Below, piece after piece: positions 1-64,000 of a DNA stretch of 64,000 bases (the stretch's first letter is position 1; each line of letters begins with the position of its first letter). A program made the translations under genes and the position numbers. The DNA comes from Setaria digitata (lineage: Eukaryota > Nematoda > Chromadorea > Rhabditida > Setariidae), in the NCBI GenBank assembly GCA_003640385.1, contig RCAB01000073.1:124001-188000 (forward strand), written 5' to 3'. The notes below the pieces were generated by a model that was not told the origin of the DNA, searched no databases, and was given only the letters and a program-made list of their open reading frames with translations.

Positions 1-98
1 TAGGAGGGTTTTTAAACAGAGATTTTGCTCGTGGGAAAGTTTAAATTAAATTACCGTGATGTCAGATATTTGAGCAAATCAAAATGTCACAGTTTCAG

Positions 99-3000
99 GC
101 AAACCTGGGAGTAATGCTAGGTGTATATTTGCCAACAATCCAACACATTCTTGGAGTAACAATGTTCATACGATTAGCATGGGTAGTTGGAATTGCTGGC
201 ATAGTGGATACTATGATTTTGCTACTGCTTTGTTGCTTATGCGTAAGTATAATTTTATGGACTCAGAAAGCTTCACCTCATCACTTAAATATCACAATTA
301 CGGATGAAATTGAGTACACACAGTAATCTCGAAGGGTCGAGAGTCTCGCTGTGTTTGCTGTTAGTTCACTGGCATTCCCAGCATGTGAAGCGCTGAAGAA
401 GAATGGCACGGGTTGTTATGTGGAAGAAATTACTTACTTCATAATTTCATTACATTGCTGAAAATCTTTGATTACAGACACTGTTAACAAGTATTTCCTT
501 ATCGGCAGTAGCAACAAATGGTATTGTAGAAAGCGGGGGAGTTTATTTCATGATTTCAAGAAATCTAGGACCGGAATTTGGTAGTGCTGTGGGTATTTTA
601 TTCTATTTGGCAAATACAGTAGCGTCATCCATGTATTTAATTGGTGGAATTGAAGTGATGCTGGTAAAGTTGTTATCGAACTGTTGGAATATCTTTTCTT
701 CATTTGTTTAGATTGATTTTCTCAAAGATCTTAAATGAAGCAAGAGCAGACAAAAAATTACTACACCAAACAAGAAATAAGTGGTGTGCTGTTAAATTTT
801 ACTGCTTTGCTGATACGTTCAAAAGCATGGAAAAACTTTTTATTTCTTAGGATAGATGTTTTTTCCATCCATAACTTATTTCTTTTTCAGCTCTATATTT
901 TTCCATCCTTAACTATTGGTGGTAACAATGTGCATTCTGACACGGGTTTGATTTTTTAAAGATATTAACATTAGACGAAAGTTTTCTATTCAGCTGGAAA
1001 CTTTTTCAGCTTCTAAAGTTTGAAAGGTATTTTTTTAAAATTTCAAGACATGTGGGGAATGATGTCACATAATTATCGCATTTACGGTTCAGCACTTCTT
1101 TTACTGGAAGTAATAATTGTTGCTATGGGTGTGCGCTTTGTGCAATTACTTGCACCGGTTTGTTCTTTTTTCTTCCTTTTAATAAAATCACAGAGTTTCT
1201 TGAATTACTTCTGCTAATTTCGTGCCCGATAAATACATTTTAACTTAATTCACAGCTCTCTGTCATTTACCCAAAACTTTTTGCAGGTGTCATTATTTGT
1301 TGTAATTACCTCCATACTCGCATGCTTTGCTGGTGGTGTTGAAAAAATGATCCTTCACAATGGTCAACAGTATGTTTTCATCAGATCTATTCATTATCCC
1401 AGATCTTAAGACTCATCAACAATTCCACTCATACTGTTCACATTTCGATCGACTGATGCTGTTCAGTTCAAAAGACAGTTAATTACAGTGTATGTATGCT
1501 AAACGAACAACTCCTTCAGTCACGGATATTTTTCCCTCACGGTGCCGATCTATCGACACTTTGCAATCGCTGTGTGAAATCCGAAGAGTAAGTCTCATTC
1601 TCATAATAATGACAAATCATTATAACTCTTTTTATGATTTATATTTTGCTCACCCTTAACTCAAATTTTAGTATCTCCGATGATTTCTGCAACAGTACAT
1701 CAGCTTCCTTTTGTACACATTTCACTGCATCAACGCTAACGTGCAGTAATGCATTCCCTGGCATTAATGCGCAAACTTTTTACGGTAGGTAAACTTCAAC
1801 AAATGAAACCAAAATGCAGTAAGTTATCTGAAACAAATCTTCTTTTCATTCATTAATCATCCAAGTGACGAAACCGCTTGAAAGATGTTTGAGATTTCCA
1901 ATGACTTCAAACAAAAAATTCAGAACGGCAATAATAAAAAGGAAAAAAAAACCTACTTTGCGTTCCAGGCCTTCTTGGCAACCAGTGAGTACTGTAAACT
2001 GATCACTTTGCTATCATATAGTCTTTCGAAATTATTTTGGATTTTCTTTTAGAATTAATTGGATTTCGGGAATGTTTAATAAATTCTAGCATCATCTGTA
2101 GATAATTCAAAGCGAATGTACATGGAAGCGGGAGAATCTTATCCCAACGTAGCAGCTGATGATACTGGTTTAGAAGTTTCTCAGGATTTTCGTACAAGCT
2201 TTTTCATCCTGCTGGCTATATATTTCCCAGCAGTTACTGGCATTATGACGGGGACTAATATGAGTGGTTAGCTTCTTTTATATACTTGCAGCACAAATAG
2301 CATTCAGAAGAGACATTGAAGAATCGCGAAAATGCATTCTTAGCTAGCTCCGTATGATAAATAATGAGAATGATAATTCAATATGTGCCTCCTTACCATA
2401 CATTTATCACTTCAGATATTAGTATAATAAGTTAATTAGACATTTAATAAGTCAGGCTAATTTTCCAATCCAACTCCTCACTAATCTCCGTAGTTCAGAC
2501 TCTCTTCTCCTGCATTCTTCCTGGCTTTAACATCACAAAAGCATCCAACTTCCGCTCTCCCAATAATCGAATACAATCCAACAAAACCATACCAGAGCTA
2601 TAACTCTGAACCTGAAGTGGTTGCCAATTCCTCTAGTATCGTTGGGTGACAACCATCGATGAGCTATTGCGAAAATATCAATCTCACGGGGGTTTAGACA
2701 ATAGATCACTTGTTTCTCCAAACAGGCCAGGGATTTTCAATGCTATAAGCATTTTCAAGTGAAATATCCTCAATAAAAAACACAGTAGTGGGAAGTAATT
2801 ATTCTCCAGCATTGAGCAAGGAGTACGAAATTGATCGTTTTTCAACAAAATTCATTAATAGAGGTGCTGGACAAGGGCACTATTAATACGAAGGTTTCCA
2901 TGCTTTAGGAGGTTTATAACAATTTCATCATTCCATAATGTTACATATGGAAGATGCACTGATCAAGGAAATGGAAGGGATGATATTTCAGGCGATCTGA

Positions 3001-6000
3001 AAGATCCGCAAAAGTCGATTCCACTTGGAACGATCGCGGCAACACTTACAACATCAGCAATTTATTACGCATTAGCTTTGCTATTCGGTGCCTCAATTAC
3101 CGGACCAGTTTTGCGTGATAAGTTATTATTCTCACGCTTATTTGATCTGCAGTGCTAAGTGATGTCCCTTTCAAAGGCAGCCATTTCTCAATTGCAGTCT
3201 GTCCAGCAATTGAAAAAAAAAAAAAAAAAAAAAAAATGTGACTTGGATGGATTGTAAAGGCTTCGAGGAATATAAAATATTTGTTTTTTTGTGGATAAAC
3301 CGAAATATGAGAAGTTACTGACAATTTTGCAGGTACGGACGAAGTTTGGACAGTTCGATGATTGTAGCACTGTTATCTTGGCCTTCACCGTGGGTTGTTA
3401 TCATTGGCTCTTTTTTGTCCACATTCGGTGCTGCCTTGCAGTGCTTGTGCAGTATGTTTTGAAATGTCTAGGTAGATTCAATTAGTGGAATAAAAGAAAG
3501 TGTCTTCAGACAGTTTCAAACATTTCACTAGATTCAGACTGATATTTAAAAAATTTAAAACGCTGCAACAGCGCAAAGCGTTATAGACATTTTATGCACT
3601 AATTTTTAAATTCTTACACAGAGTCCATGGTGACAGTCGTCGATTCTTTTCTTTCCATCCTTTGGTGTATTAACTATAGCTAGCATTTTTTTTCCCATCT
3701 GTTTTTTGTTCACTATTAATAAATTAGGGGATTACCAAAAGGACAATAAAAAAAAATGGAAAATAGCAATTTAATCTGAATAATACAGTTTAGAAAACAA
3801 AGCACAGTTGGATTTAATTAAACCCAACACACCTGGTATACTTGTTTTCTCGACTTTCATTTGTTCCCGATTGGAATTACCTCAGACTGATTTTTTGATA
3901 AGTCTCGATCACATCTGCAGGATCATCTTTGCTATTATTGCAGGCGCACCGCGTTTACTACAGTCAATTGCTAAAGATGATGTTATACCTGTACTAAGAC
4001 CTTTTTCAAGAGTTACCAGTAATAATGAGCCATTCCTTGGGTGAGTGAGTAACTAATAAGTGCTAAGACCGGTTTTTTTTTCAGTATTTTAATCTTAATC
4101 CAATGAAGGCTTTTAATCGGCAAGTAAATTGGGGCATTAAATGATCCATTTAAAACAATTTTTAACTAATTAAGTAATGTGGGAGCGAATTCTACACGAA
4201 ATAGTCCCAAACATGTTTTATGATTCTTTTTCTTCAGTGAAATATTTCGGTTTTGAAAAAGAAAAAATCGAGACTTTTATGGAATTATTTCGCTTCTCGT
4301 AATTTTAGCTTACTGATAACTGCATGTATAGCAGAATTTGCCATATTACTTGGCGCCGTGGATAAAATAGCTGAAGTACTGGATTTTTTCTTCCTGATGT
4401 GTTATGCATTCGTAAATTTGATCTGTGCGCTACATTCCTTGCTGAAAGTGCCAAATTGGAGACCGCGGTTCCGTTACTATCATTGGTACCATTATTCCTT
4501 TCCTTTTTCCGAGCTAGCTGATATCAAGAAATTCGAAATTTCAACGAAAGGGAAGCTTTGAGCTTTCACTGTTATCAAATTTTCCGCTTTCTCTGCATAA
4601 ATATCTGATTTCTCTGCATATTCGGAGTTTGCTTCATCGGGAGAAAAGGAGCCATTTAAATTCAGGTCTCTATCACTGGCTGGTGCAACTCTTTGCTTCT
4701 TCATAATGTTCGCATCACATTGGCAATATGCAGTACTTTCAATCAACTTGACCTTTGTCATCTACAAGTACGTGGAATGGAAAGGGTAAAAGTTATTTAT
4801 TGTTGCAGGAAAGAGTAGAGGTTCATTTGCTAGACCAGTGAACGGGCAATATGCAGCTCTGATACTGTTACATACCGATTTCGTGAGAAGTGAGTGAGTA
4901 ACTGAGATTGTAATTACAAAACTTAAATCTGAGATCAGTCATATAAAATTTTGCAGGGCTAAAAAGGAATGGGGCGATGGGATACGAGGCTTGGCTCTTT
5001 CAACAGCACAATATAGCTTGCTGAAGATTGAGGACAAAGATCCACATCCGAAAAACTGGCGGTAGGCTGAGAAAAGCTACTTTTGGCACACAATGTGTGA
5101 AAAGAGATGTGAAGAGAGAACACATGAGTAGTGTCGAAGTAAAATGTTAGGTGAAATAGTACTGGCAAATAGTGAGTATGAAAACGAAGAAATGAATGTA
5201 AATGATGCAAACTAATGATAGCTTGGAGAATTAATTGTTCAATTGATCTCTATTGAGGCCACAGTTGCTTGTTTTAATATACGGTACCTGGTCCAGCGGT
5301 ATTATTGACAAGCGGTATGTTAATTTAATTAATTTGGCTGGGCAATTAAAAGCAGGACGTGGCTTGGCTATTGTAGTGGCTCTCATAAAGGGTTCTGTAT
5401 CAAGTCCTGATGATCGACGAAAAGCTGAAGAGGTGAAGTCAGCGTTCTTCAGGATCTTTAGAATCCAATGTCAGACTTGATTATTCGGTGCGAATTAAAC
5501 GATATTATTTTTAAGGTGAAAGAAAGAATCCGACAAGACATGCTGCAAGTTCCTTTGCGTGGTTTTGGGAAGACATTACTTTTTGATGAAAATCAGGTCA
5601 GTTAATATTTATTCATGGAGACAAAAAAATAGTATATTTTTCTTTAATATTTTTTCTAAAATAGAAATTGGATAAAATTTTGAAAGAAAAAAATAATTTT
5701 CCCTTTCTCTTTTTAAATTCGAATTAAAGCAACATCTCGCGGTTCATTTCTTCTTTCGAAAATTTAGTCAAGAAAACTGTTCTGGAGCTACCTGGAATCT
5801 GCTATTTACAGCTATTTCCATCAAATAGGCGTAGCAAACTCTATGTCATTAACTTCAGCATTCCGTTTCAGGAGTAACTTTTCAGATCGATGGATGCTTC
5901 ACAACATTGTTTCAGAGTGTTGGTATAGGTGCCTTAAAACCGAACACTGTATTGATGAATTGGCCTGAAAAACTGGAAGAAAACACAATCTTTGCCGGTA

Positions 6001-7794
6001 CTAATATTTTGAAGAAAGAAATTTTCGATTTATTTGCATTTATTGTTTTGTTCTGTGAAATGGAGCAGAAGAAAGAGGGGATAGGTAAAGAGTGCTCAGC
6101 AATTAAGAAAAAACTAATCTTTTTCCATTTAGTGAAATTAGTTGGAGCCATTGCGAATGATGAATGTATCATGTTGACAAAAGGCATCGCAGCATTTCCA
6201 TCATCTTTCAGTTGTCGCCTAACAGGTCACATTGATATTTGGTGGATTCTGAATGATGGAGATTTACTTATGTTAACTGCATTTCTTCTCAAACAGCATA
6301 AGGTAACTCATCCTTTACTACAGCATTAAGAATTATTGTCGTTCAAAGACAGTACTGACTGCTAGTAAGTGGAAGTAACTATTACTTCTCAGGTGTGGCG
6401 TGGATGTAAGTTGAGGATATTCGCAACTGCTGAAGTGCCGGGGAAGAATGACGAATTGAAAGCAATACTCCAAAAATACATTTACATGTTACGCATCGAT
6501 GCTGCAGTTTTTGTAGGTCTTTCGTAATTTTATCAGCTCTACTTATTCAGTTCAATATAATTCTGTGAAATTTAAAAGTCTATTATGCAATCACTCAGTA
6601 AGTTGAAGCAGTGGTTACAATTATTTGGAATTCTTGCTCTAGTGCTTATGCTGCAAGCGTACTGTTTAGATAGTTGACGTGAATGTGAGTCAAAAAGATA
6701 TGCCGAAAAGTTCGAGCGGTGACACCTACAGTACTGCTGCATTAATGGTTAGATTTATATCTGAGATAGATATTCTTTTATTTGCTAAGGATTATTGACC
6801 GCTGGAACACTAACAACTCAACCAAGACGAAATAATGCTTTTGTCAGTCGAGAGAGCGATTACAAAAACATCATTAAAACATAAAATGCGCCAATTACTA
6901 AGTGTTGTTTGCAAAAGTCCCGTGTTATTTCCAGATTAGCATCAAGGAAGGAAAAATTGAATGCAAAAGCAAAAAGCCAACTAAAGGTTTGCTTTTTGAT
7001 AATTTTTATATTTTATAACCGTGGGAAGTCTGAGTTTCACATTATTGCTATCTTCTACCAGAAAGTTTGTTTTGAAATCTGTGTTATTAATCGAATAACG
7101 CAAATCCAGGTGCTATCGGTGGAAAAAATGAAGTGAAAATGGAAACAACGTTTAGTCGGTAAGTATCGTGTTCTAAATTTTCTTAGCTCTATTGTCCACT
7201 GATACCATGAGGATAATGCAGATTAGGAAGCAGAATTTTCAGCAATGGTTTTTCATTTTTCATGGATCGTCTATCGACTTACAGTCAGATCGAAAACGAT
7301 TTTCATGAGGATGAAAATTGGAAGGTGATTAAGAAATTCTTTATAAAAAAAATTCACGATACGTTAGAATGTCTTCTTGATTGAATATAGTCAAATGTAA
7401 AAACTCGTTAGCAAAACTAGAAATAAGCAAATAATTAAGATGTAATCATTTAAGAATATACATTGAGGAAGACTCTGAATTAGTAACATGTGCTTGTTAA
7501 TGACTGCTAATTTATTTGACCTCTTTTAGCTTCTTGCAGGGGAGAATCTAAAGACTTGTTTAAAATGCACTTATTTTTTAGACGTGTTTGGAAACAATAA
7601 AACATTTCAACGATGTAATTGTAAAGAATTCGAGCAATTCGCAGTTGGTTCTTCTAAGTCTTCCTCGTCCACCGACAAGTAAGGAAAAAGTACTTTCACA
7701 TTACATGCAGTACATCGATACACTCACTCTGAATCTTCAACGAATTCTCTTCATCGGTGGTAGTGGCAAAGAAGTTGTCACTGTTAATTCTTGA
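99..7794 (+). CDS. kcc: K-Cl cotransporter (SLC12 family, KCC type), 5' end outside window
   Basis: Electroneutral K+/Cl- symporter of the plasma membrane, controlling cell volume and neuronal chloride (family knowledge). I read 24 exons whose phases all close: 99-242, 478-663, 891-945, 1048-1157, 1287-1369, 1489-1587, 1672-1784, 2090-2266, 2992-3121, 3333-3451, 3944-4040, 4309-4485, 4666-4785, 4957-5061, 5258-5432, 5516-5596, 5886-5997, 6133-6302, 6393-6512, 6670-6747, 6935-6986, 7110-7158, 7243-7324, 7582-7794. The first begins in TM1 ([19 protein letters not shown]). A Cys-rich extracellular loop ([12 protein letters not shown]) follows, then [36 protein letters not shown], the cytosolic domain ([34 protein letters not shown]) and a C-terminus ending GKEVVTVNS. 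The large extracellular loop and the terminal motif fit KCC rather than NKCC. The cytosolic N-terminus lies upstream of the window. Junctions around 6513-7242 are the least certain. Confidence 0.93.
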
Positions 7795-8006
7795 TGCAGA
7801 AAAGTCCCGGTGATGTTATTTCTGTTTCTCCAAATTAAGTTCGAATGTTCAATTCCAAAACAGTTATATCATTTCTCGAGAAAGTCACTTTTTACTTATT
7901 TTTTTTCTCTATGCTACTTTTTTTTAAGTTCTTTTCGAAGGACAACATAGATAACCATTACTTTATAATTATATGTAGCTAATGTATTTCTATTATAATT
8001 ATATGT

Positions 8007-8012
8007 AATAAA
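8007..8012 (+). promoter_or_regulatory. Candidate polyadenylation signal of the KCC gene
   Basis: A canonical AATAAA lies 213 bases after the KCC stop codon, in an AT-rich 3' flank, before the conver­gent minus-strand gene ends at 8727. The hexamer is common in AT-rich DNA, so the assignment rests on position only. Confidence 0.4.
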
Positions 8013-8726
8013 GAGGATATTGCAAATTGTAAAAGCATAAGAGAGCAGGGAAATAGCCTAGAGAGTTGGGATCAGTAAAGGAGTAAAGATAAGTTATCCA
8101 ATATGATAGTTCATCTTCATCATGGCTTATTTTCCTCAAAAATGAGCCTATCATTTTTGTAATTAATATCTTCCTGAAAGTAATTCGACTATGCTGGCTG
8201 AATAAAAGCTTTTGTTTTTTTTTTTTTTTTTTTTTTTTTAATGAACATCCTTGATTATGTCGATTTTCAAATGCCATGTTTTAAGATTAAAGATGAACTT
8301 TGCACATTGTGTGATTGGAAAAGACAGAACTTTCTCAAATGATGTTTCCGATCATTTTTATGACTTTCACCAAGGCTCTAAGCAAAAATTGCACTGAGAA
8401 GAGGATGCTGTACTTGCGGAAGAAGGAAATTACGACATTTATGTTGCCCTAAAGTGACCTACAAACGTTTATGGGTACAGTGACTTGTAAGTGCAGATAG
8501 TTTTAAAGTTTATTATTGCTGACCTTAATGTGCATTATATTGTCACAGTCAGATTAGCAAACTATGTGAGCTACTCCGGCCTCATACATAACTTTTGCGG
8601 TTTATAGGTAGGTCAAGTACTGTTTCAGAGATGGGAAAAGAAGGAAAAGTTTATTTCTTGCTACATTTTTTGTTTCATAGTGGAATATTCGTATGCGGTA
8701 ACAGTTGCACTCGTTTGTCAGGTCGT

Positions 8727-9386
8727 TTACTTGTTCGGATTCTTCAGCTCTGTTTTGGTGAAATCCATCATATAAATGCCATCAGATGACTTGAAATCAG
8801 CCTTGAATAACTGACGCATTTGGTTTTGTTGATGGATAGCAAAAAAATTATATAGATTCTGTCTAACCTAAAAACAGATTTTGCATTTATAATAAATGTT
8901 CATGCAAAGACATGGAAGATTCTTAAGCGACTTTACTTAAAAGCCTAATCAACCTTCAAATATTTCTGGCGCTGTGTTTGATCGCTGCATCCAGCTGTTT
9001 CCGTTTGTAACGTTCGCAACTGTCCGATGTCATCTATGAAGTGCTGTAATTGAGAACTCCCATTTGCTTAAATTCGATTCAGCTACAGACTGTGATTAGG
9101 ATAAGAATTAATGATAACCACGGGTAGACTTGAACCTGTGGATAGGATAATTCGATGGAAGCAGTTGGTCGTAGGCTTTTTACCTGATTAATTAGCTAAA
9201 TTATTAACCATCAGTTGATTGAAATGTTCTCAAAACCTGATATATTCGTTTGTATTTTTTCATTGTAATATTAGTAAGTTTTTGTAGCGAAGAAAGTCGA
9301 TGAACAATGCCAATAAAGAGAACAATGCATGTGGCGATGAACAGTATGATGAGGACTGTATTGAATAGGAATAACCCATAAACCAT
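8727..9386 (-). CDS. Unrecognised 126-aa single-pass membrane protein
   Basis: Three minus-strand exons join without a phase error: 9386-9237 (50 codons), 9043-8954 (30 codons) and 8867-8727 (46 codons plus TAA). All four splice sites are conventional (TTTTCAG, CAG/GT, TTACAG, AAG/GT, TTTTTAG). The first exon starts with ATG directly after its acceptor, which suits a trans-spliced start. Residues 4-28 are a strong transmembrane helix (LFLFNTVLIILFIATCIVLF), followed by a charged, Gln-rich, probably helical tail (KKYKRIYQ, HFIDDIGQLRTLQ, QTQRQKYLK, QQNQMRQLFKADFK) ending TELKNPNK. I do not recognise the family. It could also be the 3' part of a longer gene that includes the exons at 10036-10802. 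An open hydrophobic frame on the opposite strand at 8612-8770 is its antisense. Confidence 0.6.
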
Positions 9387-10035
9387 CTGAAAATGCCTAC
9401 ACCTTCCTGTCCCCTTCAAATGGACAAAATTAGCAGGTGGATTAAAAAAGGGAAAGAAGATTCAGAGGGACAGAAATTAAACTAATTAGGCAACTTTCGT
9501 TTTTCTTGGCTGCCAAGTTCAGAGGACATTAATAGCATTTGGTATTTTTTAATCGAGCGGAAGGAATTTCACCACAAAGAATTCTTTTGCCCTTTTACTT
9601 TTCAGATGATTTAAAGTCAGTTAGGAAAAGGAATGAATTTCTGATAGGCTGAGGAAAGCAGACCGATCCCAAACTGAAATGTTTATTTGTGGAACTAATT
9701 AATTTAATGTTCTTGTGAAGATTCTCTCAGCTACCAAATTATCTAGCAAAAGAACTATCGAGAATCTTTTACTCAGCTGTTTGTTTGACTGGTGGGGTAT
9801 TTATGATGAAAGAAATACCACTGATTTCGTCGATACTAATATCTTCCACTCATGTTGCAACAATAAATTATTCTCTCCCGTGTTTCTCAGGATCAGTTCT
9901 GCGAAATCTTTATTTACAGCCTTAAACATGAAACTTTTCAATGGAAATTTAGAAATTTGTCAAAATTTGGCTACGTGAGTTGCGTTGAAATCTAACGGGT
10001 TCATTTCCGAATTCTTTATCTTTGAAAGATTTCAC

Positions 10036-10802
10036 TCAGTAATTATATTCCTCCAACAGTCTAAAAACTTCTGGCTCCTCATTGTTCCAATACAAAGCAA
10101 CAATGTGATCAGATATTTCATGCACATTCTTCTCTGACTGAAATAGTTTAGAGAAATTTAAAAGATTCCAGATACACTGAGGAAATCTTGAAGCTGCATT
10201 CTATCATCAAATGGTGATTCGATATTGCTTCTATTGAAAAACATTAACAAATTTGGTGGTAGGACGATATGAATCTGGAAATGAATTCTTATATTTTAGA
10301 TGAAAAAAGATGCAGAATTTTCTTCGAAATGGAAGAAAGCATGCGACCACTGAAAAGAGTTAAGTTTAATCTTGCTTTTAATGCAGTAGTATAGAGGCTT
10401 AATGGCTCATTTTTTGTATGCTGTAGTGGTTAGATCTTTCCAGAAATTTATTGAAGAGCGCGAGCCAAATAATATCTTATTTAAGCATACCCTAGCTGTT
10501 AGAAAGAGATCAACGATTCCGACTGGAACAAATAATCATTTCAGCAAGGAGACAGAGCAAAATTTGTCTGGTTCGTACACTTAAAACAGTGTGGAACCAA
10601 GCTGAAGACTGTACCTTTTGGAGAGATTTTCCAATAAGGAAGACACTTACAGCAAAGTTCTTGGAAATGTCCAATGTTAAATTATAGGTGTTCAGGAATG
10701 AAACGGCCATCTCGCAGCTTGGAATTACAAAAAATGAATAGCTCCTCCAGAATAACTTCCTCGTTGATCAACAAACAAATATGCAGATACATCTCACCAT
10801 TT
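10036..10802 (-). CDS. Unrecognised multi-exon gene, 5' end unresolved
   Basis: I see a run of minus-strand exons with compatible phases: 10802-10705, 10349-10249, 10193-10176 and 10137-10036. The last ends with LLEEYNY and TGA. The peptides are well-formed (NGEMYLHICLLINEEVILEE; FHLKYKNSFPDSYRPTTKF; EKNVHEISDHIVALYWNNEE), and acceptors such as CTTTTCAG and CTATTTCAG precede them. A further upstream exon may end at about 10932 after LSKSE, but I found no in-frame ATG before TMEM9 starts on the other strand at 11114. One donor (GGCC/GTTTCA at 10704) is weak. I recognise no domain. Another coding-like stretch at 9890-9830 was not placed. Both unfamiliar genes here sit head-to-head with TMEM9, so the interval 10900-11113 may hold a shared promoter. 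Confidence 0.4.
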
Positions 10803-11113
10803 CTATGTAAATAAGAGACACAAACGTGCATAGTGCCACCCTTTGACAGTAGGTTACGATGCTACGGCGGTTTATATTTTAGATGTAAATGTAAGAAATG
10901 AACGGGCATTCCGGAATACTGCTGATGTTGCGGTGATACGTTGGATGTTCGGTGCTTTTGTATGTACTCTGATTTGGAAAGTGGTTTCCTCTGAGCTATC
11001 TTCGTCCTTTGCAAGTGATATGACGGAATTTTTTTGACAACTGGTCCTGCCAAAGTTAAATGCTCACGAAGCTTTCAGATCTGATAAAGTGCATGTTATA
11101 TCGGTCGTAGTTC

Positions 11114-12773
11114 ATGTTGCTTTTGTCGTTGCTGTCAGTTTTACTGATCCTTTGCACTTCTTTTCTCAGTGTTCACGTAAGCTTTCATTTTTGAAGAGAA
11201 CATTAAAGGAATTTCAAGAGATAGATTAATTTTGTATAAACGATTAAAAAAAAAAAAAATAGAATATCACTAGAGAAGCTGCTGTTAATAGTTTATAACT
11301 TAGAGGACATCAATTTTCCATAGAAAACATAAGTAATGTTGTATGTTGCTTTTCTGACAGTAAGAAAAAAAAAAATGCTCAGCCTTCTTATTTATAAAGC
11401 ATGAACGGAGCCTGTTCATTTTAGGGGAATTTCGAAGATGCACGTTGTCGTTGTGTTTGTCCATCCACCAAATATTTTGCATCGGAAAATCGTACAGTGA
11501 ATGACGAGCGAAGATATTATACAAAATCAAATATTAATGCTCTGACATGGTAGATAGTTCGTGTTAAAATGTCTTTTTTTTTTTTTTAAATCAGACTTTT
11601 TAATGTTGTAATGTGTATAGCCAGTTTTCTTGAAAACTTCTCAAATTTAATACGTTACACTCAAATTTTGGGGTAATCGATCATGAGAGAGGGAGGAAAA
11701 AAGAAAGGGAGAAAACAGTTTATATGTTCACTGTTTGCCACTCTTTTTTGCTGTATTCGGCCTGCTCTATGAGTTTGTAAAAGTGGGTAGGTGAATTATC
11801 CATGAATCTTCAGTAAGCCGCAAGCAGTGGTGAAACCAAACGTTTTGGAAATAGTGGATGCTGCGCATTTGGATGCATTTTTAGCAAATTGTGACTGTAA
11901 ACATGAGTCAAGAAATACGGTTTTGTTGAAAGTTTGTTTTACCTTTTGATTTTCATTTTTGAGTTGAATGATTTTCCTTTTTATTTGCTTTCAGATTTGG
12001 TAATTTCAATTAAAGCTTTTGATTTTTCAAAATGAAAATATATAGTTCTTGCTCGCATATAGTTGTATTCTTTTTAGGTTGTTGTAATATTTGTTATTTG
12101 CGTTGTCTGTGTTCTAGTTACGTACATGCTTTTTCTGATGTGTTTGGATCCCATGTTGCGTAAACAACGGCATTCAGTGCCATATAGACAGCAAAACAAT
12201 GAGGTATGATTTTAAGAACTTTGGTGAAAACCAACCGAATTTTAATGTATTTATGACATTTATGGAGGAAGATATTGCATAGTTTAACAAATTTTTAAAG
12301 TTTTGTAAATTTCTGTAGATGGAAGATAATATTTTTGCCCGAACGACGCCGTCTAATGAGAGATTCTCGGATGCTTCACCTATCACAATGCGATCTCGTA
12401 ACAGTAAGTTTTTCAATAAATTTTAGTAATTGTCTTACTAACAATTTCATTTTATTTCATGTGTGTAAAGTGGGTACCGCACAAAAAGAAATTGGGAAAA
12501 AAAAAAACATCATGAATTCATGTTCTTATATTGTTTGGAAAATATTGTTTGTTTCTTCTTCATTGTTTGGTTTCTATCGAACAGCACTATCAATACCAAT
12601 TCGTCTTACTAGCTCTGCTAAATAAGCAGGTTTGTTTCGTATGTATAGGTCATTATGTGAATTTAGTTGCAGATAATGTTTTGGGACGAGTAGAAGCTGA
12701 ACAGAATCGTTGGATGCGGAAAGTTGAAGAACAAAGACGAAATATTTTCACGGACCACACCATGCTTAATTAA
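11114..12773 (+). CDS. TMEM9: TMEM9 family endolysosomal membrane protein
   Basis: TMEM9 proteins are type I glycoproteins of late endosomes and lysosomes; in vertebrates they have been linked to V-ATPase assembly and to CLC transporter regulation. Six exons give 213 aa: 11114-11176, 11425-11549, 11814-11931, 12078-12203, 12319-12403, 12649-12773. Exon 1 is a signal peptide (MLLLSLLSVLLILCTSFLSV). Residues 28-34 carry the family's Cys cluster RCRCVCP, followed by NRT as a possible N-glycosylation site and the second Cys pair in ANCDCKHES. The single transmembrane helix is at about 103-125 and runs into the conserved CLDPMLRK. The cytosolic tail ends with the diagnostic LGRVEAEQNRWMRKVEEQRR and FTDHTMLN. 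Length and domain order match the family. Confidence 0.93.
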
Positions 12774-15700
12774 CTATTTCCTTTGTTACACTGTGTTTAA
12801 TTAGTCTAACCTGATACTGGTCTTTTAATTGTTGATAAATAGAGTCTTTTTTTTTAATTGGGGTTGAAAAATTGAAAAGAAAAAAGGGTGAAGGAAAACA
12901 GAAAAAAATCTGATCTCTATTCCTTGTGATTACGCAATCTCAAAAAAAAAGATAAATTTGCATCTATGACTGACTGCAACGTTCCTGGAAATTACCTTTA
13001 GCTTTGAGTGCTGTATATATGCTGTTCATTTTTTATATTCATTTCCATAACTATTTATTTGTGTAACATCTATTTTTCAATTAACCACAAATTGTTTTCT
13101 CAGTCTTCATGCATTACTCATTGCGGTGATAGTATTTTACAAACTAAGTGAAGTCCAAGACCTCCGAGGCTGCCGAGGCAGATTTGCCGACTTGAATGTA
13201 ATTGAGGTTTTGAGTTCCTCCTGTCTGTTAGTGGATGGAGATATTCAACAGCACGTGATTACAGGAGATAACTAGAAGGTATGGCAACTTAATCTTTATT
13301 TCATGACTTCTGCTCCCTTATGGGGTTGATGAGATTCCAGATGATCCTGCAGTTTGTTTGCAGAGAATACAGCTTTATTGCTTTGCTTAGCTGAAGTGTA
13401 GATATTTGTAGTTGAAAAATTGATAAGATAATATTAACATGAGTTGATTCTGAAATGCTAATGTGTCAAAATGAAAGTGTCATCTTATTTGTCATTTACA
13501 GCAACATCATTTTTGATCAGTATCAGTTTTATAGTGAAATGAAAAAATGTATCGGGAAATAAAGGCGGCCCCATTTTGATATAAATTTTTTGTGCTGCTC
13601 ATATACATGTACTGCCTAGTCAACAGTTTTTCATTCAAAAACCTCAGTTTCCTGTGAAGGATGCTTCTTTAGTACATCAGCGTTTAATATATATGGAATT
13701 TACATTTCCGAATTGTAAGTTGAATAAGTCTCATATTCGATTCATTGAAAAGCTGGAGATATAGGAATCTGTTCTTGCTGAATATATTGCAGAAGGCTGT
13801 GCTTGTCAATACGATTTTGGATGGTCATTGGCTGAGTACTTAGACTCAGTGCAGGACTTAAGTCAGAGAAAGTATTATTTACCGTATTTTCTAATGTACA
13901 GTTTCACCGGGTTTTTACCGCTGAAAAAGAAAAATTCTTTAAATTTCTCCAGCTTTTCTTTCTGATAGCTAAATGAAATCAAAGAACTTATAAAGGAATC
14001 GTTAAGTTCTTGTGATAGGAATATTTTTTGTTGTAAAGCAGTAACCTTATGAATCGTTGTTTATTTACCAAAATATGCCGTCACTCATGCCTTGTAAATA
14101 GCAGGTCATCTGGAAAGAATTTCGCTCGGTGAATCCCCTTCGTCCTTTCACTTTCCATTGCTTCGTTTTATCCAACAATTTCAAACTAACTGCTGGACAG
14201 AAATTGCATCAATTTAATTGAATGATTCGCATATTTCGATGGAATTCTCGACTAATTTTAATTATTCTAGACAATATTTGTTCCATGAAAACTGAAACGT
14301 GGCTGCCCCAAATAAAAAAAAAAAAGAATTAGCATTATCTTTGTTAATAAGTAGAGATTAATAAAGTGTTTGGAATTTCTTTGAAGCGAAAGTAGATACA
14401 TCATGTTTTTCACCTGAAAAACTGTTAGAAAACTATCCCCATTATTTTACCTTTTCTTTGGCGAAATGTTCCTTTTGTATCGGAAGCAAAACACGAAAAG
14501 AAAGATGCAACTTTGAGTGGCAGGGCTCGGATTTGCGGCTTGAGATTCTATCAAAGCCTAAAGAAGACTAGAAAAGGAGATTGCGGCAGTATAATCAACT
14601 TGAATAGGGTTAAAGCAATAAATCATTCTCTCACAAACAGTGGAATTTAGCACATCTTTAATTATTGTGTTATAGAGCATTTTAAAGTGATATAGTGTTA
14701 TCACTGGATCCAATGGTTCTAATCTCCAGTGCAACGTTACTTTGGCGGAAAGGAAGATAGATTGAATCTTTGATTAAATGAAGATATCATAAGATAAGAT
14801 GTAGCAAACCATTCATTTGACTTTTAGAAGTATGGAATCATACTCTCATCACTGCACTGATGCATTTGTTAATTACAAAGAAGAGCAACAAGGAACAAGT
14901 TAATGATGTTTGCTGACAAAGCTTAAGTTGAAAAGTTCATATCATTTTTTAAATGTTTCCATGATTTCGTTTGGCTCCTCGCAGTAAACGATTGATTAAA
15001 ATCACAAAACTATCCGTCAAAACATGAAATATTATGAACATTAGTCATAGATTATATTTTATAGCTCGGAGTATTATCTGAGATGAAATTCTTTTCGGGA
15101 TTTATCGCTTACCAATTTAAATTGCTCAACCAATAGTTCAAGAAGTAAGTGAATGCTCCGATACTATAAAAAGAAGCACAAAATTCATAAATAAAAATCA
15201 GAAAAATCGAGTTTTTAAATTATTCTTGAAGGCCGTATGTCGATATTTTTAACTAATTCTGAACGGTACAAATAAAATTTCTTAATCAAACGACGGAATT
15301 ATTTGGCAACGTCACCTGCTGATTCATCAGACCTCTTAGGTTTTGCAATAAAAGAAGTTGCGATTTAGGCGGAAGTTAAATGATTTTGTAATATGTATGT
15401 AAAATGGTGGACATTCATTTGAATTCAACGACGAATCGCTTCATGGTTTTCAATCACAGTGATTCAAATTTCTTGCTGGAACGAAATTAAAAAAAGTAAA
15501 AGTGTGAAATGGATGTGATGCACTACTCACAGATGGTGTTTACATTGTATAATTACAAATTTCTTGATTGATGTTTCGGTGCCACTTTATTGCATATTTT
15601 TTGAAAATAAAATCTGATTGGCTTTGGAAAAAAAAGTGCCATAACAGCTACTATTTTGTCTGCAACACTTCGGTTCTAGCGAGAAAAAATTTGCAGCATT

Positions 15701-17091
15701 TGATATAAATTTTAAAAGGATGCTCAATGAACTGATTATACGAATCATAAAGTTTAATAATTATCTTCTCAAGAAACTTATCACTTTGAAAAAAGATTTC
15801 GCAGAGCTCTTTTTTCCAGTGTATTAAAATTACCAGTAAATTACTCGTTCATCTTGGATCGGTCCAACGAATTATTTGAAAAGCTAATTATGAAAAAAAA
15901 AAAACANCGAAAAAAAAAAAAACAAAAACCACAAAAGTTGTATGCAGTCACGTCGAGGATAGTTATTGAGGTGAAAGAGTAGAATGACCTGCATAGGAAA
16001 TGATAATATCACCATGGTGATATGAATTGATAATGATGTCTATGGTGATAAAGTGATGGTTATGATAGCAGTACCAATGTCTGTGATAGTGGTGGTACCA
16101 ATAATTCGGTAGTGGATGTAGTACCAATAGTTGAAGTAGTGATGTTGCTACCGCTAGATGGTGGCATCGATGGTGTGACAGTCGTGGCGTGTCGATGGTT
16201 GCGGTAGTAGCGGACGGTTCGGAAACGGTATTTCCACGAAGGCCACCGTCAAGTGGAGGGCGTAACGGTGGAAGTGGCCACTCCTCCCCACCAATTAACG
16301 GTCTCTCAATGCGATGATAAGCGGAACAACATACTACCCTTTTCGTCACAGCACTTCACCCATGCTGAATCTGTTTTGGCTGGTACCACGACACCTCGGT
16401 ACCACACTTAGCAACAACTCTCATTGACACCTGCTTGTTGCTTTTGTTTCGCCGAACTTTTTCGTTCTAAATTAAGCCTTACTATTATCAGTTATCATCC
16501 CATTGTAGATCTAAGTGAATCAGTAAGGCGTTTCCTTTATCCGGAATTGGAATATGCGTGAGCACTTTAAGAAAAAATCTGTCTAACTTAATTCAACTAG
16601 TCCGATTGAAATGTGCAACCTGAAAATCTTCTACTATTTAAATGTGTGTGTTTTTTTTATCCGGATCATTGAGATCCGTTCTTAACTCATTAAATACAAA
16701 ACATATTTCATCTAATTTCTTTATTACGGTTAGTTGGCTTAAGCGATAGTTACATTTCATCTAAATTCTCACGGCTGGTTATATTATTCGATAACGATTC
16801 CTTCATTAGCTTGTTCATTATTTCATATCCCTTACTCTTTGCAATTCTATGCATTTTGTCTAATTCAATCTAATGATAATTTTGCTGAATAGTTGTTATC
16901 GTTATCGTTATTAAATCGAGTAGATTTATCATATTGAAATCCTTTATTATCCTTCTTAATTTGCCCTATCAAATCTCTGCCAATTAAATTATTAACCCTA
17001 AAGGAGTTTAATAAATTGAATGGATCTCACAGTCTTCCGTTTCAATGTCAATTTCATCTTAATCTTCGTAATAATTACCTAAATTTTGCAG
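12774..17091. other. Gene-poor interval between TMEM9 and the first Pax gene
   Basis: About 4.3 kb with no exon I can support. It is AT-rich, with short A and T runs. At 16040-16290 it changes to a GTG/GTA/ACC-rich tract that resembles the Ser/Thr/Asn-coding first exon of the second Pax gene. A single N at 15907 sits between two copies of a poly-A stretch. The interval probably holds regulatory DNA for pax. Confidence 0.5.
15892..15924. repeat. Poly-A tract repeated across a single N (assembly junction)
   Basis: A run of A ending in ACA is followed by one N at 15907 and then by another G plus A-run ending in ACA. It has the same form as the longer duplicated overlaps around the other N positions in this window, so I read it as an unresolved contig join in a homopolymer. 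Confidence 0.5.
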
Positions 17092-17123
17092 GCGAAATTT
17101 TTGCTCTTTATACGAAAATTGTT

Positions 17124-20100
17124 ATGAGTGAGAGCAGTAAAAATATTACTTTTACGAATATTATGGGACAGGTTCGCTATTTTTTTTTTTTTTTTTTTGA
17201 TGATCGAAGGTTTTTTTTACGTGAAACAGATATGTGCACACTATAAAAAGAACTGCATACTGTCAAAAAAATTTATAGCAATTAAATTAACTAGATTGGA
17301 GGATTATTTTATTTTGAGCAAATTTTAGTTCTGTTGAATAATTAGCTCGAAAAATTTAAAGTTGCTGTAAAAATCTCACTGTTCATTAGAAACAAACTAA
17401 TAAAAGTGGAAGCAAATTTCTAATCAAATGAATTTCCATGAAACTATTGAGTAAGTTGATCAAAAAATTCAATTTTTAATTCTAGAATTTTCTCTCAGTT
17501 TGTAAATGCTTTAGACTGAAACTCTAAAAATTTGAAGGGCCGTGTCAATCAACTCGGCGGTGTTTTTATTAATGGGCGACCACTTCCACAACATATTCGA
17601 ATAAAAATAATCGAAATGGCCAGTAATGGAATTAAGTAATTCCTTGATCGAATTTAATTATTTCACGTTGATAAAGGAAAGCTTAAAGTTTATTGACTGC
17701 TAAAATATTGTCAAGGAAAAAATTCTAAATAGAATTTGAAAGCTCACAAATCAGATTTTGTCCTTTTTTCTGAATTTAGTGTTTGGGACTCAGCATTTTT
17801 ATATTCTATTTCAGATTTATTGAATAGCTATAAGTTTTAAATAGTTCAACCTGAAAATTTCAGACCCTGTCACATTAGTCGACAGTTGCGTGTATCCCAC
17901 GGAGCTGTATCGAAAATCTTGAATCGCTATGTCGAAACAGGTTCTGTATCGCCTGGACAAGTTAGTTTTCTTTCTGATTTGAAACTAAATGTATACAGTA
18001 AGCATCTTTATTTTAATGCCTAAATCATAAGAATCTGCTGATCTGATAATAGATATTCCTTGAGTCCTACATGGAAAATGCCAAAAGATTCATTTGAGAG
18101 ACATATGGCGCTGAGCTCATTTTCCTCGAATTTTCAACACAAATTCATCAGCTTGTCCTAGGTCAGCACACGTCGGATTTCGTACCCCCTATAGCGAGAT
18201 TTATACGCCATTCTTCTAGAGCAGTTGTTGCTCCGGGGCTGCAAGGGGTTGTTGTCTTCTTGATTAGTGAACAAGGAAAAGAATTGGGTGAGCTGTTGTT
18301 GCTCAGGCAGATGTGTGTTAATGAGTACTTCGGTTGAAATGTTCACTTTTGATTGTTATTTGACAGTTTGATGAAAGAATTTTTAGTTCTTTGAAATTAT
18401 GGGTCTTCATGTTTGAATTCAAAATTCTTCACAGTATGATTTAAATATTTAAAATAACGATGTGGTTGAAAATTTACAAAATAGATTTTTACTAGTAGAT
18501 AGCAGAAGATGAAATATAATAATGTCTGAGGTTTCAGTTGCCTGTGCTTTAACTCACTTCACAGGCAATAATTTTATTCGAATACTTCGAAAATTTAAGT
18601 AAGCAAATGAAAAGTAGAGATCAATCTTTTTTTGCGTCTCGAAAATTATTTGAAAATATTTCGAAAACGTTTCATAGAGCACTGGTACTGATTAATCAAC
18701 AATGTTATTAATTCCAAATGCTTTTCTGAAACTTTGTTCGCTACTTTGAAATTTAGTTCTAATTTTAGATCGGAGGTAATCCGCGTTCGCGATTGGCTAT
18801 TCAAGCTGTTGAAAAGCATATTTTGGCATTAAAAGCAAAATGTCCCAATCTGTGTGCAAGCGAATTACGCTCTTGTCTTATCGAACAAGAGATCTGTTCT
18901 CCAGAAAACGCACCTACCGTATCCTCCATCAACAGGTGACTTTTGTTTCTATATTTCTGGAATTTTTAGTTTTTAGACAAAATCTAACTAAAGTCACAGT
19001 TTTCTAGTAATTTATCTATCATTATATGTTTGATTAAATCTAAAATTTTAGGAAAAAAGTCTTCTTCAGGCATATTCGATCAAAAAAACTCTCTAGCTCG
19101 AACGACAAAGAAATGAAGCCAGCGAAAAAGAATCAGCTGAATCATAGTATCGAACATATTCTCGGTCTACCCAGTAGTTTGTTTTGGGTTTCCATAAAAT
19201 CTACTTTTTGAACTTATCTTTCTTTTAAAGAATTCGACTAGTCAGTTAAAAGTAGAGTTAATAGTGGACCAAACTCTCCTTCAAACAAGACATATAATAA
19301 ACTTATAATAAAAACTACGTAGATATCAGAAGTACAGCCTAACGCATATAAATATAATGTATCATTGTTATGGTAGATTTTAAAATTAACAATCGCATGC
19401 TTCATAAATTTTATTAATTACATCGCTTCAGAAGGTTTATTGTACAATTTAAAAACAATCCATCAAATCAAAATCATTGGTAATTATAAGATAAAAAGCA
19501 TTATATGGTCTAATGGATTTTGATTAGTGATGGGCTCTATTAATAATTGCGTATGACATTGTTTCTGATAGAAATTTGCTCTTTGAAACCCGTTAAAATT
19601 ATGATTTTCATAACCTGCCTGCAAACCTGTTATTGAATTACAACACTGACGATTTGCTACGCATTTTGAATGATGAAGAATTTAAGGGAAACCACAACTA
19701 AATATGAGATTTCAAATTGTTGCACTTAGAATTATATACATTAATTTTAAATTAGAATAAGCTAAATTAGAGTGCATCGCAAGATTTTGTTCTTATTAGG
19801 ACATGAGGTGAAGAAGACTTATTTATTAAGTAATCATGAATTAATTAGTTGGCGGTTTGGTCTTGAATCGTAGCTGGTCAAATGTTCTTAACTAATATCT
19901 AATTTTTAAAATTGACCCTTGACAAGTGTTAGGTGCCTGACAATAAACTATTTTTGCATAATTTGAATTGTTTAGACCAACTGACAATTGCTAATATCAT
20001 GTCAGCTAAAAATTTATTAAGTTTTTCTTATCTGATAATCAGTTTTATTAATATAATATCTGGTCGTAAGGCATGCAAAATCAAAGATAGTGCAGTATTA

Positions 20101-23100
20101 GAAGGTTAAATTGATCTCAGATGTGATTTCGAGGTTAAAATTTTTTTCCCAATGCGCAGAAAACTGTCTGAATCTTGAGCCAACTTAACAATATAGTCTG
20201 TCAAACTTAGAGTCGTTATTTGCAATTAAGTTGTATTCCAATTGACGCATAATTAATGAACATCCACATTCCTACAAAATGATTTATCAACTTCCAAGAG
20301 ATGCTAAAAGAGCATTGACATTACGAAAGAAAAAATGTAGAGGAAATTATATTCTTGAGACAGCCATATATTTTCACGGATTCTCTCAAACTTCTTCCAA
20401 TGCCACACTATTTTTGGTTTTGCATATTTTATCTTCTTTTTACTACGCAAATTTTTGATTAATTTTCTTGATAAGATTCTGATCTCGTGAGGTAATAAAT
20501 CAAACGGTCTGGTGATGGAATGATTGGAGACGGTGTATGAAGCACTTCCGTTTGAATGTTCCTCTTCACTGTTTGTAGTCAGTGGGTGCAACTCAAGATG
20601 ACATACAAATCAAGTCGTATCATTCCACTTACCTTAGCTCGATTTTCTGAAAATGAATGACTTTTCGGATGTTCACACTTGCAGAGGAGTGTTTATGAGG
20701 GCAGATTTCATCCTTGGTAGAGAAAATGAGCAATTTGTCATTAAGTGTCATCCGAGTATTGGACATAGATTGCGTAACTTGTTTCACCTTATCGTCTGCA
20801 TGTATCTCGCTTGAATTAAGTCACTAAGAAATGTCACCATAAAACGTATTACTTGGTGATTAAAAAATTGACGAATTAATTCAGCTTTGTTAGGATTAAA
20901 TTGTAGCATATAAGTCTTATTGTTCTCGTAGTGCACATGCAATAAGTATATCTTCATGCTAAAAGTAAATTTATCACAAATGGCACTCAATTTTTTTCCT
21001 TATTAATGCAATATCAATGGCGATACATATAATTTCTGTTTGAATCTGTCTTCAACTAACACATCATAATGAATTCTATTTTCTCTTCAAAAGTTATCTT
21101 CACTGCTATTGTTGCTGGAGACCGAACATTGATCTCATGTATAAGTCGCAGGAGTTCAAAGTAATAAAGAATTAATTATCAGAAACGCAATCTGTTGATA
21201 TCTGTAGATGTGAGCATTATCATAGATTGTCCATCTTCTTCGCCAAACTAATCTTATTAACCACTCGTCTGCTTTGTTGGCACGCGACCTACCTCTCCTA
21301 ATCATCTTATTGCCTCTACGGGTAATCCTTTTCTATGCTTTACAAATAGAATATAGTCGGCAATTTCGTCTTGTATCAATTGCGGCTCGAACAATTTGTT
21401 ACTCGCATATCTTACCTGGACGGCGAATATTTTAGGATTTTTGTTATTTCATAAATTACTCAGTACCTTGTTTGGAGCTAAATGGATTTGGGATTCCACT
21501 TCAGATTTACACTTAGACGAAAGATGGTGGATGGGTTAAGGTCTTTCTTAAAAGATTTCTGTTAACTTATAATTACTGCTCTAATACTCAACAGGATAGT
21601 GACTAGTGGAATCTTTCGAAAAAAGTGCTAAGGAATGAAAATGAGAGGCAATTAAAAAACCATAAACTTCAATACGGACGTATTTATCACCTTTTTATCT
21701 TACCCTGCATCTTATCGGTCTTTGTCACTTCTGCTCTCGAGAATGTGATCCAAATATTAGTAGTTGGATGGGTTTGCTTTATTCATTCGGTTTTTCTTTG
21801 ATCAATGCTGCAGTTTGTCGTCACTACATTTAAGGATCCACAAATGTTACCGTATCCAATGGACGAAATCATTGTCACACCTTCTTCACAACTTCTATTG
21901 CACCAATTATTCCATGCTTATGATGTCGGAGTTTCTATGAAAAACTTTCAGTAGATGGCTCAGTCTTCTATCAACTATTATCTGAGTGCTAAATTCATTC
22001 TATGAAATAGTATATCCATTTGGAAGCTTCCTCTTATTTTTACTAGTTTCGTTTCTATTGAAAATGTTTCCTAACACACAATTTGTGCAAAATAATTAAT
22101 GAATCTAAATTCAGGTGCAGATAATATCCCAGAAACGTCTCAAGCAAGTTATTCGGAAACAGAAGAGATTAGAGAGAAAAGGGAAGAAAATCTGTCAGAG
22201 GATGGAAATTCTGGAAAAAATGGACGAGTACGCCGAAATAGAACAAGTTTTAGCAGTGAACAGCTTGAGGTTCTGGAAACAGCATTTAATGCAAATACTT
22301 ATCCTGATCAGGATGAACGGGAACGGATTGCAATGAAAACAAATCTTAGTGAGGAGAAGATCATGGTATGTGGGTTTTTTTGCAACAGTTCTCAAGGCAT
22401 ATTGACTTGGATTTAACAGTAAAAGCGCCTTGGACCATCATTTTATGATTTGAAATTTTAAACGAACTTTTTTTCCCATCGCTTCGATGTTTCCTTTAAA
22501 TTCTAGTGAACAGTAAACTTTCTAAAAATGTCAGTACTGAAATTTGTAGCATATTAAGCACTTTTATAGTTATTGTAAAAATGAAATTTTTTTACAGACA
22601 TCCACAGTTGAATGATCAATTTTCAGACTTGGTTCAGTAACCGACGAGCACGTTGTCGAAAGAATTTTACTTTCACAGGTGCTAGTTCGCTTTTGGTTCA
22701 GAACATTTCTTCTATGCCGATTGTGCCTCGATCGCCTATACAGCAGGTTTACGAATTAAATCTTTTTTAGACACTCAAATGCTAAATATGCTGAGACAAA
22801 TATTTACGACAAGGTTGCATATTAGAAACTGAGCATTTTTCTCTCTCTTCTATAGTCTGAAGTTTCTGGTATTAGATTTTATGACGAAAAGAAGCAGCCA
22901 AAAGGTCCAAATTGTAGTGCTTTCGCTTCATAATTACTCTTCCGAAAGAATGGACTGTGCTGAAATTTTATTTATTAAGTATCCAAGTTCTAATTATTGC
23001 GTGCTTCCTGGAACTTTCATTAATTGCTTTCCTACTTTTCGCATGATAACTAACTAACTGATTAATTCTGTAAAATTTCACAAATTCCGTGAAATGAAAT

Positions 23101-23562
23101 GTTTTTCAACTGTTCTTTTTTTTTCTGCCAACTTCATTTGCATATTTGAAAGTCTGCAAGGCTTAAAATCATAAGCTTCACTTACACGGCAAGTATGCTG
23201 TTCCAGTGGCAGGACAAAAGTACAGAAATTAAAAAGAGGAAATGATAAAAATAACTCGTAGCTGTGGTCGTTTTATTCATGTAATTAAGATTGATATCCT
23301 TGCTAATATTTGTTGAATGAATCTACTAAAGATTTGCATCTTTAAATGATTAATGTTCGAATTTTATTTGGATCATATTCTCAGTTCACTGTAATGAATT
23401 GAGGGAATTGATTTTTATTTTTTTTTTCAGTCCCCAACTGTGCCGTTATTTTCATCACAAATGAATTTACTCTCTTATCCTGTCAGTTCAACATCACCCG
23501 TAAAGTTTCAAGATCCATCAGTGCTACCGATTTTATTTTATCCACAGTATGCGTCTATATGA
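17124..23562 (+). CDS. pax-3: Pax3/7-type transcription factor, first tandem copy
   Basis: Sequence-specific nuclear regulator of neural and epidermal development (family knowledge). Eight exons give 344 aa: 17124-17171, 17538-17635, 17864-17960, 18769-18935, 19052-19173, 22115-22365, 22627-22746, 23431-23562. The short first exon ends [10 protein letters not shown]. The paired domain fills about 17-140 ([58 protein letters not shown]). An octapeptide HSIEHILG lies at 168-175 with two non-canonical inner residues. The homeodomain is at about 214-273 and ends [12 protein letters not shown]. Ser at homeodomain position 50 is the Pax signature; the Cys before the final RK, and Thr where Val or Ile is usual, are unusual. 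Paired domain, octapeptide and full homeodomain together define Pax3/7. The ATG follows an acceptor (TTTTGCAG, ending 17091), so trans-splicing or one further upstream exon is possible. Confidence 0.92.
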
Positions 23563-26500
23563 TAATAATTACCGTTTCTGTCAGTGTATATGAATAGTAA
23601 CAGTGAAGCTTTTTATATTCATTTTCTTTTTTTTGTTGTTATGAATGAAACCAGTTAAAATTAGTTAAAATTACATTAAAATCTATGCAGAGGTTCTCAT
23701 TCTGTGTAAATTTAGATAGAAATATATCGCAACTGTTTCACTTACTTATTTTTCGCTTGACCTATGCTTTTCTTTTTTTGAAGTGAATTTCACATTCCAA
23801 ATTTAGGATCTTTGTTTTTTTTTTTTCAGCCAGATAAAAAATTTTGAAAGCTCTTTTTTAAAGATTCATGTGTGAACTGGTATTCAAACATGTGAACTTC
23901 TTCATGAAGTCCCATGGAAACTTTCTTCACCTAAAAGATACAGAGTATTTTAAAATAGATGTCACGTTTTGCCTGCTTCCTGCGATTCAAAGGATTCAGT
24001 ATCTCAGTAGCAACAAAGTTAATTGGTGTAAGAAGTTGATGAGCAATTTGCATAAATAAATATTTTAAATTAAAAGGCAAGATGAGGGAGATGAGATTTT
24101 TATAAAGAGTACTCATTCCGCCTCTCAATATTTTTATGAGCTCCATGTAACGGTACCTCGTTATGAGCGCCCCATGGTAGTGGTCATCAGTAGTGATTAA
24201 CAGATTGCTATCGACTCTCATCAAGGTGTCATTGTTTTTAAGAGATACCGCAGGATAGTTAACAGATTGGTTCGTCCAATGGGATTATCATCAAATCTAA
24301 TAAGAGAGAAGAGTGTTTAAAAAAAAAAGTTTCTCGACAAATTTAGTCAATGATAGCAATAAAATCAAAACTTTCGAGTCTTAATTTCATACTACAATTT
24401 AAATAAGTTCAGTGATCTATGTATTCTTTAGAGAATTACTTGTAATCTTTTTAAGTACAATAGAGTAATAAATTCGAAATCAACAAACATTGGGTATAGA
24501 TCTTTCTGCAACATAGTGATTAAAATTATCACTATTTGGATTGGTTATCAGAATTGTGAAGTGTAAATTTCAAGAAAGTTTTGTTCCACTACAGGAACAT
24601 AAGGCCTTCAGTCTAATTCAATTGATGCAGGCTTCCTTGCTCATTCCGAAGTATTCCAGAATAAATAATGATTCTGTGAGATAGGTGATGAATTAATTAA
24701 TATTTGCTTGGTCTTCACGAAATGTGAAGTGATAACGATCAGCCAGGGTACGTACTGTTATATTTCGCATATCATAGCGCTGGGAATGAATATTAAAATG
24801 GAGGTGTGAGTAACCTTGTAAGATGACCCATCAATGTTTGCACACACACACACACTTCAAAAGATTGTAATATTGATAAGAATTCTACTGAACTTAATGA
24901 CTGACTAACTGACTGACCGATTGACTGAGTGAATGAGCAGATTGATCATTGAGAAATTCAATGTCTAATTGATTGAACTGTAGTGTTAAAATGATGCTTT
25001 CCAAGTCAAAAATATAATTTATAAGTCGGAATGTAAGCTCTTGTAAGAAATCTAGAAGTTTCTCGACCTAGTTTCATTTCTCATTTTTTAGAAATCTGAT
25101 TGCTCATATCATGTTTTAACACTTAGTTTTTGCTATTCTTCTACCATAAGGAGAAACTATTAATTAATCAAAATTATCCGGATATTGCGATTCTCGAGAT
25201 TCTGCAAGTAAGGAATGCTGGTGCTGAAAAGCTGATAAACAAATATACCTTTGATTCATTCATACACATGGTAATTTCTTCAGCGGTTATGTTTTGCTAA
25301 ATTATTAGAAAAAAAAAATTACAATTTATTGCTTGATTAGACAAAGATTGATTTTATCGGATACAGTTCATTATAATTCCTTGCCAACAAATCATGGCAT
25401 GTTCGCCGGGAAGCATCAAAACAAACATTATTTCTGAAGAGTAAGCATTTCCATGAAATACTTATTCGACATGCAAATAAACAATAACAAAGTTTAATTG
25501 TTAATTAAGAACTTTCCACTGCTTTCAAACATGCGCAAGAGGGAAAACTCCTTGGAAGAGCGAAAACTCAAAAAATAAAAATTTATCTCAAGAGAAATCA
25601 ATAAGAAAGAAAAACCTGTGGAACAGAGTCAAAGGTTAAGTGACTATATAATGTTTGACAATGGCTGATATTATTATCACTGACTCACCGTTATCAGCAC
25701 CATATGTGCTTTAACCATCAATCATCAAACATCTACAGAAAAGGTCGTTTGGTGCTTTTCTCATATTAATTTATCAAATATTTAAGTGTAATTTATTTGA
25801 AACCAATTATCGCTTTCTTCTCTACACATTTAATGTAATCAAAGGGAATGTGATGTGTATCTGTGTAGTTGAACAAATTGTCCTTGTTGGGGTTGGCCTC
25901 TCTTTATGTCATTCAATACTTTTTACACTCCAAATCATCAAAATCAAAGCAAAAAATCACTGAAAACTGTAAGGTCAGAAAAATTACCACTTTTTCTTTT
26001 CTCTTTATGAGCAGAAAATTCGAAAAGTGCCGCCGGTATGAAAACGATTAAAACGACACTTCATAATTATATATCAATTTTTTGGTGCGGGCCGGGAAAA
26101 TTGACTTTGTTTGGAAAAAAAAGGAAAAAAAAACGTCCGAAACGCAGTTGCAGCTGCAGCAATAGACGCTGCACCACTCAACCATTATCGCTTTGTAGCC
26201 CGTCACTGCTCGTTTAATTTATGTTTTAATTAATTGATTCCGATAGAAAACTGAAAAATTCTGCCATGTTCTGGGACGAGTTTTTTGCATAATGAGCTGA
26301 GCAGAACCTGAGATACAATATGCCAAAGAAAGAGAGGGTTGAGAGGTTGGTAAGGTGCTGGAGAATATTTGAGAAGTTCTGAATTATTTATGAATTGAGT
26401 GATTGTTTGCCCATTTACACACGTCTCTGTCGTTGTTCTAACGAAGATTGGAAATAGTTCGGATAATTTGTCGGGAATGGGGTCTTCTAACAAAAAAAGA

Positions 26501-29402
26501 AACTGTTTGCTTTCTCGAAATTAGTTATTAATTTCTTTTTTCCACAGATCTGATCAATCTCACTCTGCACAGGTTTTTCCTATCACTGTTTCTTGCAAGC
26601 TCATCTCAATACTGAATTACTATCAACTATATTCTCACTGGGTGATATCAATAAACCATTTTTCATTGATACTTCTCATACTCTTTCACTTTTCCACGCT
26701 TATCAAAAGGGAACATATAAAATACACCATTCATAAAATGCATGTGGAGATAAGCGTACGTTAATGTATGCTTAGTACGTGAAACGTGAAGAGGTGTACT
26801 TGGAAGATGAGTTCCAGTGATTGAAAATGGAGCATATCTGAAGGTGTAATAGGTCAATTTGATTTTCATGTGAGGGAAGTAACGACAGGTATGATAATGA
26901 TGCATGGTTAATTAAAGAAGAGTAAATCAAATAAACGAAAATTCATGGTCAACTTGGTCACGAAAAGAAAGATCATCCAGTCGCATATTATTTTTGATTT
27001 ATTTAAAAATTTTTTCATTTCATAATCACTCATTCAAAACATGATTCTCATGGACATGCAGTGGACCGTATGTCCACTTTGAAGTGCAAGAAAATCAGTA
27101 ACAAAAAAAGACTTTAGGAAAGTTATGTATTGGTTCGGATAGCTTCTTTCAGTACTGACAAGCACTGTAAGTTGTAAGACATATTTATCCGAACAAATGC
27201 AACTACAGGAAACTTCAGCAGTAAAGAAAGCGAACTCATTATTAATCAACAAATTAACAAGTGAGAATAATTCTACTTTTTGCGAAAGGAATCTTTTTTT
27301 ATAATATTGAGAAAATATTGCTATCGTTGTAAAAGAGATGGATTTGATTCCGAAAGTGTAAATATATATTTGCAAACTCTGCGCTATAACTTCGAAACAA
27401 CATTCTCAAAAAGCTTAACTAAAAAATTGCTCTGTGCATAACATGAAATTATTAAAATTTCAACGATCGATTCCTCAATAAATCCTTTCATTCATAAAGG
27501 AGAAAAGGTGAATGCATAAGCATAAGGTTACATTATTCTTTGTTCTGGTCATACACAAATTATATAGTACATATATATATACGAGTAGTATATAATTGTA
27601 CTCACAGAAACTTGAATATAATCCGAAATCCAGTTTCCAAATTCCAGTTCTCTAGAACTAGATTAGAGAATCGAAGCTTGAAAAATAAGATGATAAAAGA
27701 AATGAAAAAATTGAACTCGGATTATCGGTGGTAACTGCAATGTTTAGAAGTGGGTAAAGCTTCAGTACCTAAAAATCAGAAGATTTATTATGTCTTTGTT
27801 TTAAACTTGAATCATACGATTGAATTTCGCAGTATCTTATGACTGACATAAGGAGACTGTTCTCTTTGAGACCAGTCATCAGGATTTCAACTCTTTTACG
27901 AGGAATCTGTGAGAGGGCAAGCGTGGTGCCAGCATCGTGGTAATTCCAACTCTCAAAATGTATATCGTCATTGTTGCATTGAAAAAGTTCGTAGTTGGAT
28001 CTGGGTCTCAGGACCTGGTTCATTTCTTGGATGAAAGCTGGACTCCTAAGCTAATTTTGCCAGTTTGAGTATACATCATTTTGGTAATGACAAAGTCAAA
28101 GTTTCATCGTTCTTACGGTGCTTAATTCTTTTTTAAATAACTGATGTTAATTTCTTTTTGAAATCGAAATAAAATATTAAAATTGATGAGCAAGTTTCGT
28201 GTCACATTTAATAACCCATTAGTTATTTGCTCACTTAATTAACAAGCACTGTGAAGGAAGGATAAAAAATGTGCAGTATGAAATTAAGTTTTTAAAGAAA
28301 CTACAATAGCATAATTGAGCTGTAGCTACATTTTCTTTTCCTGTGTGCTATTTGTTTATAACATACCTTTTCATTATTAGAAAAGGTGTTAAAATTAAGA
28401 TAAGAGAAGACTTTTCTCCTTGAAAAGACTTTTCTCTCTGAAATATATTTGAGGATTATTAAAATTAAAGAAGCCTTAAACTTCTTTGCATGCTTTTGTG
28501 TAATTTATTTAACCTCTAGGATAAAAAGTACGTCAACGTATAGATTCATTTAGGAACGAGTGCACTACCTCTCTTGTCATGTAGGATCTGAATCCGAGAA
28601 GTTTTAACCAATCTATTGAATAGGTGAGGAAGCAAAGATTTAATTCTGGCAAGTGCTGTGCGCTGGAAAGATTGCGTGTAATTTCTGAGTTCACTCTCAC
28701 ATTCCGAATATAATGTCAACCTTTGACCCGAGACTTTTTCCACCGTGCTGAAGATTACTTCCCGTAGAACTCATAACAATTTAACGGCAATCGATGCTCA
28801 TTCGCTGTATAAAGTGATAAGAAATAGAAGTTGGATGATGGGAGTGATAAAGGTAACATGGAACTGCCCTGTGTCTGATACGGTACTTAGAGATGGGATG
28901 TTCGGTGGGGGCCTGTAGCCATAGGAGCTTAGTGTGGAGGCGGGGCAGAAATAAAACAAACACACGAAAAGGACGGGAAATTTTTGGGTGGTTAAGAAGG
29001 TTGTGATGGGTTATGGCAGTGTATAATTATCAGCCGCCAACAAAAGAAAACACCGCGGCAGAGCGGGGATAGTGGGGTAGGAATTGCGGGGCTTTCGACT
29101 CCTCAGTTCCGTTGGTTTCCTGCAGTATTTTGTGAATGGATAAGGAACGCGGAGGAGTGATGGAGATGATAAGAGGCAAAGCGACCGTGTTATGGTAGTA
29201 GCAAGGAGCATTCATATTTTCGGATACATTAAAATAATTTCATTTCAATCAGAGAACATTCCCACCCCCCGAAGACACCTTTGGACAACCGACGCCCCGC
29301 ACATCAAACCATCAAAATTATCACTCCTTTTTTAAATAATCGGTAAATGGTGTGAATTGGTTGTTGAAGTTTTTGTTATCTCTTGGTAGTACCAACACAG
29401 TA
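23563..29402. other. Long intergenic region between the two Pax genes
   Basis: About 5.8 kb in which I see no supported exon. It holds a (CA)n run at 24841-24855, a degenerate GACT-type repeat at about 24898-24950, short AT microsatellites near 27568, and a distinctly GC- and purine-richer block at 28860-29180. A C-run (29262-29270) lies about 130 bases before the start codon of the second Pax gene. The composition change suggests a promoter-proximal or regulatory block, but nothing specific can be named. Confidence 0.5.
24841..24855. repeat. (CA)n microsatellite
   Basis: Fifteen bases of perfect CA repeat, in the spacer between the two Pax genes. Confidence 0.85.
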
Positions 29403-32400
29403 ATGGCGTGTACCACAGGTAGTACCAATACCATCGCCATCAACAACACTGTCGCTACTGCTGGTGACACCGCCGCACTAACTTCCAACCAGCATTCCTT
29501 CACATTCGCCAATATTATGGGACAGGTAAAGTTATTTGTTTTTCTTTAACTAGTTGAAATTTTAAATGGCCCATTAACACTTGAATTTCTGCCTGCAGCC
29601 AAGATAGTGAGAATTATTAGTAGCAAATTAAAACGGAAAGAAATTCATCAGATGCTCTGATGAAAATACTACCTATATTTTTCCTCTTGTTAGAAAATTT
29701 AGAGAACATCTAAAATCTTTTAGAACTCTTAAAGCTTCACAAAATTCTGCATCATTTTATTATGGTCCTACTTGGATTCATTCCTGAAGGCTTCTACTCG
29801 AGAATGACAGAAGTAATCCTCTGAATAATCTCAGCATTTCTTTCAACCTAATAACCTACGATCTTCAGATAACACAACTTTAGATTTAGTCTTGCTTTTC
29901 ACAGAACAAGAATTGGGCGCATCATTTAAAGTCGAACATTAACTAATAAATTAATTCTATGTTGTATTCCCAAATGGCTTAGAATTACTTGTGGAAGTAA
30001 GCATCTATTTTTGCTTCTCGTCTAACACTCTTAATTTCTATTCCTCTAGAATCAATAAGCACAGTTGCAGGGTCGAGTAAATCAGCTTGGTGGTGTATTT
30101 ATCAACGGACGTCCGTTGCCCCAACACATTCGGTTGAAAATTGTTGAAATGGCTACTAATGGTGTGAAGTAAGTCTGCCTCCTTCTAATTTCTATTAAAT
30201 ACTGTACAGTGAAACATCGGATTATCACAGTTTTAAACCGCAATTATTCTTATCACACTATTCTTGCTAGTCTCATTATCATTTCTATGTTGCAGTTGTT
30301 AATCATTCAATATCTGCGTGAGCGATTAAATAATTTTTTTCGTCTTTTGTCGGACTTGGCAAGCTTAATTTCAGTGCCTATAATTTGTGTAGGAATATGT
30401 GAATTATTTTATTTTATTATTATTTTTTTTTTTTTGATGTGCACCATTTTGCAGAATAAAGTAATTATACCAAATGATAACGAAGCAAATTCTCTTTTAT
30501 GCTCTGAATACTTCAGTCATGCAAGTGTCAGGGAATTCAAATGTATTTACCTGCAAATAGCACCTAGACTCTCTTAATCAAAACCCTTNGTAGTCATGCA
30601 AGTGTCAGGGAATTCAAATGTATTTACCTGCAAATAGCACCTAGACTCTCTTAATCAAAACCCTTTATTTATTGCCATAACTGACACTTCAAAGACTACT
30701 GAATATTTCCTGCGCAAAAGTCTACTTAAGTTTCAGTTTAGTGTATTTTAGTTTTAAATAATTTAAATCTGTAACTGATTCGTTGATGTAGCTGCTTAAC
30801 AAATGCACTTTATTCAAAATTCTCTCCTGAAACGTAGGAAGAGTTTCCTGAGAAAATGGATTTGTTGAGAGACACTGTACTGCTTGCTAGGTGCCGTATG
30901 TAATTAAAACGTAATGCTCAATGTCTGACATCAGAAGTTTTTTCCAGTATATCACAGTGTTAGACGTGACAGCTGTTGTACTATTTGAATCAACTCACAT
31001 TCTAAAAATGGTAAATTAAACAAACAACTTTAATAAATTATGTTCGGAAGAAAAGAATCAAATAAACACAATGAAATTTAATTACCTCTTCCTGTTATAG
31101 CAAGTGTATCATTCCGTTCAAATGACCCATGTTAATGTTGAAGTAGTTGCATTCAACATAATTTATCTGAAAAAGTAAATTGTACACACCTAGCAACTTT
31201 CTTCTTTTCAAACCCCTCTTCATTCTCCCCTTAATGACACTTTTTTGGTCATTAAATTTAAGAGCGCTATTTATTTTCTTTAACCTTTTCTGGCACAAAA
31301 AAGAAAAGCGTTTCATGGGTGGTCTTTTCTATTTTGTTCACTTCTGAAAGTTTTTTTCCTGGGTTCTTATCTGTACTCTGTAAAAGAGATTGGCTCAGTG
31401 ATCCAGCATAAAGAAACTTGTTGCAGCCTTAGAAAGGTAAGTTAGCATTCAACATCGAGAAGCTTTTGTATTTGTTATTAAAAATTAATTAAATTTATTT
31501 TCTCTGTCCAGTTTTGCTGTTACTTTTTTCTTGTTAAAATACTACTGTTAAACTTCAGTTAAGCAATATTTGGAATTTTCTATAAAACTCTTGCAGACCT
31601 TGCCACATCAGTCGACAATTACGTGTGTCTCATGGTTGTGTATCAAAAATTTTATATCGCTACGCTGAGACTGGATCCGTATCACCTGGACAGGTTGGCA
31701 ACCCAATTTGTACGTGCAAAAAACCGGAATCAGTTATAGGTTTAAATCTAAGAAAAGCTCATACAAAAAGTGAAACAGTCACTTGTTACAGCACCTAGAA
31801 GGAACAACAGCATATGATACCTTTAGAAGAGAACGATAAATAAATAATATTATCTGTTGGGAAAGACAGCCATCAGTCATCATCTTCTTTAGCGTCGCAT
31901 CTGTTTGCTTTAGTTTAGTGAAGTTTATTTGTTGACATCATTTCACTGATTGTATTTGACGTTGATTGACATATTCACTCACTAATTGATAACATTCATT
32001 TGATCAAGTTATGCTCGGATAGACAAAAAGAAGAAATATTGAAGGAATAAAGATTTCTCATAAATCATTTTTATAAATTTAATGACAAATATAAATATAG
32101 AGACAGAAAATTTAAAGAGTAAAACGTTAACTTCAATCTTAAGAAAGTGAATCAAAATAAGTGACAAAATTCCCAGTGTAACCACTTAAATTAATATGCA
32201 TTGAAATTAATCCATCGCTAGGAAATATTCTGAACTTAATAATCCTCGAATAATTCAAAAAGCATGAAAATAAGGAACCGGCTTTCTTTATTTTCAGTTC
32301 CGGTATTTAGCTTCTTCTGAACACGTATCTGACACTTAATTACTTTGCACAATAAAGCAAAAAATTATATTAAATTTTGTTAATAGTTTGACTTACCTAT

Positions 32401-35400
32401 TGAAATTCACTTTATTACGGTGAATTTATTTTGTTAAAATGAGAGAAGAAATAAAGAAATGGAGGCTTCCCAAAAGAAAAAAAGATTTATTTGTAATTTG
32501 CTAACTGGATTTGTTTTCTGCGACACTGTCCCACAAATTAATTTTCTTATATTCAGGTGTGCCTATATTTTTTCCCAAAATATTTTAGAAAATTGAACAG
32601 ATACACACTCCTTAAAAGATTTTCATCCATTATTTTGATTCAGAATCAAAAATGGGAAAATTAAAAGGTAACAAATATCCCTTAACTATTATTTAAAAAT
32701 ACTGTATGATTGATTGATTCTATTCACACATACAGTATCCGTACAGTATTTTATTAAGTATCAAGGGTATCTGACTTTTTAAAACCTTGAATATTTTATA
32801 ATAATTTTATATTCTCAATAATTTTCGTTGTGTTTTATTTATATTACCAATTTTAATTTCACAATTATTCAATACCATTTATACCTGTCTATTTATTAGT
32901 TTTTTTTTTCCCGAATTTTAAATTAAAATACAACAGTTATATGAAAATTTTAGCGGGTTTATTAAACAACAACAGTCTGTATTTTCTGACTTTAGGGAAC
33001 ATCAGAAGTTATTATCTCTTAGATCAACAGGTGTAAAATTGTTAAATGTAAAACACGTTTCACCTACCATTGACCTTCTTAGGCTAAATTTCATTCTCAG
33101 AAGATTGTCATGTTGAACTTTTACTCTTACTTACTCGCCTAATTTTTTTTTCCGATTGAAATGTCACAATGTTAAGATCGGTGGCAATCCACGATCACGT
33201 AAAACGATTTTGGCTCTGGAAGAGCACATAACACGAATTCGTCAAGATCAACCCTCTATCAATGCTCACGAAATTCGATCACTTCTTATCGATAAGGGAA
33301 TTTGCAGTCGTTCCAATGCACCTACTATTTCTTCAATACATAGATTTATAAGGTTAATACATCAGTTTTTAAACATATTCCAGAATTCCTCATTATTTCG
33401 AGAGAAATGTTAACAATTTTTAATGTATGCAGAGGGACTTGATTTACTTGAGAAATTCTTCTACTCTGGATAAATTATTTGGAAAATTTTATCAATTTCA
33501 TTTCTATAAATGTATAAGGTTTTGGAACTTTTATAAAACACAATTTCAGGAATTTTATCATACTAATAGTAATGCAAAAACATAGGTTTCTGAATCATTA
33601 ATAATAGGCGATATTTCAGAGATGCAAGTGTGCGAAGCGGAATTCAGAATCAGTACACATCGAAATCTTTTGCATTAAAGCAGTCCAAAGTCTTTACCTT
33701 GAAACATAGTATAGATGGCATTCTTTCTACCACTGCAGGTACTAATGTGTTTTGTTGGATGCTTTTTTTTTTCGTTATAAATTTGGCTCCTATAAGAAAT
33801 GGTAATGAAAGGTTATTTAGATTTCCAATGTTTTTAAATTGCTTTTTTCATTTGAAAAATTGTGATACTTCAACAAATTAAATAGTTGCACAATGTTCAA
33901 CGGTATTTGCAAAACCAATCGATTGCTCACTCTTGATCATTTGATGTTAGATAACTTTACCATATAGTTGCTGCTAGGCAACTTTTTAGAAGCAAACACA
34001 GATTCTAATTTTTCCGAGAAAATTCGATTTGTCGGAATGTAACAAATAATAAATAGTTATTCACATTCCTAAAAATACGAAAAAAAAAGAAAACCTTTCC
34101 AAGCTGACAGGTAATTGTTGCTGTTCATTTAAGATATAATTAACACTATAAAATGGCATCGGTTAAAATCGTCCATGTATGATCGTCCAGTTAATGATGC
34201 GCTAAAATACTACGCTAAAATTGTATTTTTCTTCTCAAAATTGCAATTTTGGCACTGATTGAGCAATTATTTAAAGCGTTCAAGCGGACTAATTCATTTT
34301 TGCTTCATTACATTACGACACGAATCATGTAATAAAGCCTAATTTGTATTCGTTTATGTTTTTTTTTTTTTGTAAAAAATTTTCAGCAATTCGCTTCATG
34401 CTCGAAAATTTTGAAGTCTCTTTTTTTTTGCTTACTTGTTCTTTATTTTCAAAAATTATTCAGAAATGGCATCGAAGTTACTATCTATCCAGTCACTGAT
34501 TTAACTCTTATCATGATATTTTTTTATTGATCCTTTGAAGTTTGCAAAATTTCCGAGACCGAACAGTTCAAGAAAATATTCAAACAATTCACAGATTCAT
34601 ATTCACCCTCTAATCATCTTTTTAGAGGTGGTAAAAAGCATCCAACTAGAGATGAATTTCATGACTTTCTTGATTTTAAAGCTGAAACAATCTCTCCAAG
34701 AGAGAACGAAACACTTTCTGTCTAAAAAACAAATAATAAAAGAGTTAAGACTCTAAAAGAAAGTGAAATAAAGATATTTGTTAAACAAAACATTTCAGTA
34801 ATAAATATATTTCATTATTGTAGGGAGATGTGCCACCTCTGAAAGATTACTCTCAGACTGTCAAAGCGAACTAGTCAGTAGGACAAGGAGAAATCGAACA
34901 AGTTTCACACAGGAACAACTGGAAGTGTTAGAAGCAGCCTTCAAAGCGAACACCTATCCTGATCAGGAATTGCGTGAGCGTCTTGCTGCGGCAACCAAAC
35001 TGGATGAGGGTAAAATACAGGTTGCTTGAAATACTACTTTTTTTTTTTTCAGTTGAGTGTGACTACTTACTTGTCTTTCTTTATTTTCAATAAGTTCCAA
35101 AATCGGAGATTCTGAAGGCACCATGCAACTGCACCTTTATTGTTGTATATTTCAAATTCTACTCACTCGGGACATTTCAAAATATTCTTCGGCATTTTCC
35201 AGGTTTGGTTTAGCAATCGTCGAGCACGCTGTAGGAAATCATTAGCAACATCAACATCCAATGCATTCATGTTTTATCCAAATTCTTCTCTGCCTTTTTC
35301 GCATGAGGTACTGAAATTTTTCTTCTGGTGCAAAATAAATAATTCTAAATACTTATTACTTGTAATTAATTGTTAACTAGTTTTTGAACTACTAATTGTT

Positions 35401-35687
35401 CAATCTCATTCTCCTCAAAATGGAAGACTTTTAGAAATAGTTAAAAGTACTTTTAAACAATGTCGAAAATCAAAATTACAGAACTTGGGGATTTCAAAAG
35501 CGAATTTTTGGAATTAGAGTCATATTTGGGTAAAGATTCACTTTAGGACGTCACAACGCTAACCACACCAGGCCTTGCTACGTCTCTAGTACTGAATCCA
35601 CGTTCCGCTGCAGCAGCCGCTGCGGCTGCAATACACTCAATAAACTTCGCAGACTTATCATCGCTGTTATTTCCGTCCAACGTGTAA
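29403..35687 (+). CDS. pax-3: Pax3/7-type transcription factor, second tandem copy
   Basis: Paralogue of the gene at 17124. Eight exons give 351 aa: 29403-29525, 30071-30168, 31597-31693, 33177-33352, 33620-33738, 34824-35020, 35203-35307, 35547-35687. Exons 2 and 3 are exactly as long (98 and 97 bases) and in the same phase as in the first copy. Exon 1 is longer and Thr/Asn/Ala-rich but ends with the same NIMGQ. The paired domain is at about 42-168 ([38 protein letters not shown]). The octapeptide HSIDGILS at 194-201 is close to canonical. The homeodomain is at about 224-283 ([32 protein letters not shown]), with Ser at position 50 and the same RARCRK ending. The C-terminus carries eight consecutive alanines (326-333), a feature of repressor-type tails. 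The ATG at 29403 is the first in the frame, and GTG at 29352 is unlikely to be used. Confidence 0.92.
30515..30665. repeat. 74-bp direct repeat flanking N at 30589 (assembly junction)
   Basis: Bases 30515-30588 recur without a visible mismatch at 30592-30665, separated by N and three bases. It lies in intron 2 of the second Pax gene. Perfect identity around a single N is what an unmerged contig overlap leaves. Confidence 0.85.
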
Positions 35688-37004
35688 TGGTTCATGTCCA
35701 CGAGCAATACATTCAGTAAATAACTTGAAGCGTTGAATCGTTCACAGTTACTTCTAAACTTGCGGACTTATTTGTACCGAAAATGACCCTCTCACCTTGT
35801 ATTTTTACCGGAATGGAGCTAATGATATCGGCGGCGGTCTGACTAAGTCAAAAGTCAAAATGTTAGGGATAACTAACTACATGTTGAAATGTTGCTTGTA
35901 CACTTTGGCATATTATATTTCAGTGGTATTTATTACTTTTATGTTTAAAAAGAATGATGAAATTGAGTAAAGAGGGAAAATGAATGCATTACGTGAGCAA
36001 TTCTCAACAAGAGGAATCTTCTCTGAGCACCTCTGAACTGCCACTGTTTAATCTCATTTTATTAAAATTCGGTTAGAAACAATATTAATTAAAAAATCTA
36101 AGCATCTAATTCAACAAGAGAAGCCAGAAAATTTAATCACTTCCATTCTTAGTGAAACATTTGGAACGAAGAGAAAAACTTCATTTTTTTATCATCAAAT
36201 TAATATCAAATGGAAAATTGAAATACAAATTTACAATCTGCTGGTTGCAAATTTATATTTCTTTAACTGAAAAAGTACCACGGTGCTAACATACTACTAT
36301 CTACTCAGGCCACTTCTGTAGAAAGTTTCATGAAAGATCGCCAAGAAATTTTTCCTGTTTTGTGAATTAAAAATTACAATTTTTGACTAGTCATCATTGT
36401 AAGGTGCTATTTTTGAAGAGTTTTAAACAATTACGTTCATAATGACGTAGTAAAGTACAGAAGATATCGCCCCATAAATATCCAAATATATTTTCGCTTT
36501 TTGCTCAGTTGCAATACATATTTGAGAGATAAATTGGATTTTTTTTTCAACCGAATTTGATTATACATATTAAATGAGTGCAACTGAAAGAAATATTCAA
36601 GAAAAGAAGGGAAATAAGAAGATAAATTGGCTGAACTGAAGTTGTAACTTCATTAAAATATCATTAAAATAGGAAAAATAATTTGAGAATATTTTTGAGT
36701 TGCTGGCTACAACATAATAGATATAAAAGCATATTTGAAAGCTACTTAATTGTTAGCATCCTCTACATTTATTTTAAAAGCTCTTAATTTCTTATAGTTT
36801 ACAGCATGCTCTCAAGCCACAGCTACTTGCAGTTTTCATCCACCGATATGATTAGATTTAAATCAGTTTTTAATTAATCCATGAAGTTACCAAATTAAAT
36901 GACTTTTATTGAAAGCTATTAAAGTCCTTTCATAATGTGCCGCTATTTCGTAGAATGTCACGTTAATTAAAAATAAAAGAGCGTTTAAAAAGCCTACCAA
37001 TCAG
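35688..37004. other. Intergenic spacer, no feature seen
   Basis: About 1.3 kb of AT-rich sequence after the second Pax gene. I see no exon, RNA gene or notable repeat in it. Confidence 0.5.
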
Positions 37005-38014
37005 ATGCTAAATGCGCAAATTGTCATACTAACAATACCTGCAATATATGCATCGCTTGGTGGTAAAGCGGTTCGGGATGCGGGCTACAACCGCCGCTTA
37101 GTGGACATCGATAATTACATCTATCTGTCCATCTGCGGGTACGAATCTCAAGGTGTTCCGAATGTCACAGTAATTCTTAGTGCTGCAAATAACGAAACAA
37201 ACAAATTCTACATATCCAAATATAACATTATCCAGGGGGTAAGCATGAGTTTTGTTTAAGTATTGGTTTTTAAATATTTAAATATTTGGTTGTAAACTTC
37301 TAGCAAGAGTCTGGAAAGTGACTGCACATAAAGTATTGATATCGTATTGCTTCCGTTCTCCCTAATTAGGGAGGAAGTATTGTTTCAACTAAAACGGAAA
37401 AGTGATTGTTCTTTTGGAATGAATTACGAAATTTCCACCTAATCGCATATTTATTTTCTGCTTTTTGGAGAATGTGCCTGCAAAAGCTTAATTGCAATAA
37501 ACCTATTTATTGCTTTAAGTTCGAAACGAAGAGATATATTGAAAATGCTGTGGCAGTTGAAATTCGGGCACAACCGGATCCCAGAAAAGTTCATCGTTTC
37601 AATCCCAAAAAAATTACGATACGTTATGATGACCAGTATGTTTGAAAATCATTTGAATTTGTTTGTTACAGAAATCCTAATTTAAGAGAACCAAAATAAT
37701 CAAAGTTCCCAGTGTTGCTTCAGAATTGCTTTTTAAGAAAAGCCTGAAACTGATAATTGTGAAAGTGAATTTTCAGTTTCTATAAATTCCAACTAAATCC
37801 ACAATGCCTACAAAATCCCAACTACTGGACATCTCCGAATGAAGTCACCGTTTGGAGCAAGAAAATAGATTGTCGATCAAGTGCAGCACTTTGTGACGAC
37901 AATACAGACATGTTTCTACCCAGAACAGACCATTGTCCAATGGGTGCATTACTTCCAGTGACCAACGTTATCTTCAAAAACGGCGTCACCAAATATCAGA
38001 TGACAAGTAGTTAA
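37005..38014 (+). CDS. Unrecognised Cys-containing, probably secreted or surface protein
   Basis: Three exons join in phase to 195 aa: 37005-37238 (78 codons, donor GGG/GTAAGC), 37520-37635 (acceptor TTTAAG, donor CA/GTATG) and 37777-38014 (acceptor TTTTCAG, stop TAA). The N-terminus (MLNAQIVILTIPAIYA) is hydrophobic and could be a signal peptide, and the ATG follows directly on a CAG, so it may be trans-spliced; an earlier exon cannot be excluded. Later motifs are YIYLSICGYE, NVTVILSAANNET (two possible N-glycosylation sites), VEIRAQPDPRKVHRFNPK, LNPQCLQNPNYWTSPNEVTV, KKIDCRSSAALCDDN and RTDHCPMGALLP. Five cysteines fit an extracellular domain. I do not recognise the family and assign no function. 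Confidence 0.65.
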
Positions 38015-38928
38015 GAAGAGGAAAGCAACCAGGAAATGTTCGTTTACCTTTACCATCTGTATTATGTATGATGCACTACAAAGGAGCACAATTGTATTTA
38101 AGGCTGATAATAAGAATGAATGCATTGCTAGTATAGAACAAATGCCAAGTGAATAAACGCCACACCTGTGTTCATGTCCGAATGCACACTGACCTCTTAC
38201 TGACCTCCTCCTTCTACACATTGAAATATGCATAAAACTTTGTAATGAATCCGAACAAACACCCAACTTCCATTCCGCGATACTTTTAATCATTTACTGC
38301 TTGAGTTACAGATGTCTTGACCCTCCCACTCCCTGCGGTAAGAAGTCTAAGAGAACCCAGAACAACCGGTACTTCATCACATCATATACGCAACCACGAC
38401 ATATTTCGCGAGCAAAAGAATCATTCTTTTACTGTCTGACTGCAACCACTCAATAATGTTTGCAGTGGTAGAATAATAAAATGCAGGAAGGGTATGGGTG
38501 TGCCAATGATGAACCGTGTAAATTGATAGGAAATGCCGTCGCAGCCTTGGGCGATGAACGATTGCTTGAGTCTGAGGCTTCTCCTACTGTCCTCGCTGCT
38601 GTTGGTGGGTTTCATCGGATGATGTAGTTGTGTTTCGCTGGGTCGAGTGTGGGGTGCGAGCGTTACAGCTGGTAGTTGGGGTAAGTGGGTGGGGTGCTCG
38701 GGGTTTTCTGTGAACTTAGTCCCGTCGTTCGTTGGGGCTACTTTTATCGCGATTGGAGTGGTACCGAGGTGAGCGGGTTGGGCGAGTGCCAACGTCTGAT
38801 TGCATGGACTGTGTGCAGGGGTTGGTGAGGTTTGTGATGTAATAAATGTCAGAAGCTGACTTGGTGGTTCGCATCTTTATTTCTTTTCTGGAGTGGTAAA
38901 GTAGAGAAAACTTTTACTAACAAGGAAA
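38015..38928. other. Spacer between the convergent genes at 37005 and 39565
   Basis: The 3' flanks of two convergent genes meet here. The plus strand is G/T-rich from 38560 to 38850, which creates a Pro/Thr-rich open frame on the minus strand (38421-38792) without an ATG or convincing splice sites. I do not call it coding. Confidence 0.45.
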
Positions 38929-39565
38929 CTAGACAGTCTTATATTTCTTGCTCTTTAAGATATTTTTCGGTTTCCTGCCTCGTGATACTTCTCTTCGTGC
39001 AGGTCGTCGTGGTGCCAAGTGATTTCCTTCCAGATGCCTGTCGCCTGTGTCGCGAGCACGCCTAGCACTCGTGATGTCATGTGTTCGTAGTAGTAGCTGG
39101 AAATGTAGCAGAACAGAATTTCTGATAAGTATTATAGCTTGGATTAAATGAGAAGACATCTTGGAATTTAACACTGTGGAAGTTTGGTTATAAAATACTC
39201 ATGTTGATTGCGGAGTTGCGATAAGAAGTTTTCCCTCAGACAAGTATGAATTTCCTGCTCAATTAGTGGTCTTCATTCGTCACATTAGGAATGTAGCTTT
39301 GTAAACTACTTATGCGTGACTCATACCTGATTTTACTTAGCAGATCAATGTATACATTGGAATGGAATATTTTAACAATGGTCAAGGAAAACATGGATCT
39401 TTTTAATCTTGGAATTTGAGGGAACTGAGTTTGGCATCAGTTGAATTGAACTGTTTTAATGAATGAAAATAATAGCAATTAACTCACCTCGTTACCATTG
39501 GTTTCAAGGACGGCGCAACAGGTCGAAATGAACAGGGAAGCTATGACCAGCACTGTTGCTTTCAT
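38929..39565 (-). CDS. Precursor of a very basic, Cys-free secreted peptide (81 aa)
   Basis: Two exons: 39565-39488 (26 codons) and 39096-38929 (55 codons plus TAG), with a consensus donor GAG/GTGAGT and acceptor TTTCCAG, phase 0. Exon 1 encodes a clear signal peptide (MKATVLVIASLFISTCCAVL) followed by ETNGNE. The mature region is about 60 aa, rich in Arg, Lys and His and without cysteine: LLLRTHDITSARRARDTGDR, then HLAPRRPARREVSRGRKPK and a Lys-rich end KNILKSKKYKTV. Dibasic and Arg-x-x-Arg sites (ARRAR, PRRPARR) could be cut by proprotein convertases. Possible roles are a peptide hormone or neuropeptide, a heparin-binding factor or an antimicrobial peptide; none can be chosen from sequence. 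I recognise no homologue. The intron (39097-39487) is ordinary. Confidence 0.6.
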
Positions 39566-41775
39566 GATGTCTTGGAAATGCTTAATTGTAAACTAAAACA
39601 AAATAAATAGGGAGATTCAATATTATGTAGATCAGTAGAAGATAGGCAAGGAAGAGAGGTCACTAAGAAGAATGAATAAAAATTGACGATAAATTAATTG
39701 GCGGGGGGAGGGGGGGGTTACTTGGATCAGCAACTGCATGGGCTACCTATTGTTATTCTTATATTAGTTTCTACTAGTTTCTCCGTAGTATCGAGCAACA
39801 CGTAGAAGCTAGCTACAAAAATTTGGTGATTTAAATTAGGAGGAATTCTGTGATGCATGCCATGTTTGGTCGTCTGCTGAGCAAAATGAATGATATAATA
39901 TTGGTATGGCAGGAGATCTACATAGTAACTTCAAAAAAGAGGTCATACGACTGATTTCGGTTCACAGTGTCCTCCTTTCTCATTATGTTGATCCATTCAA
40001 ATTTTTAGAAACATCCCTGTGCATTTCCAGAAGATTAACTTGAATGAATTTCAGATCTTCCTCTTTTATTCAAATGCGCTTGAGCTTTGGAAATATGAAT
40101 GATTTCCCTCATTCATTCATGAAGTCAAAAAAAATGAAAAGAACTGTTTTTCTGAAAACTGAAAATTCAGCTACAGAGGTTCCACAGTTAATGATTGGCA
40201 ATTTCTCATTCATAGCTCATTTTCGAATTAATATCAAATTCTTTTTTATGGTTTACAAACGGGAGCAAGTTTTTACCTCTCTAGTGTTATCACACTATTC
40301 CTGTTAAATTCGCTTTCCGTTACCGCTGATGTCGCTTACCTCCTAAATTTAATGATGCCCTGCTAAAATACAATTGAGAAAAACACTAATTCCATAATGT
40401 GCTAGATTTCTAACTTGTTAATTTCTACAATATCTACATACATAACAGTATTATTTTGTCTCGACGTGGTTTTAGTTGTGTTAGTCTTTAATTAGTAATT
40501 ACCTCCCTTATATCTCCCTCTCTTCTAGTAAAGTTATGCTTCTAGTTCATTTCATCTCATTTTTATCGATGTCGTTAAATTCTCTTTAAGTAAGCTTTTT
40601 CGGCAGGTTCTTTACCGTTCCATTATCTGTCAGTTACGATTTGGAATATTTTCTGCATTCGCAATCTTTTTGTTGAAATACGAAGGGCGATGAGGAATAG
40701 AGTTACGGTACAATTTCAACTGATTCCGACATCTGCCTAATAGGAGCTCCTTTAACAAAGGAAGGTGAACAATTAGTCATTTCCCTTTTATTTTAGTAAA
40801 ATTGTCAAGATCTGACAAATGATATGACCATCTTTTTTGAAAAAAACAAACTCAAGCAGGAGAATATTGAATTGTAAGTCATAAATTTGAACTATCGGAC
40901 ACTTTATTCCTGTATTTTGTTTTTCATTTCATTTCTTTTTGAAGCTTCCGGGTATATCTAATCGTAAGGTTTGGAGAAAATCCGAAAGATCCCTGTTCCT
41001 GTGTCCTTGGTATAGGAAGAGGAATTTCCGTACGAACAGTCCAACAATAATAGTAACTGTAAATAATAACTAATAGTAATAAATAATAGCAAATAATAAT
41101 GATAAATAATTAGTAATAAGCAAGCAAATGCGAATGATAGTTAGTCCAGGCCCAAAAAAAGAAATTAAATATCCGAGACTAGAAAAGTAAGCAAAAGGCT
41201 TGTCTTGCTATGTAAAATTACTCTTAAGAAGTGGCCAGAAATGCGTCTTGATTAAAAATATTGGAAATCGTCCCAGCGGTTATGTAGTAAAATTTCACAT
41301 TTATCAGCGAATGAATTTATCGGTCTTCCGGTTTCTCCGAACGTCACAGATGTTTCCCAAAATTTCAAGTAAATCTGTCGGATGAGAATGCGTTCAAAAC
41401 ATGTGCATAGATACTAACTGTATCCAGTTAATCATGTACTTCAGGAGCAGGTGAATATTATTTTACAAAGATTAGGAATTAAAGACTGTGATCCTAATGA
41501 GACAAATCCGGGTACAAATGAAACTGATGTAATAATATATATATATTATATATAAGTTTCAAAATGGGTGCAGTCTGCCCGTGCCATTTACTCTTTTATT
41601 TTGATTGAGCAAGTTGTTTTTGGCCCTTAATAAACTGATATACCACTGTTCTGCATTAGCTATTGATGAAGCATTGTAATTTTGTTCTTCTTTACTTGAG
41701 CACATAAATATAATAATATTGGGAATTATTTTGATGTGAAATCTGCAAATTTGAAATTTTAATTGGTGTGCATAC
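39566..41775. other. Intergenic region upstream of the basic-peptide gene
   Basis: No supported exon. A G-run (39700-39717) lies about 135 bases upstream of the peptide gene's start. At 41040-41125 there is a degenerate AAT/AATA repeat, and at 41531-41556 an AT-only palindromic stretch. The rest is unremarkable. Confidence 0.45.
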
Positions 41776-44700
41776 TCAAACAAAATATCGCTTATTTTGC
41801 AATCTGAGGGCTTCAAATCCTACAGTTGTTGTTCGTGGTAACAAATATCTGCCGTACAGTTCCAACTGTAAAGCTGATTCTTTAAGAATACCGAGTGTTT
41901 GCAACACTGGGAGCAACGGTGGCTTTCGTGAATGGATTGCAGAAGGAGTGCTGGAAAAAGTTAAGCGCTGACCAAAAGAGTGGGAAGATATTTGATTAAT
42001 TAGGACATTTTGTAAATTTAGCTAATACTGATGAATCCTCGAAATCCTGAGATTTGATCAATGTGGGTTCGAAATCAATTTTTAAAACATCTGCTGGAAA
42101 GATATTAGGGATTCTTGTTTCGAGTAGAATTATCTTAAAATTATAACAACTTTGTCAAGACTTCTTTCTTCCTATCCATACAGACCGATGCAAAATGGAT
42201 CAAAATTTTCGTGAATACTTCACTCTTCTATTCATCCGATTGTTCATCAAAAAAATTTCATATTCCTATCTATAGCTATCACTCCATTATTTATCAAAAG
42301 AGACTATTTATTTAATAGATGGTGATGGCGTTGTTCCTCATAAGGCTTCTAAACCAAGCTGAAGATGTCAAATACTGAACTGAATTCACTGAACTCATTC
42401 CCTGCTCACTCCATTTGCCCATATTTGCAAATACAAAACAGCTTCCCAATACTACTCGGACGCTCCAATCACCGACATTTTGAACAGCAGTGAAAGAATC
42501 ACAAACAAATAAAAAAAAAAAAAAGATACCTGATTAACACAAAATCATCGACAATCTTCGTATAGATTTCAGAACCAGCAGTAGTAGAGGCGAATATGAT
42601 ACTTTCAAAAGGTTGCTTATGCTGGCTGTCCAAGTTGTACACGGGCTCGCCACTGCTGGTTACCTAAAACACCAAAAAGTATCCAATATTATTGGAAAGT
42701 TATGAATCTTCACTATCAAAAGAACCACTAAATGAAGTTCAAAATTCACTATGTGAAAGAGTTGAATATAATTTAAAAAAATCTGAGGCTAACAAGAATG
42801 GGCAAATACGTTCTTATATCTTTCATCAGAATTAAATTAAAGTGGTAGAAAATTTAAGCTCAACATACAACTTAATTTAGCTTGGTAGACATTTGTTTGT
42901 TTCATTTACAATTTTTAGGCCGAGTGCAAATTACATTAAGTGTAGATACATTTAGATACCCCCATGCAAAATTATGACAGGGAAAGTAATCTTTAAATGA
43001 AACCCAAAAACATAAATTTGAAAAAACAAAGGGAAAAAAATAACCTTAAGCCACCGCCAAGTAGCAATTTTCACGAAACCAAAATACTCAATCATTTCAT
43101 TGACAAATTCTAGATGTTTAGCATTATTTGTAACCCACACTGCCAACAATCCTGATTCTTCCAAAAGCTCAGGCAAATAAAAATCCAACATCGATGTTTG
43201 GTCCGCATAGATCGGGTAGCTATACGATTAATATCAACATATTAGCAGCATCTTTTCTCATTTATTCATCATCATATTTTTATCCTATTTTTTACCACAG
43301 AGTTTTGAAAATCCACAAACTGTACAATTATATTTTCACTTACACACTTTTCCTTCTAACAGATCTATTCTCCCAAGGAGGATCCAACAATATAAAATCA
43401 AATCGCTTCCCATCTGAAATCAATACTTAACTCAATGTTTATTATTAATATTTGAAACCTATTAATTTCAATTATCACACCACAGAAGTTACTGTCAAAC
43501 TTGAAACAGAGGAACAAGATAATTAACGATTTCCAAAAATGAGAACGAAAAATTGAAGAGAATTGGTGGGAAATAAAACTAAAAGAGGATTTAAAAAGAA
43601 ATAAACTAAAGGCTATAAAATTACGCTTGATCAGTCCCCTTGACACACATGCATCATTTACGATAAAAGCAGAGAATGGAGGTAAAATAAATTCTTCTCC
43701 TTTGCATCCTGCTGTTATAACTTCCGGGCTAGCGTTTATCCACATTATTAATTCGTTTGGAATATGGTCAATGATTCTGAAAATTTTCTACTTTATATCA
43801 AATATGTATTCATTTTATATATATATATATATATATATACAGAGTCTTTTTAGAGACAGTATCCAGGCATTCTCGCGCAATGCTGCATATTGCTATTAAT
43901 TACAAAAGGATTTCAAAAAGTAAGCAGACTTTCTAAAAGTTCTTTGGAGAGAAAAAAGTACAACGTTCTTTTTTCTAAGTCTTCAAGGACAAAATCCGAA
44001 AATGGACAAGGGTATTACCTATTTTCATGATCCAAAAATATTTCCTTAATACTTTGCCCCGCAACATAATGCAGTTTGTCATAACGAGATAATGGACAAG
44101 GAACTGAAGCTATATTAAGAGCTAAGTTTCGCACTAAATAATTATTGAAATCCAGTAATGCTGACTCTTGCTGCTTTTCATTAAATGCATCCATCTTGAT
44201 CGCTTCGTCCAGCGCCTTTTTTAAAATAATATTGACCTGAAAAAAAGTTTCAAGTGATTTTAAATAAGAAGTGTCAAAATCAAATGAAATATATAGAGAA
44301 TATTTATCAGTATATTAGTATATCATAAAAATTTAGTAACATAAAAATATCCTTTAAAAATATACAAGCTATTTTTAAAAGAAATTAGTAACTATTAGTT
44401 TTAACATCGAGAAGGGAGGAATCAATAACTTACCTTTTGTAATTCATAAGCAATATTCGAAGATATTCCATTCCTTCGTTTTTGCTTCGACCTATGTTTT
44501 TTTCCTGCAGACTCTTTCTCAAACAGTGCCTTAGCCTCTGAATCCATCCGAAATGGTGAGTGTATTGAATAGAATGTTCGGTTTGGTACGCTGGATGTAA
44601 AAACAAATGAACTCTTCTGAGTAAATAAAAGGACCCAATACAACTGCAAGTCCTAGTTCAAAGAAAAAAAATCAAGAAAAATTATCCCACTTGAATTGTA

Positions 44701-44881
44701 AAACCACCAGCAGTTCTGCAAAATTGTTGAAAAACAATATATCCATCCAACAAACCTTTAATGTCAGTACAGAAATTCACCTGTTGCCTTCATAAATGGT
44801 TTCATAATAAGCACTTTCATCGAGTACTGCCCAATCAGTACTTCGCAGCCGAATTATCTTCCGGAAAGCCGACCCAGCCAT
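41776..44881 (-). CDS. damt-1: METTL4/DAMT-1-like MT-A70 N6-adenine methyltransferase
   Basis: MT-A70 family enzyme that transfers methyl from SAM to adenine N6. METTL4 relatives modify U2 snRNA, and C. elegans DAMT-1 was reported as a DNA 6mA methyltransferase. Nine exons close in phase to 422 aa: 44881-44781, 44715-44691, 44652-44434, 44236-44019, 43776-43625, 43413-43344, 43219-43045, 42663-42530, 41950-41776. The catalytic DPPW is at 249-252 within FDFILLDPPWENRSVRRK. Further landmarks are LLAVWVTNNAKHLEFV, TWRWLKVTSSGEPVYNLDSQ and the family C-terminus AIHSRKPPLLPVL plus LELYGRYLLPR. A basic stretch KKHRSKQKRRNG lies in the N-terminal region. Exon 2 is only 25 bases and the following intron only 38, so that junction deserves a cDNA check. 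The whole MT-A70 core is present, so an active enzyme is likely. Confidence 0.92.
43816..43839. repeat. (TA)n microsatellite
   Basis: A run of alternating T and A in an intron of the METTL4-like gene. Confidence 0.8.
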
Positions 44882-44993
44882 TGATATGAGGTTCTTGAGC
44901 AATCATACATAATCAAGCAAGAAAAGTCTGGCACAAATAATTCGCCATAAAATGTTTATCCATATATTAGCACTGCGCGAAGCAGTTTTAATA

Positions 44994-45665
44994 TTATTTA
45001 AAAAGGATTTTTGCCCAAAAAACCCAAAGATAGCATGAAATAATTACAACTACTGGACAGCCGAACAGTGGCCCACAAAATCCATAGAGTGCCCTCAGCA
45101 AGAATAACTGACAGTCATTTCAAAAGCATAAGCAATTTACCTGTAAATTATTAGGATCAACCTAAGAAATACACGTGGTATTTTCTACGAATATTTTTAT
45201 GCATGCTTTCTTTTTGCGATGTTCATGTTTTATGCATATGCACTGATAACGACAGATCAGGGACAGCATTACATGCATATTTCTAAATGCATAATATAGG
45301 TACCACAGATGAAGATGAAATGATATATTAAAATCAACTGCGCACTTTTGAGAACTGCTTCGCTATTATTCATTGGCAATGCGTAATACGAAAAATACCA
45401 AAGAAAAATACCAATAACAGATACTACCAAATCAGAACTAAAAAAAGAAAAAGGCGAGATTAGAGAAATGTTGAGATGAAGATGGAAAACATGAAGAGAT
45501 TACGAATAGACGTAAAATGAAGTAGATATCAGAAAAAAAAAACCAAAGCTTCATTAAAATTACATTTGAAGATCAATAAAATAATGCAGCAAACGAACAA
45601 TTATTTACAGTAAATTTACCATCTAATCCAAATTCTTCAATGAATGTTAAAATATCAGAGCCCAT
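44994..45665 (-). CDS. Small unrecognised multi-span membrane protein, incomplete model
   Basis: Four minus-strand exons are visible: 45665-45620 (MGSDILTFIEEFGLD), 45437-45356 (SDLVVSVIGIFLWYFSYYAL then PMNNSEA), 45161-45141 (VDPNNLQ) and 45107-44994 (RALYGFCGPLFGCPVVVIIS, then CYLWVFWAKILFK and TAA). Acceptors and donors are good. The last three join perfectly in phase and give two hydrophobic segments separated by a short polar loop. The first exon does not join the second in phase, so an exon of 3n+1 bases is missing or the first exon belongs elsewhere. Only about 112 bases separate its stop from the METTL4-like start, a spacing typical of nematode operons. No family recognised. Confidence 0.5.
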
Positions 45666-46203
45666 AGTGGAGCAGTTTTATAGTTTGACGACACCAGCAA
45701 TCACTAAAACTTTGTCATAGTCGTTACCGACTCTTCGAAATGATGAAAAATTTCAGTGATCTTTTTTTCACATTCCAAGTTTTAAAATAAATAAAATCCA
45801 ACCAAATATGAGATTAACTACGCTTATAAAGTGATCAGCTGTACTTTTTGCATTTTGCATTTTTCAAAACTTGCAAAATAAAAGATCAGAATGTCCAAAA
45901 AATGACCCAACTTCTTCCTGTAGAAGAAAATATCAAAATGAATTAGAGCATATAAAATAATTTTTCGAATCTAATAAATTCCTTCCAACTAACTTCCTCC
46001 TATAATCTAATTTAAGCCAGTATTTGCAGGAAACAAAAATATAACGGATAGTAAAAAGCGCAGTCAAAAACAATATTATGAAAAATAATAATATAAAATA
46101 AAATCACTGAACAACAGCAATTACTGGAATTAATGAGTTACTTCGATAAATTGTGTACTTGAATCGCCCCAATCATATTATAGTGAGATAATAAATATGA
46201 ATC

Positions 46204-49200
46204 CTAGCCGAAGATAAATTTTACAAAAAAGAATGTGAAAACGCCAATAATGATGGTCAATACTTTAAGTAGACCACGTCTAAGATCTTGTTCATGAGTG
46301 CTCAATTCGGAACTCAACATTTCGATACATGCAACATAAATGAGTGTTCCAGCTGCGAATCCTTCTAACACAAATCGAATCAACAGTGAAGTGAATGTCT
46401 CCATAGAATTGATCTAAAAGCATAAAAATTTTAAAACAATAAAATTCATTTGAATAAGAAATTGCCTAATGACGTCTAGAATTAAGACAGAATTAAGTAA
46501 AATCTTAAAAATCTTTATCATTCCTTTTTTCTAGAAGGCCATCGCACAAACTACCAACTATGTAAAAATTTTACCAAGCAGTTCCTTACTCAAACCAATA
46601 CTAATTAGGATTAATCGTACTAGTCCAATCTTCAAATTCTTCATTTTATATGCTGCTCATCCTAATTTATCTGAACGATTTGTAAGAATTTCAAACAATG
46701 TGAACAGTGTCTCAACTTATTATGAAAAGCCTATATTTTTCACATTGATAAATATAAAAAGCTTTCTTCAGCTGCGCAAATGAAGCGAAAATAAGAGTAT
46801 TTATTTTGAAATTGAAAAATCCTGAAAGTAAAACTTACTACAAGAGATGAAGACATTCCTGTAGGAATACTGCCTGCAAGTACAAGTGATGATATGAATG
46901 CTGTTTTTGGAGTGCTCTTTTGATGCGCTAAGTTAGCACCAAATGCGAATGAACATAGTATTTCATGAAGCATAATGGCAAATAAAAGACTGTAGAACTC
47001 TGTCGAAATTAGCTGAAAATAAATTCTTTCAGAAAAAAAACTTATCATCATATTCCAAAAGTTCATCACCTCAAAAAAGATTACAAAAATAGACTAAACT
47101 GTTTCATTTGTCTACCGCCAAGCTCTACTGATAGTTCCATTCAAATCTGCCTGGACAAAATTAGCACTTTTGTGGCTTTTTAGTTAAATGTTTTACTGGA
47201 CTTAAAAAGATGCTCCTTTGCTACTTCCACACCATGATCAGATTTAAATTTGTGAAGAAACATGAAGAAAAGGTAACAAATTAAAATTTCAAAAGACGGC
47301 TATACTTCTCACACCAAAATATGCAAACAAAAAAATGACAAAGTATTGAAATAGAAAAATCACCTAAGTTAAATCATATAAAATAAGCAACTAAAAACTA
47401 TTTACAACGGAAAATATCCGATTTAAGTAAGGCTCAGAGAGTTCTTTGACTTGAGTCCTCAACGACTATTTCGAAGACTGTTTCAACTGCAAAATAAAAA
47501 GGACATCTGTAGGGAACAGGAAAGAAAACCATTTGACAAATTCGACTAGCTTTCGTTTAATAAGCATGAAGCAATGTGTTTATCTGACATCAAATTACCT
47601 GTGTCTAGTTAGTTGCACTCTCAAAAAGCAAGTGAAAATAAAACAATTAAAAAGGAAAATAGACGAATCACAGTCTTGCAAAAGATAGCTGAGATAGGTA
47701 ATAACAGAAATTATTCTCCAACTTACCGGCAATCCCAGTGCGATACCTTCAAAGAGTGAATGCATGGAAAGACCAAACAACAAAACAAATGTACTCAGTG
47801 ATAAATTCGATGAATGAAGACCAGAATGGAAATATATGCCACGTTTATGTTTTTGGAAGACCTAAAATATCTCTTATCTAATTTGAGATGATAATTACCT
47901 CCAGGTACAGACAGTAGAATTATATGAAGTTGAAAATCCAATCTTTCCAAAAGTATTGCTGTCTTATACACACTATGATTACAGAACATATGAAGCTATC
48001 ACGATGCTTTCTGTAGCATATGTTGAACTAGTTTTAAAATTTTGATTATTTATTCTTTACCAAAATTAATGTGCTAAGATGACAGTCAGTGAGTGCTACT
48101 CAGAAAAAAAATTTCCTATTTCAGAAAGGCAGGAAACGAACTTCATCACTAACATGTCGAAATTCAATTGATGGTGTATTGTCCACTGGATCAGCGAAGT
48201 TTTCGGCGCTAGGATTCTCTGAAACAAGCGGCTCGATGTCCTCATCCCACTTTAATAAAGTCATCAAACCACTATTGCATGCAGAAGATTCACAGTCTAC
48301 GACGGTGCTCAGCACATTTTCAGAAGTTTTACCATTTGTTATGCATGCCGTATCAACAGAATGCTTGCAAATTCCTCGAGAACCAGATCCATGAAACATG
48401 TGAACTACCTGAAATGAAGTGAAATGCAGCGGTAAGACAACATTTGCTCACTAATAGGCAGTATTATTCCATAAATAATCATCAGCCATTTGTCAGCACA
48501 AAAATAATTGTTCATTTGAAAAATTAATCACTAGAAGTTGATAAAATTAATCACTACACATTGACTATTAACTTCATGAATAAGAAAAATATGACATATT
48601 TTATTAAAAACATTTGGAGATGTGTCAACCAAAGTTGGTATAAACTAACCTCTTCAAGAAAAAGTATTAAAAGAAAGCCCATTAATACGACCAGTTCTGA
48701 ATTTAGAAATATATACGAAAGCAGATCAGAGCAGCCAGCTACTGCGACGCAAACATTTTGAATATGTTCTCCATGTTTTCGAATATGTGGCAAGAGACCA
48801 AGAAAACATGACGATAAGAATATACCACAAGCAAAACAGTTACCCAAAGAAACGGCAAAGCTTGTTTTTCTACAAAACAGAGAATTACTGGACAGAGAAA
48901 TGAAACCTCTCACATATACTATGATAGTTCCAGCACCCTTTGACTAAAAGAAATCAAAACAACCTGCTAGAAAAAAAGTTATGGTAACGAAAGACTAACA
49001 ATTTCTAAGGGAAATAACCTCCGGTACAAAGATTGATAAGTCCCAGCAAGCCTTGAATTATAGTTAAGGTTTTGTTTTTTATCTCCAATAATGCAATGAA
49101 ATCTAATTTTGAGGGAATGTTTGTCAGTCACTTTTACAAAAAAGGAAAAAAACTTAGTGAAGCTTACGCATTACGATTTCCTGATCGTATTCGTCTTTTC

Positions 49201-49277
49201 AGCATACAATAACTACCAAACGTTGTGAAAAAAAGAATAATAAATATAATACATCCCCACAAGACACTCAAAATCAT
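46204..49277 (-). CDS. ZIP (SLC39) divalent metal transporter
   Basis: ZIP proteins move Zn2+ or related metals into the cytosol. Six exons give 367 aa, all in phase: 49277-49168, 48869-48650, 48408-48154, 47861-47727, 47012-46839, 46413-46204. TM1 is LWGCIIFIILFFTTFGSYCM followed by a basic loop. TM2 has the family pattern GNCFACGIFLSSCFLGLLPH, and TM3 is LVVLMGFLLILFLEE. The TM3-TM4 loop is long and acidic (KWDEDIEPL, SAENFADPVD) rather than the usual His-rich stretch. TM4 carries the metal site HSLFEGIALG (His229, Glu233). TM5 has LHEILCSFAFGANL (His256, Glu257), where many ZIPs have His-Lys. The rest runs to KFIFG. This fits the ZIP1-3 subfamily. The donor at 48154/48153 has a close in-frame alternative at 48142. 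Metal specificity cannot be read from the sequence. Confidence 0.9.
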
Positions 49278-49720
49278 TCCCGATCGAGCTTATTTTCACA
49301 TCACTACCAATGAGTAATTGAAACCTCATACTGGCAACGCCAACATCTGAAATCTCTTCACATATTCTTAACGTACAGTACTGGAGCAATTTAGTAACCC
49401 ACTGACATACCACAATTAATTTTCAGCTTCAGTATGCTCATGTACCAGCTAATATCACTCCAGTACGTCACCAAGAAGAAAATTTGGGAAGTAGCGAGAA
49501 ACAAACTGTCTAGCGTTAAAAAGTAACTACTACGGCTTATGTGAATCTCGGTAATCTATTCCACACAACCAACAAAACTTTTCAAATTATGTTTACCTTT
49601 GACGTTCGTACGTTCATGTGCAAAAAAGGCTGAGCTGACAAAGAAATTTATTCAACATGATAGAAAAGAGAAAAACGACAGCAAAATATACAGGCAATGC
49701 CAAAATACACAAATTGAGTA

Positions 49721-51480
49721 TTACTTCTTTCTTCTTTGTTTTGCATCACTTTTCGAACCAAAATGAAAACCTTTGAGCTTACGAGCTAGACTTCTGGGTG
49801 TTGCTATCTCTTCAAAACTGAAAATTTTTTATAGATTAGTCAAAATTCCGTTTAAATAACATATTCTTAGGGTTTCGACTTCATTTGAGCATAAAAGAAA
49901 AGATGGAAAAGATGTATTGGAAATGTTTTAAAATACCTATTTTTATCATTTTTCTTCGATCGTTTCTTTTGTCCTCCGAAGCCAAATTTTTTGTTTCGTG
50001 CTATTCGACTAAATTTCTTTCTCCCACGCAGTTTTTCTTTTGTTAGCTCCTTCACTTCAACCTGAAGATTTTCGTCCTTTTAATGAAGAAATATAAATTT
50101 GGAAGAAACTGCTAAAATTCAACAACCATTATCACGTTATATAGCTTAGCAAAAACAAAAACATACCTCATTATCACACATTCTCTTCGCATTATTAAGC
50201 ATAGTATCCAGTTGTGACTTGATGCCCTTCCGATGCTTCTTCACCTCTTCTATCAAAATTTTCTTTTCGTTTTGTTTCCTTTCCATCACCTAAATTAATA
50301 AAGCATAAACTATTGCAGGCCTTACTACAATACCATTACCATGCTGTGAATTACGATTTCCTAACTTAAGCTCCATTTATAATCCGAATTTAAAACAACT
50401 GTTCAAAATCAACCTTCTTCTGAACTTTAGCAGCAAATTTCTTCTCATTACGAATCCTACGAATTGCTTCCAGTTTCTGTTTGTTTTGTTCAATTTCTGC
50501 CATCCGTTCCCTGACCTGCGAATATTTTTCCAAATGACAAACAATATGACTTCATTAATAAAGCTAACAATCAGAGACTATTAAAAATGGAAAAAACAGC
50601 CCACCTTTTGCATATGTCTGTCACTTTTTACCATTTCAGCATAGTAATCTCCTGGTCGAAAAATCTTCACGCCCATTTCACGCAATCGTGGTATCGCTAT
50701 CTGGACTGCCTTTTCGGCCTGTTTATAGCTACAATAAATTATTGAAAGTAAATTTGTTTAAACATAGATCTGTATATCTGAAATCCAAAGTAATAAGTAA
50801 ATGACTTATTCACTGCAAACAACAGGAGAAATTACAAAATAACTGACAAAACTATTTCACGTTCAAAGTCGTCACTGATTGCTTTCTCACTGATATGACC
50901 ATTATTTACCGTCACGTCCAGCCTTTCCAGCCATGACAAATTCTTATTAAATTTCTTGACTTTCTCTTCCAGTTCGGTCTTCAAAATAATAAACTGCACA
51001 AAATATTTATAACATTAGGAAGTAGAATAACAACAACCGGGTTAGGTACACTATTAAATCATCAGTGTTATATATAATGTCGAGAGATTCAATTCACTAA
51101 ACTAACTGAATAACAAACTTTTTTATTTATGATTGGCTTCTTCTTTTCAACAACATAATTCAGCTTATCACTTTTCAGTAGGCCCTCATCGAAGGCAATT
51201 TGTAGCTGAAACAAACAGATATGACACAGCAAGTTTGAACTTATTTTAAATAATAGACAATGGTTGTCTGCAAACAAGCAAAAGAACTCTTTGCTCAAAA
51301 AAGAGGCTTCAAAAAGAAGTTAAATTGGATAAAACTCCGAAAATCATTCGTCAACACTTCTTAATCAAGAACTGATAAGCAATAATGAAGTAATACTTCT
51401 CTGTCCGAATCACAGCTCTCCTCTCCAATTTCATCGGCTGATAACATAGAAACATCCGCATCAGCATTGACGATATTCAT
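49721..51480 (-). CDS. EBNA1BP2: EBP2 (EBNA1BP2) ribosome-biogenesis protein
   Basis: EBP2 is a nucleolar factor needed for 27S pre-rRNA processing and 60S subunit assembly. Eight exons close in phase to 300 aa: 51480-51397, 51205-51119, 50993-50848, 50728-50605, 50515-50414, 50289-50167, 50076-49937, 49817-49721. Landmarks in family order are an acidic N-terminus (DEIGEESCDSD), LQIAFDEGLLK, NLSWLERLDVTV, DDFEREIVFYKQAEKAV, RPGDYYAEMVKSDRHMQK, a long charged coiled-coil (NEKKFAAKVQKKVMERKQNE) and the C-terminal RNKKFGFGGQKKRSKKND. It ends with a Lys/Arg tail (QRRKK), typical of nucleolar targeting. Length is close to the human protein. It would be the promoter-proximal gene if the minus-strand cluster down to 41776 is an operon. 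Confidence 0.93.
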
Positions 51481-52206
51481 TTTGCTCCTTTCACATTCAA
51501 GAAAAGCACTTCTTAAAAGAATCCATCTAGTTACACAATTTATCGCTGATTCTTTAGCATTTTGGAGCCTGTGATGCAATCACTGGTTTCAAGGAAAGAA
51601 AAGAGAACAGTCAATTATCCCTTGAACTGTGAAATAAAACAATCCACCTAATCCAAACGTCACCTCTGGATCACCTTAAATCAACACCTCTTAAAATTTT
51701 ACAAATTAAATATTTCACCGTATCCCAATGCGTCCTTTTAAAACTTATACTATCCATTGAAGCTCATTATGCAATTAGTTATCGAAATTTTTAAGATTCT
51801 AGATGTAATTTATTTTCACTTTTCTGACTTTCCGCTAAATTATTGACAATGCGTAGTGAATTCTTCGATAATTTTTTCTTCGAAATTAAACATCGAAATC
51901 TACTGCGATGCATAGATAGGTTTGCAGTAACAGTGCAACTCTGTGAAGGAGGAAGTGATGGCTAAAGTCATTGTGATTCTAATGAAGGTGACGAAATTCT
52001 TGTGAGGCTGTTCATGTGCCACACTCTTTCAATTCGTATATCTACGACCCTTATGATAGTGCTGAAAGTAAGTAGTAGCAGATAACAGCAGTCGTAAGTG
52101 TTCGTGCGTGATAATGAAACAGCATTTGTCAACTGTGATTTTCTTTACATTCCTCGACTTCCAATTGAAATCCAGTGGAACTCCTTGTGATGTGTTTATG
52201 ATTTAG

Positions 52207-52264
52207 TAAATGATAATCATTCTTGATAATCATTCTTGGTTAACCCGGGAATGATTATCATTTA
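52207..52264. repeat. Perfect 16-bp inverted repeat (stem-loop)
   Basis: Left arm 52207-52222 (TAAATGATAATCATTC) and right arm 52249-52264 are exact reverse complements around a 26-base loop. The loop repeats part of the left arm (ATAATCATTCTTG). Confidence 0.85.
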
Positions 52265-53369
52265 TTTCCGAAATGTATTCTTCAACCTTATTCGTAATCA
52301 GTTTCGGTGCAGTGACATTCCGTTTTATTAGCATCCTGATAACAACTTTGTACTGGTAGAGAGCAGGCAAGAGTAGCAATCGAATGGCGATATTTCAGTA
52401 AGTTTACTTCATTTTATGTACAAGCTCTAACTTAGCTGTGAAAGATGAGATTGCGTGAGGAAATTAGCGAGGAGATAAGTAATCGATGATTTGTTTCCAA
52501 AAGTAGGCTGCATTGTGTAAGCTAATTCGCTTTGTATAAAGAGAACTTATGGTTTATTTTCTGAGGCAACTAAAAATTTTACTTTGAAGATTGTCCTATA
52601 GGTATGACGAAAGATTCGATTTCATTTACCTTTTCGCATACTAATCACAGTAATTACAGGTAATCATCCCCCCACATAAGCTAAATGTTAGAGAATGACA
52701 AGTTGTTTTGAAGAATTAGATCTGTAACTAAATCCTTTATGTCGTATTTCTAGCTATTTTCAGAGTGTTGACCCCAATGGAGATTTCATTGTTACGTTTA
52801 ATATGGAAAGAGTTGCGGAAGCTCAATTAAACTAATTTTATCTATATGAGGGGGAGAGAGCAGTTGAAACTTTTAGAGAAGTGTATTGTCATTACTTCAG
52901 ACTACATTTGTAGGGGAATGTGAAAGGGAATTTGATAATTTTAAGATGAGGAGTGATGGAATTGTGCAATTTGGTCATTTTCCTAGACATGGAAGTCCAG
53001 GAACCACATGAAGTTTGTAATGTAACTTCTGTGCCACACCTTGGCTTATATCAGAATGCATAATGCTGCGCTCTTTAAACTATTCATGAGCGTGCCACAT
53101 GCCACAAAGCATCATTAAGCCTGAACAAGGAACGCGATAATCTAAAACTTCCTTTTCTCATCTTCATTTTTGTTGTAAAGTTTCATTTATTACGTCAAAA
53201 TCTTCATGAATTGCAATATGGATAGGAAATAATAGGCAAAATTGAGATGCAGCAGAGATTGCTAGAATCTGATAAGGGAACGTATAGAGAGGGATTGAAA
53301 GTTTTAGCGAATGGTACCTAGAGACAGTAGGTTTGTTGCTGGAGCCAAGTAGCTGGTTATAAGCTGTGG

Positions 53370-53563
53370 AATTCTGTGGTTGGATGAGGCGGAGGATTCG
53401 TTTCTTGTTTTTTGTTTTTAGTGGCGGTATTTGTGAAGTGTTTTTATTCTTCCGGAGATGAGATTNAAATTCTGTGGTTGGATGAGGCGGAGGATTCGTT
53501 TCTTGTTTATTGTTTTTAGTGGCGGTATTTGTGAAGTGTTTTTATTCTTCCGGAGATGAGATT
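53370..53563. repeat. 96-bp direct repeat flanking N at 53466 (assembly junction)
   Basis: Bases 53370-53465 recur at 53468-53563 with about one mismatch (TTTTT versus TTATT). The N lies at the boundary. Best read as two overlapping contig ends joined without merging. Confidence 0.85.
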
Positions 53564-53821
53564 TCTCAATCAGTGATCTTTCAGCAATGAACATCTACCG
53601 TCAAGCCATCTTCCTCAGGACAAAATATCCCACTACACCCATACAATTCGTCCAGCGGTAATGTTTTATTGTTGTTAATTCAGCTGCTTCACTATTTCTT
53701 GGCATCATCGTAGCTCTCGACTTTATCATTTTCCTAATTTGTGCAATGTTTTATATACAGTAGTAAATAAGCAAAACTGTTACTTCATTCACATGTTTGC
53801 ATATCACATTTTTGCAGCTTT

Positions 53822-56726
53822 ATGGCGTTTACTGTTTCCTATCTATCCTGCTCGACTAATGTTTATTGTAACAGAGCATTTTCTACTGAAATACCCAATT
53901 CCGATATCCTGGAAGGTGGAGAAAAGCCGAAGCTAAAACCGTCATCGGAGTTTTTATCTTCTCTGGATGCTAATTCCCGTCAGCTCGCAGAGAAGATAAT
54001 GGCGGAAGTAGAAGTAATTTCATTTTCGGTTTTTTTTTTTAAATCCCTTATCGGCGCATCCTCTAATTTATTCTTTACGAATTAAAGTTTTCCTAGAGAA
54101 AATTATACATGTGTCCTATACTGCAAATTTCACATCAGATAATGGAATGGATGATGCCACATCCACCAGCTGTTCTGGAGGATAAGCAGTGGGAAAAATT
54201 GATGACAATAAAGAGAACGGAAGAGCGAGTGGCCTATTTACGAGCATATGCGAAACACATTTTTCGGGATAAAATGCGTGCAGCTAAAAGAAAAGCGATT
54301 ACAGAGTCACGAAACGCCTTACTTAATTTCGAAGTTCTACTGCAGTTTATAACATTTAGGAGTTAGGCTTATGTTTTCCAATGGAGAAAGGGTAATAGCT
54401 GAAAGAGAGGAAAGAGATTGGATAGAAAAACTAGTTTTATACATATTCCCATTTTAACATTAGTTTTGTTGAAATGATCGGTTTTGAAAGTGAGAAAATA
54501 ATAGCTGGAAGTTAAATCATCAAAAAAAAAAAAAAATGTAAAGACAATTAAAGATTGTGCTTAAAAATTTTGTTTAAAACTTTAATTGATACGAAAGCTC
54601 AAAATGTGTCTTTGAAGTATTACAGTTTGCAGTTGACAACTTGTAATGCTTTACCAAAGTCTCTTTTCCTTTCATTTCATTCATCAGAGCCAACAGATTT
54701 TTGTTTCCAACTTTTTGATTCTTTAACTGTTCCACTGTTTCAAATTTTAGCGTGCGAAGTTTGATGCTGGTGCGATGGGCTATGGTCCAACTATGTATGA
54801 GTTGATCACTTGTAATCCAGAACGTAATGCAAGGAGTAGGTTGAAAATTGATTTCTGAAATGGATTATCTAATTTCCAGATATGAAGTTTCTGATATAAT
54901 GGATGGTGACATTATCTTCTGCCCATCCGTTTCAAAATACCCGATTAAAAATTTGACTAAGGAACACTTATATTGCGGACTGTTCTTAGTGCAGCGATAT
55001 TCTTCATTCAGCATGTATTCTCATCAAAACAAATGGACTAATGCATCACTTGTTTGTTAGTTAGATCAAGATCCACCAATGACTTCTTAAAATGAGAGAA
55101 GCAGTTGATAGCCGATAGCATGTCGTCATTACAGGAATTAAACATATTGAGGGGTCAGCTATATGGAGGACATTACGACTGAATGAGAAACCACGAATTG
55201 TCGTAGATTGTCAGTTTCTAGACAAAAATTTCAATGACTTTTCATCTCGTCTTGCTACGCAGTTAGAATACATCATACAGGTGAGTCTTCTGAAGTCTTT
55301 TTTTTAAATATCGAATTTCCATATTTTTTAAATCAATATTATTATCCTTAAGTAAGCAGCCAACAGTTTTGAAATTTTTTTTCAAAGTATATTATGATAC
55401 TAGGAAAACCTTCGACGTCGAGAACCATTTGATCTCTCAATTGTCAATTATGATGAAAACAATCCGAACTGTAAAGCGGTCACGAAGTAAATTGTTTACA
55501 TCTTTGCCAAACTCAAAATAAACAAATTTAAAGAACCGAAACTGAAGCATTATAGAGTTTTGGAAACGCAGTATGCTCATCAGACAATTATACCGCAGTA
55601 TACTGACAAAGATGTAATTGATCTGTTCGATAAAGAAGACGTCATCTATATTGCCAAGTATGCAGGTTATTTATCTTTCATTGTTCTTTAATTTTTCTAC
55701 ACATGGTTACTTTTTTATTTTTAAAGATTCGTTTTTAGTAAATGAAAAATCTCCATTTGACATTTGCATTCACTCATTAAGCAGGATTGTATTCAGGTGG
55801 TCTAATGAAGTTATACGAACTCCGCTGGACGATAAAGTTTATGTAATATGTTTGGGGCGTGATAATCGGTTGCCTCTTGGTGCTGCTCGAAAGCGTGGCT
55901 GTCGTACGGCACGAATACCATTTAATGAACATTTCAAGTATATTGTTTTAATCAACTCTTCTAATTTACCAGAAAATTCGAAGTGCAATCAAACTGCAAT
56001 TTCTGACTGGTTTTATTGGTCTCTGGGTGTATTTAGTATGCATATCTGTAGAAGGTGTTATTCTACATTAAAAGGATGGAAAGGACCGCTCTGTTTTAAA
56101 TCGTCCCTGTTTTTCTGAGGGAGTAATTTTACTTAGGTGTAGTTTCATAGGCAGTTTGTGATTTATGAAATCTTCAACATTTGAAAGATCTTGCAGGCTT
56201 TACAATTTTCACTTCCTTCCTTTTACGAGTGTAGTACGAGTTCTCCATGAAGCTTACCAAACTGGTGGAGACTGGCGTCTAGCTATACTGAATGGTATTG
56301 CCAGGTACAATATCTCGTTATGATGAAGCCTATTTCTTTAAAGGATTAAACACTTATCGACTATTTCTGCTTCTTGTTAAGAAATGGACAAATAATACCA
56401 ATGCAAGCTTTTCACCAGAAAATACCTAGTTTAAAAAAAAAAATTTTTGTACTAAAACCTTAGTACACTTCTATTAGTTTCCACTTAATGAAAGTTCCCA
56501 AACATCCCTCTTTTATCCTGCTCATTTCTTTTCTCTATTTGTTTATTTGCTTTTATTCCGATTAGCTTTACAATGTTTTGAATATTTTAGACGGTATTTC
56601 ATTCCTCAAGAAGATAATATATCCAGAACAATGAGTACGCAGGCAAGGCTCAAAAACGATGAACTGACACATGAGATATCGCAGATGGTTGTCGATGCCT
56701 TGCTAGTAGAAGATGAAAAAAGTTAA
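53822..56726 (+). CDS. TRMT10C: Mitochondrial tRNA methyltransferase TRMT10C/MRPP1 homologue
   Basis: TRMT10C (MRPP1) is the SPOUT methyltransferase subunit of mitochondrial RNase P; it methylates position 9 of mitochondrial tRNAs and supports 5' processing. Exons: 53822-54013, 54139 to about 54333, 54751-54839, 54880-54905, 55135-55280, 55404 to about 55486, about 55555-55657, 55797-55937, 56197-56304, 56591-56726. The ATG is five bases after CATTTTTGCAG, a likely trans-splice site. The N-terminus is a mitochondrial presequence type (CNRAFSTEIPNS). The basic helical region is YLRAYAKHIFRDKMRAAKRK. The SPOUT fold shows KPRIVVDCQF, RREPFDLSIVNYDENN, VIDLFDKEDVIYIAK, DKVYVICLGRDNRLPLGAAR and GCRTARIPFNEHFK, ending VVRVLHEAYQTGGDWRLAIL. 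The junction near 55487-55555 and the donor at 54334 are uncertain. Specificity for mitochondria is inferred from the presequence and family likeness. Confidence 0.88.
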
Positions 56727-59302
56727 TGTGATATTTTATAATTTTATGACTTTTTTGATGCAAACAAGAACGAACAAGGTAGAATGAAAAATTTTCGCCA
56801 TATTTAATTGTTATTGTAATTTTATTATAATTCTTGTCGTTACAATATATTTTTCAATCAGTACTTATTGTCTTCATTACTCTATTTTTAAAGCATATTC
56901 TAGTGGCTCTGGAAATCCTTATCCCGGCAGGCTTCTAACATCTAAACGAACGTAAAATAGTAGCATATCTTCATCTTTTTCGAGTGCTATCTTTTCGTTG
57001 CGTTTTTATCGATCCGTCTATTCTGCGGTGTCCTTTGGTAAATTTTTTTGATAAATTCGTCAGGCAATATATGCAAGGACGGAGTGGTTGCATAGTGGGT
57101 CGCCGTAGTGTCCAAGCGACTGATAGTTCAGCAAATCATACAGCTTGTGGACATTAGGTGACTATTCCATTGGGATGTAGGTTTCTGTTTTTCTTTAATG
57201 AACTTTCTTCTGGATTTAACTGTTTTGATTCAAGTTCACTAATGGGGAAGGACTGGCCTTGAAGTCCTAGGAATAGGGAAGGGTCGATTTGGAAGACCGG
57301 AACATCCCTTGAAGTATGGCCTTGTCCTCTTCACCTAAGATTTCATTCGATGAACATCATTATTGATCAAACTATGCGAAATTTGACAACTGTATTGCTG
57401 AAGGGCTGGTCATTCATCGCCCTCAGTGAAATTCTATTAGTAAGCTTCCCGGTTTTGGGATGGGCGAGGAGTTACGTTCGAATTCTTTTTGTCTTACGCT
57501 CATTTTTGCGTCAGTTTCAATTTGATGAAAGTCCTCGTTTGTCCTCTGCTTCGGGGTATCGATGTTGGAATTTCTAATGTTGCCAACCATTCGGATGTAA
57601 AGTTGAACTGTTAACGTATTTACCAAAGTGTCCGCAGGAACCAGTCATTTGTCTTTGCTCTGCGGTTATACTACAGTAGAATATTTTGTTAAGACATAAG
57701 AACCATTAATCGCCCAAGTTTTAAGTACAAATTTCTACTCAAGGTTTACTAAATGTTGTTTTACAGCTGAAATTCAATAGATCCCGGAGTTGAGACACTT
57801 AAACACTATACAGTTGTTGCTGTTCCGTGTGTGTGTACATTTATATATTGTGCACGTGTGCCTGTGTGTGTGACGTACCTTGAAGACGTAAAGGGAGTTG
57901 CACCAGTATGTCTTGCTAATTATTTTTATTTGGTTTTTGAACGTGCGCAGATAATATCATCTCTAATCAGTAATGGAATAAATTAAGTCAATATTTTGAG
58001 TTCGCTGTGCTGATGTTGATCTTTGGGAGTGTTACTTTGGTTTTTTTGAAAAATCATCCTGGCANATTATTTTTATTTGGTTTTTGAACGTGCGCAGATA
58101 ATATCATCCCTAATCAGTAATGGAATAAATTAAGTCAATATTTTGAGTTCGCTGTGTTGATGTTGATCTTTGGGAGTGTTACTTTGGTTTTTTTGAAAAA
58201 TCATCCTGGCAGTAGGGTTAAATAGTAAAAATAATCCTTCATTGATTTTTGGGATATTTCTTAGCATTAACGCCATCTTAATCGTTTTGACATAATTCTA
58301 ACTGAAGTGTCACCATCAAGAGGAATAAAGCTATGGAATAGTTAACTCCGTTATTATCTACATTTCTTTATTATTATTGGGCGATATAATTTCATATAAC
58401 AGTCTAACTTGATAAAGGTGACCTAATAACCACAGTTATTCGATAATGGGGAAAAACCAAATTTCGGAAGTAGTTACGAAAACGATTGTTTTTAAGCCAT
58501 TCACAGGGATTTGTAATTATGTGAAGGAAAACAATGTTCATGGCCTGATACAAATGTAGATGGACAGATAAGCAGATCAGGCGAAATAAGACAAACTGGT
58601 TGGCTGAGTGAAGAAGCATATCTGTAGTTATATAACCATTCTTAATTTTTCACAACGAAGTTTCAAGAGCTGCTAATCCATTCCTCTAATCTTTAGGCCA
58701 CATTTGAAAAGGTAGAAAGATGTGTCCCAAAGTTCTCATTTGTAAAGGAAGGAGGGTACTTCCGCACAATGTGTTGGAATATTGATTTTATTGGCATAGA
58801 AGTCAAAGGTCTGGAGGTGCTGCTGCGCTATGCGACTATCCTGTGGAAGGGGAGTCCGAAGGGGTACGAACTGACCGGACGTGAGATTTCCGAAAAGGGA
58901 AAAACTGAAACGCAGTTAGCAATGGATTTATTGTGCATGAACCATTAACCGCATATTAATAGTGTTAGTAGGATGAAATACATGTTAGCAGATTTACGAA
59001 AGTTTACAATCTTTATACTGCAAACTTCTTTACTTACAGATCTGTGAGTGACAATCAGCTCCCGTGACGATGATTCATTTGGAGCATAGGACAGTTTGTA
59101 TTCGCTTGTTTGCAAGAAACTCGATCTGAACCCCTTCTAAGAGGTCAGGAAGACTGTCGCACTGTGACTGAAGAATACTGTGCGGCTCGAGTTCGTTAGA
59201 CGGAAGGACTTCGCGAGAGCGCAAGTTGCGTTGCAGATGTGTTCTAATAGTCGATTGATGCTAGCTAAGGTAGTTACAAATTTCAGAAGTCCGCGACACA
59301 TT
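56727..59302. other. Intergenic region between TRMT10C and KDM4
   Basis: About 2.6 kb with no supported exon. It contains a TG-rich low-complexity stretch (57826-57872) and the duplicated contig ends at 57919-58211. The KDM4 promoter should lie toward the right end. Confidence 0.5.
57919..58211. repeat. 146-bp direct repeat flanking N at 58065 (assembly junction)
   Basis: Bases 57919-58064 recur at 58066-58211 with two visible C/T differences. One N separates the copies. The differences could be allelic, which would fit an unmerged overlap from a heterozygous sample. Confidence 0.85.

Positions 59303-64000
<4,698 letters not shown>

What the first reader, a model, noticed from the sequence alone, without database searches (positions are those of the whole stretch)
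17124..35687. Two complete Pax3/7 genes in tandem in a nematode
Both genes keep paired domain, octapeptide and homeodomain, lie 5.8 kb apart on the same strand and share exon plan (exons 2 and 3 have identical lengths of 98 and 97 bases, and both first exons end NIMGQ). C. elegans is generally described as having a single pax-3, so this looks like a lineage duplication with both copies intact. Divergence is clear in the N-terminus, in the octapeptide and C-terminal to the homeodomain.
Basis: partly seen in the sequence, partly recalled or inferred. Interest (0 to 1): 0.75.

Follow-up and report, generated by a model that had tools for sequence, protein, structure and literature searches.

The report
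Ancient nematode Pax3/7 tandem gene pair
A filarial worm carries two intact Pax3/7 developmental control genes side by side; the pair looks old and shared by several nematode groups, and the laboratory worm C. elegans appears to have kept only the more altered of the two.

Summary
The window is from Setaria digitata and carries two complete Pax3/7 genes in tandem on the + strand: A (17124-23562, 338 aa) and B (29403-35687, 351 aa). Each has eight exons with matching intron phases and encodes a paired domain, an octapeptide and an S50 homeodomain. They lie 5.84 kb apart and differ too much to be an assembly duplicate.

The interpretation needs correcting: this is not a filarial or spirurid duplication. 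In trees, A groups with C. elegans PAX-3 and every Rhabditina row sampled (100/99). B falls outside that clade, with B-type genes of filariae, Toxocara, Dracunculus, Steinernema, Ditylenchus and aphelenchs. A Spirurina-only duplication is rejected (AU p 0.005 and 0.011). The duplication thus most likely predates the split of clades III, IV and V.

None of 20 Rhabditina rows is B-type, so C. elegans most likely lost B. The retained A copy is derived: homeodomain T47 and paired-domain A49, where B and the outgroups have V47 and C49.

Weak points: B monophyly is compatible but not shown in full-length trees, hit lists were capped, and there is no expression or binding evidence. The public S. digitata model of A lacks the homeodomain that the DNA encodes.

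The parts
17124..23562 (+). Gene A, Pax3/7 (orthologue of C. elegans pax-3): exons 17124-17171, 17538-17635, 17864-17960, 18769-18935, 19070-19173, 22115-22365, 22627-22746, 23431-23562; 338 aa
   Evidence: gene model; Pfam; filarial orthologues
17538..18935 (+). Gene A exons 2-4, which hold nearly all of the paired domain, with A49 in the recognition helix ([12 protein letters not shown])
19070..19173 (+). Gene A exon 5, encodes octapeptide HSIEHILG
22115..22746 (+). Gene A exons 6-7, which hold the homeodomain, KIMTWFSN: T47, S50
23563..29402 (.). Intergenic stretch of 5,840 bp between A stop and B start; no N inside it
29403..35687 (+). Gene B, Pax3/7: exons 29403-29525, 30071-30168, 31597-31693, 33177-33352, 33620-33738, 34824-35020, 35203-35307, 35547-35687; 351 aa
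   Evidence: gene model; 100% identical to A0A915Q6T1
30071..33352 (+). Gene B exons 2-4, which hold nearly all of the paired domain, C49 and Y55 ([12 protein letters not shown])
33620..33738 (+). Gene B exon 5, encodes octapeptide HSIDGILS
34824..35307 (+). Gene B exons 6-7, which hold the homeodomain, KIQVWFSN: V47, S50

Best explanation
A and B are an old tandem pair of Pax3/7 transcription factor genes. They arose by one duplication at or before the common ancestor of Spirurina, Tylenchina and Rhabditina. Both types are found in filariae, Thelazia, Toxocara, Steinernema, Ditylenchus, Aphelenchoides and Bursaphelenchus. Copy B was lost in the Rhabditina line, so C. elegans pax-3 is the orthologue of A only. 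Each protein should bind DNA through its paired domain and S50 homeodomain, and recruit a Groucho-type corepressor through its octapeptide (inferred from family knowledge). B keeps the ancestral residues at two DNA-contact helices; A carries T47 in the homeodomain and A49 in the paired-domain recognition helix. The likely reason both persist is division of labour, partly by altered DNA preference of A and partly by separate expression. Shown: gene anatomy, orthology of A with C. elegans PAX-3, linkage in several species, residue changes. Inferred: single duplication, loss in Rhabditina, DNA-binding difference, division of labour.
For: Gene anatomy. A clade with C. elegans and all Rhabditina rows: 100/99 (31 of 61 rows), 100/99 (21 of 44 rows, long branches dropped), SH-aLRT 98 (46 of 80 rows). 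Spirurina-only duplication rejected. Diagnostic residues (the 80 rows): A49 in 45 of 46 A-clade rows (one not parsed); C49 plus Y55 in 21 of 22 B rows (one not parsed; window B and its public copy are two of the rows); outgroups C49 in 12 of 12 and Y55 in 0 of 12. Homeodomain 47: T in 38 of 46 A rows (3 have V, 5 not parsed), V in 20 of 22 B rows (2 not parsed) and in 12 of 12 outgroups. Rhabditina: A49 in 20 of 20 rows. Linkage: equal 'longest contig' length for A and B in 8 species, consecutive tags QR680_001099 and 001100 in S. hermaphroditum, and a Dirofilaria model that runs from A into B (P0012). No third Pax3/7 locus seen in the genome.
Against: In the full-length trees B is paraphyletic; its monophyly is only not rejected (AU p 0.204, 0.328). 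In the paired-domain tree B is one clade (89/83, 5 of 5 B rows) but there A is unresolved. Raw identity does not single out the orthologue: the homeodomain of A shares 43 of 60 residues with both B and C. elegans PAX-3, and its paired-domain start 59 of 66 with B and 56 of 66 with C. elegans. A and B are on contigs of different length in Toxocara, Onchocerca ochengi and Aphelenchoides besseyi; S. carpocapsae tags 002287 and 002291 are close, not consecutive. Three aphelench A rows keep V47. Absence of B in Rhabditina rests on lists cut at 120 hits. No expression data.
Confidence: 0.8

Rival explanations
1. Filarial or spirurid lineage duplication with both copies intact.
For: C. elegans has one copy; same strand, same exon plan, 5.8 kb apart; A is as near to B as to C. 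elegans PAX-3 in raw homeodomain identity (43 of 60 each).
Against: Rejected by AU test at p 0.00506 and 0.0106; Steinernema, Ditylenchus and aphelenchs carry both types with the diagnostic paired-domain residues.
Confidence: 0.05
2. Repeated independent tandem duplications in spirurids, Steinernema and tylenchs, with convergent residues.
For: Full-length trees leave B paraphyletic.
Against: Steinernema A+B as one clade rejected at p 0.000107 (group named after the tree was seen); Y55 in all 21 parsed B rows and in 0 of 12 outgroups; B one clade in the paired-domain tree.
Confidence: 0.06
3. The duplication is older still (all Nematoda or before).
For: No clade I, II or Plectus sequence was recognised among the 120 hits listed, so only a lower bound is fixed.
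Against: All nematode rows stand on one side of a 100/100 branch against arthropod, mollusc, annelid and vertebrate rows (without the annelid), so it is not older than the nematode line as sampled.
Confidence: 0.15
4. Assembly duplicate, or one copy a pseudogene.
For: A scaffold join (one N, 74-bp unmerged overlap) lies in intron 2 of B; the public model of A is truncated.
Against: Only 43 of 60 homeodomain residues shared; A and exons 1-2 of B lie in one N-free stretch; open frames with conserved orthologues in other filariae for both.
Confidence: 0.02

Closest known systems
C. elegans pax-3 / PAX-3 (and Pristionchus pax-3)
   Same: Orthologue of gene A: A49, M46-T47, paired domain, octapeptide, S50 homeodomain
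   Different: Single gene (recalled); no B-type partner in the 20 Rhabditina rows sampled
Insect gooseberry / gooseberry-neuro
   Same: Neighbouring Pax3/7 genes with octapeptides, kept together in Drosophila, Apis and Anopheles (PMC7528073, passages)
   Different: Separate duplication: nematode rows lie apart from arthropod rows
Amphioxus Pax3/7a and Pax3/7b
   Same: Adjacent, same orientation, about 10 kb apart, similar exon structure, different expression (PMC6010424, passages)
   Different: Reported as an independent duplication in cephalochordates
Mosquito loss of paired, with gooseberry taking over
   Same: Loss of one Pax3/7 copy compensated by a paralogue is documented (PMC7528073, abstract and passages)
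   Different: Compensation in Rhabditina is not tested

Membership tests
Pax3/7 | Complete paired domain | tested here: met
   PF00292 positions 1-125 of 125 in both
Pax3/7 | Complete homeodomain with serine at position 50 | tested here: met
   PF00046 positions 1-57 of 57 in both; WFSN in both
Pax3/7 | Octapeptide between paired domain and homeodomain | tested here: met
   [18 protein letters not shown]
Pax3/7 | Groups with Pax3/7 rather than Pax2/5/8, Pax6 or Pax1/9 | tested here: met
   100/99.9 in a paired-domain tree of 26 rows
pax-3 orthology group A | Gene A in a clade with C. elegans PAX-3 | tested here: met
   100/99; unresolved in the paired-domain tree
pax-3 orthology group A | Gene B in the same clade | tested here: not met
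   Gene B lies outside the A clade
B group as a single clade | Monophyly of B-type genes | tested here: inconclusive
   Not one clade; monophyly not rejected (p 0.204, 0.328); one clade (89/83)
Tandem pair of Pax3/7 | Adjacent, same strand, shared exon plan | tested here: met
   eight exons each, same phases
Tandem pair of Pax3/7 | Differential expression of the copies | not testable with these tools
   No transcript data here

The most novel reading that the evidence does not exclude
The ancestor of Rhabditida had two Pax3/7 genes with different homeodomain specificity. B kept the ancestral V47 binding mode and A evolved a T47 mode. Rhabditina then lost B, and A took over or replaced its targets, so C. 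elegans pax-3 biology reflects a derived, rewired half of the original system.
Probability: 0.35. Interest if true: 0.62.

Novelty: new member of a known kind. Interest (0 to 1): 0.45.

Why it matters
C. elegans is the usual stand-in for nematode Pax3/7. If its only copy is the derived member of an old pair, loss of function there does not show what nematode Pax3/7 ancestrally did, and filariae and Steinernema keep a factor that C. elegans genetics cannot see. It also gives another independent long-lived tandem Pax3/7 pair beside gsb/gsb-n of insects and the amphioxus pair, and a natural test of function hand-off after loss of one copy.

Tried and rejected
The third protein search, with a 22-row alignment, was meant to find clade I, clade II or Plectus genes; none was recognised among the 120 listed of 7,924 matches, so the upper age of the duplication stays open. 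The repeat search of 16000-36500 found no non-coding match between the A and B loci beyond the exon 1 end and T-rich or A/T-rich stretches. No tRNA and no Rfam match at gathering threshold in the window. Eight literature searches for a nematode Pax3/7 pair (two searches returned nothing) listed no title or abstract start that reports it; the papers listed were not all opened. Thompson et al. 2016 on C. elegans pax-3 is not held; it and Yi et al. 2009 on Pristionchus were seen only as reference entries. PMC4448998, PMC11006913 and PMC4578762 held none of the terms searched; PMC3890508 had no 'pax', and PMC3359188 and PMC5333810 gave passages only. A homeodomain match on contig C37 (58% over 52 aa) was checked as a possible third Pax3/7 gene: in the 6 kb around it no paired-domain motif was found and the one homeodomain end found reads WFQNRRAK (Q50), so it is most likely a PRD-LIKE gene. 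Assembly duplicate and pseudogene were rejected on divergence and open frames.

Rows: I chose 78 proteins by hand, plus the two window proteins. Nematode hits left out: P0012 (A-B fusion model), P0014 and P0126 (partial), P0035, P0112 and P0128 (near copies), P0121 (faulty model), P0130, P0133, P0135 and P0139; most unnamed metagenome hits were left out too. For one search, 19 of the 80 rows were dropped (partial, redundant or long-branched, among them the V47 exceptions P0134 and P0162), and for a further 17, which took out all tylench and aphelench rows of both types and the four Strongyloides-group rows.

Full report
What is there. The window contains two complete Pax3/7 genes on the + strand. 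I built both models from splice sites and reading frames. Gene A runs from 17124 to 23562 (eight exons, 1,017 nt, 338 aa). Gene B runs from 29403 to 35687 (eight exons, 1,056 nt, 351 aa). Neither has an internal stop, all 14 introns have GT...AG ends, and the seven intron phases match. Exon 4, which ends near the end of the paired domain, differs by 9 nt in frame (167 against 176); my first end for B exon 4 was wrong and was corrected. Exons 5 to 8 also differ in length. Pfam finds a full paired domain and a full homeodomain in each.

Species and check of the models. Protein B is 100% identical over 351 aa to a public Setaria digitata protein, A0A915Q6T1; S. digitata is a filarial nematode of suborder Spirurina. 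Protein A aligns end to end with filarial orthologues, 84% to Dirofilaria P0022. The public S. digitata model of A (A0A915Q1C7, P0121) is 290 aa, contains intron sequence and ends before the homeodomain. The DNA encodes the homeodomain, so that model is incomplete.

Is it an artefact? No. A and B share 59 of 66 residues at the start of the paired domain and 43 of 60 in the homeodomain. Of the four N in the window (15907, 30589, 53466, 58065) one lies inside a gene, at 30589 in intron 2 of B. It is flanked by two identical 74-bp copies, which looks like an unmerged overlap at a scaffold join. A and the first two exons of B lie in one N-free stretch, so the tandem arrangement does not depend on that join.

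Which Pax family? Both are Pax3/7. In a paired-domain tree of 26 rows with Pax5, Pax8 and Pax6 chains from the PDB and Setaria's own Pax2/5/8, Pax6 and Pax1/9 exons, A, B and known Pax3/7 proteins form one group of 20 rows at 100/99.9. The genome has other paired-box matches on contigs C257, C64, C238, C194, C645 and C13. The first three read as Pax2/5/8, Pax1/9 and Pax6 (family names by motif, recalled). No third Pax3/7 locus was seen in a search with protein B; one homeodomain match on C37 (58%) most likely belongs to a Q50 PRD-LIKE gene without a paired domain.

How old is the duplication? Two protein searches returned A-type and B-type relatives from many nematodes (best 120 listed in each). 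In a tree of 61 rows, 31 rows form an A clade at 100/99: spirurid A genes, Steinernema QR680_001099 and L596_002287, tylenchs, Strongyloides relatives, and all 13 Rhabditina rows including C. elegans PAX-3. B rows are spirurid B genes, Steinernema QR680_001100, L596_002291 and S. glaseri, Ditylenchus, Aphelenchoides and Bursaphelenchus. Holding spirurid A and B together is rejected (p 0.00506; 0.0106 in a 44-row set without long branches). So is holding Steinernema A and B together (p 0.000107), though that group was named after the tree was seen.

What the trees do not settle. B is not one clade in the full-length trees. Its monophyly is not rejected (p 0.204; 0.328). In the paired-domain tree B is one clade (89/83, 5 of 5 B rows) while A is unresolved. 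Raw identity does not pick the orthologue either: the A homeodomain shares 43 of 60 residues with both B and C. elegans PAX-3.

Residues support one duplication (the 80 rows; paired-domain and homeodomain numbering recalled). Alanine at paired-domain position 49 is in 45 of 46 A-clade rows (one not parsed). Cysteine 49 with tyrosine 55 is in 21 of 22 B rows (one not parsed; window B and its public copy are two of them). All 12 outgroup rows have C49 and none has Y55. Homeodomain position 47 is T in 38 of 46 A rows (3 have V, 5 not parsed), V in 20 of 22 B rows (2 not parsed) and V in 12 of 12 outgroups. The three A exceptions are aphelenchs (P0134, P0157, P0162). Each copy thus has its own shared derived residue, which fits a single duplication before clades III, IV and V split.

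Linkage. A and B have the same 'longest contig' length in eight species: Cercopithifilaria 48,506; Litomosoides 92,422; Thelazia 142,635; Dirofilaria 15.0 Mb; S. hermaphroditum 18.4 Mb; S. carpocapsae 20.9 Mb; Ditylenchus 3.26 Mb; B. okinawaensis 11.5 Mb. Equal length is taken as the same contig; on the long contigs it does not show adjacency. Closer linkage is shown by consecutive locus tags in S. hermaphroditum, nearby tags in S. carpocapsae (002287 and 002291), the three short contigs, and a Dirofilaria model that joins most of A to the first exons of B (P0012). The lengths differ in Toxocara, Onchocerca ochengi and Aphelenchoides besseyi; for several other species no contig is given.

Loss in Rhabditina. 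All 20 Rhabditina rows (19 named, one unnamed metagenome protein; eight are Caenorhabditis) are A-type. Four rows of Strongyloides and relatives and three of cyst and root-knot nematodes were also A only. The lists stop at 120 hits, so absence is not proven for each species; that C. elegans has a single pax-3 is recalled. Patchy loss of developmental genes has precedent: Hox3 and ant-1 are present in some nematodes and absent in C. elegans (PMC11603191, passages).

How it likely works. [quoted passage not shown] Both proteins keep S50 and an octapeptide. Position 47 lies in the homeodomain recognition helix and position 49 in the DNA-contacting helix of the paired domain (recalled), so A probably differs from B in DNA preference; this was not tested. 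The homeodomain of B is nearer to beetle gsb and coelacanth Pax3 (38 and 36 of 60) than that of A is (33 and 31 of 60), so B is the less altered copy there; in the first 66 residues of the paired domain the two are almost equal (55 and 54 against 54 and 53 of 66). Work in C. elegans and Pristionchus links pax-3 to the choice of lateral or ventral epidermal fate and to myogenesis (titles in reference lists only). By orthology those findings concern A; for the role of B I found no data.

Comparison with known cases. Neighbouring Pax3/7 genes are known as gsb and gsb-n in insects, and mosquitoes lost prd with gsb taking over (PMC7528073, abstract and passages). Amphioxus has an independent adjacent pair about 10 kb apart in the same orientation (PMC6010424, passages). 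The nematode pair is a separate origin, since all nematode rows stand on one side of a 100/100 branch. Eight literature searches listed no title or abstract start that reports the nematode pair; most subscription journals are outside that library.

Verdict. The reading as a lineage duplication is replaced by an old tandem pair with loss of one copy in the C. elegans line. It is a new instance of a known kind of arrangement, of moderate interest to nematode developmental evolution.

Noticed in passing
30515-30665: Two identical 74-bp copies flank a single N at 30589 in intron 2 of gene B; likely an unmerged contig overlap at a scaffold join.
   Followed up: partly
53466 and 58065: At two other single-N sites the 54 bases before the N recur exactly 43 and 92 bases after it, possibly similar assembly joins.
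   Followed up: no
17124-23562: Public S. digitata model of gene A (A0A915Q1C7, 290 aa) includes intron sequence and lacks the homeodomain that the DNA encodes.
   Followed up: yes
P0012 (Dirofilaria immitis, 531 aa): A public gene model joins most of A to the first exons of B, apparently an annotation error that shows the same order and strand.
   Followed up: partly
60-4041, 42955-43227, 46743-47861, 59168-59791: Of ten neighbouring ORFs scanned, JmjN and MT-A70 pass the Pfam cut-off; amino-acid permease (three ORFs) and ZIP transporter (two) are below it; three had no match. Not compared with C. elegans gene order.
   Followed up: no
P0134, P0157, P0162 (aphelench A-type proteins): A-clade proteins that keep V47 in the homeodomain; either reversion or T47 arose after the A lineage began.
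   Followed up: no
P0049, P0050 (Ditylenchus destructor): Two B-type entries with very similar sequence on contigs of different length, a possible recent copy or a second assembly.
   Followed up: no
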